A stretch of DNA of 64,000 nucleotides, taken from assembly GCF_036492835.1 (NCBI RefSeq), contig NZ_AP025316.1:1-64000 (forward strand), given 5' to 3'. Both the position numbers and the translations under genes were made by a program. Under the pieces are notes generated by a model. It ran no database searches, had not been told where the DNA came from, and saw only the letters and a program-made list of their open reading frames with translations. Source of the stretch: Fulvitalea axinellae (lineage in GTDB: Bacteria > Bacteroidota > Bacteroidia > Cytophagales > Cyclobacteriaceae). Below, piece after piece: positions 1 through 64,000 of this stretch; positions within the stretch are counted from its first letter, which is position 1, and each line of letters opens with the position of its first letter.

Positions 1-444
1 CTTGACAAAAATGGTTCGAGTTATGATTTGAACCTGAACTTTACCAATAAGGAGTTTGTGGGTTTGGTTAGTGTGAAAGTAAAGGTTCTGGAGATGTCAG
101 TTTCCGAAAAAAATCAAGATGTTTTGGAAAGGGGAGGGGAAATAGATTATGATCTGAACATCGAAAAAAAGGAACTGCCTTTGGATATTCCGAATATTTT
201 CACGCCGAACGGGGACGGGGTGAATGATACTTGGAATATTCTGAACTTGTCTTTATACGCAGGGAACACTGTCCGTGTGTTTGACCAGTTTGGTCGCATC
301 GTATATAAAAAAACAGATTATAGCAGAGATGATGAATGGGGTGGGAAAGGGCCGTCTGGCGAGGTGCTTGAAGGCGGATATTTCTATCAAATAGAACTAG
401 TGGGAGGAAAGACTTACAAAGGCAGTTTGACGGTGATAAGGTAG
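1..444 (+). CDS. T9SS type B sorting (gliding-motility C-terminal) domain protein, 5' end outside window
   Basis: The frame is open from base 1 and ends at TAG 442-444, so only the last ~147 residues are present. The final ~85 residues carry the gliding-motility-associated C-terminal signature: IPNIFTPNGDGVNDTW, then a VFDQFGRIVY segment, a WGGKGPSGE segment, GGYFYQIE and a closing basic beta-strand. In the Bacteroidota this domain is the type B signal that sends large secreted proteins through the type IX secretion system to the cell surface. What the rest of the protein does cannot be told from here. The family assignment is secure; the cargo function is unknown. There is no obvious terminator after the stop. 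Confidence 0.9.
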   Translation, partial: LDKNGSSYDLNLNFTNKEFVGLVSVKVKVLEMSVSEKNQDVLERGGEIDYDLNIEKKELPLDIPNIFTPNGDGVNDTWNILNLSLYAGNTVRVFDQFGRIVYKKTDYSRDDEWGGKGPSGEVLEGGYFYQIELVGGKTYKGSLTVIR

Positions 445-656
445 GTGTAGGGAATAGGTGAGCTATAGTGCTTATTACGTTTATTGTACGAGTGTGAAAT
501 CTTGTCCTCTCGATACCATTGGTAAGCAGTCTTATTTTACATAAAAAAGATATGTAGGGGGTTCTTGTTTTATTGAATAATTAATAAAAAATCATATTTA
601 ATGATTTAAATAAATGATGAAAATAGATTTTTAAGTTGTAAAAATATATATAAATA
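445..656. other. AT-rich non-coding stretch before the first synthase promoter
   Basis: There is no open frame of note and no RNA gene that I recognise. The first ~100 bp are the 3' flank of the T9SS gene; the rest is strongly AT-rich and leads into the promoter at 657-686. Confidence 0.5.
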
Positions 657-686
657 TTGTTTTTGGTTGGTATATAAATATTTTTG
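657..686 (+). promoter_or_regulatory. Promoter of synthase 1 (TTG-N19-TATTTTTG)
   Basis: TTG at 657-659, a 19-bp spacer and TATTTTTG at 679-686 match the Bacteroidota -33/-7 consensus (TTG and TAnnTTTG). The equivalent element before synthase 2 (9000-9029) has the same spacing and shares TATTGTTTTT around the -33 box and AATATTTTTGC around the -7 box, while the spacer middle differs. The -7 box ends ~298 bp before the ATG at 985, so the transcript would have a ~290-nt leader. This is a motif match, not a mapped start. Confidence 0.65.
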
Positions 687-897
687 CATGAATGAATCTA
701 AAGATTAGTCTTTTACACTTTTTTTAGGAGAAATTTTTTGAGATAGCTAAATATTGAAAATATTAAACATAATCATGTGTTTTTATCTATCCAGTGAGAA
801 AAGCTGTGCTCATAATCTGTCTAAGAACCATTACCATGTGTATCTGCATTGAGGTTTTCCATTTTTCCTTTGCCGAGTAACTCGTGTGCCTGAAAAA

Positions 898-984
898 GGC
901 AGAAGGTTGTTTCAGTCTTTCTTTTGATTCATAGCTTCCGGGGCGTTCTCCGGAAGGAGGAATGTAAATTAGATTTTTTCACAA
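898..984 (+). promoter_or_regulatory. Conserved 5' leader element with hairpin, synthase 1
   Basis: The last ~87 nt before the ATG are conserved with 9262-9349 before synthase 2, although the DNA further upstream is not. They hold a GGCAGAAGGTTGTTTCAGT block (898-916), a perfect 7-bp hairpin (arms 935-941 and 950-956, loop GGCGTTCT 942-949), a start-stop pair ATG-TAA at 962-967, and a T-rich run ending ACAAATG. Two stem pairs differ between the copies and both remain paired, which supports an RNA structure. AGGAGG at 955-960 is 24 nt from the ATG and overlaps the hairpin, so I do not take it as a ribosome site. The role may be translational or attenuation control; that is inference. Confidence 0.6.
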
Positions 985-3900
985 ATGAACATGTCTGGAA
1001 AAGAAAAGACAAAAGCATCCGAAACGGATGAAAGGGACCCGATAGCAATTGTAGGTATCGGCTGTCGGTTCCCTGGAGGGGTACACGGTCCCGATTCTTA
1101 TTGGGAAGCGCTTAAAAATGGCTTTGACGGTATTACTGATGTGCCTGCGGACCGTTGGAGTACGGAGGAATATTACGATCCTGACACGACGAAATTCGGT
1201 AAGATAAAAAGCCGTAAAGGCGGCTTTATCGATACGTATGATCAGTTTGATCCTGAGTTGTTTGGGTTGTTTCCTAAAGAAGCCGAGAGTATGGACCCGC
1301 AACAACGCCTGTTGCTGGAATCCACTTTTGAAGCGATGGAAGACTCGGGGACTCGCCTAGAGGAACTGAAGGGAACGAAGACCAGCGTGTTCATGGGAGT
1401 TTTCATGAATGACTATTGGGATATCCAAACGGCTCCGATGCACCGCAACCGAATCACGCCGCATATTCCTATGGGTGTCTCGCTAACGTCGATTGCCAAC
1501 AGGATTTCCTATGTATTCGACCTGAAAGGGGCGAGTGTGAGTTTGGATACCGCTTGTTCGTCGTCTTTGGTTGCCTTGCATTTGGCATGTCGCAGTATTT
1601 GGGACGGCGAAGCCGATCAGTCGATGGCCGGCGGTGTGGCGCTGCACTTGAAGCCCGAATCGTGGATGATGCTTTCCAAGGGTGGGTTTTTGAGCCCCGA
1701 CGGCTACTGCAAATCTTTTGACGAGAGGGCAAACGGCTACGTCCGAAGCGAGGGCGTAGGCGTAATGATGCTCAAGCCACTTTCTAAAGCCAAAGCCGAT
1801 GGCGACGATATCTACGCTTTGATCGAAGGCTCGGCGGTAAACTCTGACGGCTTTACGGCTGATGGGTATACTGTCCCAAGCGAAATCCAGCAAACAGCGA
1901 TGTTGAAAGCGGCTTATAAAGACGCCGGTATCAACCCTAAAGAGGTACAGTTTGTAGAGGCGCACGGTACGGGAACCAAGGCTGGTGACCCGAAAGAGAC
2001 CAGAGCGTTCGCCAATGTTTTCACACCTGAAAGGGAAGAAGGCGAGAATTTGGTGATTGGTTCCGTGAAAAGTAACATGGGCCATACCGAAGCCGCCGCT
2101 GGTGTTGCGGGGCTTATCAAGTTGACCTTGTGTATCAAAAACAGGCAGATTCCACAGAACTTGCACTTCCAGAAAGGAAACCCGGCAATTCCTTTTGATG
2201 AATGGAAATTGAAAGTGCCGACCGAACTCCAAGAATGGCCGCATCCCGGGCGACGTTTGCTTGGCGGTCTGAACTCTTTTGGCGCAGGCGGAACTAACGC
2301 TCACCTAGTGGTTGCGGAATTTGTATCTGAGCAAACAGAGGGGAAGAAAGAGGATAAAAAGCGGGAGATGAGCTTGCTTACTCTCTCTGCCCGTTCGGAA
2401 AACGCTTTGAGAGATATGGCCGATGAGTATGTCGCTTATCTTTCAAAGACCCAAGATTCTTTGGGCTTGATCTGTAATAATGCGGGTAAATATCGCTCCA
2501 CGTTCGAATACCGTTTGGCCGTGGCTGGCCGGACCAAGGAACAAATGATCGAGTCTTTGGAAGCGTATATCGCCGGAGAAGATCGTCCGGGCATGGTGGC
2601 GAGTCACCTTCCGGAAGTTAAAAAGCGCAAGATCGGTTTCGTATTCTCGGGTCAGGGCCCGCAGTGGTACGCTATGGCTCGCCAGTTGCTAGAAACTGAG
2701 CCGGTGTTCCGTAATGTGGTGCTCGAAATAGAGAAACACTTTACCGAAATCGCTCCTTGGTCGCTTCTTGAGGAGATGATGAAGGACGAGGAGAATTCCT
2801 CGATCACAGATACGCGTATCGCTCAACCAGCCATTATGGCCGTTCAGATCGGTCTTATGGAATTGTGGAAGAGCTACGGAATCGAGCCTGAAGGTGTCGT
2901 AGGGCACTCTATCGGTGAGATTGCGGCGGCTTACACGTCCGGAGCGCTTAATTTGCGTCAGGCGACTGAGGTGATTTATCACAGAAGCCGTGGCCAGAAC
3001 AAGGCTAGCGGCGCCGGAAAAATGTTGGCCGTAGGCGTAACGCATAAGGAAGCCTTGGAATTGATCAAAGGCAAGGAACACCAGATCGGTATCGGAGCGA
3101 TCAACAGCCCGAATATGGTGACTTTGAGTGGCGATACCGGACCTTTGGAGATGCTTGCCACCGAGTTGGAGGAGAAAGACATCTTCGCCCGCTTCTTACG
3201 CGTGACCGTTCCGTTCCACAGCCATCATATGGAGCCGTTGAAAGATGATCTTATTTCGTCTTTAGCGCATATGCAGGGCGAAAAAGCCAAGATTGCTCTT
3301 TACTCTACAGTAACGGGTAAGCGAGAAAGCGGAGAGCATCTTACCAGCGATTATTGGTACAAAAACGTTCGTATGCCGGTGTATTTCACCGACGGCGTTT
3401 CGGCGATGATCGAGGACGGTTTCGACACGTTTATCGAAATCGCCCCGCATCCGGTACTTTCGCAGTCGGTGGTTGACCTTTTGGCCCACCACAAAAAAGA
3501 TGGCGACGTTATTCCTTCTATCCGAAGAAAAGACGACGACTTCCTCGTGTTTACCGGTTCTGTAGGAAAACTTTTCACCATAGGTGTCGAACCTGATTGG
3601 GATTTGGCACATCCGGCCACGGGCAAAGCCGACCTTCCGGGTTATCCGTTCCAGCGTAGCCGTTATTGGATGGAAAGCGACGAGCATATGAGGTTGCGCA
3701 CCGAAGCCCGCCAGCATCCGAATTTGTTGTTGGGAACGCAGTCGGGAGCCAACGAGGACTGCTTCGTTTGGGATATCGAACTGGACAAAGCTACCGACCC
3801 TTATATCGAAGACCACCAAGTCGATGATGTGATCATCTTCCCGGGTGCCGGCCATATCGAGTTGGCTACTGTTGCCGGGCAGCTGTCTTTCGGCGAGGAT

Positions 3901-6900
3901 TTCGGATTCTTGGAAGATATCAATTTCCAGTCGGCGCTCTTCTTGCCGGACGACGGCGAACCGCCGCTCGTGCGTTTGGAAATATCGAATTCGGAAGGCC
4001 GTTATTGGCTTTCGACCAAACCTAGAGACGAGAAAGACGCCAAATGGACACGTCATTCAAACGGTAAGATCAACCACTTCGGCGACAAATACGACTTCAC
4101 TGCGGTTGATTTGGAAGAACTGAAGGAACGTGTACGTTTCCGCCAGCCGATCACGCCGCTTTACAAAGAGCTGAAGCAAGGCGGACTGTTGTACGGCGAT
4201 ACTTTCCGTGCCATCACCGACTTGTGGACTTCGCCGGGCGAAGTGCTTAGCCAAGTGACTTTGCACGATTCTCTTGAGCACGGTATCGAGCGCTACAACC
4301 TGCATCCTGCGGTATTGGACGCTTGTCTGCACACGATTTTCGCCGGAAAACCGAGTACGGCAGAGGAAAAACGCGGCATCTACCTTCCGGTCAGCATGGA
4401 TCGTTATAAGTTCTTTAAGAAACCGGCCTCGAAATCGGTTTGGAACTATGTGAAGCTGAACGAAGTCACTGACAAAATCATCAGCGGAGATCTCCATATT
4501 TTTGACGAAGAAGGTGATTTGGTGGCATTGGTAGACAATGTTCGCTGTAAATACATCGAAGGTTCCAGAGGAGAAAGCCAGCACGACGTTTATGTCGGTA
4601 GCGCGGAGTATCGCTGGAATCTTTTGGAGGAAAAAGGCGAATCTGCCGAAGCTACTGGCAATGCCGTGATTTTTGCCGATGCCAGAGGCGTAAGCGGCGG
4701 AATCGCTACAGCCTTGCAGGCCAAAGGATTGGGTGTCGTTAAGGTGTTCGAAGGAAATGAATTCGAGCGTGTTGACGATACAACCTACCGAGTGAACCCT
4801 ACGGATCAGGAGCAAATCGCCCGTGTTCTGTCTGAAGTTGGAACCGTGGACCGCGTTGTGTACCTGTGGGGAATGCACGAGGAATTCGCCGAGGAAAATA
4901 CCAACCAGGAATTGATCGACAACCAGGCTCGTTTGGCAAGGCGTACGTTCAACACGCTTTGCGCTATCGCCGACGCCGGTTTGAATCCTGAGACCTGGAT
5001 GGTGACTTCGGGTTATGACTTGGTTACCGCGGAAGACGATACTGTAGCTATGGGACAAGCTGTTTTGGCGGGAACCACACGCGTTACCATCAACGAATAT
5101 CCGCATATTCCGATGCGTTTCGTAGACTTCAGCGCTGAGATCACCGACACTGAAATCGCCACTTTCTCGGATGTCGTATTGTTGAAAAACGAAAAGCCGG
5201 CCAACACCGAGTGGGCTTTGCGTGGCGATGACGTTTATGTGAGAAGATTCGAGCACGTTGATCCCGAGGAAGCCGAAACGGAATTCGGTAAAACGAAGAT
5301 GGAAGCTTCTGGCTCGGCCTATCGTGCGGAAGTCTTGACAAGCGGAGATATGGATTCTCTGGTTTACCGTGCTTTCCACGCCGACCAACTTGCTTCGGGC
5401 GATGTTCGTATTGAAGTGAAAGCTTCGGGATTGTCAGAGAGAGACGTTCAGACAGCGGTTGGCCTTCTTGAGGAAGAAGCCGTAGAGGGCGGACTGTCCC
5501 AACAGACTTTGGGTGTGCAGTGCGCTGGCGTGGTGACTGCCGTAAGCGAAAACGTAACGGGAATCAAAGTAGGCGATTCGGTAATGGCTTGGACTGCCAA
5601 CGGCCTGGCCGGAACCGTGACAACTCCGTCGTCTTGTGTGGCGCCAAAACCGGAAAGTTTGGATTGGCAAACCGCGGCGACCGTTCCGGTAGCTTACCTG
5701 ACCGCTTATTATGCGCTCAACCGACTCGCCCAAATTGACGAGGACGACCGCGTATTGATCCACAATGCCACAGGCGGAACCGGGTTGGCGTCTGTTCGCT
5801 TGGCGCAATCGGCGGGAGCGGAAGTATACGCTACCGCGGCGACCGAATCGGGAAGGGATTTTCTGCGTCAGCAAGGCGTTGAGAATGTTTTCGATTCTTC
5901 CGAATTGTCATTCTACGACGCCGTAATGGAAGCCACCGAAGGCCAAGGTGTCGATGTTGTGCTGAACACATTGTCGGGAAAGGCTTTGAGACAAAGCTTG
6001 AAATGCCTCCGCGCGTTCGGCCGTTTCGTAGAGCTTGGCAAAACCGACATTTACAACGACGCTAGCCTCGACCTTAAGCGCTTTGGCGATAACCTGTCTT
6101 ACCATGCGGTGGATATGGACCGGATTATGGCTGGCAAGCCGAAATTGGGCGCCCGTATGTTTGCGGAAGTAACCGCTCTGCTTGATTCCGGAAAAATTAA
6201 GGCAGACGCTCCAAAAGTATTCGAAGCTACCGCAATGGTGGCCGCTTTGAAAACTCAGGCCGAAGCCGATAATATAGGCGATGTGGCCGTCGTGATGGAA
6301 AGCGGTGTTGAGGTTGACGTGTTGCCGGCCCAAAAACTTACGCTCCATAAAGACGGAACATATGTCGTGACCGGTGGCGCTAGCGGAACCGGACTTGAGT
6401 TGGCCAAATGGCTCACCGAAGAAGGCGCTGGCCACTTGGTGTTGATGAGCCGTAGCGGAACAAAATCTGATTACGACCGCGAGGTGATCGCGAAGATGGA
6501 AGAGGCCGGCGTAAAAGTCGATCTTCCGAAAGGCGATATTACCGACTACGAAGCCGTAAAATCCGTATTCGACGGATTGGAAGCGAAAGGTTGGCCAGCG
6601 GTAAGAGGCATTATTCACTCAGCCGGACTTTTGGCTGACGCCACTCTCCCGAGAATGGACGACGAGCGATTCAAGAGCGTTTATAACCCGAAAGTGATCG
6701 GAGCTTGGAACTTGCATAAAGCTTCGGCGGGCCACCCGTTGGATTTCTGCCTTTTCCTTTCTTCTGTTTCTTCGATTTTCGGATTGCCGGGACAGGTGAA
6801 CTATTCTTCGGCCAACAACTTCCTGGATAGGTTGGCAATGCATCGTCAGACTCAGGGCTTGGCCGGTAGCTCGGTGAACCTTGGCGTGATGGGCAATTTT

Positions 6901-8298
6901 GCCGGTATGTCGCGTGAGGGCGGTAACGTAATGAACGTTTTGGGTAACCAAGGCTGGTTGCCGATGACATTCAAATCGGTGAAAACCAAGATTGAGAAGC
7001 TGTTGCTCCAGCGTCGTTCGGCCCGTATGGCGGCGGATATTGACTGGAAGCGTTTCCGTGAGTTCTTTATCCACCTGACTTCCGATGCCAGATTCGCTCA
7101 TTTGCTGACCGATGAAGCCCTGAATGTAAGCGGTTCGGGAAGTGCGGGCGGAACCCTGAAAGACCAGGTGATGGAACTGGAAGGAGAAGCCAGAGAAGCT
7201 TTGCTGACCGAGAAATTGACCGAAGCTTTGGCCAAAATCTTGGGGACATCGCCGGATAAGGTTGATCCGGGAATGTCGATTTCGAAAATCGGCCTCGATT
7301 CCCTGATGCAGACGCAGTTGCGTAACTGGGTTCATCAGAAAGTGGAAGTGAATTATCCGCTGATGAAAATCGCCAAGGGCCCAAGTCTGGCGGAGCTTGC
7401 CGGTAATTTGCTCGAAGAGCTGTCGGCGGTGACCGAAGAAGGAGCCGGCGAAGGCCCTGACGGACGTCCGTTGGTGGTTGGTACATCAAATGACGTGATG
7501 GGACTCACCGACGCTGAGGACGCCGAAGTGTTGGCCAACAAGTATTTGGTCCGAATCAGATCGGCGAAAACGGAAACGGCCAGATTGCGCGTGTTCTGCT
7601 GTCACCCGGTAGGTGCCGGCGCCTCAATGTTCAGCCACTTTATGTACAACGCTCCGGACGACGTGGATATTTACGCCTTCCAGATGCCGGGCCGTGAAAA
7701 CCGTTTGGACGAGGCTTCGCATTCGGATATCCGCCTGTTGGTAGACGAAATGGGCGAGGCTATTCAGCCTTACCTTGACCGTCCGTTCGCCTTGTGGGGG
7801 CACAGCTTCGGCGGAATCGTGATGTTCGAATTGGCGCATCACTTGCGTGAGCAATTCGGCAAAAACGTATCGCACTTCTTCGCGTCGGCTACCATCGCTC
7901 CGCAGTTGACGACAACTTGGAGAAACAGCGACATCATCAGCGAAACCGCCCTGAGGGAAACCTCCGAGCAACGCCTGCTGAGCCTGATGTCGTACATCGA
8001 CGACGAAGACTTCGTGTTGCAGATTCTTCCGATTATGAGAAACGATATGCCGTTGATTATGAACTATCCGTATGCGGACCGCGCTCCGTTGGATTGCTCG
8101 ATTACGGTATTCTCAGCCTTTGAGGACGATGTGGTAACGGCCAAGGAAATGGAGCAATGGGAAATCCAGACAACGGCCAACTTCCGTCAGGAAATCGTAC
8201 ACGGCGACCACTGGTTCTTGAGCAGAAACAGAGACTTCGTTCTTGAAGTCCTTTCCCGAGACCTTTCCGAAGTGATGGATGTAATGGAGCAGAATTGA
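985..8298 (+). CDS. Single-module, fully reducing type I polyketide/fatty acid synthase (copy 1)
   Basis: A 2437-residue multienzyme expected to extend an acyl chain with malonyl units, fully reduce each beta-carbon and release a free acid. Domains: ketosynthase ~18-445 (Cys191 in DTACSSS, His327 in HGTGT, His367); acyltransferase ~548-860 (Ser642 in GHSIGE, His745 in PFHSHH, malonyl-like rather than methylmalonyl-like); dehydratase ~908-1185 (His944, Asp1112 in LDACLH); structural ketoreductase half ~1190-1440; enoyl reductase ~1455-1765 (nucleotide loop near 1593-1606); ketoreductase ~1785-1975 (Ser1927, Tyr1940); ACP (Ser2106 in GLDSLM); alpha/beta-hydrolase thioesterase ~2198-2430 (Ser2274 in GHSFGG, His2409). 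There is no methyltransferase core, loading module or docking tail, so iterative use is likely. In the dehydratase HxxxGxxxxP motif the Gly is Asp. The start at 985 is shared with copy 2 (MNMS). The chain length and product are unknown. Confidence 0.95.
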   Translation: MNMSGKEKTKASETDERDPIAIVGIGCRFPGGVHGPDSYWEALKNGFDGITDVPADRWSTEEYYDPDTTKFGKIKSRKGGFIDTYDQFDPELFGLFPKEAESMDPQQRLLLESTFEAMEDSGTRLEELKGTKTSVFMGVFMNDYWDIQTAPMHRNRITPHIPMGVSLTSIANRISYVFDLKGASVSLDTACSSSLVALHLACRSIWDGEADQSMAGGVALHLKPESWMMLSKGGFLSPDGYCKSFDERANGYVRSEGVGVMMLKPLSKAKADGDDIYALIEGSAVNSDGFTADGYTVPSEIQQTAMLKAAYKDAGINPKEVQFVEAHGTGTKAGDPKETRAFANVFTPEREEGENLVIGSVKSNMGHTEAAAGVAGLIKLTLCIKNRQIPQNLHFQKGNPAIPFDEWKLKVPTELQEWPHPGRRLLGGLNSFGAGGTNAHLVVAEFVSEQTEGKKEDKKREMSLLTLSARSENALRDMADEYVAYLSKTQDSLGLICNNAGKYRSTFEYRLAVAGRTKEQMIESLEAYIAGEDRPGMVASHLPEVKKRKIGFVFSGQGPQWYAMARQLLETEPVFRNVVLEIEKHFTEIAPWSLLEEMMKDEENSSITDTRIAQPAIMAVQIGLMELWKSYGIEPEGVVGHSIGEIAAAYTSGALNLRQATEVIYHRSRGQNKASGAGKMLAVGVTHKEALELIKGKEHQIGIGAINSPNMVTLSGDTGPLEMLATELEEKDIFARFLRVTVPFHSHHMEPLKDDLISSLAHMQGEKAKIALYSTVTGKRESGEHLTSDYWYKNVRMPVYFTDGVSAMIEDGFDTFIEIAPHPVLSQSVVDLLAHHKKDGDVIPSIRRKDDDFLVFTGSVGKLFTIGVEPDWDLAHPATGKADLPGYPFQRSRYWMESDEHMRLRTEARQHPNLLLGTQSGANEDCFVWDIELDKATDPYIEDHQVDDVIIFPGAGHIELATVAGQLSFGEDFGFLEDINFQSALFLPDDGEPPLVRLEISNSEGRYWLSTKPRDEKDAKWTRHSNGKINHFGDKYDFTAVDLEELKERVRFRQPITPLYKELKQGGLLYGDTFRAITDLWTSPGEVLSQVTLHDSLEHGIERYNLHPAVLDACLHTIFAGKPSTAEEKRGIYLPVSMDRYKFFKKPASKSVWNYVKLNEVTDKIISGDLHIFDEEGDLVALVDNVRCKYIEGSRGESQHDVYVGSAEYRWNLLEEKGESAEATGNAVIFADARGVSGGIATALQAKGLGVVKVFEGNEFERVDDTTYRVNPTDQEQIARVLSEVGTVDRVVYLWGMHEEFAEENTNQELIDNQARLARRTFNTLCAIADAGLNPETWMVTSGYDLVTAEDDTVAMGQAVLAGTTRVTINEYPHIPMRFVDFSAEITDTEIATFSDVVLLKNEKPANTEWALRGDDVYVRRFEHVDPEEAETEFGKTKMEASGSAYRAEVLTSGDMDSLVYRAFHADQLASGDVRIEVKASGLSERDVQTAVGLLEEEAVEGGLSQQTLGVQCAGVVTAVSENVTGIKVGDSVMAWTANGLAGTVTTPSSCVAPKPESLDWQTAATVPVAYLTAYYALNRLAQIDEDDRVLIHNATGGTGLASVRLAQSAGAEVYATAATESGRDFLRQQGVENVFDSSELSFYDAVMEATEGQGVDVVLNTLSGKALRQSLKCLRAFGRFVELGKTDIYNDASLDLKRFGDNLSYHAVDMDRIMAGKPKLGARMFAEVTALLDSGKIKADAPKVFEATAMVAALKTQAEADNIGDVAVVMESGVEVDVLPAQKLTLHKDGTYVVTGGASGTGLELAKWLTEEGAGHLVLMSRSGTKSDYDREVIAKMEEAGVKVDLPKGDITDYEAVKSVFDGLEAKGWPAVRGIIHSAGLLADATLPRMDDERFKSVYNPKVIGAWNLHKASAGHPLDFCLFLSSVSSIFGLPGQVNYSSANNFLDRLAMHRQTQGLAGSSVNLGVMGNFAGMSREGGNVMNVLGNQGWLPMTFKSVKTKIEKLLLQRRSARMAADIDWKRFREFFIHLTSDARFAHLLTDEALNVSGSGSAGGTLKDQVMELEGEAREALLTEKLTEALAKILGTSPDKVDPGMSISKIGLDSLMQTQLRNWVHQKVEVNYPLMKIAKGPSLAELAGNLLEELSAVTEEGAGEGPDGRPLVVGTSNDVMGLTDAEDAEVLANKYLVRIRSAKTETARLRVFCCHPVGAGASMFSHFMYNAPDDVDIYAFQMPGRENRLDEASHSDIRLLVDEMGEAIQPYLDRPFALWGHSFGGIVMFELAHHLREQFGKNVSHFFASATIAPQLTTTWRNSDIISETALRETSEQRLLSLMSYIDDEDFVLQILPIMRNDMPLIMNYPYADRAPLDCSITVFSAFEDDVVTAKEMEQWEIQTTANFRQEIVHGDHWFLSRNRDFVLEVLSRDLSEVMDVMEQN

Positions 8299-8336
8299 GC
8301 TGTCAGTCAGAGAAAAAGTTAGCATGCTAATTCAGA

Positions 8337-8366
8337 AAGCCACCTTGAATTTCAAGGTGGCTTTTT
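8337..8366 (+). terminator. Rho-independent terminator of synthase 1
   Basis: Arms AAGCCACCTTGAA (8337-8349) and TTCAAGGTGGCTT (8351-8363) pair fully and run into TTTTT. It lies 39 bp after the stop. The hairpin is nearly the same as that after synthase 2 (16708-16737), which shows that the terminator was part of the duplicated unit. Confidence 0.85.
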
Positions 8367-8999
8367 ATCAATAAGGTTGGCAAGATTTATTGGCAACACT
8401 ACTTGTAGTTGCCAATGTTAGATATTGCTCAGTTTGAGAAAATGATCTGATTTATAGATGGCTAGGTAGAAGTGGAGACAATAAGATGCGGTAGATCTGA
8501 ATTGTCAATTATAAAAAAGCGAACGTGATGAAAAAGAATATGGTTATCAGAGTGAGGTTTTTCGTTACGTGTTTCTGAATATTTAAATCACGTACAAAAC
8601 CGTCATGAAATCGTAAGATGAAGTTTCATTTGAATTGCTAATACTATTGTTTGCTAGCCATAACGTAATTAGGCCCTGACAGGTACGTAAAGTACATGTT
8701 TAGGTGATAAAAACAGGGTGTTTCGGTTGAGGCGGTAATAGCCAATCGTGTTTTCGGTTTTAAAGGTGTATTGATACAAGGCTCGTTCGTGAAGTGGTAA
8801 AATAATTTACACATTGGGATTTACATGTACTAAATGAGTAATGTTTGCATTGTTTGAGAATTATATTAATTATTATTTAATATAAATAATATTTATAGTC
8901 ATATATAATACTGTTATTAATCCTTTTGGTTTCGATAATCTCATGTAACAAAAATACAAAAACCATCATCTAATAAATCAACTAACATATCAAAAAGTA
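8367..8999. other. Non-coding spacer between the two synthases
   Basis: About 630 bp without a credible open frame, RNA gene or insertion sequence. It becomes very AT-rich towards 8850-9000, as does the DNA before the first promoter. I see no remnant of a third gene. Confidence 0.5.
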
Positions 9000-9029
9000 T
9001 TGTTTTTATATAATAGATGAATATTTTTG
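9000..9029 (+). promoter_or_regulatory. Promoter of synthase 2 (TTG-N19-TATTTTTG)
   Basis: TTG 9000-9002, a 19-bp spacer and TATTTTTG 9022-9029 match the Bacteroidota promoter consensus and the element before synthase 1 (657-686). The distance to the ATG is ~320 bp. The leader also holds two other possible stem-loops, at about 9122-9138 and 9158-9179, which have no counterpart in copy 1. Confidence 0.65.
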
Positions 9030-9261
9030 CGTATGTAGATCGATAAAAGAGACTGTAGTATGATTTTTAGAGGTCATTTATGGTGTTAACCCGAAATATA
9101 AAATCAAAATAAGCGTATTCATTCCCGAATGTTGGGAAAATCATGCTTATCGTTGGACAGTTTCCAGATTCTGGAACTGATGCGATTGGTTTTGTTTTTT
9201 AATCATCATCATAAATTCTCACGCTTAAACTCGGCCTGTCGCACGTCGTAATTTCTGATAT

Positions 9262-9349
9262 GGCGGAAGGTTGTTTCAGTTTCTTTTTCGGTTTATTGAT
9301 CCCGGGGCGTTTGCCGGGATAGAAAATGTAATTTGGATTTTTTTTACAA
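9262..9349 (+). promoter_or_regulatory. Conserved 5' leader element with hairpin, synthase 2
   Basis: This is the counterpart of 898-984: GGCGGAAGGTTGTTTCAGT (9262-9280), a perfect 7-bp hairpin ATCCCGG/CCGGGAT (9299-9305 and 9314-9320) around an 8-nt loop GGCGTTTG, the start-stop pair ATG-TAA (9326-9331), and a T-rich run into ACAAATG. Relative to copy 1 the stem has C-G changed to A-T and T-A changed to C-G, both compensated, while the loop keeps GGCGTT. Confidence 0.6.
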
Positions 9350-12300
9350 ATGAACATGTCTGAAGAAAAGAAAAAAACGGCATCCTTAGCGGATGGAAAG
9401 GAACCGATCGCAATCGTTGGTATCGGTTGTCGGTTTCCTGGGGGGGTACATGGTCCCAAAGCTTTTTGGGAAGCTCTGAAGAGCGGTTATAACGGCATTA
9501 GTGATGTGCCGGCCGACCGATGGAGCCTTGATGAGTTTTATGACCCGGACGCCAACAAGTTTGGTAAGGTTAAGAGCCGTAAGGGAGGTTTTGTGGATGG
9601 GATCGATCAGTTCGATCCGGAGTTTTTCGGACTGTTTCCAAAAGAGGCTGAAAGGATGGATCCGCAACAGCGTTTGTTGCTCGAATCCACTTTCGAGGCT
9701 ATGGAAGACGCCGGTACGCGTATGGAAGACATTCGTGGCACAAAAACGAGTGTTTTTATCGGGGTGTTTATGAACGATTACTGGGATATCCAGACATCGC
9801 CGATGCACCGCAACCAAATTAGCCCGCACGTACCGATGGGCGTTTCGTTGACTTCTATCGCAAACCGGATTTCTTACGCTTTCGACCTGAAAGGGGCTAG
9901 CGTAAGCCTTGATACTGCTTGTTCTTCGTCTTTGGTGGCTTTGCACTTGGCTTGTCGCAGTATCTGGGATGGCGAGGCCGACCAAGCTTTGACAGGTGGC
10001 GTAAACCTGATTATGCGTCCCGAATCGTGGATCATGCTCTCTAAAGGCGGATTCTTGAGCCCGGACGGACATTGTAAGTCTTTCGATCACCGAGCTAACG
10101 GTTACGTTCGAAGCGAAGGTGTGGGCATGGTTTTGCTGAAACCGCTCTCTAAAGCCATTGCCGACGGTGACGACATTTATAGCGTAATCAACGGTACGGC
10201 CGTAAATTCAGACGGATTTACAAAAGATGGTTATACCGTTCCAAGCCCGGATCAGCAGACAGCTATGCTTCGTGCGGCTTATAAGGACGCTGGCATTGAT
10301 CCTGGGTTGGTTCAGTACGTAGAGGCCCACGGAACAGGTACGCCTACGGGCGACCCGTTGGAGACAAAAGCTTTCTCTAATGTTTTCGCTCCTGGGCGTC
10401 CCGAGGAAGATCCTTTGGTAATCGGTTCCGTTAAAAGTAACGTAGGTCATCTTGAAGCTGCCGCGGGAATTGTTGGCCTGATCAAGCTCGCTTTGAGTGT
10501 GAAGAATCGCGAGATTCCCCAGAACCTTCATTTCCAAAAAGGAAATCCCCGTATTCCGTTTGACGAGTATCGTCTCAAAGTATCGACAGAGCACCAACCT
10601 TGGCCACATTCTGACAGGAAACTGGTAGGTGGTCTGAACTCTTTCGGTGCTGGCGGTACCAATGCTCACGTAGTGATGTCGGAATTTCAGGCTGAGGAAT
10701 CGGCGAAAGAAATTGCCGGTAAGGAAGAAAGGGAGATGAAGCTCTTCGCTATCTCGGCCCGTTCCGAGCAGGCATTGAGAGACTTAGCGGATTCCTACTT
10801 GTCGTTTCTGAGCAAAACAAAAGAATCATTAAGCGTTATATGTAATAATGTAGGAAAGAGACGTTCTGCATTTGAACACCGTTTGGCTGTTGCGGCCCGT
10901 ACAAAAGAGGAACTCGTAGAGTCTTTGGAGGCCTATTTGATCGATGAGACCCGTCCAGGGATGGTTTATCATCATCTGCCGGAGAAACGTAAGCGCAAGA
11001 TCGCGTTCGTTTATTCAGGACAGGGTCCACAGTGGTACGCTATGGCCCGTCAGCTGATCGAGACTGAACCACGTTTCCGCGAAGTGATTCTCGAAATTGA
11101 AAAACTCTTTACGGAATTCGCCCCTTGGTCTTTGCTCGAAGAGCTTCTTAAAGATGAGGAAAGCTCGGCGATTACGGACACTCGCGTAGCCCAGCCGGCC
11201 ATTATGGCTATCCAGATCGCTTTGACGGAGCTTTGGAAAAGCTACGGTATTGAGCCGGACGGAATTGTTGGCCACTCGATTGGCGAGGTTGCGGCAGCAT
11301 ATGCAGCGGGCTCGTTGACTTTGCGTGAAGCTACGGAGGTTGTATATCACAGAAGCCGTGGGCAGAACAAAGCCAGTGGTGCCGGAAAAATGTTGGCCGT
11401 GGCCATTAGCCATAAGGAAGTGCTCAAGCTTCTGAAAGGTAAAGAACACCAGATCGACATTGCGGCGATCAACGGACCGGAAATGCTCACATTGGCCGGA
11501 GACTCCGAGCCTTTGGAGAAACTCGCAGAAGAGTTGGAAGCTAAAGATATTTTCAACCGCTTCCTCCGCGTAAACGTTCCGTTCCACTCGCACCATATGG
11601 ATCAGCTTAAGGACGAGTTGATCGAATCGCTCAACCACCATACCGGCGGTAAGGTGGCGACAACTCCGCTTTACTCAACCGTAACCGGTAAGCAGGAAGA
11701 CGGAACCCATTTGGATAGTGCCTACTGGTATGCTAATGTGCGTATGCCGGTATATTTCACCGACGCCACCGGAGAGATGATCAAGGATGGCTACGATACC
11801 TTTGTGGAAATCGGACCTCACCCGGTACTCTCTCAGTCAGTAAAAGATTTGTTGGCGTTCCACGGCAAAGAAGGTGACTCTACGCCGTCGTTGCGCCGTA
11901 AGGACGATGACTATCGTGTGTTTGCCCGCTCTTTGGGACAGTTGTACGCTTTGGGCGTAGATCTGGATTGGGATGTGATTCACCCTGCCAACGAGCTTAT
12001 CGAGCTTCCGGCTTATCCTTGGCAACATAAATCTTATTGGTTCGAAAGCGACGAGCATCGCCAGATGCGTACGGGCAAGCGTCCGCACCCATATTTGGTT
12101 TCAGGCGAGCGCTCTGGCGCCGACGCCAACCGTTTCGTTTGGAACGTGGAATTGGATAAAGCCGCTGATCCGTTTATCGAGGATCACCAGGTTGACGATG
12201 TGATTATCTTCCCGGGTACCGGTCACTTGGAAATCGCCACCGCAGCGTCTCAATTGTCTTTTGGGGAAGATTTCGGTTTCTTGGAAGATATCAGCTTCCA

Positions 12301-15300
12301 GACAGCGCTCTTCTTGCCGGACGAAGGCGAACCGCCTCATATCCGTTTGGAAATTTCGAACAGCGAAGGCCGTTACTGGATTTCGACCAAGCCTAGAAAC
12401 GATGAAGATGCTGAATGGACGCGCCACTCGTCGGGTAAAGTGAACCACCACGGCGACAATTTCGAATTCGGCAAACTGAATTTGGAAGAAATCCGCCAGC
12501 GTGTTGACTTCCGTCAGCCGATTCAGCCGATGTACAAGGAGCTGAAGCAAGGCGGGTTGCTTTATGGCGACACTTTCCGTGCGATTACCGGTCTTTGGAT
12601 CTCGCCGGGCGAAGTACTGAGCCAAGTGACGCTTCACGACTCGTTGGAGCACGGTATCGACCGCCTGAATATCCACCCGGCTATTCTTGACGCATGTTTG
12701 CACACCATTTTTGCGGGCAAGCAAAGCACCGAGGAAGAGCGTCGCGGTATTTACCTTCCGGTAGGAATCGATCGTTTCAAGGTGTTCAAAAAGCCGGAGA
12801 CGAAGAGCGTTTGGAGTTACGTTAAAGTAACCGAGGCGAGCGAGAAATTCCTGAACGGAGATTTGCAGATCTTCGACGAAAACGGAGAGCTGGTTGCCGT
12901 TGTGGACAACTTGCGTTGTAAATATATCGAAGGTTCTCGTGGTGAGAAGCAAAACGACGTTTACGAAGGTTGCTACGAATACCACTGGGTACTTGCCGAA
13001 GAGGAAATCAAAGGCGACGCAGGAAAAGGCAACGCCGTGATCTTTGCCGACGCGCAGGGCCTTAGCTCTAGAATTTCGGCTCCGCTTGAAGAAAAAGGTC
13101 TGGAAATCCATAAAGTGTTTATGGGCGAAGGCTACGAAAAAGTGGACGGAAATACTTATCGTCTTGATCCGACTGACCAGTCGAACATCGAAAAGATGTT
13201 TAAGGAAATCGGTAAAGTGGATAAGATCGTTTACCTCTGGGGTTCTGATGAGAAATTCTCGGAAGAAATCGAGAATGACGTTTTGGCCAACAGCCAAGGT
13301 CAGCTCGCCTTGCGGACTATCCACACGTTGCGTTCTATCGTAAACTGCGAACTCACTCCGGAAACATGGATGGTGACTTCGGGCTTTGAGCCTGTAAGCG
13401 CCGACGATGACAGCGTTGCCATGGGGCAGGCGATCGTAGCGGCGATGACTCGCGTAATGATCAACGAGTACCCTCAGGTACCGATGCGTTTCGCCGATTT
13501 CAGCGCCGAAATCACCGACGAGGAAGTGGCTCAATTTACCGAGATTGTTACTTGGAAGAGCGAGAAGCCAACAGAAGTCGAGTTTGCGTTGCGTGGGCAA
13601 GACGTATACCTGCGTCGTTTTGAGGCTGTGGATCCGCAAGAAGCCGAAGAAGAATACGGAAAGACGAAAGTAGCCGCTTCCGGAAGCGCTTACCGCGCCG
13701 AGATCCGGGAAACCGGAGACTTGGAGACACTTGCGCTCCGTTCTTACAAGCTTGAGCCATTGGCCGCCGGCGATGTTCGCATCGACGTGAAAGCTGCGGG
13801 CCTTAACGCAAAAGATATCCAAACTGCCAAAGGCGAATTGGACGAGGAAGCCACTCAGGGCGGACTTGGTGCCGATACGCTTGGTTTGGAATGCGCCGGT
13901 GTTGTAACCGCCGTTGGAGAAAACGTGACGGGAATCGCTGTCGGAGACGAAGTGATGGCTTGGACCGCCAATGGTTTTGCTGGCGTCGCCACTAGCCCGG
14001 CGTCATGTGTTGTTAAAAAACCTGAGTCGTTAAGTTGGGAAGAGGCCGCTTCGGTCCCTGTCTCATACCTGACCGCTTATTATTCGCTCAATTATTTGGG
14101 TAGAATTGAGGAAGGCGAAAGAGTGTTGATCCATAACGCCGCCGAAGGTGTAGGACTTGCCGCTGTTCGTTTGGCCGAGCTTTCGGGTGCGGAAGTTATT
14201 GCCACCGCCGCAAGCCAAGAAGAGCGAGATTATCTTTCGGCCGCTGGCGTTAAGCATGTGTTCGACTCGACTGACCTCGCTTTCCACGGCGAAGTGATGA
14301 AAGCCACTGAAGGTCAAGGCGTAGATGTTGTGTTGAATAGCCTTACTGGCAAAGCGCTTACGCAAAGTTTGAAATGCCTCAGGGCTTTCGGTCGTTTTGT
14401 TGAGCTGGGCAAAACAGATATTTATAACGAATCAAGCATCACCCTTAAGCGTTTCGGCGAGAACCTCTCGTTCCATGCCGTTGACCTTGACCGTCTGATG
14501 GCTCAACGCCCGAATTTGGGTAGCCGTTTGTTGGGCGAAGTTGTTGCCTTGTTTGCGGAAGGAAAAATCAAGCCTGAAGCGATTACCGCTTTCGGTATTG
14601 GTGAATTGGCCGAAGCCTTGAAAACGCAGGCCGATACCACAAAAGTGGGTAAAGTGGCCGTAAGCATGGGCGAAGATGCCGACGTGGAAGTCCTTCCAGC
14701 CGAGAAAATCTCTTTCGCTCAGGACGGAACTTATCTCGTAACCGGCGGTGCCAGCGGTACCGGTCTTGAGTTGGCCAAGTGGTTGGCCGACGAAGGGGCG
14801 GGTCACTTGATCTTGCTGAGCCGTAGTGGAGCCAAGTCGGATTACGACCGTGAGGTGATCGCGAATATGGAAAGCAACGGTGTCAAAGTGGATTTGCCGA
14901 AGGCGGATATCATGGACTACGAAGCCGTGAAAGCCGTAATCGACGGGGTAGAGGCGAAAGGATGGCCAGCGTTGCGCGGCGTGATCCACTCTGCCGGTAT
15001 CCTTGCCGACGCCACTTTCCCGAGCATGGACTTGGAGCGTTTCCAGAGAGTATTCAACCCGAAAGTATTGGGTGCCTGGAACATGCACAAAGCTTTGGGT
15101 GACACTAAGCTTGATTTCTTCTTGATGTTGTCGTCGATTTCTTCGGTATTCGGATTGCCTGGGCAGTCGAACTACTCTTCGGCCAACAATTTCTTGGACA
15201 AACTGGCCATGTACCGTCAGCTCAAAGGTTTGGCGGGCAACTCCGTAGACATGGGCGTGATGGGAAGTTTCGCCGGAATGTCACGCGAAGTTGGTAACGT

Positions 15301-16666
15301 CATCAACGTTTTGGGTAACCAAGGTTGGGTGCCGATGACCTTCAAGCAGGTGAAGACCAAGATTGAGAAGCTTTTGCTTCAGCGTCGCGCGGCACGTATG
15401 ACCGCCGATATCGACTGGAAGAGCTTCTGCGAGTTCTTTATCCACCTTACTTCCGACGCCAGGTTTGCGCATCTGCTTACCGACGAGGCGCTGAACGTAG
15501 GCGGTGCGTCCGGTGGCGCCGGCACGCTTAAAGATCAAATCCTTAGCGCTCCTGAAGATACTCGTAAGGATGTGTTGACCGAAAAACTGATCGAGGCTTT
15601 GGCCAAGATTCTCGGTACTTCCCCTGACAAGGTTGATCCTGAGAAGCCGATTTCAAAGATTGGTCTTGACTCGTTGATGCAGACGCAACTCCGTAACTGG
15701 ATCCACCAGAAAGTGGAAGTGAATTATCCTTTGATGAAAATCGCGAAAGGACCGAGCTTGAGCGAACTTTCGGACAGTGTGCTCGCTGAGTTGGAATCAG
15801 CTGAGGTTGAGGCTACTGGCGAAAGCGAAGATAACCGTCCGTTGGTTGTTGGTTCGTCTCAGGATATCATGGGATTGACTGATGCCGAAGACGCAGAGGT
15901 ATTGAACGATTACCTCGTTCATATCAAATCTGAAAAAGCCGAAAACGCTAAGCTTCGCGTATTCTGCTGCCACCCTGTGGGCGCTGGCGCATCGATGTTC
16001 GGTCAGTTTATGTACAACGCTCCGGAAGGGGTCGATTTGTACGCCTTCCAGCTTCCTGGTAGGGAAAACAGGCTGGACGAGCCGTCTCACACCGACATTT
16101 TTGTCGCAATTGACGAGATGATTGACGCGGCCTTGCCGTATATGGACGAGCCGTTTGCGTTATGGGGACACAGCTTCGGAGGTATCGTGATGTTTGAGTT
16201 TGCCCGCAGATTGCGTGAGCGTTTTGACAAACATCCAGTACACTTCTTCGCTTCCGCGACTATCGCTCCGCAACTTACGCATACTTGGAAGAGCAGTACG
16301 ATTATCAGTGAGACCGCCGTTCGTGAAAACACTGAGGCCCGTTTGCTCAGCTTGATGTCCTATATCGACGATGTGGAGTTTGTGAAGCAGATACTTCCTG
16401 TGATGCGTAACGACATGCCGATGATCATGGATTACCCATATGCCGACAAGGAGCCTTTGGCTTGCCCGGTAACGGTATTCTCGGCCGAGGAAGACGAAGT
16501 GGTTACGCCTGCGGAAATGAAGCCGTGGGAAGAGCAAACCGCATCGGAATTCCGTCAGGAAATCGTACACGGTGACCACTGGTTCTTGAGCAGAAACAAA
16601 GACTTTGTTCTTGAAGTGCTTGCCCGAGACTTGGCTGGTCACTTGGAAGCGGTGGAGCAGGATTGA
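9350..16666 (+). CDS. Single-module, fully reducing type I polyketide/fatty acid synthase (copy 2)
   Basis: A 2438-residue paralogue of the preceding gene, with the same domain order and near-equal spacing throughout. Catalytic residues visible: KS Cys191, His327, His367; AT Ser643 and His746; DH His946 and Asp1114; KR SSxSSVFGLPGQSNYSSAN with the catalytic Tyr; ACP Ser2108; TE Ser2275 and a GDHWFL His near the end. All domains therefore look active. Differences from copy 1 are spread along the protein: the ER nucleotide loop reads AAEGVGLAA rather than ATGGTGLAS, and the AT and TE surfaces differ, so substrate or chain length may have diverged. It has its own promoter, leader and terminator and is probably transcribed alone. 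The PPTase at 17542 is the likely activator. Assignment as a polyketide synthase versus a fatty acid synthase cannot be settled from sequence. Confidence 0.95.
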   Translation: MNMSEEKKKTASLADGKEPIAIVGIGCRFPGGVHGPKAFWEALKSGYNGISDVPADRWSLDEFYDPDANKFGKVKSRKGGFVDGIDQFDPEFFGLFPKEAERMDPQQRLLLESTFEAMEDAGTRMEDIRGTKTSVFIGVFMNDYWDIQTSPMHRNQISPHVPMGVSLTSIANRISYAFDLKGASVSLDTACSSSLVALHLACRSIWDGEADQALTGGVNLIMRPESWIMLSKGGFLSPDGHCKSFDHRANGYVRSEGVGMVLLKPLSKAIADGDDIYSVINGTAVNSDGFTKDGYTVPSPDQQTAMLRAAYKDAGIDPGLVQYVEAHGTGTPTGDPLETKAFSNVFAPGRPEEDPLVIGSVKSNVGHLEAAAGIVGLIKLALSVKNREIPQNLHFQKGNPRIPFDEYRLKVSTEHQPWPHSDRKLVGGLNSFGAGGTNAHVVMSEFQAEESAKEIAGKEEREMKLFAISARSEQALRDLADSYLSFLSKTKESLSVICNNVGKRRSAFEHRLAVAARTKEELVESLEAYLIDETRPGMVYHHLPEKRKRKIAFVYSGQGPQWYAMARQLIETEPRFREVILEIEKLFTEFAPWSLLEELLKDEESSAITDTRVAQPAIMAIQIALTELWKSYGIEPDGIVGHSIGEVAAAYAAGSLTLREATEVVYHRSRGQNKASGAGKMLAVAISHKEVLKLLKGKEHQIDIAAINGPEMLTLAGDSEPLEKLAEELEAKDIFNRFLRVNVPFHSHHMDQLKDELIESLNHHTGGKVATTPLYSTVTGKQEDGTHLDSAYWYANVRMPVYFTDATGEMIKDGYDTFVEIGPHPVLSQSVKDLLAFHGKEGDSTPSLRRKDDDYRVFARSLGQLYALGVDLDWDVIHPANELIELPAYPWQHKSYWFESDEHRQMRTGKRPHPYLVSGERSGADANRFVWNVELDKAADPFIEDHQVDDVIIFPGTGHLEIATAASQLSFGEDFGFLEDISFQTALFLPDEGEPPHIRLEISNSEGRYWISTKPRNDEDAEWTRHSSGKVNHHGDNFEFGKLNLEEIRQRVDFRQPIQPMYKELKQGGLLYGDTFRAITGLWISPGEVLSQVTLHDSLEHGIDRLNIHPAILDACLHTIFAGKQSTEEERRGIYLPVGIDRFKVFKKPETKSVWSYVKVTEASEKFLNGDLQIFDENGELVAVVDNLRCKYIEGSRGEKQNDVYEGCYEYHWVLAEEEIKGDAGKGNAVIFADAQGLSSRISAPLEEKGLEIHKVFMGEGYEKVDGNTYRLDPTDQSNIEKMFKEIGKVDKIVYLWGSDEKFSEEIENDVLANSQGQLALRTIHTLRSIVNCELTPETWMVTSGFEPVSADDDSVAMGQAIVAAMTRVMINEYPQVPMRFADFSAEITDEEVAQFTEIVTWKSEKPTEVEFALRGQDVYLRRFEAVDPQEAEEEYGKTKVAASGSAYRAEIRETGDLETLALRSYKLEPLAAGDVRIDVKAAGLNAKDIQTAKGELDEEATQGGLGADTLGLECAGVVTAVGENVTGIAVGDEVMAWTANGFAGVATSPASCVVKKPESLSWEEAASVPVSYLTAYYSLNYLGRIEEGERVLIHNAAEGVGLAAVRLAELSGAEVIATAASQEERDYLSAAGVKHVFDSTDLAFHGEVMKATEGQGVDVVLNSLTGKALTQSLKCLRAFGRFVELGKTDIYNESSITLKRFGENLSFHAVDLDRLMAQRPNLGSRLLGEVVALFAEGKIKPEAITAFGIGELAEALKTQADTTKVGKVAVSMGEDADVEVLPAEKISFAQDGTYLVTGGASGTGLELAKWLADEGAGHLILLSRSGAKSDYDREVIANMESNGVKVDLPKADIMDYEAVKAVIDGVEAKGWPALRGVIHSAGILADATFPSMDLERFQRVFNPKVLGAWNMHKALGDTKLDFFLMLSSISSVFGLPGQSNYSSANNFLDKLAMYRQLKGLAGNSVDMGVMGSFAGMSREVGNVINVLGNQGWVPMTFKQVKTKIEKLLLQRRAARMTADIDWKSFCEFFIHLTSDARFAHLLTDEALNVGGASGGAGTLKDQILSAPEDTRKDVLTEKLIEALAKILGTSPDKVDPEKPISKIGLDSLMQTQLRNWIHQKVEVNYPLMKIAKGPSLSELSDSVLAELESAEVEATGESEDNRPLVVGSSQDIMGLTDAEDAEVLNDYLVHIKSEKAENAKLRVFCCHPVGAGASMFGQFMYNAPEGVDLYAFQLPGRENRLDEPSHTDIFVAIDEMIDAALPYMDEPFALWGHSFGGIVMFEFARRLRERFDKHPVHFFASATIAPQLTHTWKSSTIISETAVRENTEARLLSLMSYIDDVEFVKQILPVMRNDMPMIMDYPYADKEPLACPVTVFSAEEDEVVTPAEMKPWEEQTASEFRQEIVHGDHWFLSRNKDFVLEVLARDLAGHLEAVEQD

Positions 16667-16707
16667 TTTAAAGTAAAACCTTACTGTCATTGACAGTTAT
16701 AAATAGT

Positions 16708-16737
16708 AAAAGCCACTCTGAATTCAGGGTGGCTTTT
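16708..16737 (+). terminator. Terminator of synthase 2, also facing the lipoprotein gene
   Basis: AAAAGCCACTCTGAA pairs with TTCAGGGTGGCTTTT with a single T-G wobble and is flanked by A- and T-runs, so it can act in both directions. It sits between the convergent synthase 2 and the minus-strand gene at 16808. Confidence 0.85.
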
Positions 16738-16807
16738 GTTTAGTCTTATATCGGCTATTCCAAGTAGGCTTTAGTGTGTAGCTAAAGGAACAAGCGCTTT
16801 GGTAGTG

Positions 16808-17449
16808 TTATCTGAATACGGAAAATACGTTTTTGTCGCTATGGCTTCTTGCCGCCGTTCCGGTTCCTGTGGCGTCGATTGACTTAAATGCGCCGGAAAA
16901 GCTTCCTTTCATAGTTTTTCCGTTGTCTAGCGTAACTTCGTAGCTTACTTCATAGTTTGGGCTGGTTCCCGAGACGGTCACCTTTCCGCCTTTTATAGGA
17001 AACGAGGTGTCGGTTTGGGTGAATTTCCCGTCATCATTCGAATCGATAACCGCTAGAGCTGGGTAAAAGAAACTGATGTCTTTAACATCATCGGGAGTTG
17101 CGGTTTGCCCGTCGATATACTCGAAGGTTCCCGGCACAAATTTTTCGGTGCCAAGAGAATACATCTCGGCGACGATCATAAGCTTTGCGTTTTCGACATC
17201 ATAGCCGTTGCTTCCGTTTGTGGTTTGTTGCACAAACTGCCCGTCGATCACATAAAAGTCTTTGTTGTAATGGGTTTGCCCGGCTCCGTAGTCGATGAAA
17301 AGGCCGTCGGAAAGGGTATAAGAGGCGTCGTTAAGCGTGACGGAGTTTTTTGTTGTGCCTTCGTCATCGTTATCGCTACTGCACGAGGCCAGATAAAGCG
17401 AGAGTATGAGAGCTATTAAAAGAAGGCCTGATATTTTAAGTCTTATCAT
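16808..17449 (-). CDS. Lipoprotein of unknown function
   Basis: A 213-residue protein with a lipoprotein signal: basic start, a hydrophobic run, then the lipobox LASC followed by SSDNDDEG, the acidic and serine tract typical of surface-exposed Bacteroidota lipoproteins. The mature part is beta-rich, with short glycine and asparagine turns and a TLDNGKTMKGSFSGAF segment near the end. I do not recognise a named family. It is convergent with synthase 2 and divergent from the PPTase gene; only 92 bp separate its start from that of the PPTase, so the two promoters must lie back to back. A link to synthase function is possible from position only. Confidence 0.8.
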   Translation of the reverse strand: MIRLKISGLLLIALILSLYLASCSSDNDDEGTTKNSVTLNDASYTLSDGLFIDYGAGQTHYNKDFYVIDGQFVQQTTNGSNGYDVENAKLMIVAEMYSLGTEKFVPGTFEYIDGQTATPDDVKDISFFYPALAVIDSNDDGKFTQTDTSFPIKGGKVTVSGTSPNYEVSYEVTLDNGKTMKGSFSGAFKSIDATGTGTAARSHSDKNVFSVFR

Positions 17450-17541
17450 GTGAGTAGGATTTATTTGTTTCAGAGAATAAAAGGTGTCGCTTTTGAAAGC
17501 ATAATAAGCGTACCGGAATAGGTGTTTTAGGAAATAAAATC

Positions 17542-18258
17542 ATGGAAATAGATAAAAAAGCGATTAGCCATTCGATAAAATCTTGGGTAAGGTCATTAGA
17601 AATAGATGGGAGAGTTTACGCTTTTTCTATTGCGGTAGTGGAAGGTGTGGCTGATTCGAGTGTTTTGTCAAAAGAAGAGTTGCAGACATTTGAGGAGTTA
17701 GGGGAGCTGAGAAAAGCTTCATATTGTTTGGGAAGAGTTGCAGCAAAGTCCGCAGTTTCGGCTCTGGTGCCATCATTAGGGTTTGACCGAATAGAAATTC
17801 TGTCTGGGATTTTTGGCCAGCCGGTATTGCGATGCGACAGCCTGCGAGGTTTCAATGTGAGCATCGCCCATACGGGAGAGGTCGCATTGGCTATAGTGTT
17901 TCCAGAGGAGGTTCCATGCGGAGTGGATGTCGAGAAGCTTAGGGAGGGAGTCTCCGAGATGATTGCTCCTGAATTAAGTTATGGCGAAAGAAAACTATTG
18001 GCCGGTAGTGGGAAAGATGCGGAAGCCGTTCGGATTTGGGGAGCGAAAGAGGCTATGTCGAAAGTTTTGAGAACTGGAATGGCTGTTCCCGCCCGTTTTT
18101 TCGAAATAAATGAGAGCGAGAAGCGGGGAGGCGGTAAAGTTTACCGTTACCAGCATTTTGATGAGTACCTGGCGGTGACTTATACCACTTCCGAAGTCGT
18201 CTTTGTATTTGCCGTGCCAATTGTTATTGTGAAAGTGATTGAAGGATTCTATTACTGA
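17542..18258 (+). CDS. Sfp-type 4'-phosphopantetheinyl transferase
   Basis: A 238-residue enzyme expected to move the phosphopantetheine arm of CoA onto the ACP serines (Ser2106 and Ser2108) of the two synthases. The family motifs are in order: FNVSIAHTGE (the substrate and CoA-binding histidine region, ~110-119), GVDVEKL with the Mg-binding Asp129 and Glu131, and WGAKEAMSK with Glu170 and the following lysine. The length fits the two-lobed Sfp class rather than the short AcpS class. The ATG at 17542 follows an A-rich tract without a Shine-Dalgarno, as is usual in this phylum. Placement beside two type I synthases supports the role, though it may also serve other carrier proteins. Confidence 0.92.
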   Translation: MEIDKKAISHSIKSWVRSLEIDGRVYAFSIAVVEGVADSSVLSKEELQTFEELGELRKASYCLGRVAAKSAVSALVPSLGFDRIEILSGIFGQPVLRCDSLRGFNVSIAHTGEVALAIVFPEEVPCGVDVEKLREGVSEMIAPELSYGERKLLAGSGKDAEAVRIWGAKEAMSKVLRTGMAVPARFFEINESEKRGGGKVYRYQHFDEYLAVTYTTSEVVFVFAVPIVIVKVIEGFYY

Positions 18259-18824
18259 GTCAAGAGAGGCCATTTAAAAAGAGGGGCTTTGTTGATATTG
18301 TGAAGAAGGCTTATCTTAATGTTATTATTAATATAATTGTATTATAAAAACGTGCGGAATATTTCATGTGTTAAATGGAAATAAAATTTTCAGTGATGTA
18401 AATATGGTATTTTTTTGTGTTATACTAATTGCTGGCTATTAGTGCTGGGAGAAACAATACCTGAAAGGGGTGAAAATTATTGAGGTGTCTTATGTGTTGA
18501 TTTTTATCTTTATTTTCTTTGTTTACACAGTTCTCAGTATTGTTTCTTCATAATTTTAATCCAATTATTTTGAATGAAATCTTAGCTTTATGTCAATAAT
18601 GTTTGTTTTTATTTAATTTGCTTTGACAGGGTTGGCTTAAAGTGATTGTGATGATACATTAAGTTTGTGTGTACGTTTTGTTGTGAAAACGAAGAGAAAT
18701 AAGGACTTTTAGATTAAAAAAAACACACAAAAGGATATTACTTTTTGTGTTATATATGAAATTATGTATCCAATTCTGTATATTTGATCACGTTATGATT
18801 TAGCCAGTAAAAGCAGTTTTAAAT
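18259..18824. other. AT-rich intergenic region before the GAF protein gene
   Basis: About 565 bp with no credible gene. Two exact TAnnTTTG boxes occur on the plus strand, TAAGTTTG at 18660-18667 and TATATTTG at 18779-18786, but neither has a TTG at the usual 19-bp spacing. The second, ~38 bp before the ATG, is the better guess for a -7 box. Confidence 0.4.
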
Positions 18825-20228
18825 ATGGGATTTTTTAGTCAAGTAATGGATTTGGGAATCCACCATGCGGGGGATGACTTCATTGAACAACAAAATTATA
18901 GAGCATCAAATGTCGCTTCGGTAGCCTTGGGACTAGCTGCGTTCCCTTTTATAACGGCTAGTTTTATATCAATACCAGAGACGGCGATATACCCGGGGAT
19001 AACTCTGTTATTGTGTATAATAAGTTTGTTCCTGAATAAGAATGGGGCGAACAAGGCCGGGCGGTTTGTTCTGTCAATTTCCGGTATAATCGGTGGAACG
19101 GGTTATCAGTTCGGTTTGTTGGAAGAAGGCGATCCTTTGTTGGTTTCGATTTTTGTAGTGTGTGTGTCATTGTTGACAATGCCTTGGGTCTTTATTAGGC
19201 TTAGCGAAAAAACGGAATTATTTTTCTCTAATCTGGTTTGTATCGGTTTAGTGCTGTTACAACTTTTTGGCACCGAAAGATTTGATGCCGCTAGTGACGG
19301 GGGCGTAACGGACCTGTTCCGTACGGGAGGGATGTATTACGGCTCCTTTATTATTGCGATTATTTTTATCTCACTCTCTGCTTTTTGTATCCGGTGGGTG
19401 AATGAGCAAGTTGTGTCCCAAAACGTGAAGTTGGTTACCGGAATGGAAGAAACTAACAGGGAACTCCAGGGTAATTCCTCCAAACTCGAGGAGTATATTG
19501 ACCAGCTTGAGGAAAAAAGGAAAGAGGACGAAAGACGTAAGTGGCAATCCGACGGTATTACGGCGCTGAGTGGCGTAATACGGCCGGGCGTGTTGTTGGA
19601 AGAAGTTCAGGACGAACTGATCTCGATGTTGGTGCGTTATCTGGAAGCTAATCAGGGCGCTCTATACACAGTGTCGGACGCCAAGGAAAACGAGGAATCG
19701 CACATCAATATCAGCGCTTGCTACGCTTATGACCGCAAGAAGTTCGTCAATAAAAGGATCGAGATCGGAGAAGGTCTGGTAGGCCAGGTTTGCTTGGAAA
19801 AGGAGCCTGTGTTTATGACTGAAATCCCGCAAGGCTATTTTATGATTACTTCCGGTTTGGGAGAAGCTTTGCCTACGTCGTTGGTGATCATTCCGCTTAT
19901 TCATAACGAAGAGGTGGAAGGCGTTCTGGAAATAGCTTCGTTTAAAGTTATGGACGAGCACGAGCGCGATTTCTTGGAAGAGGCGGGCAAACTGATCGGC
20001 GCGTTTATCGCAAGTAATAGAGTCGCCAGCAAGACTCAGGTACTGTTGGACGAGACACGCGTGCAGACCCAACGTTTGCGTGAGCAGGAAGAGGAACTCA
20101 GGCAAAATATGGAGGAAATGACCGCAACACAGGAACAGTGGTCTAGAAGAAAAGAGGAACTTGAAGAGGAAGTTTTTAACTTGAAGAAAGAAAACAAGGA
20201 CTTCAAAAACCAGTTGGCAACAGTCTGA
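18825..20228 (+). CDS. Membrane GAF-domain protein with coiled coils, no output domain
   Basis: A 467-residue protein. Residues ~25-195 hold about six hydrophobic segments. A charged coiled coil follows (~205-245, rich in Glu and Lys), then a GAF domain (~250-405) with the GEGLVGQVCLEKEPVFMTEIPQ stretch (shown only in part here: GEGLVGQVCLEKEP) and LVIIPL...VEGVLEIASF strands. A second Glu/Gln-rich coiled coil (~410-465) ends the protein. GAF domains bind small molecules or act as dimerisation sensors. No histidine kinase, GGDEF or other output domain follows, so it probably signals through a partner that docks on the coiled coil. Such proteins are common in Cytophagales; the ligand is unknown. 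It is monocistronic, with a strong terminator. Confidence 0.8.
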   Translation: MGFFSQVMDLGIHHAGDDFIEQQNYRASNVASVALGLAAFPFITASFISIPETAIYPGITLLLCIISLFLNKNGANKAGRFVLSISGIIGGTGYQFGLLEEGDPLLVSIFVVCVSLLTMPWVFIRLSEKTELFFSNLVCIGLVLLQLFGTERFDAASDGGVTDLFRTGGMYYGSFIIAIIFISLSAFCIRWVNEQVVSQNVKLVTGMEETNRELQGNSSKLEEYIDQLEEKRKEDERRKWQSDGITALSGVIRPGVLLEEVQDELISMLVRYLEANQGALYTVSDAKENEESHINISACYAYDRKKFVNKRIEIGEGLVGQVCLEKEPVFMTEIPQGYFMITSGLGEALPTSLVIIPLIHNEEVEGVLEIASFKVMDEHERDFLEEAGKLIGAFIASNRVASKTQVLLDETRVQTQRLREQEEELRQNMEEMTATQEQWSRRKEELEEEVFNLKKENKDFKNQLATV

Positions 20229-20253
20229 TAATAAGCTGTCCGTATTATTTGCG

Positions 20254-20287
20254 AAAGTCGCTCCAATATCCTTGGAGCGACTTTTTT
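20254..20287 (+). terminator. Terminator of the GAF protein gene
   Basis: A 13-bp perfect stem AAAGTCGCTCCAA (20254-20266) with TTGGAGCGACTTT (20272-20284), a 5-nt loop TATCC and a T-run, 25 bp after the stop. Confidence 0.9.
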
Positions 20288-20425
20288 CGTTAAGTAGTCT
20301 ATGTCTTGGCGAATTCTTATGTGAAAAATATTGCGGTTTTGTATACAACGTATGCTAAACTATGCGTGTCGTTTATGACACATGGCCGGCATGGCAGTTA
20401 TATTCCCATATAAACTGGCAACATG

Positions 20426-20461
20426 TTTGGGAGGGTGAATGGTCGCCCTCGTTTAAATTTG
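20426..20461 (+). promoter_or_regulatory. Possible promoter of the SIMPL gene
   Basis: TAAATTTG at 20454-20461 is an exact -7 box and lies 19 bp before the ATG. TTTG at 20426-20429 could be the -33 box, but the 24-bp gap is longer than usual. Confidence 0.35.
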
Positions 20462-20480
20462 AACCGAAAACATCCTCACT

Positions 20481-21206
20481 ATGAAAAAGGCACTTTTTGC
20501 ATTAGGCGTAATTTTGGCAAGCTTTGCGGGAATGTCCGCAATGGCCCAACAGGTCGGAACCATTAAGGTAGCGGGCAAAGGGGAGGTGAGTGTTGCCCCC
20601 AATACCGTTACATTGTCTATGAGCGTCGAATCCAGGGATAAGGATTATACGGCTTGTGTAACCAATCTTAATGAGCAGACCGAAGCTCTGAAGAAAGCGT
20701 TGAGGAAAGTGGGTTTCAACGAGAAAGACATTCTGACTACCAATTATAACGTTCGTAGAGAGACTCGTTACAACAACCAGTCCCGTCGTTCGGACTTTAT
20801 CGGTTACTTGGCCACCCACTATTTGAAGGTGAGTTTTCCTTTTGATAAGTCGAGGCTAAACAAAGCCGTGAACGCTTTGAGCGCAAAAGCGGGGCAGGCG
20901 AGTTTCAATATTGCTTTCTCGGTGTCGGACACTGAGGCTTTGAAAGCGCAATTGGCTAAAAGCGCCGTAACCGACGCCACAAAGAAAGCCGAGGCCTTGG
21001 CGCAAGCAGCAGGCCTGAAACTAGGCTACATCCAAAGCATCGAATACGGAAACATACCTGTTAGGTACAGTAATGCGGGCTATCAGTTTGACGCCGAGGT
21101 GTCAATGATGAGGAAGTCTGAGTCGGCCGTTGCGGATATCAACCCGGAAGACGTGAAAAATACCGCAGACGTAACCGTAGTATGGGTGGTGACCAAAGCG
21201 GATTGA
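20481..21206 (+). CDS. Periplasmic SIMPL-domain (DUF541) protein
   Basis: 241 residues with a cleavable signal peptide (MKKALFALGVILASFAG, probable cleavage after AMA before QQ). The mature protein begins GTIKVAGKGEVSVAPNTVTL, the typical opening of the SIMPL/DUF541 family, and has the central Ala/Lys-rich helix VTDATKKAEALAQAAGLKLG followed by IQSIEYGN. Members include E. coli YggE, linked to protection from oxidative stress, and BP26 of Brucella, which forms channel-like oligomers. No specific role can be given here. It stands alone between two terminators. Confidence 0.88.
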   Translation: MKKALFALGVILASFAGMSAMAQQVGTIKVAGKGEVSVAPNTVTLSMSVESRDKDYTACVTNLNEQTEALKKALRKVGFNEKDILTTNYNVRRETRYNNQSRRSDFIGYLATHYLKVSFPFDKSRLNKAVNALSAKAGQASFNIAFSVSDTEALKAQLAKSAVTDATKKAEALAQAAGLKLGYIQSIEYGNIPVRYSNAGYQFDAEVSMMRKSESAVADINPEDVKNTADVTVVWVVTKAD

Positions 21207-21255
21207 TAGAGAATCTTGATCAAGATTCATAATCCCTTTAAAAATACAAATAGTT

Positions 21256-21285
21256 ACGGGTGCCATACGGTGCCCGTTTTTTTTT
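21256..21285 (+). terminator. Terminator of the SIMPL gene
   Basis: ACGGGTGCC (21256-21264) pairs with GGTGCCCGT (21269-21277), with two G-T wobbles, around loop ATAC, followed by a run of nine T. Confidence 0.85.
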
Positions 21286-21474
21286 GCGTACACTTTTCGT
21301 TTTTACAATTAGGCTGAGTTCCGATACATTAGTATAGATTGGGAAATCCTTTCAAAACGACGTATCTTGACTACATATTATATGTTTCGGTGTTCATAAG
21401 CCGAAAGGAAGTTTTCAATTCTCCGTTGCCATACGGAGACCGATATGTAACTTTTACACACAACTTTTACCCCG

Positions 21475-22908
21475 ATGAATAAGGAATCACGCAGGGACTT
21501 TATCAAAAAGTCCGCATTAGCCGGTATCGCCCTTGGTGTGGGAGCCCATGGAGCTATTGCCAAAGACAAGTATTCTTCCAACAGGCCGGCGCCATCTTCT
21601 CGGAAATTCACCAGCCGGGCGGTGGAGAAAAAAATCAAGGAAATCAAGAAAGCCATCGCAGATCCCGAACTTGCCTGGATGTTCGAGAACTGTTTCCCGA
21701 ATACTCTTGACACTACGGTGGAAACCGGAACGTTGAAAGGCAAGCCGGATACTTTTGTCATCACAGGCGATATTCCCGCTATGTGGCTTCGAGATTCCAC
21801 GGCCCAAGTGTGGCCGTATTTGCCGTTGTTGAATGAAGATGAGGCTTTGAAGCGAATGGTTTTGGGTTTGGTAAACAGGCAAACCGCCTGTATTCTGATC
21901 GACCCTTACGCCAATGCCTTTAATAAGGACGGCTCTGAGGAAAGCCACTGGAAAAGCGACCATACCAAAATGCGCAACGAACTTCACGAGCGTAAGTGGG
22001 AGATCGATTCGCTCTGTTATTCGGTGCGCTTGGCTTACGGCTACTGGAAGCGTACCGGCGACGCCTCATGCCTTGACGCTGACTGGCGAAAGGCCTCTAA
22101 GCTGATCGTTCAGACATTCAAGGAACAACAGCGCAAAGACGGAAACGGCCCATACTCTTTCCAAAGAACCACTTCAAAATACGAAGACAACGTACCGCAC
22201 TACGGTTGGGGCAACCCAGTGAAACCGGTCGGCCTGATTTGCTCGATCTTCCGTCCGTCCGACGACAGCACGGTATTTCCGTTCTTGGTTCCATCGAATT
22301 ATTTCGCTGTTGCCTCATTGCGCCAAATGGCCGAGATGCACACCAAAGTACACAACGACAGGGCATTCGCCAAAGAATGTAACGACTTGGCCGACGAAGT
22401 GGAAGAGGCTTTGGAAAAATACGCGGTGGCTATGCACGAGTCGAAAGGTAAGATTATTCCTTTCGAAGTGGACGGCTTCGGCAACCGTATGTTGATGGAC
22501 GACGCCAATGTGCCTAGTCTCCTTTCGCTTCCATACCTCGACGCAATGGACGCCAAAGACCCGCTTTACCAGCGTACTCGCGATTTCGTTTTGAGCGAAG
22601 ACAACCCTTACTTCTGGAAAGGCGATAAGGCCGAAGGAATCGGTGGCCCGCACGTAGGTATGCATTATATTTGGCCGATGAGTATCACCATGCGCGCCCT
22701 CACTTCCGACAACGAAAAAGAGATACGAAAATGTTTGCGTATGCTCAAGGATACGCATGCCGGCACGGGCTTTATGCACGAAGGTTTCCATAAAGACAAC
22801 CCTGAGAAATTTACCCGTTCGTGGTTCGCTTGGGCAAATACGCTCTTCGGCGAATTGGTGATGAAGACTTACAACGAGCGCCCTCATATTTTGAGAAACA
22901 GTATCTAA
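21475..22908 (+). CDS. GH125 exo-alpha-1,6-mannosidase, Tat-exported
   Basis: A 477-residue glycoside hydrolase of family 125, whose characterised members remove alpha-1,6-linked mannose without a metal, by inversion. The N-terminus has a twin-arginine signal (SRRDFIKKSALAGIALG, Arg6-Arg7), so the folded enzyme should be exported by Tat. Visible family stretches include ITGDIPAMWLRDSTAQVWPY, YEDNVPHYGWGNPVKPVGL, FEVDGFGNRMLMDDANVPSL, and GIGGPHVGMHYIWPMSI, which carry the acidic and aromatic sugar-binding residues. The length fits the family (about 430-480 residues plus signal). It is not in an operon and no SusC/SusD genes are adjacent; it may trim N-glycan or yeast-type mannan fragments. 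Confidence in the family is high, in the natural substrate low. Confidence 0.92.
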   Translation: MNKESRRDFIKKSALAGIALGVGAHGAIAKDKYSSNRPAPSSRKFTSRAVEKKIKEIKKAIADPELAWMFENCFPNTLDTTVETGTLKGKPDTFVITGDIPAMWLRDSTAQVWPYLPLLNEDEALKRMVLGLVNRQTACILIDPYANAFNKDGSEESHWKSDHTKMRNELHERKWEIDSLCYSVRLAYGYWKRTGDASCLDADWRKASKLIVQTFKEQQRKDGNGPYSFQRTTSKYEDNVPHYGWGNPVKPVGLICSIFRPSDDSTVFPFLVPSNYFAVASLRQMAEMHTKVHNDRAFAKECNDLADEVEEALEKYAVAMHESKGKIIPFEVDGFGNRMLMDDANVPSLLSLPYLDAMDAKDPLYQRTRDFVLSEDNPYFWKGDKAEGIGGPHVGMHYIWPMSITMRALTSDNEKEIRKCLRMLKDTHAGTGFMHEGFHKDNPEKFTRSWFAWANTLFGELVMKTYNERPHILRNSI

Positions 22909-22931
22909 AGTCCAAACAAAGGATATAATGG

Positions 22932-22957
22932 AAAAGAGGCGTTAGCGCCTCTTTTTT
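22932..22957 (+). terminator. Terminator of the GH125 gene
   Basis: AAAAGAGGCG (22932-22941), loop TTAG, CGCCTCTTTT (22946-22955), then more T: a 10-bp stem 23 bp after the stop. Confidence 0.9.
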
Positions 22958-23043
22958 GCTTTTACATTATCGGTATATTCTTTTGGCCTCTCTTGTTTAT
23001 ATTTGTGGGTTGCCAAAATTATCAAGAGCCATTGCCAACCATT

Positions 23044-23886
23044 ATGAAATTAATTGGGAACCTAAACGCTCCATACCCATTTCCCAAAGGAAGTCGCCAA
23101 AAACTGTTCGTGGCGTTCTTTCACGGTTTGTTTGTGTATTTATTTCTGCTTTTTTATAAGCCTTTCGGAGTAGATACGCTACCTGACAGCGCCGTCTATC
23201 TCATAGGTTATTTTGTATGCTTATTTATTACGGGCGTTATTTGGTTTTTCGTCTGGCCACAGATTTTTCCGAAATGGTTTGAAAGCAAAACATGGAATGT
23301 AAAAAAAGAGCTTTTGTTCTTTTCTTCCGAAGGCCTGTCGGTGTCGGTGCTTAATTATTTTTATCATTATACATTCGCACCTGATCTTGCGCCAGATTAC
23401 ACTTTCCCCGAGTTTATTAGGATAACGATGTTAGTTGCGTTAATCCTATTTTTGGTGTCGGTGACGGTACTTAAACGGGTGTTGTTGTCATGGAATTTGA
23501 AAAATGAAATCTCGCAAGATTTAAAACAGGGAGAAGCCATCCCGACAACCAAAGTGACGGTTAAAGGGAACGCGTTAAAGTTCGGAGAACTGGATGTAAG
23601 CGTAGACGAATTTCTGTTCGCAAGATCGGATAACAACTATACGACTTTCTTTTTTTGGAAAGATGAAAGCTTAAAGAAAGAGCTTTTGAGAGTATCGCTA
23701 AAAAGTGTCGCCGAGCAGTTTTCGGAAGTGGAAGGAATTGTCCGATGCCACAAATCGTTTATTGTCAACAAGGACAAAATTATAAATATTTCAGGTAATG
23801 CCAGATCTAAAAACATTACTCTGGAAAACTATTCCGCGCCCATTCCTGTATCAAGAAGTACACCCAATGAAATGTTGGAGTCCTGA
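23044..23886 (+). CDS. Membrane-anchored LytTR transcriptional regulator
   Basis: 280 residues from the ATG at 23044. The frame extends up to a TTG at 22993, but that lies close to the GH125 terminator, and MKLIGNLNAPYPFPKGS is the usual opening of this group, so I prefer 23044. There are four hydrophobic segments within ~20-155, then a LytTR DNA-binding domain in the last ~100 residues, with the typical LFARSDNNYTTFFF strand, LLRVSLKSVAEQF, IVRCHKSFIVNKDKI and ITLENYSAPIPVSRS. LytTR domains bind direct repeats in promoters. There is no receiver domain, so the membrane part is the likely sensor or anchor. The efflux operon starts 416 bp downstream and is a candidate target by position only. 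Confidence 0.85.
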   Translation: MKLIGNLNAPYPFPKGSRQKLFVAFFHGLFVYLFLLFYKPFGVDTLPDSAVYLIGYFVCLFITGVIWFFVWPQIFPKWFESKTWNVKKELLFFSSEGLSVSVLNYFYHYTFAPDLAPDYTFPEFIRITMLVALILFLVSVTVLKRVLLSWNLKNEISQDLKQGEAIPTTKVTVKGNALKFGELDVSVDEFLFARSDNNYTTFFFWKDESLKKELLRVSLKSVAEQFSEVEGIVRCHKSFIVNKDKIINISGNARSKNITLENYSAPIPVSRSTPNEMLES

Positions 23887-24033
23887 GCCTTCAATATTTA
23901 TATAGCCGAATATTATGACTTATACCTGCTTGGCTGTCAATGCCATTGCAGATTCCGACATATGTGTCGCTCTATTTTTTTGAAAATGGCCTAATATCTT
24001 CCTATATGCTTCGGTTCTATTTTTTATTCGCTT

Positions 24034-24056
24034 AAGAGCTGTATACGCTCTTTTTT
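24034..24056 (+). terminator. Possible terminator in the LytTR-efflux spacer
   Basis: AAGAGC (24034-24039), loop TGTATAC, GCTCTT (24047-24052) with a run of six T. It is ~150 bp past the LytTR stop; the stem is short. Confidence 0.5.
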
Positions 24057-24234
24057 ATAGGGAAACAGGGCGTGATGACTCATTATCTTCCTTCCTTTTT
24101 CAAGAATATAGCTTTCCCATTCGTCCCAAAAAATCCGTTTGCTCCCAAACAAATCCGGTTCGTAACATTTTTGTCCAGTTCGTACCAAAGTTTTTTTTCA
24201 AAGGGAACCATCCTTCAAATTGCCGTTCGATAAT

Positions 24235-24264
24235 CAAGCGAGTTAGGACACCAATTCTCGCTTG
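24235..24264 (+). promoter_or_regulatory. Inverted repeat before the RND efflux operon
   Basis: Perfect 8-bp arms CAAGCGAG (24235-24242) and CTCGCTTG (24257-24264) flank a 14-bp centre, 39 bp before the first gene. There is no T-run, so an operator or leader structure is more likely than a terminator. The remainder of the 23887-24302 spacer holds nothing else that I recognise. Confidence 0.4.
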
Positions 24265-24302
24265 CCGATATTTTTTTGATGTAATCAATATATAAATAAA
24301 CC

Positions 24303-25658
24303 ATGAAGAATAGTTTTCGAACAGCTTTGCTGTTGTTGTTGTGTTATGGTGGGCAAACCTTCGGACAAGATGCTTTGGATGGCTACGTGGAGCTTGGCTT
24401 GAAGAACAACCAAGAGTATATCCGAGAACAACTCCGTACTCAAAGAAGCGCCCAAGAGCTGAAGGAAGCCAGAAGTTTTTATCTGCCAGACATAAGTGCC
24501 GGAAGCCAATATTTGATTTCCGGAGGTGGCCGAACTATCGGCTTCCCAGCGGGAGATATGCTTAACCCTGTCCATACAGCGCTGAATTCCCTTTCAGGAT
24601 CAGACATTTTCCCGACAGATGTGGAAAACGAAAAAGTACAACTTTTACCAAACGATTTTCACGACACTAGAATACGTTTGATACAGCCTTTGCTTAACAC
24701 CTCAATCTATTATGGGTATAAGGCCCGGAGCGCACAAGTCTCGATGCAAGAGGCAAAGGAGCAAGCGTTTCGAAACAGTTTGGTTTACCGGATCAAAAAA
24801 GCCTATTACGAACACGCTTCGCTAGTGGAGCAAAGACAGATACTAAGCAACGTTCGGCCAGTTTTGGTAGAGCAAGTGGACCTGAACCGCAAGCTGGTAA
24901 AAAACGGTATGGCCACCGCTGACGCCGTTTACAACGCCGAGGTGGAACTACATAAACTCGACGCTCAAATAGCGAGAGTAAAAAAGGGTGTCAACACTTC
25001 CAGAATATTTTTCAATATCCTCTTGAACAGAAATCTGGAAGAAACGGTAGAAGTGGATCTTTCTTCGGCGCCTATGATTGCGAATAATGCGTCTTTGGAT
25101 GCTTCACAAGAATTGGCTTTGGACCGTCGTGCCGAGATAACGCAAGTGGAAGAGGGCATAAGGGCCACCGAATATCAGGTCAAAAAAGACAAAACCTACC
25201 TAGTGCCCGAACTCTCGCTAATGGCGGATGCGGGTTATCAAGGCTTCGGTTATAAGTTCGACAGTGACCAAGATTATTATACAGTAGCTTTCAGCCTGAC
25301 AATCCCCATTTTTCAGGGCGGAAGGAATAAGGCCAAGATAAAGAAATCGGTACTGGCCAAAGAGGAACTGGAATCCGAGCTGATAGATCTCCGGAACAAG
25401 ATACGGCTGGAGGTGGCGCAAGCGCATTACGAGTTGGAAGAGGCTATGGAGATTCACCAAGCCCGAATGGCTGAAATGACATCTGCCAAAGAGAATTTCA
25501 AGATAATAAGCATGCGCTATCGGGAAGACCAGGTTTTGCCTGTGGCCTATAACGAATCCAGAGCGAACCTTACCAATGCCGAATTGCAGGAATCTGTGGC
25601 GCGATACGGAATCAAAATCGCCGAAGCGAATTTTCGCAGAGCCGTTAAGGCGCAATAG
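24303..25658 (+). CDS. TolC-family outer membrane efflux protein
   Basis: 451 residues with a signal peptide (hydrophobic run LLLLLCYGG, cleavage probably near FGQ). It then has the two-fold TolC plan: helical barrel segments rich in heptads (LKNNQEYIREQLRTQRSAQEL; shown here to LKNNQEYIREQL) alternating with beta-strand stretches, and a C-terminal repeat with YTVAFSLTIPIFQGGRNKAKI and YREDQVLPVAYNESRANLTNAEL. It should form the outer membrane exit duct for the adaptor and RND pump encoded downstream. Gaps of 131 and 167 bp separate the three genes, but order and strand fit one operon. Confidence 0.9.
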   Translation: MKNSFRTALLLLLCYGGQTFGQDALDGYVELGLKNNQEYIREQLRTQRSAQELKEARSFYLPDISAGSQYLISGGGRTIGFPAGDMLNPVHTALNSLSGSDIFPTDVENEKVQLLPNDFHDTRIRLIQPLLNTSIYYGYKARSAQVSMQEAKEQAFRNSLVYRIKKAYYEHASLVEQRQILSNVRPVLVEQVDLNRKLVKNGMATADAVYNAEVELHKLDAQIARVKKGVNTSRIFFNILLNRNLEETVEVDLSSAPMIANNASLDASQELALDRRAEITQVEEGIRATEYQVKKDKTYLVPELSLMADAGYQGFGYKFDSDQDYYTVAFSLTIPIFQGGRNKAKIKKSVLAKEELESELIDLRNKIRLEVAQAHYELEEAMEIHQARMAEMTSAKENFKIISMRYREDQVLPVAYNESRANLTNAELQESVARYGIKIAEANFRRAVKAQ

Positions 25659-25728
25659 TATAGAGTGCGATGCTCAAAGCATAATTCAATAGGCAAGCGT
25701 CGAGTATTAGTCGAGTTTATCACAACAC

Positions 25729-25760
25729 TACCTAATACTTAAGATCAAATACCTAATACC
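25729..25760. repeat. TACCTAATACTT dispersed repeat, copy 1
   Basis: Starts TACCTAATACTTAAGATC and ends AAATACCTAATACC, in the gap between the TolC and adaptor genes. Related copies: 34062-34096, 38798-38829 (inverted), 38975-39006, and partial matches near 32961-32974. Confidence 0.7.
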
Positions 25761-25789
25761 GTATAGAATCTAACTGAAAGCAACCGACA

Positions 25790-26869
25790 ATGAGAACCAT
25801 AATAATGATAACCGTACTGGCCGTTTCGCTTTTCGGCTGTGGCAAGGAATATAATACAGGGGCAAATAAGCGGAAAGGAGCGCCGAGAAAAGTAAGAACC
25901 GTTTCGGCCGGAAGTTTGTCCCAAGTTCAGCCGGTGATCGCCAGCGGGGTCTTGGCCTCTAAAGTGGAAGTTACCGTATCGTTTAAGATTGGTGGCGTGT
26001 TGCAAGGGCTTTACGCCGAGGAAGGCCAGACGGTGGGTGCCGGAAAACGGATCGCCAGCCTTAATCTTTCGGAGATAAATGCCCAAGTAAAATCGGCTCG
26101 GCAGGCCTATGATAAATCCGTGCGTGACTTGGCTAGGTTTTGTAACCTTTATAAAGAGAAAGCCGCTACGCTGGAACAAAAACAAAATGCCAAAACGGCC
26201 GAGTCCGTAGCGAAAGCGCAACTGGAAGTGGCGGAATTCAATCAACGCTACGCCAAGATCAATTCGCCGGTAAAGGGTAAAGTGTTGAAGCGTTTTGTGG
26301 AAAGCGGGCAAGTAGTTTCCGCTGGACAACCAATATTTTTGATTGGTGGATCTGGCAGTAAAGGTTCGCAAGTTATGCGTGTTGGGCTGGCCGACAGGGA
26401 AGTGGTAAAACTTAAATCCGGCGACAGGGCCGAGATGTTTTTCGACGCTTATCCATCCAAAACCTTTGAGGCTTTTGTAACCGAGATCGCCGAAAAGGCG
26501 GATCCAACTACAGGTCTTTTCGAGGTGGAGCTTTCGCTTGGCAAATACCGTCCGGAATTGAAAAGCGGTTTTATAGGCAAGGTTTCTCTCTACCCTTCGA
26601 AAACCGAAGAGGTTTACGTAGTGCCGATGTCGGCGTTGGTGGAAGGCGAGGTAAAGACTGCGACGGTCTTTATAACATACGACGGTGCCACTGTCCATCG
26701 TAAGACGCTTCGGGTATCCGAAATAAGGGGCGATTCTTTTACAGTACCGCAAAGCGAATTGGACTCCGGGGCCAAGATTATTACGGCCGGAGCGCCCTAT
26801 CTTCGAGACCGGGATTCCGTGGTTATCGTGCGCCACAACATCATCAGTCCGGCCCTTCCGATATTATAA
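25790..26869 (+). CDS. RND efflux periplasmic adaptor, lipoprotein
   Basis: 359 residues. The lipobox SLFGC gives Cys17 as the lipidated residue. Next come a membrane-fusion-protein core: a biotinyl/lipoyl-like half (VTVSFKIGGVLQGLYAEEGQTV), a helical hairpin (~100-150, AYDKSVRDLARFCNLYKEKAATLEQKQNAK; key part KAATLEQKQNAKTAESVAKA), the second lipoyl half (INSPVKGKVLKRFVESGQVV) and a beta-barrel domain. It links the RND pump to the TolC duct. It lies between the two partner genes. The substrate is unknown. Confidence 0.9.
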   Translation: MRTIIMITVLAVSLFGCGKEYNTGANKRKGAPRKVRTVSAGSLSQVQPVIASGVLASKVEVTVSFKIGGVLQGLYAEEGQTVGAGKRIASLNLSEINAQVKSARQAYDKSVRDLARFCNLYKEKAATLEQKQNAKTAESVAKAQLEVAEFNQRYAKINSPVKGKVLKRFVESGQVVSAGQPIFLIGGSGSKGSQVMRVGLADREVVKLKSGDRAEMFFDAYPSKTFEAFVTEIAEKADPTTGLFEVELSLGKYRPELKSGFIGKVSLYPSKTEEVYVVPMSALVEGEVKTATVFITYDGATVHRKTLRVSEIRGDSFTVPQSELDSGAKIITAGAPYLRDRDSVVIVRHNIISPALPIL

Positions 26870-27036
26870 AAGGGGAATTTTCATAATTGTGTAGACCTCC
26901 GGAAGTCCGACAGTATCGCTCTACAAGCGGTATCGTTCGGATTTATTAATGAACAGATTATCAGTATTGTATCCTTATTCACCTTAGCGGTGGCTTGTCC
27001 GCTGGCAGGTGGTGTTTTCGGATAAAATAACAAGAA

Positions 27037-30000
27037 ATGAAATTACCAGAGATAGCCCTAAAAAACAGGATGTTCGTCCTGACGGTCGTGGCCTTGGCGG
27101 TTTTTGTCGGGTTCCGATCGTTTAAGACTATGCCCCGGGCCGAGGATCCTTTTCTCTCCACGCCCAACTACGCCGTGGTGGTCGTTTTGCCCGGAATGAG
27201 CCCCGAGGATATGGAAGAGCTGGTGGCCGATCCTATTGAGGAAGCCATGGACGAACTGGACGATATTACGGAAATCCGTACCGAAATTAGCAACGGCTTG
27301 GCGATAATCAATGTCGAGGCCTCCTTCGGAATAGACTATGACGACAAGTATGACGATATAGTCGGCGAAGTGAATCAGCTTAGGCAAACGCTCCCTTCGG
27401 GTATTGTTATGCTTGACGTTACGCAGTTCAAACCCGAGGATATGGTTGTGGTTCGGCAGTACGCTTTGGTGTCGGAAGGCGCTTCGTACGCCCAACTTTA
27501 CGACGAGGCCGAGCGCTTCGAAGACTTGCTGAACCAATCGGAACTGGTAAAGAAAGTGGAGATAGAGGCCTCGCCCGAAGAGCGTGTACGGATTAGCCTT
27601 GATTTTAGGAAGATGGCCAATCTGGGCGTCAACCTTTCGCAAGTGGCCGGCGTGCTGAGCGGCAACAACGTCAATATTCCCGGAGGGGAAATAAAGTCGG
27701 GGACGATGAGCTTTAACGTGAAGTCGTCGGGCAAATACGGTTCGCTGGACGAGATCCGGAATACGGCCATCGGCGCTCATGAAGGTAAGATCGTTTACCT
27801 CAGGCATATCGCGGAAGTAGGGCACGCTTACGAAGACCAGCGGTGGATAGCCCGCTACGGCGCCAAGAAGTCCATATTCGTAACCGTTACGCAGAAAAAG
27901 GGCGGAAACATCATGACTTTAGCCGGTGATCTGGATAAAAAGGAAGCTAATTTTTCCGAGAAATTGCCGGTATCCATTTCATTGGAAACCGCCTTTGACC
28001 AAGCCCCTGCGGTAAAGGGGCGCCTTGATGAGTTTGTTGTGAATTTGGTACAGGGTATCGTTTTGGTAGGCGTGATTATTCTGGTGTTTTTGGGTTGGCG
28101 TCCGGCTTTGGTGGTAATGGTCGTTATTCCGTTATCAATACTTTTGGCGATCACCGTTCTCAATTTTTCCGGCTACGCTTTACAGCAGATTTCCATCGCC
28201 TCTCTGGTTATCGCCCTTGGGCTTTTGGTGGATAACGGGATAGTGGTGATCGAAAATATCGTTCGCTTCAGACGCGACGGTTATACATTGGCGGAAGCCG
28301 CGGCGAAAGGTACTGGCGAGGTGGGGTATTCCATTATCAGTTCTACGCTTACCACCGTTTTGGCTTTCGCTCCCTTGGCTTTTATGGCCAGTGGACCGGG
28401 CGTTTTCCTGCGCAGTATGCCGCTAACCGTAATTTACGTACTTACCGCTTCGCTGATTCTGGCCCTGACCTTTACGCCTATTATGGCCAGAAAAATATTA
28501 AAACAAAAAGGCGAGATCAAGACCCCGGTGGTTTCCAGACATCTGGAAAAATTAATAGAAAAATTCTACGCTCCGGCTTTGCGGTTCGCCCTTAGAAAAG
28601 GCTGGGTGGTTTTGGGCAGTGGCATAATAACTTTATTAGGAGCCTTGTCCCTGTTTCCGAGCATTGGCGTAAGCTTCTTTCCCACGGCCGACAAACCGAT
28701 GCTGTTGATCAGTGCGGACCATCCTTATACCAGGAATATCCTGCATACCGACAGCACTATGCGCTTTATAGGTTCGGTGCTGGACACGATGGATTACGTG
28801 GATTCGTACGTTACCAACGCCGGTCACGGGAATCCGCAAGTGTATTACAATCGTCAGCCAGAGGAATATAAATCGTATCACGGCGAGGCTCTGGTGAATT
28901 TTAAGGAATGGGATCCCGATAAATTCTACGCCACTTTGGCAAACCTCCGTAAGACATTCGCCGATTATCCTGACGCTAAGATCACTTTTAGCGAATTGAA
29001 AAACGGTGCGCCCTTCGAAGCTCCCATAGAGGTTATGATTATGGGCAAAGACTTGGAGGTGTTGAGAAAAATATCTTTTGATATAGAAAAGATAGTGGAC
29101 GAGTCCGAAGGGACTCTGGACGTAGCCAATCCGTTGGCCAACGCCAAAACCGACATCAAGGTAAATATCAATAGGGACAAAGCGGCTTTATTAAATGTTT
29201 CCTTGTTGGATATTGACAAAACGGTAAGGGCCGGGCTAGGCGGGTTGCGTATCGACGACGTGTCAATGGATGTGGACAACGAGGAATATCCGTTGATTAT
29301 AAGAATGCCTTTCGATGGGAAAAATACAGTGGAAGATTTCGGTAAGATGTACGTCACCAACCGCATGGGGCGACATATACCGTTGAGCCAATTGGCAGTG
29401 GTGGAGTTTGAGCAGGACTACGCCCAAATCAACCATTACAATACCGAAAGAAATACGGCCGTAACGGCCAATGTCACCAACCCCGACAAGACCAAGGCGA
29501 TTACCGAAGCCATTATCCCGAAACTGGACGCCTATGATTGGCCCGATGGATACCGCTACCGAATGGGGGGCGAATACGAAAGCCAAACCGAAAGTTTCGG
29601 CGATTTGGGAACTTTGCTGTTCGTGGCCATGGTATTGATTTTCGCCGTATTGGTATTGCAGTTCCGTTCCGTAAGCCAGCCGTTGATTATATTTTCGGCC
29701 ATACCGCTGGCCGTCAGCGGATCGTTTGTGGCGCTGTACCTGACCAACTGGTCGTTTTCGTTCTTCGCTTTTATCGGCTTTATCAGCCTGGTGGGCATAG
29801 TGGTCAACAACTCCATAATATTGGTGGATTACACCAACCAACTAATGGAATCGGGAATGGCCAAGACGAACGCCATAACCACCGCAGCCCACAGGCGCTT
29901 TACGCCGATAGTGCTGACTACCCTTACCACCATCTTAGGGCTGTTGCCGCTGACGCTTTCGGGAACCTCACTTTGGTCGCCTCTGGGCTGGACTCTTATC

Positions 30001-30096
30001 GGCGGGATGATATCTTCTACCTTGCTGACCCTATTGGTCGTTCCTATTCTGTATCAATGGTTTACCAAAGGAAGAAAGGATTTGGCGGAAGCGTAA
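27037..30096 (+). CDS. RND-family efflux permease
   Basis: A 1019-residue inner membrane pump of the AcrB/HAE-like class, with the two-fold repeat of a membrane helix, a large periplasmic porter loop and a membrane bundle. The start KNRMFVLTVVALAVFVGFRS is the first helix; PGMSPEDMEELVADPIEEAM is the typical porter-domain opening. In helix 4 the proton-relay pair is Asp399-Asn400 (GLLVDNGIVVIENI), and the helix-10 position that is Lys in AcrB is in GIVVNNSIILVDY (Asn924-Asn925). This is a variant relay seen in many family members, to my knowledge. It works with the TolC and adaptor genes just upstream. Substrates are not predictable. Confidence 0.92.
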   Translation: MKLPEIALKNRMFVLTVVALAVFVGFRSFKTMPRAEDPFLSTPNYAVVVVLPGMSPEDMEELVADPIEEAMDELDDITEIRTEISNGLAIINVEASFGIDYDDKYDDIVGEVNQLRQTLPSGIVMLDVTQFKPEDMVVVRQYALVSEGASYAQLYDEAERFEDLLNQSELVKKVEIEASPEERVRISLDFRKMANLGVNLSQVAGVLSGNNVNIPGGEIKSGTMSFNVKSSGKYGSLDEIRNTAIGAHEGKIVYLRHIAEVGHAYEDQRWIARYGAKKSIFVTVTQKKGGNIMTLAGDLDKKEANFSEKLPVSISLETAFDQAPAVKGRLDEFVVNLVQGIVLVGVIILVFLGWRPALVVMVVIPLSILLAITVLNFSGYALQQISIASLVIALGLLVDNGIVVIENIVRFRRDGYTLAEAAAKGTGEVGYSIISSTLTTVLAFAPLAFMASGPGVFLRSMPLTVIYVLTASLILALTFTPIMARKILKQKGEIKTPVVSRHLEKLIEKFYAPALRFALRKGWVVLGSGIITLLGALSLFPSIGVSFFPTADKPMLLISADHPYTRNILHTDSTMRFIGSVLDTMDYVDSYVTNAGHGNPQVYYNRQPEEYKSYHGEALVNFKEWDPDKFYATLANLRKTFADYPDAKITFSELKNGAPFEAPIEVMIMGKDLEVLRKISFDIEKIVDESEGTLDVANPLANAKTDIKVNINRDKAALLNVSLLDIDKTVRAGLGGLRIDDVSMDVDNEEYPLIIRMPFDGKNTVEDFGKMYVTNRMGRHIPLSQLAVVEFEQDYAQINHYNTERNTAVTANVTNPDKTKAITEAIIPKLDAYDWPDGYRYRMGGEYESQTESFGDLGTLLFVAMVLIFAVLVLQFRSVSQPLIIFSAIPLAVSGSFVALYLTNWSFSFFAFIGFISLVGIVVNNSIILVDYTNQLMESGMAKTNAITTAAHRRFTPIVLTTLTTILGLLPLTLSGTSLWSPLGWTLIGGMISSTLLTLLVVPILYQWFTKGRKDLAEA

Positions 30097-30119
30097 AGGG
30101 TTGTTATAAAGGAAAGTGT

Positions 30120-30147
30120 GTAGAGACAGAGGGTACTCTGTCTCTAC
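30120..30147. repeat. GTAGAGACA palindrome, copy 1 (perfect)
   Basis: Arms GTAGAGACAGAG (30120-30131) and CTCTGTCTCTAC (30136-30147), loop GGTA. It lies 23 bp after the RND gene and is followed by GTTTTG, so it could serve as a terminator. Related imperfect palindromes occur at 32917-32933 and 38923-38944. The rest of the 30097-30416 spacer holds only an AAAACC-TCTTCG-GGTTTT hairpin at 30375-30392. Confidence 0.65.
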
Positions 30148-30416
30148 GTTTTGATGAAGGTGTGGAACCTCAGGATTTCCTTTTTGACATAGTTAATCCT
30201 GACGGGCTTAATATTATAGATACTTTGACTCTTTTTAGCCTTAGAGCGCACAGAATGTATTGGGACAAAGACCCAAATGCCAAAAACTGTCTTTCCATTA
30301 TAGCTAAGGCCACTATGCCGGCATGACTCTGGGCTAAACCATGAAATTTTATTAATTTGTTTTCTTCGGCTAGAAAACCTCTTCGGGTTTTGACAATGAT
30401 GTTGTGAAGAAAATAT

Positions 30417-31778
30417 ATGGACGAATTAGAGTTTACGGAAAGCGAGTGGAATACCTGCCTTAAAGTTTTGGAGATACTTAAAAACGATCCGCTGAATAAT
30501 CCCGATAACAAGCGCTTCAGTGGCATAATCACCAAGCTCCATAAGAATGCGAAAAAAGCCCTTAATAAAGAGAAAAACGAAAACAGGGCAAGGCAAGACA
30601 AAGAAACCGTTTTTTCATCCGCAATTGCCATGAACGCTTTGGCGGGAGTGAGCTTTTTTAGTGATGGGAAGCCAAAAGAACAGCGATACAAGGCGGTACA
30701 CAATCCACGGAATTGCTATTGCTGTAACAGCCCGTACTACGACGTTCATTCTTTTTATCACAGGCTTTGCCCTGATTGCGCCGAACAGAACTACGCTTGG
30801 CGTTTCCGTTCGCCCGATCTTTCCGGTCGGAATATAATTATTACCGGAGGGCGCGTCAAAGTCGGTTTCGCTACCGCATTACGATTCCTTAGGGCCGGAG
30901 CGAATGTGACGGTTACTACCCGGTTTCCCGCTTTGGCACTGGAAACTTACAGCAAAGAGCCTGATTATTCAGAATGGAAAGACAAGCTTTTCCTTTACGG
31001 ATTGGATTTAAGAAACCTCGGAGCCGTAAAGGAATTCATAACCGAGTATAAGAAGAGATATCCGCATCTAGATATATTGATCAATAACGCCGCGCAAACG
31101 ATCAAATATACGGAGGAGTTTTATCGTCCGATTATCGCCGAAGAGCGAAAGCATTTAGAGAACTTATCTTCAGCCAACCGTTTGTTCAGCGAGAATAAAA
31201 CACCCGTAACCGAAAACGAAACCCGAAGGCTTCCGGCCTCAAGCTTCGACAAAGTATCCCTTACACGCTTCGGGCAACCGGTGGACACAAGACATAAAAA
31301 CAGCTGGAACTCCACTCTTGAGGAAATCGGCGATTATGAATTGTTGGAAGTAAACCTTATCAACCAAATATCCCCTTATCTGATGCTTAGGGAATTGGCT
31401 TCGCATATGAGGAATTCCCCTTATCCGGAACGTTTTGTCATCAACGTGACCTCTTCCGAGGGACAATTCAGTTATTCGAACAAAACGATATATCATCCGC
31501 ATACGAATATGACCAAGGCGGCGCTGAATATGATGACCCGCACGTCTGCCCGAGAGCTTGCCGTAAGCGGAATATTCATGAATGCGGTGGATGTGGGTTG
31601 GATCTCTACCGGTGCGGTGGAATCTCTTCGCAAAAGACAGTTTGAACGAGGGTATATCCCTCCTTTGGATTCTGTGGACGGAGCATCGAGAATCATGCAC
31701 CCCGTGTTTGAATCTCTTATCAATAAAGTTACCTTTGTAGGTAAGTTGTTAAAAAATTACAAGATCGAGAATTGGTAA
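30417..31778 (+). CDS. SDR-fold protein with N-terminal zinc ribbon, beside tRNA-like array
   Basis: 453 residues. Residues ~1-75 are a charged helical region; a zinc-binding knuckle pair follows (Cys100-Tyr-Cys102-Cys103 and Cys118-Pro-Asp-Cys121). From ~135 there is a Rossmann short-chain dehydrogenase fold: the glycine motif TGGRVKVGFATAL (Gly144, Gly145, Gly150), LYGLDLRNL, and DILINNAAQTIKY. At the catalytic YxxxK site the Lys is kept (Lys367, in NMTKAALNMMTRTSARELA), but the position four before it is Thr363, with His362 next to it, so the standard Tyr is absent. A ~60-residue insert separates the NNAAQ strand from the following helix. This is a divergent SDR group whose reaction I do not know. 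The zinc ribbon and the tRNA-like genes just downstream suggest RNA binding; that is inference. Confidence 0.8.
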   Translation: MDELEFTESEWNTCLKVLEILKNDPLNNPDNKRFSGIITKLHKNAKKALNKEKNENRARQDKETVFSSAIAMNALAGVSFFSDGKPKEQRYKAVHNPRNCYCCNSPYYDVHSFYHRLCPDCAEQNYAWRFRSPDLSGRNIIITGGRVKVGFATALRFLRAGANVTVTTRFPALALETYSKEPDYSEWKDKLFLYGLDLRNLGAVKEFITEYKKRYPHLDILINNAAQTIKYTEEFYRPIIAEERKHLENLSSANRLFSENKTPVTENETRRLPASSFDKVSLTRFGQPVDTRHKNSWNSTLEEIGDYELLEVNLINQISPYLMLRELASHMRNSPYPERFVINVTSSEGQFSYSNKTIYHPHTNMTKAALNMMTRTSARELAVSGIFMNAVDVGWISTGAVESLRKRQFERGYIPPLDSVDGASRIMHPVFESLINKVTFVGKLLKNYKIENW

Positions 31779-31813
31779 ATTGCCTGTTCGTTTGATTTTT
31801 TGATAAAATACAT

Positions 31814-31885
31814 GAGCTGGTGGTGTAATTGAAAACATACCTGACAGCCAATCAGGAGATGCGGGTTTGATTCCCGTCCTGCTCT
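31814..31885 (+). tRNA. tRNA-like sequence A, anticodon triplet GCC, atypical
   Basis: 72 nt fold as a cloverleaf: acceptor GAGCTGG/CCTGCTC (one T-T mismatch), D stem GTGT/ACAT, anticodon stem CCTGA/TCAGG (perfect), variable AGAT, T stem GCGGG/CCCGT. The anticodon loop is CAGCCAA, so the triplet at 31847-31849 is GCC (Gly), but the base before it is A where tRNAs have U33. The D loop AATTGAAA lacks the GG pair, and the T loop is TTTGATT. Base 73 is T, as in bacterial tRNA-Gly, and no CCA is encoded. Whether it is charged or translated with is doubtful. Confidence 0.55.
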
Positions 31886-31897
31886 TATGGCTTTGGG

Positions 31898-31969
31898 GAA
31901 GCTGTGGTGTAACTGGAAACACGTCTGACTGTCAATCTTGAGTTACGGGTTCAAGTCCCGTCGGCTTTT
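31898..31969 (+). tRNA. tRNA-like sequence B, anticodon triplet GTC, atypical
   Basis: 72 nt: acceptor GAAGCTG/CGGCTTT (two wobbles), D stem GTGT/ACAC with loop AACTGGAA (GG present), anticodon loop CTGTCAA (U33 present, triplet GTC at 31931-31933), variable AGTT, T stem ACGGG/CCCGT with loop TTCAAGT. The anticodon stem TCTGA/TCTTG has two mismatches and one wobble, unusual for a working tRNA. Base 73 is T rather than the G expected of tRNA-Asp. GGGG at 31895-31898 and CCCC at 31970-31973 could lengthen the acceptor helix. Confidence 0.5.
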
Positions 31970-31986
31970 CCCCTGATACCGCCCAA

Positions 31987-32058
31987 GCGTTTATAGTATA
32001 ACTGGAAATATGACGGATTTCAAATCCGAAGATGCGGGTTCGATTCCCGCTAAACGTT
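31987..32058 (+). tRNA. tRNA-like sequence C, anticodon triplet TCA (would read UGA)
   Basis: 72 nt and the best fold of the three: acceptor GCGTTTA/TAAACGT (one G-T), bases 8-9 TA, D stem GTAT/ATAT with loop AACTGGAA, anticodon stem ACGGA/TCCGA (closing A-A mismatch), loop TTTCAAA, variable AGAT, T stem GCGGG/CCCGC with canonical loop TTCGATT. The triplet at 32020-32022 is TCA, which pairs with UGA. The overall sequence resembles bacterial tRNA-Gly(UCC) with the last anticodon base changed, and base 73 is T. GCCCAA before and TTGGGC after extend the helix to 13 bp, and CTTTTTG follows, so the 3' flank may double as a terminator. At only 72 nt, without a long variable arm, it is not a selenocysteine tRNA. 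Confidence 0.55.
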
Positions 32059-32155
32059 TGGGCTCTTTTTGATAAAAGTATTCTCTTTTCCGGTAAGGCT
32101 TGATATCTTTTCAACCACTCTCCACTCCGAAATACTCTTTATTTAGTACGCACAT

Positions 32156-32911
32156 ATGCCTCATAAACAAAACCATAGGGGAGCTAATCCCAGAGACGCC
32201 AAATCGTTCTCGGACAAACAGCTTCCGGACCTAAAACAAGCGCTTGAACACCTGAATTATCTTCTTTCAAGAGACTATAACCCTAAATCATCCCTGAAAT
32301 TGGTGGGCGACCGGTTCCGTTTTACCGAACGGCAACGCAGGGCTATCGCCCATTCGGCTTGTGGCGAAAAGGAACTAAAGGAAAGGCGGGCAAAACACGT
32401 TAGCGCTGATCAAATTGCGGGAAAGAAAATAGCGGTGGACGGTTATAACCAATTAATCACAATGGAGGCCGCCTTGTCGAAAGCTCCCGTGTTTATCGGT
32501 ACGGACGGCTGCTATCGCGATATTGCCAGTGTGCACGGTACTTACAGAAGGGTAGAGGAGACTATTCCGGCGCTTGAGCTGTTCGCCAAATTTTTTGAGG
32601 AAATGAACCCTGAAAAGGTGCTTTGGGTGTTTGACAAACCCATTTCCAACAGCGGAAGGCTAAAGCAAATGATCCAAACCTTGGCCGACGAAAAGGGATG
32701 GCGCTGGGACGTGACGCTGGATTTTAATCCCGACAAATATATTGCGGAGAAAGAAGGCTGGATAGCCGTTTCCTCAGACAGTTGGGTTTTGGACAATTCT
32801 GACCAATGGCTGAACCTGAACGCCTACCTAATTGACAAGCATGTTCCCGACGCTTGGTTGATTGATTTTGAAAATATCAAAACGGATAACGAATGTAAGT
32901 CTGGAATGTGA
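32156..32911 (+). CDS. DUF434-type protein with PIN-like acidic core
   Basis: 251 residues, soluble. The N-terminal ~90 residues are basic and helical, with VGDRFRFTERQRRAIAHSACG, the segment I associate with DUF434. The rest resembles a PIN-like nuclease fold: IAVDGYNQL (Asp95), a glycine turn with GTDGCYRD (Asp117, Asp122), VLWVFDKPISNSGRLK (Asp160), and IAVSSDSWVLD (Asp208, Asp213). Acidic residues at strand ends of this kind bind metal in PIN RNases. It starts 97 bp after tRNA-like C on the same strand, so it may cut or bind those RNAs. The DUF434 label rests on memory and no substrate is known; the nuclease activity is inference. Confidence 0.7.
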   Translation: MPHKQNHRGANPRDAKSFSDKQLPDLKQALEHLNYLLSRDYNPKSSLKLVGDRFRFTERQRRAIAHSACGEKELKERRAKHVSADQIAGKKIAVDGYNQLITMEAALSKAPVFIGTDGCYRDIASVHGTYRRVEETIPALELFAKFFEEMNPEKVLWVFDKPISNSGRLKQMIQTLADEKGWRWDVTLDFNPDKYIAEKEGWIAVSSDSWVLDNSDQWLNLNAYLIDKHVPDAWLIDFENIKTDNECKSGM

Positions 32912-32916
32912 CTATT

Positions 32917-32933
32917 GAGACAAGACATGTCTC
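32917..32933. repeat. GAGACA palindrome, copy 2 (short)
   Basis: GAGACA (32917-32922) and TGTCTC (32928-32933) around AGACA, five bases after the DUF434-type gene. It matches the core of the palindromes at 30120 and 38923. Just beyond it, 32961-32974 (GGTCTTAGGTATTA) is an inverted partial copy of the TACCTAA repeat. Confidence 0.5.
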
Positions 32934-32986
32934 TCTGGTGATTTTAACCGTAAAAAACTAGGTCTTAGGTATTATCACGAACGAAG

Positions 32987-34067
32987 TACCTAACGTGAAC
33001 TTGGAATCGAAATATTAGATTAGTTCAATCGTCATCTTCCTATCCCACTTCCCCAGCTTCTTGGGGAATTTAGGGCATTCAGGTGTTTTGTCAAGGAAAG
33101 TATAAGCGAGTAACGCGGCTATTGTGTTGATTAGAAACCCTTTGACGCTTCTGTGCCTTGAGTGTTCAATCTGGCAAACATGTTTGAGGATATCGAACGC
33201 CGATTCGATTAGCCGCCTGTGCTTCAAATAGTGTTTTTGCTCTTCGGCAAGCATTTCTTTGGGCCTCATTTTACTCCTGAGCTTTGTGACCAAGGTTAGG
33301 CCTTTGCCCCTGAGTTCGTCCCTGAGTTTGGAAATATACCCTTTGTCCCCATAGAGGAACCCTTGCAGGTCTTTGGTGAGTGACCTGAGCATTTTGTGGT
33401 TGTTGTCCGATACATTTCCCGAAGATATCCTGACGACGACCAGCTGTCCGTATTCGTTTATGACGGCATGGAGCTTAAACCCGAAGAACCATCCCATCGA
33501 GCTCTTGCCACGTTTGGCGATTCCGGCGAAAACCCTGTGTTGTTTTATTCTTTTGTTGTGGCACACGGCCAGAGGTTTGGAGTCCACGTAATTGTGGCCT
33601 GTCCGGGGAGACAGCCTGACGGCCTGCATAAAAAGCGTCATGGGAGCGAAAACCCGGTTTGAGGCGGTAAGGAAAGTGGTGTAGTCCGGCAGGTCCGGAA
33701 AGTAGCTTCTCAGGTAAACCATAAGCACGTTGTTGTAGTACCACTTGAAACACCGGATGCCGGAGAGGTGAAAGAATATCAAAACCGTCATGATTTCACT
33801 GTCACTCATCGTCGCGGGCCTACCGGATTTCTTCTGGTTTCCGATTCCTTTCTCCTTGTGGTACTCGTCCAATCGTTTGCAGAAATCGTCGGAAGCGATG
33901 AAAATTTCAGTTAATTTGAGAGTGTCCAGAACGGTCATGTCCAGTTGTGTTTATTCGGTTTGTACAAAAACACAAATAAACAAATACTCAAACATTGATC
34001 TTTCTGGACGATCCCTTCTTTACCTGACTGTATTTGAGTCGGTTAAATTCCAAGCTCACGTTACCTA
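32987..34067. mobile_element. IS982-family insertion sequence with target duplication
   Basis: The element proper is 32993-34061 (1069 bp). Its ends are inverted: ACGTGAACTTGGAAT at 32993-33007, and the complement of ACGTGAGCTTGGAAT at 34047-34061, 14 of 15 matching. It is flanked by a direct repeat TACCTA (32987-32992 and 34062-34067). Removing the element and one TACCTA restores TACCTAATACTTGATACC, a good copy of the dispersed repeat seen at 25729 and 38975. Size, transposase family and duplication length fit IS982. The ends are intact, so it may be mobile. Confidence 0.85.
33015..33938 (-). CDS. IS982-family transposase
   Basis: 307 residues, the usual length for IS982 transposases. It has an N-terminal helical region with GRPATMSDSEIMTVLIFFHL, then the DDE catalytic core: Asp119 (YVDSKPLAVC), Asp198 (GDKGYIS) and Glu245 (RRLIESAFDILKHV). 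The characteristic RVFAGIAKRGKSSMGWFFG and IEHSRHRS stretches are present. The frame is complete from ATG to stop with no frameshift. It fills nearly the whole element between the inverted ends. Confidence 0.95.
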   Translation of the reverse strand: MTVLDTLKLTEIFIASDDFCKRLDEYHKEKGIGNQKKSGRPATMSDSEIMTVLIFFHLSGIRCFKWYYNNVLMVYLRSYFPDLPDYTTFLTASNRVFAPMTLFMQAVRLSPRTGHNYVDSKPLAVCHNKRIKQHRVFAGIAKRGKSSMGWFFGFKLHAVINEYGQLVVVRISSGNVSDNNHKMLRSLTKDLQGFLYGDKGYISKLRDELRGKGLTLVTKLRSKMRPKEMLAEEQKHYLKHRRLIESAFDILKHVCQIEHSRHRSVKGFLINTIAALLAYTFLDKTPECPKFPKKLGKWDRKMTIELI

Positions 34068-34096
34068 ATACTTGATACCAAATACCTAAGACCTAA
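34062..34096. repeat. TACCTAATACTT dispersed repeat, copy 2, split by the IS
   Basis: TACCTAATACTTGATACC followed by AAATACCTAAGACC. Its first six bases are also the right-hand target duplication of the IS982 element, so this copy is the insertion site. Confidence 0.75.
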
Positions 34097-34107
34097 AGAA
34101 AAACTCC

Positions 34108-34689
34108 TTATTTCTGCTTCTTGACAAATTTTGTCAGGATAACGATATGTTGTCCGCTTACCCGTCCTTCTATCTGCTCGGCGTTGTCGTGTACAAGTGA
34201 GATATTTCTTACCGCCGTTCCTCTTTTGGCCGTGAAGTTGGCGCCTTTTACGTTAAGGTCTTTGGTCAGCACCACCGTGTCGCCGGCTTCCAATTCGGCG
34301 CCGTTGCTGTCCACGTGCTTTATTTTGTCGCCTTCCTCTTGGTCCTCGCCTGTGGCTTTGGCCCATTCCAGCGTCTCGTCGTCGAGGTATAGCATATCCA
34401 GCAGGTCCTGTGGCCAGCCTTCGGCGCGCAGGCGGGTCAGCATACGCCAGGCTATTACCTGCACGGCGGGCGTTTCGCTCCACATGCTGTCATTGAGGCA
34501 ACGCCAGTGGTTCGCGTCCATCTTTTCCGGATTCTCTATCTGTTCGGCGCAGGTGGCGCAAGCCATTACGGCCTTGTCGGCGTTGTCTTCCTCAACTGGC
34601 GGTACTTGGTAAACGGTAAGGTTATCCTTGGCTCCGCAAAGCTCGCAGGCGTTGCCAGAGCGTTCGCGCAATTCTTTCTCTATGCTCAT
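34108..34689 (-). CDS. PhnA/YjdM-like zinc-ribbon protein
   Basis: 193 residues from the ATG at 34689 (MSIEKELRERSG); the frame runs eight codons further to 34713, but the shorter start fits the family. The N-terminus carries a zinc ribbon (CELCG and, ~30 residues on, CATC). The C-terminal ~70 residues have the PhnA/YjdM domain with VDSNGAELEAGDTVVLTKDL (shown as separate strands VDSNG and GDTVVLTKDLNVKG) and GQHIVILTKFVKK. Although named after alkylphosphonate uptake in E. coli, YjdM is not needed for phosphonate use and its role is unclear. It is divergent from the Crp/Fnr gene. Confidence 0.85.
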   Translation of the reverse strand: MSIEKELRERSGNACELCGAKDNLTVYQVPPVEEDNADKAVMACATCAEQIENPEKMDANHWRCLNDSMWSETPAVQVIAWRMLTRLRAEGWPQDLLDMLYLDDETLEWAKATGEDQEEGDKIKHVDSNGAELEAGDTVVLTKDLNVKGANFTAKRGTAVRNISLVHDNAEQIEGRVSGQHIVILTKFVKKQK

Positions 34690-34819
34690 TTTTTCAGATG
34701 TTAGTATCCGCAAAACTTCCGCATACGGTGTTATTGTTCACTTTATGTTGCGGTGTCGGCGGAAAATCCCGAATTTACGCAGAAGCCCTGACAGGGCAAG
34801 GGATATTGATACGTTGCGA

Positions 34820-35392
34820 ATGAAAGATTTTTTCGAATACTCGGATAGTACACACAAGATCACGCAGGAGGCAAAAGAGGACATGGCCTCACGGCTACAA
34901 ACCGCCTCGTTCAAAAAAGGGGAGCACCTTTTGCGTGACGGACAAATCTGCCGCAGGGTATATTTTCTTAAAAAGGGTTTGGCCAAAATGTATCTGAACA
35001 AGGACGGCAAACAGGTTATACACAAATTCATGGTGGCTCCCATAATGTTCGCCGCACCCGAAAGTTTCCTTTCGCAAAGGCCCAGCAGGGTTTGGCTTAC
35101 GGCCCTAACCGATATCGAAACCTACACGCTCACCTACAAAGACATCATGGAACTCTGCGACCACCACCACAGTGTGGAAAGGCTTATACGCCTGCACGCC
35201 GCGCGCATGGCCATGACTATTATCGACAGGGTAAACACCCATTTCTTCGATTCGGCCAGCGAACGTTACCGCAGTTTTATGGAAGAGTTCAAGGATGTTT
35301 ATGACGAAATTCCACTGGGCGACATTGCTGCGTATCTGGGTATATCGCAGGTAAGCCTTAGCCGGATCCGGGCAAAAAAAGACGCTTTTTAA
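34820..35392 (+). CDS. Crp/Fnr-family regulator with cNMP-binding-type domain
   Basis: 190 residues from ATG 34820 (MKDFFEYSDS). The frame is open 64 codons further upstream, but that part overlaps the divergent zinc protein and looks non-coding. A cyclic-nucleotide-binding-type beta barrel spans ~15-120 (FKKGEHLLRDGQICRRVYFLKKGL, of which KKGEHLLRDGQ and VYFLKKG are the strands), then a dimer helix and a short helix-turn-helix at the end (IPLGDIAAYLGISQVSLSRIR). Many Bacteroidota proteins of this type lack the cAMP-contact Arg, and I see no canonical phosphate-binding cassette, so the ligand is unknown. It lies 167 bp before an exporter operon on the same strand and is its likely regulator. 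Confidence 0.85.
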   Translation: MKDFFEYSDSTHKITQEAKEDMASRLQTASFKKGEHLLRDGQICRRVYFLKKGLAKMYLNKDGKQVIHKFMVAPIMFAAPESFLSQRPSRVWLTALTDIETYTLTYKDIMELCDHHHSVERLIRLHAARMAMTIIDRVNTHFFDSASERYRSFMEEFKDVYDEIPLGDIAAYLGISQVSLSRIRAKKDAF

Positions 35393-35559
35393 CATTTGTA
35401 AAAAGAGAATACCCTTCCCTAAGATACCTTTACACCGTCATGACAACCTAACGCGGACTCACGGGCGCAGACTTGGAACAAAGCTTGGGCATTGATAAAC
35501 CGACGCCGGCCCTAACTGGCAAGGTCCGCTCATTATTGTTTTACAAAACGAGATTGACG

Positions 35560-36831
35560 ATGAGGGTAAGACTAACCAAACCCGCGCTGCTGTGGGCGGT
35601 TTTGGCCATATTCTTTGGCGACAACGCCCTGGCGCAGGGGAAACTTACGCTGGAAGAGTGCAGAGCCAAGGCCAAAGCCAACTACATAATCCTGAACAAA
35701 CAGGGGCTGTGGGAAGAACACGAGGCAAAAACTCTGGAGGTCTTGAAAGCCGGGCAATTGCCTCTGCTTTTGGCCCATGCCGAGGCCAAATACGTATCGG
35801 ACGTACCGAGGCCGGACACGGATTTTCCCGGTTTTCCAAAACTGCCCAAAGACCAATACCAGTTTTTCCTTTCGGCCAACCAACTCATTTACCAAGGCGG
35901 GTATATCAAGAAAATGAAGGCTAACGCCTCGCTTTCCACACAAGTGGAGCTGGACCAGCTGGAACTCGATTGGTATAAGTACGAACAACGTGTGGACGTT
36001 TTCTTCTTCAATATCTTTTTATTGGAAGAAGTGTCGGAGTCGATGAACCTGGCTCGCATCAGCCTAAACGAAAGGCTTCGCGAAGCGCAGGCGGGCGTGG
36101 AGCTTGGCGCCGTACTCCCTTACCAAACCGACTACCTTAAGGCGGAAATGCTGAAGATAGACCAAGAGGAAATAGGCGTCGAAAAGCAACGCCAAACGCT
36201 GTTGGAAAGCCTTTCGATTATTATGGGAGAGGAAATCAGCTCGGTAGACAGGCTACTGATTAGCGAACCCAAACTTGCGGAAATCGATAACGTTACCCGC
36301 CCGGAACTTCGCCTTATCGAAAGTAAAAAGACGGCCTTGCTGGCGCAAAACGACGTGCTTAAGTCACAGCGACTGCCCAAGGTGGAAGCCTTTGGCGTAA
36401 CGGGTTACGGACAGCCGGGTTACAACTTCTTCAATCCCAATTTCGATTTCTATTATCAAGTGGGTGCCAAGGTATCCTGGAACGTATTCGACTGGAACAG
36501 GACCAAAAACCAGATGCGCATAAACGAAGTGAAAGCCAAAATGGGCGACGAGGACCGCGACCAGTTCCTCCGCAACCTGAAGGTGACGGTAACCAAACAG
36601 GAAAACGAAATTGAGGAATACCGCCGGCAACTGGCCAAGGACGAAGAGGAGTTAATCCTCCGCGAAAACATCCGCAATGGCGAGGCCTCCCGCTTCGATA
36701 ACGGCGTAATAAGCGGAGCCGATTACGTAAAAGCCGTAAACGAGGAGAAAAATACCCGCGTAAGGATGCGCAAAAGACGTATCCAGATCATCCAGGCCCA
36801 ATACGGACTCAATACTTTGCTTGGGCAATGA
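35560..36831 (+). CDS. TolC-family outer membrane protein of the ABC exporter
   Basis: 423 residues from ATG 35560, which begins a clear signal peptide (MRVRLTKPALLWAVLAIFFG, cleavage after ALAQ); an upstream TTG at 35473 in the same frame would bury the signal. Then TLEECRAKAKANY starts the first helical barrel segment, and the two-fold TolC repeat follows: FFLSANQLIYQGGYIKKMKA and YYQVGAKVSWNVFDWNRTKN are the matching beta-strand/turn regions. It is the first gene of a tripartite ABC exporter operon: the adaptor follows at 36966 and two ATPases and two permeases after that. Confidence 0.9.
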   Translation: MRVRLTKPALLWAVLAIFFGDNALAQGKLTLEECRAKAKANYIILNKQGLWEEHEAKTLEVLKAGQLPLLLAHAEAKYVSDVPRPDTDFPGFPKLPKDQYQFFLSANQLIYQGGYIKKMKANASLSTQVELDQLELDWYKYEQRVDVFFFNIFLLEEVSESMNLARISLNERLREAQAGVELGAVLPYQTDYLKAEMLKIDQEEIGVEKQRQTLLESLSIIMGEEISSVDRLLISEPKLAEIDNVTRPELRLIESKKTALLAQNDVLKSQRLPKVEAFGVTGYGQPGYNFFNPNFDFYYQVGAKVSWNVFDWNRTKNQMRINEVKAKMGDEDRDQFLRNLKVTVTKQENEIEEYRRQLAKDEEELILRENIRNGEASRFDNGVISGADYVKAVNEEKNTRVRMRKRRIQIIQAQYGLNTLLGQ

Positions 36832-36965
36832 TTTTGGGGAGTAAAAAGTAAAGAGTAATCGTTGGTGGTGAAGCGCGGTTGGAACCTTGCTATGGCTGGC
36901 GGCAGTCTCTTTACGCTTTACTATTTACTCAGGACTAGATTGTGAATACCAAAGAACTGAAAACC

Positions 36966-37874
36966 ATGAATTACAAAAATATATCACGTCTCTTTTTGGC
37001 ATCGCTTACGCCATTGTTATTGTCTGCCTGTGGCAACGACAAAACCGCCGACGCTTACGGCAATTTCGAATCTACCGAAACCGTAGTGTCGGCCGAGGCT
37101 ACCGGGAAATTATTGGAAATCAACGCCGAAGAGGGCAGTACTCTGGAAAAAGGAAGCAAGGCCGGACAAATAGACACGGTACAACTGTCTTTGCAAAAAG
37201 ATATTCTCCAAGCCCAAAGGGAAGCCGCCTTGGCCGGAAAATCGGGCGTACAGACACGCATAGGCGTATTGGCCGCCAAACTCAAGACGGCCCGTACCGA
37301 ACGTGATAGGGTAAAACGTTTGCTCCAACGCAAGGCCTCGACCCAACAGCGCCTTGACCAAGCCAACGGTGAGGTAAACGTACTGGAACAGGAAATCCGC
37401 AACGCCCGAGAGAGCTATGTCACCATCGAAAGCCAAGTGAAAGTAATCGAGGCGCAAGAGGCCGAACTCGCCGACCGTATTGCCCGAGCTACGGTAATCA
37501 ACCCGACGCAGGGGACGGTATTGGTAAAGCTGTCGGAGCCCGGGGAATTCGTTTCCGCCGGCAAACCGCTTTACCGCATCGCCAACCTGTCGGTACTGGA
37601 ACTGAAAGCCTATATAGCCGAAACGCAATTGCCAGAGCTGAAAATAGGGCAGGCGGTAAACGTAAAAATTGACGAAGGCGAGGGAATGCGTACCCTAAAC
37701 GGTACGGTATCATGGATTTCGGCCGAAGCCGAATTCACTCCAAAGACGATTCAGACTAAAAAAGAGCGCGTCAACCTCGTTTACGCCTTTAAGGTAAGGG
37801 TCAAAAACGACGGATCATTGAAAATAGGTATGCCCGCCGAGGTTTGGCTATCCGAAGCCAGGAATAATAAGTAA
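36966..37874 (+). CDS. HlyD-type adaptor lipoprotein of the ABC exporter
   Basis: 302 residues from ATG 36966; a GTG 24 bp earlier is possible, but the lipoprotein signal MNYKNISRLFLASLTPLLLS with lipobox LSAC starts here. It has a lipoyl half (ETVVSAEATGKLLEINAEEG), a long Ala/Glu-rich helical hairpin (~75-170), the second lipoyl half (VINPTQGTVLVKLSEPGEF) and a beta barrel. The pattern is that of YbhG/HlyD adaptors. It sits between TolC and the first ATPase, 12 bp from the latter, so the genes are co-transcribed. Confidence 0.9.
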   Translation: MNYKNISRLFLASLTPLLLSACGNDKTADAYGNFESTETVVSAEATGKLLEINAEEGSTLEKGSKAGQIDTVQLSLQKDILQAQREAALAGKSGVQTRIGVLAAKLKTARTERDRVKRLLQRKASTQQRLDQANGEVNVLEQEIRNARESYVTIESQVKVIEAQEAELADRIARATVINPTQGTVLVKLSEPGEFVSAGKPLYRIANLSVLELKAYIAETQLPELKIGQAVNVKIDEGEGMRTLNGTVSWISAEAEFTPKTIQTKKERVNLVYAFKVRVKNDGSLKIGMPAEVWLSEARNNK

Positions 37875-37886
37875 AGGGAGCCGCCT

Positions 37887-38789
37887 ATGATCAGCGTAAA
37901 AAACCTAAGCAAAAACTACGGCGATACCGAGGCTTTGAAATCCGTTAGTCTTGAGGTTTCCGAAGGGGAACTTTTCGGACTGATAGGCCCCGACGGCGCG
38001 GGCAAATCGACCCTTTTCAAGATAATGGTTTCGTTACTATTGCCAGACAGCGGAGAGGCCAGCATCAACGGCTATGACCCCGTAACACAATACCGCGACG
38101 TTCGGCAACGCATCGGGTATATGCCTGGAAAATTCTCACTGTACCAAGACCTTAGCGTAGAGGAAAACCTGTCGTTTTTCGCTTCGATATTCGACACCAC
38201 CATCGAAGAGAATTACGATTTGGTAAAAGATATTTACGTCCAGATAGAACCGTTCCGCAAACGCCGGGCTGGCGCGCTTTCGGGCGGAATGAAACAGAAG
38301 CTGGCGCTATGCTGCGCACTGATACACAAGCCGGAAGTACTGTTCCTCGACGAACCCACCACCGGCGTGGACCCCGTTTCCAGAAAAGAGTTCTGGCAAA
38401 TGCTCAAACGCTTGCGGGCCAAAGGAATCAGCGTGATAGTCTCCACGCCATATATGGACGAGGCCGAACTTTGCGACAGGGTGGCTTTGATCAAAGACGG
38501 GAAAATACTGCGGGTGGACACGCCGGCTAAAATCGTTGAGTCCTTTTCGGGGGATATGCTTTTCGCCAAAAACCTGCGGATGTACCCTTTGTTGAAGGCC
38601 CTGAGAGCTTATCCGGAGGCGCGTTCGGTTTTCTCTTTCGGCGAGCGGATCCATTTTGTTTTCAAGGAACAACACAGCGGAGAGGGCAAGTTGGCTGCTT
38701 ATTTGGCCGAGGCCGGTTTGGGTGACACCGAGCTTAGCGAAGGCAAACCCGGTATCGAAGACTGTTTTATGGCTCTTAGTGAAGGGTAG
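37887..38789 (+). CDS. ABC transporter ATPase (first of two)
   Basis: 300 residues. Walker A is GPDGAGKST, the Q-loop region is IGYMPGKFSLYQDLSVEENL, the signature is LSGGMKQKLALCCAL, and Walker B is VLFLDEPTTGVDP, followed by a switch region where the usual His is replaced (STPYMDEAE). The last ~80 residues form a C-terminal extension. It resembles the first half of the double ATPase YbhF of E. coli, split here into two genes. It powers the two permeases downstream. Confidence 0.92.
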   Translation: MISVKNLSKNYGDTEALKSVSLEVSEGELFGLIGPDGAGKSTLFKIMVSLLLPDSGEASINGYDPVTQYRDVRQRIGYMPGKFSLYQDLSVEENLSFFASIFDTTIEENYDLVKDIYVQIEPFRKRRAGALSGGMKQKLALCCALIHKPEVLFLDEPTTGVDPVSRKEFWQMLKRLRAKGISVIVSTPYMDEAELCDRVALIKDGKILRVDTPAKIVESFSGDMLFAKNLRMYPLLKALRAYPEARSVFSFGERIHFVFKEQHSGEGKLAAYLAEAGLGDTELSEGKPGIEDCFMALSEG

Positions 38790-38797
38790 ATGGTTTT

Positions 38798-38829
38798 GGT
38801 ATCCGGTATTTGGTATTAAGTCTTAGGTA
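38798..38829. repeat. TACCTAATACTT dispersed repeat, copy 3 (inverted)
   Basis: On the minus strand it reads TACCTAAGACTTAATACC followed by AAATACCGGATACC. It starts 8 bp after the first ATPase gene. Confidence 0.65.
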
Positions 38830-38922
38830 CTTGTTTCTGTGAAATTTGGTGTCGAATTATGGTAAATGGAGCCTCTTTATTTTGTGAAAATCATTGGGGT
38901 AGGACGTGACCATCCGCAAGGG

Positions 38923-38944
38923 GAGACAAGGCATGCCATGTCTC
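38923..38944. repeat. GAGACA palindrome, copy 3
   Basis: GAGACA-A-GGCATGCC-A-TGTCTC: symmetric apart from one A-A mismatch pair, followed by TACGATTTT. It lies inside the ABC exporter operon. Confidence 0.6.
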
Positions 38945-38974
38945 TACGATTTTCATACTGATGAATAATGACTA

Positions 38975-39006
38975 TACCTAATACTTAATACCTCATACCT
39001 AAGACC
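38975..39006. repeat. TACCTAATACTT dispersed repeat, copy 4
   Basis: TACCTAATACTTAATACC followed by TCATACCTAAGACC; the cleanest copy in the window, ending 30 bp before the second ATPase gene. Confidence 0.7.
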
Positions 39007-39036
39007 AATCACCCACATTGACTTAGCTTAAAGAAA

Positions 39037-39765
39037 ATGACAAAAGAAACGGTAATAAACTCTTACGGGCTGACCAAAAGGTTTGGGGATTTTACGGCTG
39101 TGGACGCTATTAGCTTCAAGGTGTACAAGGGCGAGATCTTTGGATTTTTGGGAGCAAACGGAGCCGGCAAAACCACTGCAATGCGGATGCTCACCGGCCT
39201 TTCGGTGCCCAGCGCCGGCGAGGCCGACGTGGCGGGCCACAACATCAACAATGATCCGGAGAGCGTAAAGCTGAGCATCGGGTATATGAGCCAAAAATTT
39301 TCTCTGTACGAAGATCTGACCGTCAGGGAGAATATCCGGCTGTTCGGTGGCATATACGGACTGAAGAGGTCCGAAATTAAGCGGAAATCCACGGCATTGC
39401 TCGAAAAGCTGGATATGGAAAAAGACGCCGACAAGCTGGTGGGGTCCTTGCCTTTGGGCTGGAAACAGAAGCTGGCCTTTTCGGTGGCCGTATTCCATGA
39501 CCCGAAAATCGTTTTCCTCGACGAACCTACCGGCGGTGTGGATCCCGTTACGCGAAGGAAATTTTGGGATATGATCTACGAGGCTTCCGAAGCGGGGATC
39601 ACCGTGTTCGTAACCACGCACTATATGGACGAGGCCGAATATTGCGACCGCGTATCCATAATGGTAAACGGAAAGATAGAGGCCTTGGACAGCCCCGCCG
39701 GGCTAAAAGCCACCTACGGCGTGGACACCATGGACGACGTTTTCCTAAAACTGGCCAGACCATGA
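39037..39765 (+). CDS. ABC transporter ATPase (second of two)
   Basis: 242 residues. Walker A is GANGAGKTT, the Q-loop region is IGYMSQKFSLYEDLTVRENI, Walker B is IVFLDEPTGGVDP, and the switch His is present (TTHYMDEAE). The signature is degenerate: SLPLGWKQKLAFSV replaces the usual LSGGQ-type motif. Together with the first ATPase it would make an asymmetric pair in which one composite site is altered, as in YbhF-type exporters. It ends at TGA 39763-39765, overlapping the next start (ATGA). Confidence 0.92.
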   Translation: MTKETVINSYGLTKRFGDFTAVDAISFKVYKGEIFGFLGANGAGKTTAMRMLTGLSVPSAGEADVAGHNINNDPESVKLSIGYMSQKFSLYEDLTVRENIRLFGGIYGLKRSEIKRKSTALLEKLDMEKDADKLVGSLPLGWKQKLAFSVAVFHDPKIVFLDEPTGGVDPVTRRKFWDMIYEASEAGITVFVTTHYMDEAEYCDRVSIMVNGKIEALDSPAGLKATYGVDTMDDVFLKLARP

Positions 39766-40871
39766 AAAAACTACTTCATTTTATAAATAAAGAATTCAGG
39801 CATATCCTGCGCGACCCTCGCACGCTGGCCGTTATCTTCGGCTTGCCGCTAATTCAGTTGCTCGTATTTGGCTACGCCGTACGCAACGAGGTGGAGAACG
39901 TGGATATAGCCTTCTACGACCAATCGGGCGACGAAGTGACCAGGGAAATCCAGAGCAAAATAGTCGCTACCGACAATTTCCAATACGCCGGTAGCGTACA
40001 CAGTCCTGAGGGAATAGAACAGTGTTTCCGAGCCGGCAAGGCCAAAGTGGTGGTAAGCTTCGGGCCAGATTTCGCGAAGAAGATGTATACCGGACAAGGC
40101 GCCACCGCCCAGCTGATTCTCGACGCCACGGACCCGAATATCGCCACAACAGTAAGGAGTTACCTGACGGCGATATTAGGACAATACCAAGCCTCGAAGA
40201 CGCAAGAGAAGGGCTCCGGGCCGAAAATACGGCCGGAAGTGCGGATGCTTTATAACGAAAACCTCAGTAGCGCCAACCTTTTCGTTCCCGGTATTCTCGC
40301 AGTGATTATGCTTCTGGTATCAGCAATGGTAACGGCCATCGCCCTGACCAAAGAGAAAGAGCTGGGAACCATGGAAGTGCTTTTGGCTTCGCCACTCAGG
40401 CCATGGATGATCATCGTCGGCAAGCTGATTCCTTACCTGCTGATTTCCTTTTTCAACCTGTGTATTATCCTCTTCATCGGAACGCTGGTATTCGGCGTGC
40501 CGATCAAAGGAAGCTTGGCCCTGTTGTTCTTCGAAGCTTTCCTGTTTTTGGGCGTATCCTTGGCACTCGGGACGCTGATTTCCATCACTTCCGAATCGCA
40601 ACAGGTGGCCTTGATGAAAAGCCTTTTCGGAATGATGATCCCATCGATGTTGCTTACCGGGTTTATCTTTCCGATTGAAAATATGCCTTTGCCATTGCAA
40701 TGGATCAGTACGCTAATTCCGGCCCGATGGTTTATTGTGATTTTGAGAAGCATTATGCTTAAAGGCTCCGGAATATTGTCGCTGTGGCCCGAAACGGTTA
40801 TTCTGTTAGGCATGTTCGCTGCCTTGGTGGGCATCAGCATGAAAAAATTCAAAATACGACTTGAGCCATGA
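39762..40871 (+). CDS. ABC-2 type permease (first of two)
   Basis: 369 residues from ATG 39762, which overlaps the preceding stop; the longer frame from 39564 is antisense-like noise over the ATPase. The plan is that of YbhS/YhhJ: a first helix (TLAVIFGLPLIQLLVFGYAV), a large extracytoplasmic domain (~45-170), then five helices, with the ABC-2 motif TKEKELGTMEVLLASPLRPWMIIVGK (core EKELGTMEVLLASPLRP). It should form one half of the export channel with the next gene. Confidence 0.9.
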   Translation: MKKLLHFINKEFRHILRDPRTLAVIFGLPLIQLLVFGYAVRNEVENVDIAFYDQSGDEVTREIQSKIVATDNFQYAGSVHSPEGIEQCFRAGKAKVVVSFGPDFAKKMYTGQGATAQLILDATDPNIATTVRSYLTAILGQYQASKTQEKGSGPKIRPEVRMLYNENLSSANLFVPGILAVIMLLVSAMVTAIALTKEKELGTMEVLLASPLRPWMIIVGKLIPYLLISFFNLCIILFIGTLVFGVPIKGSLALLFFEAFLFLGVSLALGTLISITSESQQVALMKSLFGMMIPSMLLTGFIFPIENMPLPLQWISTLIPARWFIVILRSIMLKGSGILSLWPETVILLGMFAALVGISMKKFKIRLEP

Positions 40872-41986
40872 ATATCCTGATATTTCTTTTGCAAAAAGAG
40901 TTTCTGCAGATCTTCAGAAACAAGGCCATGTTGCCGATTATCTTCGTGGTGCCGATCGTACAGCTGATCCTGATGCCCTTGGCTGCCACCTACGAGATCA
41001 AGGACATCAAGATGATCATCGTAGACAAAGACCAAAGCCCGGTGTCCCGCCAACTGGTCAACAGCTTTGAGGGCTCGCCGTATTTTATCGTGACGAAAGT
41101 AGGCGCCGATCCCGCCATTACGGAAAGGGAAATGGAGCTGAATCAAGCCGATATGGTAATGGAAATCCCTCAAAATTTTTCTTCGGAACTCTCAAGGTTA
41201 GGGGAAAAAGGGCTGGCTCTGCGCATTAACGCCATCGACGGGTCGAAGGCGGGAATCGTAGCCTCTTATGCCGAGGGAATTATCCGAAACTTTAATCGCC
41301 TGTTGACTGTCAAATGGTCGGGATTGGGAAAAAAGCAGGTCTTACCAGCTATCGATATAACGTTTTCCAACTGGTATAATCCCGACTTGAATTACCGCCC
41401 ATTTATGGTCTCCGGAATACTGGGAATATTGGTTACGATGTCCTGCGCTTTTTTGGCTTCTATGAATATCGTGAAAGAGAAAGAGATCGGAACAATCGAA
41501 CAAATCAATGTCACTCCCATCAAAAAACACCATTTCCTTATTGGCAAACTGTTACCGATTTGGTGCATCGGGATGTTCCAACTGAGCTTGGGACTGGTCG
41601 TTTCCAAAATTGTCTATGACATCGAATTTATCGGTAATGTAGGACTTGTTTTTGCGTTTTCGGGCATTTATATGTTCTGTATTCTCGGTATCGGTTTACT
41701 TATTTCCACTTTCAACGACACCCAACAACAGGCTATGTTTATCGCCTGGTTTTTCATGGTCATATTTATTCTGATGGGGGGAATATTTACTAGTTTGGAA
41801 GCCATGCCGAAATGGGCCAGCTACATCGCTTGGAGCAATCCGATCACTTACCTAATTCATCTGAACCGCATGGTGCTGATGAAAGGAAGTACGTTTGCGG
41901 ATGTGAGCTGGATGTTTGGCGTTATATCATGCTACGCTGTGGTTACCAATGTGGCGGCGGTGTTGAAATACAGGAAAACGTCATAA
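40868..41986 (+). CDS. ABC-2 type permease (second of two)
   Basis: 372 residues; the start ATG overlaps the preceding stop by four bases. It has the same plan as its neighbour: AMLPIIFVVPIVQLILMPLA helix, an extracytoplasmic domain, then a bundle with EKEIGTIEQINVTPIKKHHF, the YbhR-type coupling segment. It completes the TolC-adaptor-ATPase-ATPase-permease-permease exporter. The substrate is unknown; E. coli YbhFSR handles cations and some drugs, which is only a loose guide. Confidence 0.9.
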   Translation: MNILIFLLQKEFLQIFRNKAMLPIIFVVPIVQLILMPLAATYEIKDIKMIIVDKDQSPVSRQLVNSFEGSPYFIVTKVGADPAITEREMELNQADMVMEIPQNFSSELSRLGEKGLALRINAIDGSKAGIVASYAEGIIRNFNRLLTVKWSGLGKKQVLPAIDITFSNWYNPDLNYRPFMVSGILGILVTMSCAFLASMNIVKEKEIGTIEQINVTPIKKHHFLIGKLLPIWCIGMFQLSLGLVVSKIVYDIEFIGNVGLVFAFSGIYMFCILGIGLLISTFNDTQQQAMFIAWFFMVIFILMGGIFTSLEAMPKWASYIAWSNPITYLIHLNRMVLMKGSTFADVSWMFGVISCYAVVTNVAAVLKYRKTS

Positions 41987-42025
41987 GCGATAACTATAAA
42001 AATTTATATTCGCCAAAAACGAAGA

Positions 42026-42056
42026 CGCCCTTAGGTCTGGCGGGACCGAAAGGGCG
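42026..42056 (-). terminator. Hairpin, probable terminator for the minus-strand SusD gene
   Basis: CGCCCTT (42026-42032) and AAGGGCG (42050-42056), with an inner GGTC/GACC pair. On the minus strand TCTTCGTTTTTGG follows, which suits the SusD gene that ends at 42176. Confidence 0.6.
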
Positions 42057-42110
42057 ATATCAAAAAATAAGTGGGTAAAGTCGATTCGAGTATAGTACTC
42101 TTTTCGAATA

Positions 42111-42139
42111 CAGGCACGGAGCATTGTCCGTGCCTGTTT
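42111..42139 (+). terminator. Hairpin, possible terminator of the ABC exporter operon
   Basis: CAGGCACGGA (42111-42120), loop GCATTG, TCCGTGCCTG (42127-42136), then only TTT. The 10-bp stem is strong and the T-run weak. It lies in the convergent gap. Confidence 0.55.
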
Positions 42140-42175
42140 CATTCAATAAAGCGTCAAGATTAAGATTAATGCGGA

Positions 42176-43987
42176 TTACTCCGTTGTCTTAAATGACCCC
42201 GGAACGCCTGGATACTCAGTATACAGGTAATCGTCATCGAAGCTATCCATATAATACTTGACGGACTTGAGCCCTGATGGTACCCAGAAAATATGGGTAG
42301 TGAAGTTATCTTGGCTCTGCACTTCAAGGTAGTTGTCACGGTTAGTGGACGCTACGCTTCCCGGATACGGATAGCGTTCGATCACCGGGTTGAGGGTCGT
42401 GTTTTTATCAAACTTAATCAGAGGAATCTTCGGGTGACGTGTTCTACGCAATTCCGAAAATATCTCGAAATAGTCATGGATATTTAGGTGGACATATTTC
42501 TGGCCGATAATGACTCCCATTTTTCCATCTTCCCCTTGGGCTAGATCGTATTCCTCTCCGATCTTTTTAGCGAACTGATCCGTCACGGCGGCCGAAGGCG
42601 CTTCCGGCTTCAGGTAGCTACGGTTGGTATCGTTGATTTTGTCCCAATCAGAGAAGCTATTGGCATGATACCAGTATTTGATAGAATACTTGACGGCATC
42701 TTCCACATGCTGACGGGCACTTTTTCCTGTTCCTCCCAGATTCTTCAACGCTACCTCGGCCAAAAGTAACTCCACCTCAGCGGCGGTAAATGCGCGCCAA
42801 GGCTCTTGGTTGTTCACCATTGTAGCCGGGTTGTATACGGAATAGGCGTTGTACTTCATATAATTATCAAGGTCCTTGAAATAATTAGAATAGAAATAAG
42901 CGCCTTTGAATTTATGCTTTCGGGTATTATCGGCCCGTACACTGTCATAAATTTGTTGCCCAACTTCAAAATCAAGCGATGCGGGCATATACATCTTGTC
43001 CCTGTTTGGAAGGAAAAGTACCGGAATCCTCGGATCGTCTACGCCTTCGGTGTAGAGGTGGTCTTTGTCCTTATCCATTTTGTACAAAAGGGTAGGGGAG
43101 ATAAAATCAAGGTAATCTCTTTCCATCAACCCTCTTTTCCAGTGGTCTCTCTTCTTCGATACCCAGAGGTTATTTGGAATCAACAGGTCTTCCGAGGGTA
43201 ACTGGTTACTCTGCATAATTTCGGAAATGACCTTTTTGGCGAAATCAGGATCTACGCCCGAAATACGCACGGCCAAACGCAAACGCAAAGCCTGCGCAAA
43301 CTGTATCCACTTGTCAGCGTCGCCTTGGAAGATGATATCCTGCTGGGCGAAAACAGCTTTTCCGGAAGGGGAAAGCTGATCGGCCTGAGCCTTGATCACC
43401 GAAGCGTACTGGCCAAGATTATCGATGATTGAATGATAGATTTCGCTCGGATCATCGAATTTCGGGAAGAATACACCTTCGGTTCCCTTAAGGCCTTCCG
43501 AATAAGGAACATGGTTGAAATAGTCCACAGCTTTGGATGCCCGAAAATCACGGCCGATGCGCGAAAGAGTAAGGTAGATCTCGTTGTCTTTCTTCTCGGC
43601 CTCCGACATACCGTTGATCAGCTGTTCCATAACGGCTATCTCCTTAAAGTCGCCGTTATGTCCGTAATAGTACGCGTCAGTTCCTACCGTGGTATACATG
43701 GAAGGGATGTCCATCACGTCTTTGTACCAGCCGTAGCTTGTGCGCAAATGACGGATAATCAAGTGGGTATGCGCTAAAACGCCTCCAGTATTGGCATGCC
43801 ACCAAAACTCACCATAGTCGTTTTTGAAAGTTCTGGTCCGGGAGAACATGGACGAGAACAAGCCCGAAGGTACGTTGTGCTCAGGAGTATATACGTTGGG
43901 GTTTTGGAAATCCTCCTCAAGGGTATCTTGGCACCCCATTGTGAGGAAGAACCCTATAATCGGCAGTATAAATATATATTTTCTCAT
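42176..43987 (-). CDS. SusD/RagB-family lipoprotein (signalling-type pair)
   Basis: 603 residues with lipobox LTMGC (Cys19), so a surface lipoprotein. The body is the SusD-like fold, with N-terminal TPR-type helices (LINGMSEAEKKDNEIYLTLSRIGRDF, of which IYLTLSRIGRDFRASKAVDY is the core), WRAFTAAEVELLLAEVALK, and the C-terminal FEIFSELRRTRHP strand. It is of the longer SusD_2-like type rather than the starch-binding prototype. It would act as the lid of the SusC channel encoded 10 bp upstream and capture its ligand. The ligand class cannot be told: no enzyme genes are next to it. Confidence 0.88.
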   Translation of the reverse strand: MRKYIFILPIIGFFLTMGCQDTLEEDFQNPNVYTPEHNVPSGLFSSMFSRTRTFKNDYGEFWWHANTGGVLAHTHLIIRHLRTSYGWYKDVMDIPSMYTTVGTDAYYYGHNGDFKEIAVMEQLINGMSEAEKKDNEIYLTLSRIGRDFRASKAVDYFNHVPYSEGLKGTEGVFFPKFDDPSEIYHSIIDNLGQYASVIKAQADQLSPSGKAVFAQQDIIFQGDADKWIQFAQALRLRLAVRISGVDPDFAKKVISEIMQSNQLPSEDLLIPNNLWVSKKRDHWKRGLMERDYLDFISPTLLYKMDKDKDHLYTEGVDDPRIPVLFLPNRDKMYMPASLDFEVGQQIYDSVRADNTRKHKFKGAYFYSNYFKDLDNYMKYNAYSVYNPATMVNNQEPWRAFTAAEVELLLAEVALKNLGGTGKSARQHVEDAVKYSIKYWYHANSFSDWDKINDTNRSYLKPEAPSAAVTDQFAKKIGEEYDLAQGEDGKMGVIIGQKYVHLNIHDYFEIFSELRRTRHPKIPLIKFDKNTTLNPVIERYPYPGSVASTNRDNYLEVQSQDNFTTHIFWVPSGLKSVKYYMDSFDDDYLYTEYPGVPGSFKTTE

Positions 43988-43997
43988 AATCTGGAGA

Positions 43998-46900
43998 TTA
44001 AAGGCCTACTTGAATTTTCATACCAAACGTACGAGTGGAAGGAATAGCGGAAGCCTCAAAATAGGTGTTGGTACCCATATAGGCTTCGGAATCCAAGTTC
44101 GGTACTGACTTGTAGATATAGCCGAGGTTCCTGGCGAAAACGTTGAGGGTAACGTTGCGCAGTTTGGCCCTTTCCACCCATTTTTGTGGTAAGCGGTAAG
44201 ACAACGCGATCTCACGCACCTTGATGTAATTGTTCTTGTACTTACGGTCTACGGCGTTAATTGCCTCGTTAGCCCAGCTTACGAAAGTTCCGTAGTAGCT
44301 TGAAACGGGTACGATTTTCTCGTTTTCGCTATAGGTTCCGTCTCCGTTTTTTACCACGCCTTTCAGGATAATGCCGTCATGGTAAACTTTCTCGCCGTTC
44401 GGTCCTTTCGGACTGTCGTGGTTATAGGGAACGGCGTTTTTGTCTTGATCGTAATAATAAGCGAGTCCGCCGTTAGCTTGGTCCCTGTGTTCGAGCGACT
44501 GCTCAGAGGCTCCGTTGTAATAAAGCCATTGGTTAGTCTCGGAGTACATAGTGGCGCCGTAGCTATAATCAAAGTGAGCGCTAAGGCGAAGCCCTTTGTA
44601 CATGATATTGGTATTGAAACCACCGATGAAATCAGGGTTTACGTTTCCGATTTCCTCAAAATCCTTCTCGTCAAGCAAATACGAAGATCCGTCCGCGTTT
44701 ACTATTCTGTTGCCATTATCGTCACGGGCGATGCCTGTTCCATAAATATTACCGATACGCTCACCTTCAACAGCCTTAACGTATACGCGGCCGCGCATAG
44801 AGTTCACGTTTTTCTCGGTAATGCCGTCATAAAGCTTAACGATTTTCGAGAACTGGTTCGAAGTGGTAAGCGTCATGTTCCAGACCAAGTCGTTTGTCAG
44901 GATAGGAGTGGCTTTCAATTGTACCTCATACCCCCAGTTTCTAACCTCGCCGGCGTTGATCTTAATGTTGTTGGCTCCGGTAGAACGCGTCAACGGCACT
45001 GCCATAATCTGGTCGTACACCGTGTTGGTATAGTATGAGAAATCAAGACCAATGCGGTTCTTTTTGAAGAAATTGATTTCCGTACCGATTTCGAATTCCC
45101 TTTTTCTTTCAGGCTTGATATAACCAGCGATAAGAGAATTAGGAGCGCTGATACTGTTGGCGTCCGTTCCTTCGATTTTACCGGCCGAAAGGGTGTTGTT
45201 GGCGTAATAACGCGAAGGTGCGTCACGTCCCACATCAGCCCAAGAGGCGCGGAACTTACTGAACTGTATGATAGGCAAAACCCTCTTAATCACTTTGGTG
45301 GCATCATATGTGAAGGCCACACCTGGGTAGAAGTAAGAGTTGTTGTCCGGCGGCAAAGTGGAAGACCAGTCGTTACGGGCGTTAAGCTCGAGGGTGTAAA
45401 CATCGTCCCAAGTAAGGGTAGCCACACCGAAAACGCTGTACATTGAGTTTTCGCCGAAGTTATTTCCCATCACTTTACTTCGTTGGTTATATCCCGGCCA
45501 TCCAGTGGTAGCCTGGTTGTTGATATGGTACCAGTTCGGATAGTTAAATCCGGTGGGGGACCCAACGCTAGCGGTGGAAACATTGACGGAGTTTTCCTTT
45601 ACTTCCTGATAAGACGTACCCGCCATTACGAATACCTCAAGGCGATCATCCACGAAATCTTTCATGAAATTAGCAAAGCCCTTGTATTCGCGCACTTGCG
45701 TATTTCTTCTTCTGAGTCCGTAATATCCACCCCTCATCTCAGGGTCGATTCTGGTGACACTGTTTTTGGTGGTAAAATCGGTATCCGTATAATCGAAACT
45801 GACTTGGCCCGTAAGACTCAACCAATCCGTTACGTGATAAGTAGGACGAATATTAGCGATAAGGTGCTTCTTGTGGTCCAGAGCACTATTCCTGTTGCGG
45901 GACCATTTGTAATTTGAGAAATCCTGCAACGAATAATATCCCGTAGGCCAGCCTTCTTCCTCAAAATCTCGCGGATAGCCGAAATTTTTGCTAAGCGGAT
46001 CATCTTCCAAATAGTCTCCGTTATTAATGAACTCGTCAAAAGGAGCGCCTCTGGAAATACCGTCAGTAAAGAATTTCAACATCCCCTGCGGACGGTTGTG
46101 CGTCTCCACATCGTAAAGATTCAATGAAGATTCGATGGTGAATTTATCCGAAAGGTTAAACTTACTGGCAAAACTGAAAGTGTTTTTCTTCATCCAGTTT
46201 TCGTCCTGAATACCAGTATAGTCAAGATTGGTGTACGAAAAACGTACGTGTCCGTAATCACCGCTACCGCTCACCGAAGCGTTGATCTGCTTGCTGTGGC
46301 CTGTATTGAAAAGGAATTCGTAGTTATCAGGTCTTGCCGTGTAAGGGCGAGCTTTGCCATCCCACCAAATACGCTGTTCTTCACTATTGAAAGCCGGACC
46401 GTAACTTCTTGCGCTATAGTTGGCGACAGGGTGGCTGTTTCCGTCTTCAAGATCTTTTACATCATAGATGTTACCGCCACTTCCGTATTTGTTCTGAAAT
46501 TCGATAAAAGTACGGGGCTCTTCGATAGTAGCCTGATAAGAAACGTCAACGCTGAGTTTCTTTTTCGACTCGCTACCGTTTTTTGTAGTGATCAAAACTA
46601 CACCGTTCGCACCGCGGCTACCGTAAAGCACGGATGCCTTACCGCCTTTTAAGATCTCGATAGAAGCGATATCCTCGGAGTTAATATCATTGATACCCGT
46701 TCCGTAATCGCTACCGGAAGTAAGCGAGGTGTTTTCGTCAAAAATCGGCACACCGTCTACCACGAAGAGCGGTCTAGTGTTAGCGCTAGCTTCCAAACCC
46801 GCCGATCCACGGATATTGATATTGATACCGGCCATCGGGCCCGCTGCGTTTTGGCGAATCACCACACCGGCGGCCTTACCGTACAACGACTGGATAGGGT

Positions 46901-47663
46901 TGGAAGGAGTACCGGCCTCGATCAGCGCAGCGCCTTCTACTTTACTGATGGCGTAACCCAACGATTTCCGATCCCTTTCGATACCCAAGGCCGTAACCAC
47001 AATCTCGTCCAACTCCGTTACGTCTTCGGCCATTGTGACGTCAAGCCGAGAGCGGTTTCCCAAGCGAATTTCCTGAGCGTGGTATCCGATAAATGAGAAA
47101 ACCAAAAGCGGATTTTGACCGGAAACATTAATGACATACTCTCCATTAATATCTGTCATTACGCCGTTTTCCATACTCGCCTTGTCGTACACGTTTACCC
47201 CGACCAAGGGAGCTCCAGTTTCGTCTTTTACCGTTCCCTTAATCTGTTTTTTCTGGGGAACTGCTTTCTTGGCCGGCAAAACTTCCTTTTTTACCGGAGG
47301 ACTGACTTTTTTCTTCTTTGGGAAAATAGAAATGTACTGATCCGTGATTTTGTAAGTCAAAGACGTGTTTTTGAGCATTCCCTCAAGGACTTGCTCCAAA
47401 GAGGCGTCTTTGTAATCGATGTTGACCTTGCGGTCCAACGACTCCGATTTTTCTTTGAAAAAGAAATAAAGTTCCGTCTGGTCTTCGATCCAACGGAAGG
47501 CTTCCCTTAAGGAAATGTTACTTTTCTTTATCGTCAGTTTCTGTTGCGATTTGCCTTCGGCACTCACCACACTGACAGAAAAAAGCAGGGACAGCGCAAA
47601 AAGTACACGCATAGTAATCCCACGATATCTACTAGCAAGTAGAATCTGATAGAAATTTTCCAT
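43998..47663 (-). CDS. SusC-type TonB-dependent transporter with STN signalling domain
   Basis: 1221 residues. After the signal peptide (LFALSLLFSVSVVSAEG) comes an STN domain (~40-110: ISLREAFRWIEDQTELYFFF, VNIDYKDASLEQVLEGML), which in such transporters touches the FecR anti-sigma factor. Then come a lysine-rich linker, a carboxypeptidase-regulatory-like domain (~140-220: IKGTVKDETGAPLVGVNVYD), a plug (~225-350: DEIVVTALGIERDRKSLGYA, GRGANGVVLITTKNG-type motif as YGSRGANGVVLITTKNG) and a 22-strand barrel ending in MKIQVGL. The ATG at 47663 adds 17 residues before a second ATG at 47612; either is possible. It lies in the order sigma, FecR, SusC, SusD. Confidence 0.92.
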   Translation of the reverse strand: MENFYQILLASRYRGITMRVLFALSLLFSVSVVSAEGKSQQKLTIKKSNISLREAFRWIEDQTELYFFFKEKSESLDRKVNIDYKDASLEQVLEGMLKNTSLTYKITDQYISIFPKKKKVSPPVKKEVLPAKKAVPQKKQIKGTVKDETGAPLVGVNVYDKASMENGVMTDINGEYVINVSGQNPLLVFSFIGYHAQEIRLGNRSRLDVTMAEDVTELDEIVVTALGIERDRKSLGYAISKVEGAALIEAGTPSNPIQSLYGKAAGVVIRQNAAGPMAGININIRGSAGLEASANTRPLFVVDGVPIFDENTSLTSGSDYGTGINDINSEDIASIEILKGGKASVLYGSRGANGVVLITTKNGSESKKKLSVDVSYQATIEEPRTFIEFQNKYGSGGNIYDVKDLEDGNSHPVANYSARSYGPAFNSEEQRIWWDGKARPYTARPDNYEFLFNTGHSKQINASVSGSGDYGHVRFSYTNLDYTGIQDENWMKKNTFSFASKFNLSDKFTIESSLNLYDVETHNRPQGMLKFFTDGISRGAPFDEFINNGDYLEDDPLSKNFGYPRDFEEEGWPTGYYSLQDFSNYKWSRNRNSALDHKKHLIANIRPTYHVTDWLSLTGQVSFDYTDTDFTTKNSVTRIDPEMRGGYYGLRRRNTQVREYKGFANFMKDFVDDRLEVFVMAGTSYQEVKENSVNVSTASVGSPTGFNYPNWYHINNQATTGWPGYNQRSKVMGNNFGENSMYSVFGVATLTWDDVYTLELNARNDWSSTLPPDNNSYFYPGVAFTYDATKVIKRVLPIIQFSKFRASWADVGRDAPSRYYANNTLSAGKIEGTDANSISAPNSLIAGYIKPERKREFEIGTEINFFKKNRIGLDFSYYTNTVYDQIMAVPLTRSTGANNIKINAGEVRNWGYEVQLKATPILTNDLVWNMTLTTSNQFSKIVKLYDGITEKNVNSMRGRVYVKAVEGERIGNIYGTGIARDDNGNRIVNADGSSYLLDEKDFEEIGNVNPDFIGGFNTNIMYKGLRLSAHFDYSYGATMYSETNQWLYYNGASEQSLEHRDQANGGLAYYYDQDKNAVPYNHDSPKGPNGEKVYHDGIILKGVVKNGDGTYSENEKIVPVSSYYGTFVSWANEAINAVDRKYKNNYIKVREIALSYRLPQKWVERAKLRNVTLNVFARNLGYIYKSVPNLDSEAYMGTNTYFEASAIPSTRTFGMKIQVGL

Positions 47664-47722
47664 AAATTTGAGAATTGAGCATTAAAAATGTTGACGCGCC
47701 GAGTTTGGCCGTCAATTTTGCG

Positions 47723-47748
47723 GGTAAAAGCGGTGATAGGCTTTTACC
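47723..47748. promoter_or_regulatory. Hairpin in the FecR-SusC spacer
   Basis: GGTAAAAGC (47723-47731) and GCTTTTACC (47740-47748) pair fully around an 8-nt loop, 60 bp before the SusC start. There is no T-run on either side, so it is not a standard terminator; it may stabilise or control the downstream message. The rest of the 366-bp spacer (47664-48029) shows no gene. Confidence 0.4.
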
Positions 47749-48029
47749 TTGAATGGAGACAAATAAAGTTGCAGCTTTATCTTGTCTCTTCTTTTTTTAA
47801 GAACTATTGTCCATAGTGTTGCTTAAGTTTAGAGTGTTTAATCCTGTTGTGATTGTTTTTACATTCAAAATGAAAGAAACTTCAACAGCCTATTTGAAAG
47901 GAAGTTACGTTAAAAGTGATTAAGCGAATAAGCTATTCTTGAAAACAAAAGAATACTTTTTCAATTTAAACGGTATGTGCTTATAGTTAAGCATATAATA
48001 ACCCTCATTCTCCCTCAAGGGTAATCATT

Positions 48030-49037
48030 TTAATAAAAACGGACTGTCATATTACCCGAATCCTTATTTACGATCTTATATCGGCAATCAGCGATTTGAG
48101 AAATGACTATAAGTGATTGTTCCAGGGGTTTATTCTTTAATATCACCCCGGTATATCTGCCTTTATCCAGCGAATGTTCGTCGAGAATAATTTCGGCGTT
48201 ATACCAACGGCCCAAACTATTGGCGATTTGCTCCAAGGTTTCGTTTCTAAAGCTGATTTTGTTTTCCATCCAGGTTGTGGCCGTACGGAAATTGGCGGGC
48301 TCAACACTCAGAAAATCAAATTCCTTTACGTAATTGGCGTTTTGCCCGGGTTTAAGAACTATTCCCTTTTCTTTTTTGTCCTGCGGTTTTACGCTAAGTT
48401 TCCCCTCCAATAGGGTAGTGTTTATTGCTTTGTCCTCAGGATAAGCCTTTACATTAAAAACAGTGCCCGTAACAACCAACGAAAGCTCGGGAGTGATTAC
48501 CTTAAACGGATGCTCCGGATCGGAATTCACTTTAAAATACCCTTCGCCTTCCAGCTGCACTTTCCGGACTTGCCCCATATCCAATACACTCAGCTTACTT
48601 TTAGCGTTAAGCGTAACGGCCGTGCCATCTTCAAGGGTTATATGTTTTATTTGACCGTAAGTAGTTGAATATGTAATCTCCTGAAAGGCTGGTTTTTGGT
48701 CATAAAACTTCCAGAATAAAGATAGACCCGCCACCACGGCGATTACGGCCGCAACTCTTCCAATTCTTACCCAAGTATCCGAGAGTTTTCGTGTCCGTGT
48801 CGGTTTTTTCCGGGTAGTTTTGGCCAAGACTTTGCTTATTTGCGGAGCAAAATCATCGGTATCCACCATCGCAAGTCCCGTTTGCATCCACTGAGTCCGG
48901 AGTTCCTGAAAGTCCCGGAAATTATCCTCGTCCTGAAGCCATTCCAGAATTTGTATTTTCTCGGCCTCGTCCAAGTCTCCCGTTAGGTATCTGTATAATA
49001 TGTCGTTATCGGGTCTCATCAATAACGCATATTCCAT
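48030..49037 (-). CDS. FecR-family anti-sigma factor
   Basis: 335 residues. The N-terminal ~85 residues are a cytoplasmic sigma-binding region (DNDILYRYLTGDLDEAEKIQ...), followed by one membrane helix (~90-108, VAAVIAVVAGLSLFWKF). The periplasmic FecR domain spans ~120-225 (GQIKHITLEDGTAVTLNAKS and VQLEGEGYFKVNSDPEHPF), then a C-terminal DUF4974/STN-like domain (~255-335, ISFRNETLEQIANSLGRWYN). It should hold the ECF sigma factor in check until the STN domain of the SusC at 43998 signals that ligand is bound. Confidence 0.93.
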   Translation of the reverse strand: MEYALLMRPDNDILYRYLTGDLDEAEKIQILEWLQDEDNFRDFQELRTQWMQTGLAMVDTDDFAPQISKVLAKTTRKKPTRTRKLSDTWVRIGRVAAVIAVVAGLSLFWKFYDQKPAFQEITYSTTYGQIKHITLEDGTAVTLNAKSKLSVLDMGQVRKVQLEGEGYFKVNSDPEHPFKVITPELSLVVTGTVFNVKAYPEDKAINTTLLEGKLSVKPQDKKEKGIVLKPGQNANYVKEFDFLSVEPANFRTATTWMENKISFRNETLEQIANSLGRWYNAEIILDEHSLDKGRYTGVILKNKPLEQSLIVISQIADCRYKIVNKDSGNMTVRFY

Positions 49038-49135
49038 ATTTGGCTCGTACCCTTAACGGGGCATGAACTTTTTTTTAAAAAATTATGAAAACTCCCTATA
49101 ACTGGGCTTCAGGCGAGTTTTCAGCATTAAAAAAA

Positions 49136-49687
49136 TCAGTAAACTTCCTTTGTCAGAAACTCTTTTAGGTCGCGATGGACTAGCCTCATGTGAGTTTCGA
49201 TAGTCTTTAGGGAAAGCCCTAAATTAACAGCGGCCTCCTTATTGGTAAAACCGAATTTACGGCAAAGAGTGAACACCTTTTTGCGCTGTTCGGGTAAATT
49301 TCGGATAAAGTCATTTATTATATCACGGGTCTCTTCCGCTAGAAGAATAGTTTCGGGATTATAACTTTCCAATATTTTAATCTCGAAATCTATCTCTTGG
49401 AATTGATGGTCCTTAAGCCTCCTTTTCTTGTTTCTGAGCTTAATTAGGGCGTAGTTTTTAGCTATTGTAAAGATATAAGCCCTTGGGTTAGACTGCTGGT
49501 CCAGTGTTTTTTTCTTTTCCCAAAGCTTCAAAAACGTGTCCTGCGTTACTTCCTCGGCATCTTCGGCATTTTTTACAAATTCTTTGACAAAGAAAAAAAG
49601 TGTGGGATATAACATCTCCACCAATTGCTCGAAAGCCTTTTCGTCACCCTGCACGATAGCCTGAATCTGCTCTGAAACGCTTTTCAT
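49136..49687 (-). CDS. ECF RNA polymerase sigma factor
   Basis: 183 residues. Region 2 (~18-85) has VKNAEDAEEVTQDTFLKLWE and NPRAYIFTIAKNYALIKLRN; region 4 (~125-175) has LPEQRKKVFTLCRKFGFTNK and the helix-turn-helix AAVNLGLSLKTIETHMRLVH. There is no region 3, as expected for the extracytoplasmic-function group found beside FecR in Bacteroidota. It likely directs transcription of the SusC/SusD genes downstream. It is 98 bp ahead of the FecR gene and probably heads the operon. Confidence 0.93.
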   Translation of the reverse strand: MKSVSEQIQAIVQGDEKAFEQLVEMLYPTLFFFVKEFVKNAEDAEEVTQDTFLKLWEKKKTLDQQSNPRAYIFTIAKNYALIKLRNKKRRLKDHQFQEIDFEIKILESYNPETILLAEETRDIINDFIRNLPEQRKKVFTLCRKFGFTNKEAAVNLGLSLKTIETHMRLVHRDLKEFLTKEVY

Positions 49688-50185
49688 CTGATGCCGCTTT
49701 AATATAGGATTTAATTAAGTCCTAAAGCAGGATTTTTCAATAGGGATAAAAGAGCCAATATGGACATTGTCCATTTAAACCGTGAGTACGGTATTTCGAA
49801 AACTTTTTACCCACTAATAAAAAAATCAACGCACTGAACTCAAACGCCACATAAGGACATTAAAGTACAACACACACACTTATACGGAACAATAATACAT
49901 TAAAAAATGGAAATTATCATTGCCTAAAGCAAATCTCCGAGACTGAAGGAATAAAATCAAAAAAAGAGAAATGCTTATGTATTGACAATTACGGGCCTCA
50001 AATCCATGGTTGATAATATTATAAACAAGATTGATTTTTTGATTTAAATACTATTCCTCCGCTTACATCATAAACTAGCTTATGTTAAATAGGGCCAGCA
50101 TAAAAAAGCAATTCATCTAAATACGGTATCCATTCCTATTCAAAATATGTGAATCGGTATTTTTTCGCTCCGAATTCATTTTATC
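49688..50185. other. Non-coding region between the two minus-strand operons
   Basis: About 500 AT-rich bases with no credible gene. It must hold the promoter for the sigma-factor operon (reading left), but I find no exact TAnnTTTG box on the minus strand. Confidence 0.4.
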
Positions 50186-50217
50186 AAAAAATAAAGCAAA
50201 GGCCGGAGCCTTTGCTT
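50186..50217 (-). terminator. Terminator of the FAS1/Sus operon
   Basis: AAGCAAAGGC (50194-50203), loop CGGA, GCCTTTGCTT (50208-50217); on the minus strand the stem is followed by TATTTTTTG. It lies 33 bp after the SusD stop. Confidence 0.85.
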
Positions 50218-50249
50218 ACGATACGCGGCCTATTGGCCTATGGGGCATT

Positions 50250-51752
50250 TTATTTAATCTCAAATGGCAGATACCAATTCGCTTTGTCAGCGAAGTGCTG
50301 CTTCAATGTTTCATCCATTTCGCCGGATTTTGACGAGAGTTTCTCAATCAAATAATCCATGCCATCCGTGGTGCCGTCTACAGGTGTTTTATGAGCATAG
50401 CGCAACAAGTCAGCCCAACGGCGTCCTTCAAAGGCAAGTTCCAAGGATCTTTCCTCGAAGATAATACGCTCGATTTGACGAAGCGAGTCCGTGGCGGTAA
50501 GGTCCGAACCGTCGCCATTAGGAATCAGCTCTTTGGCTTTGAGGAACGCCCGGCCACGCACACCGATATTATTATCCAATGTGTCTGGCGCTCCATTGTT
50601 GACGATATCAAGGGCCAATTGGTGCTCTCCCTTACGGTTCAGGGCTTCGGCCAACATCAAATGAGCATCGGCGTAACGATAAATCATAATATTCGCGTCA
50701 TCGTCCGCGGCGCCACTTCCCATGGCGTATTTGTTTACTTGGGCTCCGTTGCCCATACCGATATATGAAACGCCCTCACCTCTGTAAGTGTCGCCGGCGT
50801 TTTCGCCTTTGTCCGTTTGGCTTTCGAAAGAAGCTATCGTCGAAGCGCTAGGTTTTACCCAATAATCTCTCTGGAATACGGCCTGCAATCCGTGCTGCTG
50901 ACGGTTTACCTTATCAAAAGGCACCAAAGTCAGGACCTCGTTCTGCGTTTTGCCATATTCGTTTGAAAAGATTACACTCCATTTCGCTTTTTCATAATCA
51001 CTTGTGACGCTGCCGTCGTCTACGCTTCGAAGTCTGGAAAATAAGAGACTCGCAACATATTCATAGTTTTCCAACATCAGGTTTAGTTCCGCAGCCAACA
51101 AAACATGACTCAGAAAAACCTGTCTCCAACTACTGTCATCACCAACCGCAAAAGAACTTGAGTAATAAATAACATTTATACTACTCTCCAACTTAGCCAA
51201 AACCTCCTCCCGGTTCATTATGGTATAATTCCCTGTTTTTGAAAACTCCGATTCGGGTGTTTCAAAATAAGCGACCTTTCCATAAATATTTACCAGGCTC
51301 ATATAAGCCCAAGCGCGCAGGCTAAGAAACTCCGCTTTGGCTCCATTATAATCATTTTCAGAGAGATCCGGGGCCGATTCCTTAAGCTTTTCCAAATTGG
51401 CCAAGCCTGTATTACAGTTCAGGATCAGCTTGTAATAAGGCGCTGGATCAGCCAATGTGTTGCCGTCCGTAGCCTGACGATTTACGATATCCGCAAAGCT
51501 GGCCGGAGCGCTGGCCGTTACGTCCATGGCATCGGACATCAGGCCGTTTACCAATAGGTTTTGCTCGCTCAGTTCCTGAAAAAGACTGTAGGCTCCCATT
51601 ACTGCGGCGCGGGCGTCATCGGCGGATGTGAATTCGTCTCTTTCCACGCCGTCTTTCGGCTCCACGTCCAACAGGGAGTCGCAACCGGTGAGGGCTGTCC
51701 CCGCCATAAGCGGGAACAGTGCCATGCATATATATTTTCCGATTTTTCTCAT
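50250..51752 (-). CDS. SusD/RagB-family lipoprotein (last gene of the FAS1 operon)
   Basis: 500 residues; lipobox LTGC, then DSLLDVEPKDGVERDEFTSA, the usual SusD opening. TPR-type helices follow (AKAEFLSLRAWAYMSLVNIY in part), the ARAAVMGAYSLFQELS segment, and the C-terminal RIIFEERSLELAFEGRRWADLLRY motif (core LELAFEGRRWADLLRY) of this family. It pairs with the SusC encoded 12 bp upstream. Ligand unknown. Confidence 0.92.
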   Translation of the reverse strand: MRKIGKYICMALFPLMAGTALTGCDSLLDVEPKDGVERDEFTSADDARAAVMGAYSLFQELSEQNLLVNGLMSDAMDVTASAPASFADIVNRQATDGNTLADPAPYYKLILNCNTGLANLEKLKESAPDLSENDYNGAKAEFLSLRAWAYMSLVNIYGKVAYFETPESEFSKTGNYTIMNREEVLAKLESSINVIYYSSSFAVGDDSSWRQVFLSHVLLAAELNLMLENYEYVASLLFSRLRSVDDGSVTSDYEKAKWSVIFSNEYGKTQNEVLTLVPFDKVNRQQHGLQAVFQRDYWVKPSASTIASFESQTDKGENAGDTYRGEGVSYIGMGNGAQVNKYAMGSGAADDDANIMIYRYADAHLMLAEALNRKGEHQLALDIVNNGAPDTLDNNIGVRGRAFLKAKELIPNGDGSDLTATDSLRQIERIIFEERSLELAFEGRRWADLLRYAHKTPVDGTTDGMDYLIEKLSSKSGEMDETLKQHFADKANWYLPFEIK

Positions 51753-51764
51753 GTTATCGCTATT

Positions 51765-54700
51765 TTATAAGCCCAACTGGAATCCAAGCACAAACGAACG
51801 TGTCTGTGGCATGCGTCCGTAACCCGAACCTACCGCAAGCGGCGAGGCCATTCCCTGGAAAGGATCGCTTCCGAGGTAATCATTGGAGTTGAACACGTTA
51901 TCCACCGTAAAGAATACCCTAAGGCTGTTGTAAACCTTGGTTTTCTCTTCGGTTCTATAAGCAAGGGTCAACGTCTTGAGCCTAACGTAGGTACCGTCCT
52001 CGATCCAGCGATTCGAGAAACGTCCGTTGCCCATCGGGTCGTTGAGAGTGGCTTTCGGAATGTCGGTAAGCTGACCTTCGGCCTGCCAACGGTTCAGTAC
52101 GGCGGCACTTTGGTTATTAAGTCCGGTCATGGACTCGGTGGCCATACGCTCATAATTGAATACGTCGAAGCCACCTGCGAAATCGGCGTAAGCCGACAGC
52201 GAGAAGCCTTTGTAAGACACGTTCGCGTAAGCGCCACCGAAGTAATCCGGGTTAGGATCGCCGATGGCCGTTTTGTCCTTGTCGTTGATGATTCCGTTGC
52301 CGTCAAGATCTTCGAACTTCATGTCGCCTGCCTGGAACGGAGTCCCGTCGGCATTCTTCAGGTTGGCCGTTTCGGCTTCGCCGGAAGTTGACAATACGCC
52401 CAATGCGCGGTGTCCGTAGTATTGGAATGGCGCGGCGCCCTCCATAGAAACGAATGAGGCCGGACCAAACCCGGTTACTACGGAAGTCTTAGGCAGTGTA
52501 GTAGGAATACCTGATTTTCCGATGGAATTAAGCTCGCTGTCGTTCGCCGCAATATTGAATCCGGCGTCAAGGCTTACCTCTCCGCGAAGGATTTTGGCGT
52601 CTACGGCCAACTCCCACCCTTGATTGGTGATTTCGGCGGTGTTGGCGAAGTAAGTGGAATTGTAGATGCTTGGCATCTCATATTCCACCACCACATCGCT
52701 AGTCACTCTGCTATAGCGGTCGATTGTCAAGCTCAGACGTTCATCGAAAAGGCTCAAATCAGCGCCGATTGTAAAAGAAGCGGTCTGTTCCCATTTCAAA
52801 TCGGGATTGCCAACGCCTCCGCTGACCAATCCGCCAACGCCGTTCCACGGCACCGAGCGATAGTAAGCTCCGTTGTGGTTGGCGTTTATCATATCGTCGC
52901 CAGTCAGTCCGTAGTTTATGCGGAGCTTAAGGTCGTCGATAGCGCGCACTTGGTTGAGGAAATCCTCCGAAGAGATTCTCCACGCAGCGCCCACAGCCGG
53001 GAAGACGCCCACTTGGTCGGCGTCGGCGCCGTAGCGAGACGATCCGTCAATAGAAACCGAGGCGTTAACCATATACTTGTCGCGGAAAGCGTAGTCGGCC
53101 GAAAGGTAATAAGAGGCCCAGTTCCAGTCGCCGAGGCGTCCCAAAAGCACACGGTCGTAAACGTTACGCCCCTGCCCTACCGACTTGAAGTCGTCCGAAG
53201 GAGTGTTTTGGTCCTGTCCTTCGTCCAATTCGTAAGAGTTGGTCTTGTAGCGCAAACCCGTAACGGCGTTCAGCCTGTGATCCTGTCCGAAGTTTTTATT
53301 GTAGGTCAGGAACAAGTCGTTGTAATAAGAAGTGAAACGCTCTGTCTGGTGTCTTGAGTTGTTGACGGCTCCTTCGCCCGGAATCGCGGCCACGCCCGTA
53401 GCCGGAACGAAAACGTTTTCCCTCATTTTATTGAAGTCGATACCCAAGCGGTATGTCAACGCAAGGTTTTGGTCGAACTTATAAGTCAAATCGTTACTCC
53501 AAAGGAAACGATAGTTTCTGTTGGTCACGTCCATTCCGCTCAACAGCGCGACAGGGTTACTAACGTTGAACGAGCCTACCGGATCGTAATACGGAAGTGT
53601 TTCGCCCGTTTCGCTTCTGGCATAAACGCCCATAATCGGCGCCTTGGCATAAGAGGCCAACACGGGGTTGGTGCGCGGGTCGGTGCCCTGCGCGCTAAGC
53701 TCGTATTCAGAATAAGAGAAACCGATACGCGGACTCAAGAAGAGTTTTTCGGTAATACGAACATCGGAATTGAAGCGGAAATTATAACGGTCGTATCCCG
53801 TTCCTTTCACCACGCCTTCCTGGCTTGTATATCCCAAAGAAAGAGCGTAACGGGCGATTTCGTCGCCGCCCTTCAGCTTCATTCTATAATTTTGCGTTAC
53901 GGCTGATTCGTAAACCTCATCTTGCCAATCGGTATCATTCGCATAACGATAATAACCGGGTACGGATTTATCATCGGAAAGGAAAGGATAGCGAAGCTGC
54001 AGGTCCTTTTTGTCCTGACCGCTGCCGGAAAGGAGCTCGGATGCGAGTCCCCTGAACTGCGAAGCGTTCAGCAAAGGCATTTTTTCCGGAGCCTGGATTA
54101 CGCCTCCGTAAGCCGAGAAGTCGACCGTGGTTTTTGTCTCGTCGGCGCGGTTGGTCTCGATTACCAATACGCCGGCCGAGGCTTTCGATCCGTAAATAGA
54201 AACGGCGTCTTTAAGGAAAACAACACTCTCGATGTCTTGGGGATCAATATCCGCCAATGAGTTACGGAAGAATCCGTCGGCTGTTGACACTCCGAAAGTT
54301 TCTGTTTCGATAGGTGTTCCGTCAACGATAATCAACGGTTGCCTGCGCCCTTCGAAGGTACCGGCGCCACGCCACAACATCGACGCCCCTTCGCCGGCCA
54401 TAGCCGAACGAGGCGTTACGCGTAAACCGGCGATACGGCCTTCCAAAAGACGGTCGGGAGTAGGCTGGGCCGCGTTGCCCAACTGGTCAGCGGTAACCGT
54501 AGCGGTCCCTGCCGAGAAGTTGCGTTCCAATACGGAGCCGTAAGGCAGGTTATTGGACCTGTCCAAGCGACTGGTGCCCGCCGCGAAAAGGCTGACATCC
54601 AGAGACGAGCGCCCGCGAACGGCCACTTTCTTGATTCCGAAATCAGGATATACGAACACTAAGCCCGACGCTCCCGAAGGAACGGCGATGCTATAGTTAC

Positions 54701-54884
54701 CTTGGTCGTCGGTGAGAGAGGTTTCCGCTTGCGCGCCTTCCACCCTTACCTCGACGCCCGCCAGGGCCGAGCCCGTAGCCGCGTCGCTTACCTTGCCCGT
54801 TACCGTGGTGGTTTGGGCCAAAGCCCTACCGCCGGATACCGCCAAGGCCAGTATGATGCATAAAAGCGATAAAATTCGATTCAT
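51765..54884 (-). CDS. SusC-type TonB-dependent outer membrane transporter
   Basis: 1039 residues from the ATG at 54884 (MNRILSLLCIILALAVSG, signal cleavage after ALAQ); the frame opens at 54941, but that would overlap the preceding gene. It has a carboxypeptidase-regulatory-like domain (VTGKVSDAATGSALAGVEVR), a plug with a divergent signature (VVFLKDAVSIYGSKASAGVL), and a barrel ending in TRSFVLGFQLGL. The lack of an STN domain means no direct sigma/FecR control. It pairs with the SusD at 50250 and follows a FAS1 gene. Confidence 0.93.
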   Translation of the reverse strand: MNRILSLLCIILALAVSGGRALAQTTTVTGKVSDAATGSALAGVEVRVEGAQAETSLTDDQGNYSIAVPSGASGLVFVYPDFGIKKVAVRGRSSLDVSLFAAGTSRLDRSNNLPYGSVLERNFSAGTATVTADQLGNAAQPTPDRLLEGRIAGLRVTPRSAMAGEGASMLWRGAGTFEGRRQPLIIVDGTPIETETFGVSTADGFFRNSLADIDPQDIESVVFLKDAVSIYGSKASAGVLVIETNRADETKTTVDFSAYGGVIQAPEKMPLLNASQFRGLASELLSGSGQDKKDLQLRYPFLSDDKSVPGYYRYANDTDWQDEVYESAVTQNYRMKLKGGDEIARYALSLGYTSQEGVVKGTGYDRYNFRFNSDVRITEKLFLSPRIGFSYSEYELSAQGTDPRTNPVLASYAKAPIMGVYARSETGETLPYYDPVGSFNVSNPVALLSGMDVTNRNYRFLWSNDLTYKFDQNLALTYRLGIDFNKMRENVFVPATGVAAIPGEGAVNNSRHQTERFTSYYNDLFLTYNKNFGQDHRLNAVTGLRYKTNSYELDEGQDQNTPSDDFKSVGQGRNVYDRVLLGRLGDWNWASYYLSADYAFRDKYMVNASVSIDGSSRYGADADQVGVFPAVGAAWRISSEDFLNQVRAIDDLKLRINYGLTGDDMINANHNGAYYRSVPWNGVGGLVSGGVGNPDLKWEQTASFTIGADLSLFDERLSLTIDRYSRVTSDVVVEYEMPSIYNSTYFANTAEITNQGWELAVDAKILRGEVSLDAGFNIAANDSELNSIGKSGIPTTLPKTSVVTGFGPASFVSMEGAAPFQYYGHRALGVLSTSGEAETANLKNADGTPFQAGDMKFEDLDGNGIINDKDKTAIGDPNPDYFGGAYANVSYKGFSLSAYADFAGGFDVFNYERMATESMTGLNNQSAAVLNRWQAEGQLTDIPKATLNDPMGNGRFSNRWIEDGTYVRLKTLTLAYRTEEKTKVYNSLRVFFTVDNVFNSNDYLGSDPFQGMASPLAVGSGYGRMPQTRSFVLGFQLGL

Positions 54885-54915
54885 AGTCCAAAAATTCTTA
54901 GTGTGAACGAAACGC

Positions 54916-56361
54916 CTATTCATTCGGCACCAGTTTGACATAGTCCAAGGTGAAGGCTTTCTGCTCTCCGGCCTCGCCTTTGAGCGTCAGGCGAACCGTC
55001 TGCTCTCCGTATTCGCCGATCATGATCTGGCCAAGCTCTACGTTGACAAGGTTGGCGAAAGCTGCCGGATCAAAGTCGAAGCTTTTGCCTCCGACGGTAA
55101 CCATAAACGGGGCTTTGAGCTGCACATTGTGGCTGGCCACGTGTACGGTGTAGGCCCCTTTGGCCTGCGCTGGCAAGCTGAATTCCACCCAGTCGCCACC
55201 CTCGGCCGTAACAGCCATTACCGCGGCGCCAGAGGCTTTTCCTTTGCCGGATACCTCAGTCACAATTCCGTCTCTTGACTTCACTACGGCTTCCACCACG
55301 GCTTCCGATTCGTTCATCGAAACCGGAACGAAAAAATCCATCGCCAAGGCAGTTACCTTATCGGCTGCGTAAGCCACGCCGTTGCTAAGCGGAGTCTTCT
55401 CCAACATATTCTGGAAAGCGTCGCCGGTAATCAGGCGGAACCCTTTGCCGTTCGAGAGCGTGTCGGGAAGGTCCATGGCGTCGGCGTAGTACATTCTCGA
55501 AACAACCGACTTGAGGAGCATTTCGGAGAACATCGCCTTTTGCTCGTCGCCGAAGGTTTCCGGGAGGTTTTCTTCAGAGCCGTAATAACGGTTAACGGCG
55601 TCGGTAAAGCTGGCAGCCACAAAGGCGTCAGTCGGCAAAATCATGGTGTAAACCGAGTCTTCGTTAGGCAAATCGCCCACCGTCTTGAAGTATCCGTTTT
55701 CGGTAACCCAAAGCGAATCGTAGACCGAAAGGCCCTCTTCGTTTACACCGATTTTCTTACTGTTCTCACGGTCGAAAACCTTCTCGTTTTTCGAAAGGAT
55801 ATACTCAAGGGTTTTGGCGTAAGCCTCGTCCCCTTCGAGCAGTTCCATCGCGCTGGCTTTGGGCATCATCAAGCGGTCGATACCGTGAACCACGCCGTCG
55901 CGCAAAGCGATATCGGCACGTAACACCTCTGCTTCGTCCACACGGAACCCGTTCGACGTCTCGGAGATCTTGAGCAACTTGCCGTTGATGGATCTTACCG
56001 TATCGTATTCGAGGTTTCTCGAAAACAGCGATGCGAAGTTCAGGTGATAACCAGCGATGTTCTTTTTCTCTTCGGCGCTGTATGCCGAAAGGTCTGGAAA
56101 CACGTCGTCTTTCGGCGCCCAAACGGTCATGACGTTCTCGCCCTGAAGGGTTTTGTCAAATCCCGTTTCCTTGAGCAGGCCGTAGAATTTGGAATAATCG
56201 CCCTGTACCGAAAGCCACTCCGAGATCTTGGTGTCGGCGTTACCCGACGGCGAATACCGCCCGTCTTCGTAAGCTTCTTCGCAAGACTGCAGGGAGAGCC
56301 CCAAGCCCGCCCAGAGGGCGAGCGCCTTCGCGCTATATGCTAAAAAGTTTCTTGTCTTCAT
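54916..56361 (-). CDS. Fasciclin (FAS1) domain lipoprotein
   Basis: 481 residues; the signal ends in a lipobox LQSC. Two FAS1-like domains can be made out (~40-170: GDYSKFYGLLKETGFDKTLQ, VMTVWAPKDDVFPDL, GVVHGIDRLMMP; and ~175-330: VYTMILPTDAFVAASF). A beta-rich C-terminal domain (~370-481) has WVEFSLPAQAKGAYTVHVAS and ends FTLDYVKLVPNE. FAS1 domains mediate adhesion between proteins or to polysaccharide. Its C-terminal part resembles the end of the next gene's product. It is placed between two Sus pairs. Confidence 0.85.
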   Translation of the reverse strand: MKTRNFLAYSAKALALWAGLGLSLQSCEEAYEDGRYSPSGNADTKISEWLSVQGDYSKFYGLLKETGFDKTLQGENVMTVWAPKDDVFPDLSAYSAEEKKNIAGYHLNFASLFSRNLEYDTVRSINGKLLKISETSNGFRVDEAEVLRADIALRDGVVHGIDRLMMPKASAMELLEGDEAYAKTLEYILSKNEKVFDRENSKKIGVNEEGLSVYDSLWVTENGYFKTVGDLPNEDSVYTMILPTDAFVAASFTDAVNRYYGSEENLPETFGDEQKAMFSEMLLKSVVSRMYYADAMDLPDTLSNGKGFRLITGDAFQNMLEKTPLSNGVAYAADKVTALAMDFFVPVSMNESEAVVEAVVKSRDGIVTEVSGKGKASGAAVMAVTAEGGDWVEFSLPAQAKGAYTVHVASHNVQLKAPFMVTVGGKSFDFDPAAFANLVNVELGQIMIGEYGEQTVRLTLKGEAGEQKAFTLDYVKLVPNE

Positions 56362-56398
56362 TTTCTTGGGTTTTGGTAAACCTTAAAAACATTCCCCA

Positions 56399-57955
56399 TT
56401 ACTCGGCTTCGTCGGTAATAGGCACAAAGCGGAGATAATCCACAGGGAAAGCGCCACCTTTGATGGTAATAAACTTGACCAAGTGCTCTTCGGTCTCCTT
56501 GAGGTTGACCGCTCCGAGGTAGATTTCGGAAGAGAAAAGCACTCCTTCTTCTCCCGGATTAATCTGTCTTGATCTCGGATCACCACCGTCACGCTTGGTA
56601 AGGTCACGCGGCTCGCCAAGGCGTTTTCCGTCAAAGAAACACTGTACCGTACCACGGCCGCCGCCCGGGTTGGTATTGAGATAGACATCGTACTTGCCTT
56701 TTACTATTTTCGGCATGTCGAATTCGGCCCAAAAGAAACCGCCTTTATGGCCCATATTCAGGAAAGTGTGCCCCGCTTTAATGCGGACCCTGATATAGTT
56801 CAGGTTATTGAACCAACGGACACTTGACATCTGCTCGTAATAGTTGAAGTGGTATTTATCGTAACCCGGCATAGCCATCAGCTCCGGCTGGGCCCCGATA
56901 AACCATTTCAAATCCACCGGCGGTGGCGAATATGGAGGCATTTGCTTATCGATAACATGGATCACTCCGTTTCTGGCGGGCTCGTTCGACTCGCTCTCCA
57001 CAAAGTTGGTCCACACTTTTCCTTCCTCATTTTCACGCTCGTTGATGCGGAAATCTTCTCCGACAACCAGACTGATTAGGTCTTTGCCGAATGTCAGGTA
57101 GTTTTTGGAAGAAAGCTCATTAAGGAAATAAGCGCCAGGCAAGCAGTGGTACGCCACATACTGATAAAGTCCGTTGGCCGGGTCCGTAATGTCATCCGTA
57201 TCTGAATACATTGCCTTCAGCGCCTCGAAGCTCTCTATTCCCTTTGACTGAAGTAGCTCGTCCGTCTCGGCGATAAGTGTAAAACGTGTTCGGGCTTTAG
57301 AACCGTTTGGAAGTTCCAGGGTCACCTTTTTGAGGGTATCGGCCAAACCCGTCTGCATAATGGCCTCGGCGAAGATCGAGAAGCGTCCGCTACGCTCCAG
57401 CACATCATACACCGACTGGGTTTTTGGATCCACCAACTTATCAATTTCGTGGATCATGCCGTTGGCAACCTTGATATCCCTCTTGAGGATCTTGGCTTGG
57501 CGGTTGATCGTGATGTCGTTGATTCCTCCGTCGCCTATTTCCGTTACGATATAATCGCCACTAACTGTAGAGTCCTTAAGTACCCCGTTAGGAAAATCAA
57601 TCGCAGAAAAAGTACTGACCAAAGTGTGGAAACGTACCAGTAGTTTGAGGTCCTCGACTTCGGCGGCTTCCACGGAGGAGATTCCTTTATCCGCCAAGTA
57701 GTTACCCACCGCCTCGTTGTTGGGCACAAAGCAGGTATAATCCCCGTCGGTATTGAGCGTAGAGGCCATTTCGGCACGCTCCAAGATTCTGTAATATTCC
57801 GAATAGTCGGCGTTTTGCTCCAGATACGCACTTACCAGAAGCTCGCTGTCGCCATAGAACGGGTCGCCTATCTCGGACTCGCAAGCCACGAGGCCGAAGG
57901 TAACCAGCGCCAAGGCCCAGAACGCCGCTTTTATATTTCGCGTTATTTTTTTCAT
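56399..57955 (-). CDS. Fasciclin (FAS1) domain lipoprotein
   Basis: 518 residues from ATG 57955 (MKKITRNIKAAFWALALVTF, lipobox LVAC). The first FAS1 domain spans ~30-165 (ADYSEYYRILERAEMASTLN, YTCFVPNNEAVGNYLADKG, GMIHEIDKLVDP), the second ~170-345 (FSIFAEAIMQTGLADTLKKV, GVIHVIDKQMPPY). A C-terminal beta-sandwich-like region (~350-518) has AGHTFLNMGHKGGFFWAEFD and KYDVYLNTNPGGGRGTVQCF, then DYLRFVP at the end. The C-terminal module looks like a ligand-binding domain; the name is unknown to me. The gene is 12 bp after the SusD stop's complement, so co-transcribed. Confidence 0.85.
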   Translation of the reverse strand: MKKITRNIKAAFWALALVTFGLVACESEIGDPFYGDSELLVSAYLEQNADYSEYYRILERAEMASTLNTDGDYTCFVPNNEAVGNYLADKGISSVEAAEVEDLKLLVRFHTLVSTFSAIDFPNGVLKDSTVSGDYIVTEIGDGGINDITINRQAKILKRDIKVANGMIHEIDKLVDPKTQSVYDVLERSGRFSIFAEAIMQTGLADTLKKVTLELPNGSKARTRFTLIAETDELLQSKGIESFEALKAMYSDTDDITDPANGLYQYVAYHCLPGAYFLNELSSKNYLTFGKDLISLVVGEDFRINERENEEGKVWTNFVESESNEPARNGVIHVIDKQMPPYSPPPVDLKWFIGAQPELMAMPGYDKYHFNYYEQMSSVRWFNNLNYIRVRIKAGHTFLNMGHKGGFFWAEFDMPKIVKGKYDVYLNTNPGGGRGTVQCFFDGKRLGEPRDLTKRDGGDPRSRQINPGEEGVLFSSEIYLGAVNLKETEEHLVKFITIKGGAFPVDYLRFVPITDEAE

Positions 57956-57967
57956 GACCAAGGTTCT

Positions 57968-59467
57968 TTAGTTCTGAGTGTCGTAATACGGATTCTGCTT
58001 GAGGTTCCTATTGTAGTCGATTTCCTTTTGGTAAATCGGCAAATAATAGCTCATCGGATCCTGTAGCTTATTGCGCACTTTCTGGCGTTCACCGGCCGGA
58101 ACGCCTTCCATCAAGATGTCTATCAAGATGTCCTTATTGGCGTAGTTTCCGCGTTTGGCTATCCTAAGCAAATCGAACCAGCGTTTGCCCTCGGCAACAA
58201 ACTCGCGGGCGCGCTCTTCAAGCAAAAGAGTGATCCACTGCTTTTGGGTCATATTCTCCTGAGGAGCAAAAGCCTCGACTCCAGCTCTTTCTCGGATCGT
58301 ATTAAGGATTTCCAGAGCGTCGGGAATCTGTGCGTCGTTTTGGGCGGCCAAAGCTTCGGCTTTCATCAACAAGACGTCGGCGTAACGGTGAACGATCCAG
58401 TTGGCGTCGCTTTTGTCAGTGTCTCGAGAACTCTCCTCATCTGTCCCTAATCCAGTATATTTCCAGATCGGAGGAGTATCCGAATCCTCACCGCCAATAA
58501 AAGTTCTCCCTTCTCCCCTTATATCAGTAGGCTCAAACAGGTCCAGCATATTGCCATGAAGCAATAAACGAGGCGGAGCATTGTTAGACCCGGTAAATAT
58601 TAGGGTCAAAAGGTTGGTTTGATTCTCCCTATAATCGAACTGAAGTTCAAAAATCCCCTCGTTGGTATTACCCGTTGCAAAAATTTCCAGCCATTCATCC
58701 TTGGGTAACAACCCGTATTTTCCTGAAGTAATGACTTTTTCACAAGCCACCAAACAGGACGCATAGTCCTCTTTCCAAAGATAAACCTCAGCCTGCAAAG
58801 CCCTAACGGCCCCTTTAGTAGCGCGACCTTTATCATAATCGTCTCGGCCGAATGTTTCCAAAGCGTAACGCTCGGCAAAAACAAGATCCTCTACTATCTG
58901 GTCCATTACCTCCGCTTCGGTCGATTTGGCCGGATAGATATCCACTTGGTCCGTATCCGATGGTTCGAGTACCAAAGGAACCTCTCCAAAAGTCTTAACC
59001 AAATAGAAGTAGTTCAAAGCCCTAATGTAACGGGCCTCCGCCAACAGCTCATCGGCCTGGACTTGATCAAATGACGCATCCTTGGTTACAACTTCGGGAG
59101 TGAACTTAATAACAGTGTTTGCCAGATTAATAGAACTGTACACCTGCCCCCAAGAAAGAAGACCATTTATAGTCTCTATATTACCGTCCATGATCCGCCC
59201 CATATTCACGGTAAACAGAGCATTGGACAAGCCTTGGTAAAACGAACCTCCGCGAGCTTCACCCCATACCAAGAACGACGAGTAGTTCTCTCTAAGGTCC
59301 CGGTACGAGGAACTAAGCACAGAGACAACGTCTCCCTTTTTGTTCCAATATTCCTCTTTTATCAGGTTGTTTTCCGGCTTAAGCTCAAGCCATGAGGAAC
59401 AGGAAGAAAGTCCTGCCGCTACGGCCATCGCCAAACCGAGAGCCAACCTCCGGTATGTTGATTTCAT
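57968..59467 (-). CDS. SusD/RagB-family lipoprotein
   Basis: 499 residues from the ATG at 59467 (MKSTYRRLALGLAMAVAAGL); starts at 59470 and 59494 are in frame too. Lipobox LSSC, then SSWLELKPENNLIKEEYWN, a classic SusD opening. VLSSSYRDLRENYSSFLVWG, ELLAEARYIRALNYFYLVKT and LLLEERAREFVAEGKRWFDL are the family's helical and C-terminal motifs. It is the partner of the SusC encoded upstream. Confidence 0.92.
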   Translation of the reverse strand: MKSTYRRLALGLAMAVAAGLSSCSSWLELKPENNLIKEEYWNKKGDVVSVLSSSYRDLRENYSSFLVWGEARGGSFYQGLSNALFTVNMGRIMDGNIETINGLLSWGQVYSSINLANTVIKFTPEVVTKDASFDQVQADELLAEARYIRALNYFYLVKTFGEVPLVLEPSDTDQVDIYPAKSTEAEVMDQIVEDLVFAERYALETFGRDDYDKGRATKGAVRALQAEVYLWKEDYASCLVACEKVITSGKYGLLPKDEWLEIFATGNTNEGIFELQFDYRENQTNLLTLIFTGSNNAPPRLLLHGNMLDLFEPTDIRGEGRTFIGGEDSDTPPIWKYTGLGTDEESSRDTDKSDANWIVHRYADVLLMKAEALAAQNDAQIPDALEILNTIRERAGVEAFAPQENMTQKQWITLLLEERAREFVAEGKRWFDLLRIAKRGNYANKDILIDILMEGVPAGERQKVRNKLQDPMSYYLPIYQKEIDYNRNLKQNPYYDTQN

Positions 59468-59500
59468 CATAATTTCCGCAGTTAAAAATTTCATATCGGA

Positions 59501-62500
59501 TCAGAATCGCAACATGGCTCCGAGTGTAAAGCTTCGTGCCGGCGGCGTATTGGCTTTATCGTAACCAATAGTAAACGGATCCCTACCATTAAGCCCAACT
59601 TCAGGATCTTGGCCTGAATATTTGGTCCATGTGAAAAGGTTGTAAGCCGTAAGGGTTACGCTACATTCCCTTATCCCGAATCTCTTCAACAGTTTCTTGT
59701 CGAAAAGATATGACATAGAGAGCGTCTTAAGCCTGAGGTAAGATCCGTCCTCGACAAAGCGGTCGGAACCTAACCAGTTATAACCGTAGTTATAAAGCGC
59801 GCGCGGAATATCCGTTTCGTCTCCCGGTTTTCTCCAACGGCGCAGAACCGCCTCACTCTGGTTGTCGGTGGTGTACATGTTTTCGGTGTTCATTCTGGTC
59901 TGGTTAACCACCTGCTGACCGAGACGATAGTGGAAAAACATGTTCAGGGCGAGACCTTTGTATTTGATCCTTGGCCCGAAACCTCCCGTTACATCCGGAT
60001 TTCCATCTCCAAGGTAAACCACGTCAAGCTCATTGATAACGCCGTCTTTGTTGATGTCCTCATAAATAGCGTCACCGGCTCTGAAAGTGTAATCCGCTCC
60101 GTTCGTTGTTTTCTTCATGTACACATATCCGTCACCGTTAATCGTTCGGATAGGCTCCCCGTTACGGTCGCGGGCAATAGCGTCTTCGTCACGAGCGTAA
60201 ACGCCTTTGTACACGTATCCGTAGAATGATCCGATCGGGTCACCCACGTCAATACGAGCCGCATACTGCCCGTTTACGTTTACATTCGCTTTTTCCGGAT
60301 TGAAGTTCTCCGGTAGCTCGTCCATCTGGTTGCGGTTTCTGGCGATGTTGAACGCAAAACCGAGTGAAAAATCCTTTTTCTCGATAAGCTTTGCGTAAAG
60401 ATCCAGTTCGAAACCTTTATTGGAAATCGTACCGAAGTTCTGAGTCATCTTCGCATAACCAGCGCTCGATGGAATCGACAGGTCTTTGAAAATCAGGTCT
60501 TCTGTTGTCTTGTTATAATATTCCGCGGTTACGGTAAGACGATCGTTCCAAAGAGCGAAATCAACACCAATATTTGTCTGCTTCACGGTTTCCCAGCGTA
60601 AGTTTGTCAACTCAATATTGGCAGGCCGGACTCCACCAAGATCCATATAGCCTCTGTTTGTACCATACACCCCGTATTGCAAATTGCTTTGCTCCGGCTC
60701 GTTACCGTTTTCACCGTAACTGGCACGTATTTTCAGCAGATTTACGAAGTCCAAACTCTCCATAAACTTCTCGGACTCCATTCTCCAAGCCACCGAAACG
60801 GCTGGAAAATGTCCCCAGCGCTGTTCCGATCCGAATTTGGAACTGGCATCTGAGCGCAAGCTGGCCGACAGAATATAGCGGTCGTCATAGATATAGTTTC
60901 CTTGATAAAGAATACCCATTGAACGATAGCGACCATAGCCTGAGTTTGCTCCTATAATGTCAGCTGAAAGAGTTGGATCCCTAAAATCACTTGTTGGTAA
61001 ATTGCTTTGTACACCCAACGAACTTGAAGATAACTTATCCGTTGTCTGGGCCATAACCCTAGCCACCAATTGGTGCTTGCCCAAATTCTGTGGCATAAGC
61101 AAAAACTCGTTACGTGTCTGAATTACGTTGGCCCCTTTATCAGCCTCGATTGAGTTATTAACCAATCCATTATACCAATAACCACTTACAGCACTCTGAG
61201 GAAGATATTCGCGCGTTTTTTCCGAGTTCACGTTAAACGAAACCGTTCCTTTATATTGCAACCACTCTTTAGGGTTGTATTGCAAAGTCATCACGGTGTT
61301 GATTCGGTCCGTGATCTTCTGGTTTTGCGCTTCCTTAGCCATAGCCACAGGGTTGTAGCTTACGGCAAGATCATTTTGATAATAATATCTTGGGCTGAAA
61401 TACTGGTCGGTTGGCATTCCGTCCTCTCCGATTTCGTAAATGCTCATGTTCGGCATTTTTCGGAAAGCGGCTCCACGAACGTCACCCGTATTGTCATCTT
61501 GATTTACGTTATAATTACGGTCGTTATCAGTACGCAAGAATGAGATCCGTGAACTGAGGAGCAATTTGCTTGAAAGGTGATAATCAAGGTTAAAGCGTCC
61601 TGTTACGCGTTCCAATGCCGTTCCTACCGTTGTCCCTTCCTGGTCCGTATAGCCTAGCGAAAGGTAATAGCGGGCTTTTTCCCCACCGCCCCTGAGACTT
61701 ACGTTATGGGCGTTGGTGTAGCCCGTTTGCGTAATGGCGTCGGTCCAGTCCGTGTCCTGAGCGAACTCATCGTAAAGAGCGTATGTCGGGTCGTAAGCTA
61801 GTTCCCTAAACCTGTCGATAAACTTGGTGTTTCCCGAAGGGTTAAAAAGCGCTTCCTTCTGCATACGCACATAATCCGGACCGCTGAGCATCGGGATGGT
61901 CTTAGGTTGCGAGGCTACGCTAAGCTTATAAGAGTACGATAAGCTAGGCTTCGAATTCGTTCCTCTTTTGGTGTTGATAACCAAAACTCCGTTAGCCGCT
62001 CTGGACCCCCAAATGGCGGCGGAAGCGGCGTCTTTCAACACTTCAATTGTCTCGATATCCTCAGGAGCGATATCCACCAGAGCCCCGAGTTGCTGGTCGT
62101 CCGCGGACGAAAAATCAAAATCGTTTCCGATAGTGCCGTCAAACGGTATTCCGTCGATTACGATCAGGGGCTTGTTGTTGCCGGTGAATGTAGAAGCACC
62201 GCGAATACGGATATTGATTCCCGCTCCCGGATCGCCGGAGTCGGCAACGATATCCACGTTACTCATACGTCCCTGAAGGGCTTGGTCAAGAGAAACGGCC
62301 TGAACGTCGGCGATTTCCTCCATCTCCACGCGCGAAACCGAAGTGGCGCGGTTAAGCACGGTAATCATTCCTTCCGATCCCATCTTGTCGGCCTGTACCA
62401 CCACGCCGTTACCGTCAAGCATTATGACGTCCGGTTGCAATTGCACATCCACGGTTTCGCGGTTGTTCAGGTTTTGATACTGCGGCTTATAGCCGATGTA

Positions 62501-62776
62501 CGAGAAACGGATCCTGTTCTTGGGATCCTTCATCTTGAAAAGATACACCCCGTTAAAATCCGTTACGGTTCCGGAAATGTTCCGGTCGTTAGCGTCCACC
62601 TCGACAACGGTCACGCCTATCAGCGCCGAGCCGTCGGTCGGGTCCGTGACCTTGCCCCTGACGATCACCGACTGGGCCCTAAGGAACCCGAACGGCGCGA
62701 TGGTAAGCAAGGCTAATATGATTATACTAATCTTGAGTCTCACAGAAAAAAAGTTTAGTGGCCGAAAATCACTCAT
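59501..62776 (-). CDS. SusC-type TonB-dependent outer membrane transporter
   Basis: 1091 residues from the ATG at 62776 (MSDFRPLNFFSVRLKISIII, signal cleavage after LRAQ); the frame opens at 62815. It has a carboxypeptidase-regulatory-like domain (VRGKVTDPTDGSALIGVTVV), a plug with the strong SusC signature (IEVLKDAASAAIWGSRAANG), and a barrel ending in ARSFTLGAMLRF. No STN domain. The start overlaps the stop of the FAS1 gene before it by 8 bp, so translation is probably coupled. Confidence 0.93.
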   Translation of the reverse strand: MSDFRPLNFFSVRLKISIIILALLTIAPFGFLRAQSVIVRGKVTDPTDGSALIGVTVVEVDANDRNISGTVTDFNGVYLFKMKDPKNRIRFSYIGYKPQYQNLNNRETVDVQLQPDVIMLDGNGVVVQADKMGSEGMITVLNRATSVSRVEMEEIADVQAVSLDQALQGRMSNVDIVADSGDPGAGINIRIRGASTFTGNNKPLIVIDGIPFDGTIGNDFDFSSADDQQLGALVDIAPEDIETIEVLKDAASAAIWGSRAANGVLVINTKRGTNSKPSLSYSYKLSVASQPKTIPMLSGPDYVRMQKEALFNPSGNTKFIDRFRELAYDPTYALYDEFAQDTDWTDAITQTGYTNAHNVSLRGGGEKARYYLSLGYTDQEGTTVGTALERVTGRFNLDYHLSSKLLLSSRISFLRTDNDRNYNVNQDDNTGDVRGAAFRKMPNMSIYEIGEDGMPTDQYFSPRYYYQNDLAVSYNPVAMAKEAQNQKITDRINTVMTLQYNPKEWLQYKGTVSFNVNSEKTREYLPQSAVSGYWYNGLVNNSIEADKGANVIQTRNEFLLMPQNLGKHQLVARVMAQTTDKLSSSSLGVQSNLPTSDFRDPTLSADIIGANSGYGRYRSMGILYQGNYIYDDRYILSASLRSDASSKFGSEQRWGHFPAVSVAWRMESEKFMESLDFVNLLKIRASYGENGNEPEQSNLQYGVYGTNRGYMDLGGVRPANIELTNLRWETVKQTNIGVDFALWNDRLTVTAEYYNKTTEDLIFKDLSIPSSAGYAKMTQNFGTISNKGFELDLYAKLIEKKDFSLGFAFNIARNRNQMDELPENFNPEKANVNVNGQYAARIDVGDPIGSFYGYVYKGVYARDEDAIARDRNGEPIRTINGDGYVYMKKTTNGADYTFRAGDAIYEDINKDGVINELDVVYLGDGNPDVTGGFGPRIKYKGLALNMFFHYRLGQQVVNQTRMNTENMYTTDNQSEAVLRRWRKPGDETDIPRALYNYGYNWLGSDRFVEDGSYLRLKTLSMSYLFDKKLLKRFGIRECSVTLTAYNLFTWTKYSGQDPEVGLNGRDPFTIGYDKANTPPARSFTLGAMLRF

Positions 62777-64000
62777 CAAAGACCAGGATGTCTTCCAGTA
62801 TATGCACCACGCCATCCGAAGCGAGAATATCGCCCTGCTGTACGGCCGCGGTAGCGCCCGTGGCGTTTTCGATATACAGTTTCGCTCCGTCGTGCTTCAC
62901 CATTACGTTTTCGTAATAGGTGTCGAAGTTGTCGGAACGCTCCTTGTCAATACGGGCGGTTTCGAAAGTGCCCGTGTTCTTGCCGTCGGTAAAGGCGTAC
63001 TGGTTAGCCACGAAGAAGTAGCGCACAAAGGCCAACAAATCGGCTTTTTGCTCATCGGTAAGCGTACCGTACTCCGAGGTTTCGGGAATAGTTCCCGCGA
63101 CGCGGGCTTTGGCCATGGCTTCGTTCGACGGGATAAAAGCGGTAAACTCGCCACCGATCAGGAAGTAATACCATCCGTTGTCGATAGCGCCTACTGCTTG
63201 CGCCAATTCGTTGAAATCAGAGAAGCGATCGTCTGTAAGGATAGCCTGCGACACGTTTTTGCTGGCAGGTTCGGGCACGGCGCTCACTTGGTAAGCTTTT
63301 CCGTTTGTGCCTTCTCCTGCTTGGTTCAGCACGTCTACGGCCTCTCCGTTCTCCATATTACCGCCACCGAAGATCTTATTGTTCTCGTAAGACAAGTACA
63401 TGCCCTCGGCGGTTTTGAAGAAGCCTTTTCCGGAAAGGTCAACATCGTCGGAATAAACGATAAAACGTTTGAGGAAATCCGTCATCGCCGGCAGGTCCTC
63501 TTTTTCGGCGGGAACGAGTTCTCCGCTTTCAGTATCTAAAACCAATACCTTGCCCAAGGACTTGCTATAATCGTAGCCTTTGGCTTTCAACAAATCGTTT
63601 TCCGGCACGAGCAACACATAATTGGCTTCGTCTTTCGACAATGAGGTAAGTTGCTCCGTAGCGCCAAGCATCTGCATGAAAATCGAATAATCCTTGTTGA
63701 AGAGGACCGGACCACTAACCGAAGTGAAGACCTTGGCCGGCAATACCTTATCCATGCCGTAAAAGCCGCCGTTCGATCCCATTTCCCTGAATGACACATC
63801 TGCGTCCGGGTTGATGTCGATTTGGTCACCGAAATAGTTATAAAGACCGATACTTGACAAAACGCTAGGCCACGCCATGTTTTTTTCCACCATATGGCCC
63901 TGAACCAAATAGTAAAGCACCAAATCCGGAACCTCTTCCAGAGACGGATAGTACTTCAAAACAGTCTGATCCAAATAAGCCTGCAAAACGTCATTGGAAG
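62769..64000 (-). CDS. Fasciclin (FAS1) domain protein, 5' end outside window
   Basis: The frame is open to the right edge; at least 409 residues are present and no start is seen (the TTG at 63986 is not a convincing start). FAS1 features: YVLLVPENDLLKAKGYDYSK, DGWYYFLIGGEFTAFIPSNE-type strand (seen as YYFLIGGEFTAFIPSNEAMA), and DILASDGVVHILEDILVFDE at the end, the usual closing motif of a FAS1 repeat. It belongs to the same operon as the downstream Sus and FAS1 genes. How many repeats precede it cannot be told. Confidence 0.85.
   Translation of the reverse strand, partial: SNDVLQAYLDQTVLKYYPSLEEVPDLVLYYLVQGHMVEKNMAWPSVLSSIGLYNYFGDQIDINPDADVSFREMGSNGGFYGMDKVLPAKVFTSVSGPVLFNKDYSIFMQMLGATEQLTSLSKDEANYVLLVPENDLLKAKGYDYSKSLGKVLVLDTESGELVPAEKEDLPAMTDFLKRFIVYSDDVDLSGKGFFKTAEGMYLSYENNKIFGGGNMENGEAVDVLNQAGEGTNGKAYQVSAVPEPASKNVSQAILTDDRFSDFNELAQAVGAIDNGWYYFLIGGEFTAFIPSNEAMAKARVAGTIPETSEYGTLTDEQKADLLAFVRYFFVANQYAFTDGKNTGTFETARIDKERSDNFDTYYENVMVKHDGAKLYIENATGATAAVQQGDILASDGVVHILEDILVFDE

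Follow-up and report, generated by a model that had tools for sequence, protein, structure and literature searches.

An SDR-fold protein with a zinc-ribbon-like motif, genetically linked to a distinct class of tRNA-like RNAs

The question raised by this locus is whether two protein genes and the three tRNA-like sequences between them belong together, and in what capacity. The window analyzed here is the whole 64,000-nucleotide stretch formed by positions 1 to 64,000 of the forward strand of contig NZ_AP025316.1 of Fulvitalea axinellae (GCF_036492835.1). A first-pass annotation of this DNA had proposed that the two proteins process, modify, or use the RNAs, perhaps as a dedicated RNA modification, repair, or defense unit.

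The locus and its two proteins

The layout described in that annotation was borne out by the open reading frames and by Pfam, Rfam, and ARAGORN. A 453-residue protein of the short-chain dehydrogenase (SDR) fold with a zinc-knuckle-like motif (30417..31778), three cloverleaf RNAs, and a 251-residue protein with a putatively PIN-like core and Pfam matches to DUF434 and DUF5616 (32156..32911) all lie on the plus strand, uninterrupted by further genes; an open reading frame with a Pfam match to an IS-type transposase is located at 33015-33938. The presence of tRNA-like sequences between the two genes was confirmed, because all three RNAs scored above the Rfam tRNA gathering cut-off of 29 bits: RNA 1 (31814..31885, plus strand; ARAGORN Gly(gcc)) with 50.4 bits, RNA 2 (31897..31970, plus strand, Rfam bounds 31898-31969; Asp(gtc)) with 51.6 bits, and RNA 3 (31986..32059, plus strand, Rfam bounds 31987-32058; SeC(tca)) with 64.4 bits. 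By the Rfam bounds each is 72 nt long, and the spacers are 12 and 17 nt. They were the sole three ARAGORN calls in the 64 kb, and among 118 tRNA-family matches in the 7.39-Mb assembly (150 of 406 candidates scored) they were the only ones off contig C1.

The SDR protein matched adh_short (8e-22, above cut-off) and adh_short_C2 (3e-19), and has both a Rossmann-type SDR profile and an NNAAQT motif of the NNAG type. Its build otherwise comprises an N-terminal region, a CYxC...LCxxC zinc-ribbon-like motif (residues 100-121; 30714..30779, plus strand), a TGGRxKxG variant of the nucleotide loop, and HPHTNMTK replacing YxxxK. The cysteines C100, C103, C118, and C121 were unchanged across 22 aligned relatives; a DUF2039 match at this region fell below its cut-off. 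The YxxxK catalytic pair is absent, with Thr363 in place of Tyr, invariant in the 22 aligned rows. HPHTNM or HAHTNM was found in 63/63 rows of the SDR tree, a motif that chose the reading frame for 22 of those rows and excluded none. Because the classical catalytic tyrosine is missing, the proposed modification of RNA by SDR chemistry appears doubtful. Residues His360, His362, Thr363, and Lys367 are conserved and could constitute an alternative active site; since they are kept, and since Ser occupies the serine position in 30 of the 37 RNA-bearing SDR rows (the pattern misread 5 rows), catalysis may, rather than must, have been lost.

The second protein matched DUF434 (3e-15) and DUF5616 (8e-50) above cut-off, and D95, N98, E104, D117, D122, D160, D193, D208, and D213 were invariant in 17 relatives. 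By its motif, we take this protein to be putatively PIN/NYN-like. Its profile had no sequence match among solved chains up to E 1. No paper on DUF5616 was found in the open literature searched, and a candidate DUF434 paper, PMC4431377, treats DUF4343 instead in the parts available. In the six genomes carrying the close branch of the SDR (6/395 Bacteroidota, the window's included), DUF5616 was on the same contig in all six, its match separated from that of the SDR by some 0.06 to 3.7 kb. That DUF434 is unlinked to the SDR was ruled out, because larger stretches placed it near the SDR in all five further close-branch genomes.

A wider comparison bears on the possibility that the SDR and DUF434/DUF5616 proteins make up an enzyme of protein alone that processes or cuts tRNA, comparable in composition to human mitochondrial RNase P, and that the tRNA-likes serve it as dedicated substrates or cofactors. 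The human enzyme consists of TRMT10C, SDR5C1, and PRORP; SDR5C1 binds tRNA, and PRORP is an NYN/PIN-like nuclease. The RNAs in the window are flanked on one side by an SDR in which the classical tyrosine is missing and on the other by the putatively PIN/NYN-like protein, and the invariant acidic residues of DUF5616 would suit a nuclease of this kind. However, DUF434 clustered at only 8/40 SDR loci of the neighbor survey, compared with 5/5 even-draw loci, for which the stretches were larger; of the 17/395 genomes with DUF5616, 11 were without the close SDR branch, and the failure to match any solved chain also counts against such an enzyme, which we consider unlikely. As the main conserved partner of the RNAs DUF434 was rejected, because 15/16 other DUF5616 loci had no tRNA in their 1.5-kb flanks.

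Linkage of SDR genes to a class of tRNA-like RNAs

Same-strand tRNA-like genes were found within 320 nt of the SDR gene in 38 of 42 loci, the window included, and within 60 nt in 32 of 42; only 8 of 206 other open reading frames of the same loci were within 60 nt of a tRNA-like sequence. The median distance from SDR to nearest RNA was 17 nt, and within 320 nt there were 71 RNAs on the same strand and none on the opposite strand. Loci contained up to 7 RNA copies, on either side of the gene and often with different anticodon arms. There was no RNA in 4/42 SDR loci. Outside the 42-locus set are 3 actinobacterial plasmid relatives, which had no tRNA, 5 weaker plasmid hits, 19 places on a longer branch, and 2 viral contigs, one (L085) with no tRNA call and the other (L086) with a single opposite-strand call whose D-loop was without GG.

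In the SDR tree, which was quick, midpoint-rooted, and subject to long-branch warnings, 35 of 37 RNA-bearing rows formed one branch (SH-aLRT 98), and of the rows on the opposite side 26 had no RNAs and 2 had them; L049, whose SDR frame has 3 stops, was omitted from the tree, but its RNA was counted. All five other close-branch SDR loci from the even-draw genomes held 2 or 3 RNAs. On the longer sister branch, none of 19 places had an RNA in flanks of up to 1.5 kb (the flank of L073, at a contig end, was short). A phage origin was rejected: among 50,697 phage records DUF434 had no match, and the single match to the SDR spanned 25% of the query.

These results show that the conserved core is the SDR together with its RNAs, and that the SDR is genetically tied to them; this tie is wider than that of either the SDR or the RNAs to DUF434. 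Of the cassette in the first-pass annotation, conservation holds for the SDR–RNA pair and, within the close branch, for DUF5616; DUF434 clustered in part of the surveyed loci. Together with the covariation described below, the linkage places the association beyond chance.

The SDR-adjacent RNAs are a distinct, structurally maintained tRNA-like class. The D-loop contained GGAA in 78/85 of them, compared with 14/207 other tRNAs of the same loci and 0/115 host tRNAs, the latter being the ARAGORN calls in 26 stretches around Rfam matches, with the Rfam-only tRNA-like at C1:2166792 excluded. That excluded sequence, which is linked to a slipin gene, also reads GGAA, and the tetranucleotide is therefore not wholly private to the class. 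At least one RNA in every one of 20 groups had GGAA, Deinococcus and Sericytochromatia included. Among unique sequences, an 8-bp acceptor stem was present in 43/83 SDR-adjacent RNAs, 1/55 host tRNAs, and 5/175 other locus tRNAs; the other 40/83 SDR-adjacent RNAs had a 7-bp stem. Paired bases made up 94.8% of cells (slid controls, 39.6-48.7%), double changes were seen at 20/21 pairs, and compensatory changes occurred in all four stems. A DNA pattern designed for the GGAA class proved too loose and was rejected: it matched at least 239/395 genomes, at rates that by eye were about those of the backward control, and it missed the window RNAs. It did retrieve RNAs beside the SDR in G202, G289, and G277, as well as the slipin-linked tRNA-like on the host chromosome.

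The anticodon arms vary more freely, and nearly constant bodies often bear different, even unrelated, arms. Among the 25 aligned pairs with the most similar bodies (difference ≤0.15), nine differed over at least 57% of the anticodon loop, in an alignment of 67 of the 85 adjacent RNAs that omits near-duplicate loci and odd lengths and in which the pairs are mutually dependent. In ARAGORN's frame the count was 30/66, with controls of 1/269 and 0/17, but this figure includes register artefacts from shifts in Chryseobacterium and Kordia rows that inflate it, making the alignment count the safer one. Between loci L061 and L062, there were three substitutions in one RNA and one in another, all within the loop.

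The window RNAs show these features unevenly. RNA 1 has A33 rather than U33 next to its gcc anticodon, a D-loop without GG, a TTTGATT T-loop, and a 7-bp acceptor stem including one mismatch. RNAs 2 (gtc) and 3 (tca) both have U33, a GGAA D-loop, and, in ARAGORN's fold, an 8-bp acceptor stem; the anticodon stem of RNA 2 is weak and mismatched. Single-sequence folding was unremarkable for RNAs 1, 2, and 3 (z −1.43, 0.02, and −1.57). RNA 3 is unlikely to be a tRNA-Sec: its variable loop has only 4 bases, and the long variable arm is absent. Suppression of UGA by such an RNA, suggested by an in-frame TGA in the DUF5616 gene of genome G312 (locus L003), was rejected, since the neighboring RNAs of G312 have no tca; the gene is intact in the sister species G088, making a broken gene or a sequencing error the likelier explanation.

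Working replacement or suppressor tRNAs on a mobile element, sustaining translation when host tRNAs are cut and assisted by the SDR as a tRNA-binding helper, would account for the retention of the cloverleaf and the TTCRA T-loop, for the CCA encoded by some RNAs (loci L045, L047, and L050), and for the arrangement in Kordia, where arrays of ordinary tRNAs follow the SDR–RNA module. There is a parallel in Anabaena, in which translational stress switches on a tRNA array that otherwise lies silent on a plasmid, according to the available parts of PMC10272220. However, U33, present in 115/115 host tRNAs, was missing in 35/80 seven-base loops of the class, 5/85 members had loops of 6 or 8 bases, 81 class sequences gave 25 different anticodon calls, and both the 8-bp acceptor stem and the GGAA D-loop are rare in other tRNAs of the same loci. 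We regard this explanation as improbable, and the SDR-adjacent RNAs are probably tRNA look-alikes outside protein synthesis; because 45/80 loops do keep U33, some of them may nevertheless be used in translation.

Positions relative to the SDR gene are relevant to a cis-acting tRNA mimic, an element in the SDR's own transcript which the SDR would bind to control its own expression. In 9 Chryseobacterium loci (the SDR being broken in L049), the tRNA-like ends 10–11 nt before the SDR start codon, and many other tRNA-likes lie 3–57 nt from the gene. A leader element, however, need not diversify into as many as seven RNAs, placed on either side of the gene and often with different arms, and we find such control quite improbable. 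Least probable by our estimate, and hardly credible, are leftovers (tRNA genes decayed at integration sites, or remnants of an old array hitch-hiking with a mobile gene), for which the odd features of RNAs 1 and 2, the folding of RNA 2 no better than its shuffles, and the nearby transposase speak, but against which stand the compensatory changes in four stems, GGAA across 20 groups, the constant strand and close spacing, and a best identity of only 0.64 between the window RNAs and any of 55 different host tRNAs.

RNA-repair neighbors and a proposed function

Clusters of at least one of RtcB, RlaP, the ligase Rnl2, the exonuclease RNase_T, and DUF434 were present in 16/40 surveyed SDR loci (RtcB in 5, RlaP in 6, and Rnl2 in 3). 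The other 24/40 had no repair cluster within the piece, of which part of the neighbors was scanned; they include the window's relatives in Deinococcus, Chitinophagaceae, and several Chryseobacterium. All five even-draw loci had a repair cluster and four an RNA ligase, and RlaP was present in 5/6 close-branch SDR genomes, compared with 30/395 overall. In the window's own genome, the ligase and RlaP nucleotidyltransferases are chromosomal rather than beside the SDR, in an island containing slipin, RtcB, and two RlaP proteins. A slipin relative was found in 4/6 close-branch genomes, about 17–21 kb from the SDR in three. The tRNA-likes viewed 5′ of slipin genes (L167, L170, and L178) looked concatenated or permuted by eye, and their folding was unremarkable (z −0.62); among the 26 listed of 34 Rfam matches near slipin genes, the only GGAA D-loop was the host's own. 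The repair enzymes beside many SDR loci fit the suggested "repair or defense unit"; neither the SDR nor the DUF434/DUF5616 protein matched any PADLOC-DB family at E up to 1.

We think it rather probable that the SDR and its RNAs form a ribonucleoprotein that acts as a module in islands of RNA repair or translation conflict. The proteins would, as had been suggested, process or use these RNAs. In this ribonucleoprotein the SDR, which has a zinc ribbon and an altered nucleotide loop, would be an RNA-binding scaffold that recognizes the constant body (elbow and acceptor), and the variable anticodon arm would be held out to tRNA-cleaving enzymes as a bait, a decoy, or a sensor of damage. The putative DUF434/DUF5616 nuclease would then trim or cut the captured RNA, and nucleotidyltransferases and ligases would mend it; in F. 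axinellae these last enzymes may be supplied by the chromosomal slipin/RtcB/two-RlaP island. More tentatively, as a conjecture with perhaps one chance in three behind it, the RNAs might be a non-translating tRNA-like class with a GGAA elbow, often an acceptor stem of 8 bp, and anticodon arms that can be exchanged. An SDR without a classical active site would bind them, and the two, joined by a PIN/NYN-like nuclease and repair enzymes, would act as a modular machine that counters tRNA-cutting enzymes by bait and repair. No description of an SDR paired with tRNA-like RNAs was found in the open literature searched, which included the available parts of PMC6514570, PMC7790460, PMC10272220, PMC7824862, and PMC7159879, most subscription papers lying outside the search. 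If the proposal is true, bacteria hold a tRNA-shaped RNA family outside translation, whose arms are exchangeable and whose partner has a dehydrogenase fold. Repair ribonucleoproteins built on tRNA mimics, a small set, would gain a member, mitochondrial RNase P would be joined by a further example of an SDR serving tRNA-shaped RNA and not redox chemistry, and DUF434/DUF5616 would gain a pointer to its function.

Comparison with known systems

Burroughs and Aravind, in 2016, reportedly described an SPFH/band-7 protein with a tRNA-like RNA. Another repair system with a cognate RNA is Ro60/Rsr–Y RNA–RtcB (PMC7790460, in the parts available). The SDR loci resemble these systems in having a protein with its own tRNA-like RNA and, at part of the loci, in their context of repair ligase and RlaP. 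In contrast to both systems, the partner here is an SDR with a zinc ribbon; its RNAs have a simple cloverleaf shape, GGAA in the D-loop, and anticodon arms that differ from one another. The Anabaena trn operon and TrcR regulon resemble the present case in having plasmid-borne extra tRNA genes tied to rtcB and a slipin gene, with which the array has a common repressor; those RNAs are described as a stress-responsive tRNA array, and the word dehydrogenase is absent from the parts of PMC10272220 available.

Classical short-chain dehydrogenases such as ElxO (4qec) have in common with the window SDR the Rossmann core, the NNAA motif, and the Lys of YxxxK. The window SDR differs from them in the invariant Thr for Tyr in HPHTNMxK, the TGGRxKxG loop, the N-terminal zinc-ribbon region, and a stretch of ~70 residues between the Pfam/NCBIfam-matched parts 139-229 and 303-406. 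In human mitochondrial RNase P, the SDR subunit is required for cleavage independently of its enzyme activity (PMC10602865, in the parts available). The likeness to that enzyme is one of make-up, not of established orthology, and consists of an SDR with a putatively NYN/PIN-like partner; here, the SDR carries a zinc ribbon, and the genes adjoin their RNAs.

The cassette and the linkage of its SDR gene to tRNA-like RNAs

The first-pass annotation described a plus-strand cassette of an SDR-fold gene, three tRNA-like RNAs, and a DUF434 gene, and this cassette is present as stated at 30417–32911. The SDR-fold gene (30417–31778, +), recognized as an ORF with Pfam matches, is followed collinearly by the three RNAs (31814–31885, 31898–31969, and 31987–32058, all +), each found with both ARAGORN and Rfam, and by the DUF434/DUF5616 gene (32156–32911, +), also an ORF with Pfam matches. 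The window is the opening 64 kb of a 437-kb contig in an assembly of 7.39 Mb and 15 contigs, and the relatives found for it in this analysis are Bacteroidota. Among the 118 tRNA-family matches found when 150 of 406 assembly candidates were scored, those three RNAs were the only ones not located on the host chromosome (contig C1), and their identity to the 55 different host tRNAs was at most 0.64. A DDE transposase gene lies directly after the cassette (33015–33938, −). Elsewhere in the window, two tandem genes (985–8298 and 9350–16666) encode similar polyketide synthases of ~2437 aa. The domains of each are ketosynthase, acyltransferase, dehydratase, zinc-dehydrogenase-type, KR, carrier, and thioesterase.

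When genome contigs were scanned with the SDR protein, 35 relatives were found; adding the window, a single Deinococcus plasmid, and five loci from an even draw of 395 Bacteroidota genomes gave 42 loci. A tRNA-like gene was located within 320 nt of the SDR gene in 38 loci and within 60 nt in 32, the median distance in the 38 RNA-bearing loci being 17 nt. All 71 tRNA-like genes within 320 nt were on the same strand as the SDR gene and none was on the opposite strand. Of 206 other ORFs of at least 150 aa in the same loci, taken as a control, 8 lay within 60 nt of a same-strand tRNA, which in 6 cases had the GGAA type of D-loop described below. The RNAs were 3′ of the SDR gene in the window, Kordia, Aquimarina, Aureivirga, and others and 5′ of it in Chryseobacterium, Arcicella, Chitinophaga, Deinococcus, and others; in two sister species they flank it. 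We conclude that the SDR gene and the tRNA-like RNAs are a genetically linked pair, which supports their grouping in the first-pass annotation.

Four of the 42 loci (L048, L051, L053, and L058) had no RNA, and tRNA-likes were absent from three SDR relatives on actinobacterial plasmids; a lax Rfam search of those four loci and two of the three plasmid relatives detected no tRNA. Two relatives were on viral contigs, one without a tRNA call and the other with a call on the opposite strand. In an SDR tree of 63 rows (a quick tree with a midpoint root and a long-branch warning), 35 of the 37 RNA-bearing rows formed a single branch (SH-aLRT 98); the other side contained all 26 RNA-less rows and two RNA-bearing ones (L018 and L050). 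Flanks of up to 1.5 kb at 19 even-draw places in the longer sister branch, which holds more distant SDR relatives, contained no tRNA. In one Chryseobacterium locus (L049), the SDR gene and several neighbors are fragmented and the adjacent tRNA-like gene is intact.

Features of the adjacent RNAs

The SDR-adjacent RNAs are a separate class, distinct from ordinary tRNAs. Their D-loop contained GGAA in 78 of 85 cases, compared with none of 115 ARAGORN-called host tRNAs and 14 of 207 other tRNAs in the loci; eight of these 14 were Cys tRNAs whose variable region is long, and several more were class-like and slightly farther from the SDR gene. Each of 20 groups, including Deinococcus and Sericytochromatia, had GGAA in one or more of its RNAs, and the sequence also occurred in a host-chromosome tRNA-like found with Rfam only, 5′ of a slipin gene. 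U33 was found in only 45 of 80 seven-base anticodon loops of the class, as opposed to 115 of 115 in host tRNAs and 197 of 206 in other tRNAs of the loci. An 8-bp acceptor stem was called in 43 of 83 different class sequences versus 1 of 55 host and 5 of 175 other tRNAs, and CCA was encoded in some adjacent RNAs.

The cloverleaf is maintained across the class: RNAalifold recovered it from a MAFFT alignment of 67 adjacent RNAs, with 94.8% of cells paired (39.6 to 48.7% in slid controls) and both-side changes in 20 of 21 pairs, for candidates that had been chosen by ARAGORN, a tool favoring tRNA-like folds. Single-sequence folding of the window's three RNAs was unexceptional.

Within this constant body, the anticodon arm differs. 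Among the 25 closest aligned RNA pairs (body difference of 15% or less), which are non-independent, nine had an anticodon-loop difference of at least 57%; L025 and L032, for example, differed by 5% in the body, 57% in the loop, and 70% in the arm stem. In the ARAGORN frame, the corresponding count was 30 of 66, a number that includes register artefacts, compared with 1 of 269 among array tRNAs and none of 17 among host tRNAs. The three adjacent RNAs of two sister species (L061 and L062) differed at only four positions, three within one anticodon loop and the fourth within another.

The proteins and their genomic context

The SDR family still has a Rossmann core, the NNAA motif, and the lysine of the active site. 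The position of the catalytic Tyr is an invariant Thr within HPHTNMxK, and TGGRxKxG replaces the usual glycine-rich loop. At the serine site, 30 of the 37 RNA-bearing rows had Ser and 2 had Ala (the remaining 5 were misread by the pattern), and all 26 RNA-less rows had Ala. The motif CYxC...LCxxC was present in 35 of 37 RNA-bearing rows versus 7 of 26 RNA-less rows. On these grounds classical SDR chemistry is unlikely; other chemistry may still take place at the conserved histidines.

In the DUF5616 part of the second protein, eight acidic residues, N98, and others were invariant across 17 relatives. By motif, the order VDGYN, VFD, SSD is like that of NYN/PIN-type nucleases, and the protein may have nuclease activity; no solved chain matched it by sequence. 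In L003/L087 (G312:C4, ~113167–113580) the DUF5616 gene contains one in-frame TGA; the copy in the sister species G088 is open.

Neighboring genes were compared in 40 loci, with clusters named from one representative each. Repair-type neighbors occurred in varying combinations in Kordia, Aquimarina, Dokdonia, Lacinutrix, and some Chryseobacterium loci: RtcB in 5 loci, two RlaP types in 6, an RNase_T exonuclease in 10, DUF434 in 8 (window counted), and a T4 Rnl2-type ligase in 3. At least one of these was found in 16 loci and none in the other 24, whose neighbors were partly scanned. An unknown protein of ~228 aa (cluster C1) was found in 11. Among the even-draw loci, L087 and L088 had the order RlaP, RlaP, DUF434, Rnl2, the unknown protein, an M90 peptidase, and then RNA-SDR-RNA-RNA; L089 had an Rnl1-type ligase, L090 had RtcB, and L091 had DUF434 and the unknown protein alone. 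Proteins of cluster C1 (L028:4277–4984 and relatives; ~205–236 aa) are encoded immediately 5′ of the SDR gene or adjoining DUF434 in many loci, matched no Pfam family above the cut-off, and may belong to the core of the system.

The close, RNA-bearing SDR branch was present in 6 of the 395 even-draw genomes, including the window's own. All six had DUF5616 (17 genomes overall), each time on the contig of the SDR gene and separated from it by ~0.06 to 3.7 kb; five had RlaP (30 overall), and four had a slipin relative (20 overall), located ~17–21 kb from the SDR gene in three. The proposal of a repair or defense unit is supported in part, by the repair-type neighbors at 16 of the 40 loci. No repair gene besides DUF434 adjoins the window cassette; in this host, slipin, RtcB, and two RlaP proteins are encoded together in a chromosomal island, away from the cassette.

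Beside the module in Kordia (L026–L031, L055) and Chryseobacterium (L039–L043, L049, L052, L056, L059) are arrays of another 4 to 20 tRNAs, most of them ordinary; their content varies from species to species, and the counts are truncated where the pieces end. Genes beside several Chryseobacterium modules (among L039–L043, L052, and L056) resemble MoxR-vWA-bpX conflict systems. Next to its RNAs, L038 has matches to bpX4 and HipA_C; L035 has one to RelA_SpoT.

Matches to the Rfam tRNA model were also seen adjoining slipin genes. The host repair island (L167, G000:C1:2158000–2176999) contains a WYL-type regulator (by eye), band-7/slipin, RtcB, and two RlaP genes; 5′ of its slipin gene are T-arm, hairpin, and D-arm pieces, including one whose D-loop reads GGAA. 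Upstream of the slipin genes in L170 and L178 are serial tRNA-like pieces with weak matches to the model. By eye, the tRNA-likes in these three loci look concatenated or permuted, a form that folding did not confirm.

Possible function and relation to known systems

We propose that the SDR protein would serve as an RNA-binding scaffold holding the constant part of the tRNA-like RNAs. The differing anticodon arm would be the variable element, most simply a bait for, or a sensor of, enzymes attacking such arms, and DUF434 together with the linked NTases and ligases might carry out trimming and repair. The main alternative is that the SDR protein and a nuclease form a pair that processes the tRNA-like RNA much as mitochondrial RNase P acts on its substrates; in that enzyme, the enzymatic activity of SDR5C1 is dispensable (PMC10602865).

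The earlier judgment that this make-up matches no described system still holds for the openly accessible literature, where we found no description of an SDR-tRNA-like pair; most subscription papers lay outside this scope. In the band-7 system, Burroughs and Aravind (2016) reportedly described repair operons in which a protein is likewise coupled to a tRNA-like RNA. The band-7/slipin tRNA-likes differ from the SDR class in that, among the 26 slipin-side matches listed, only the host's own had GGAA in the D-loop. RlaP is described as working alongside RNA ligases and a ROT/TROVE protein that has a tRNA-like partner (PMC7824862). The repair operons of the Ro60-Y RNA system also combine a protein and a tRNA-like RNA (PMC7790460). 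The SDR-RNA pair shares the repair setting of these systems but differs from them in both the protein and the RNA class.
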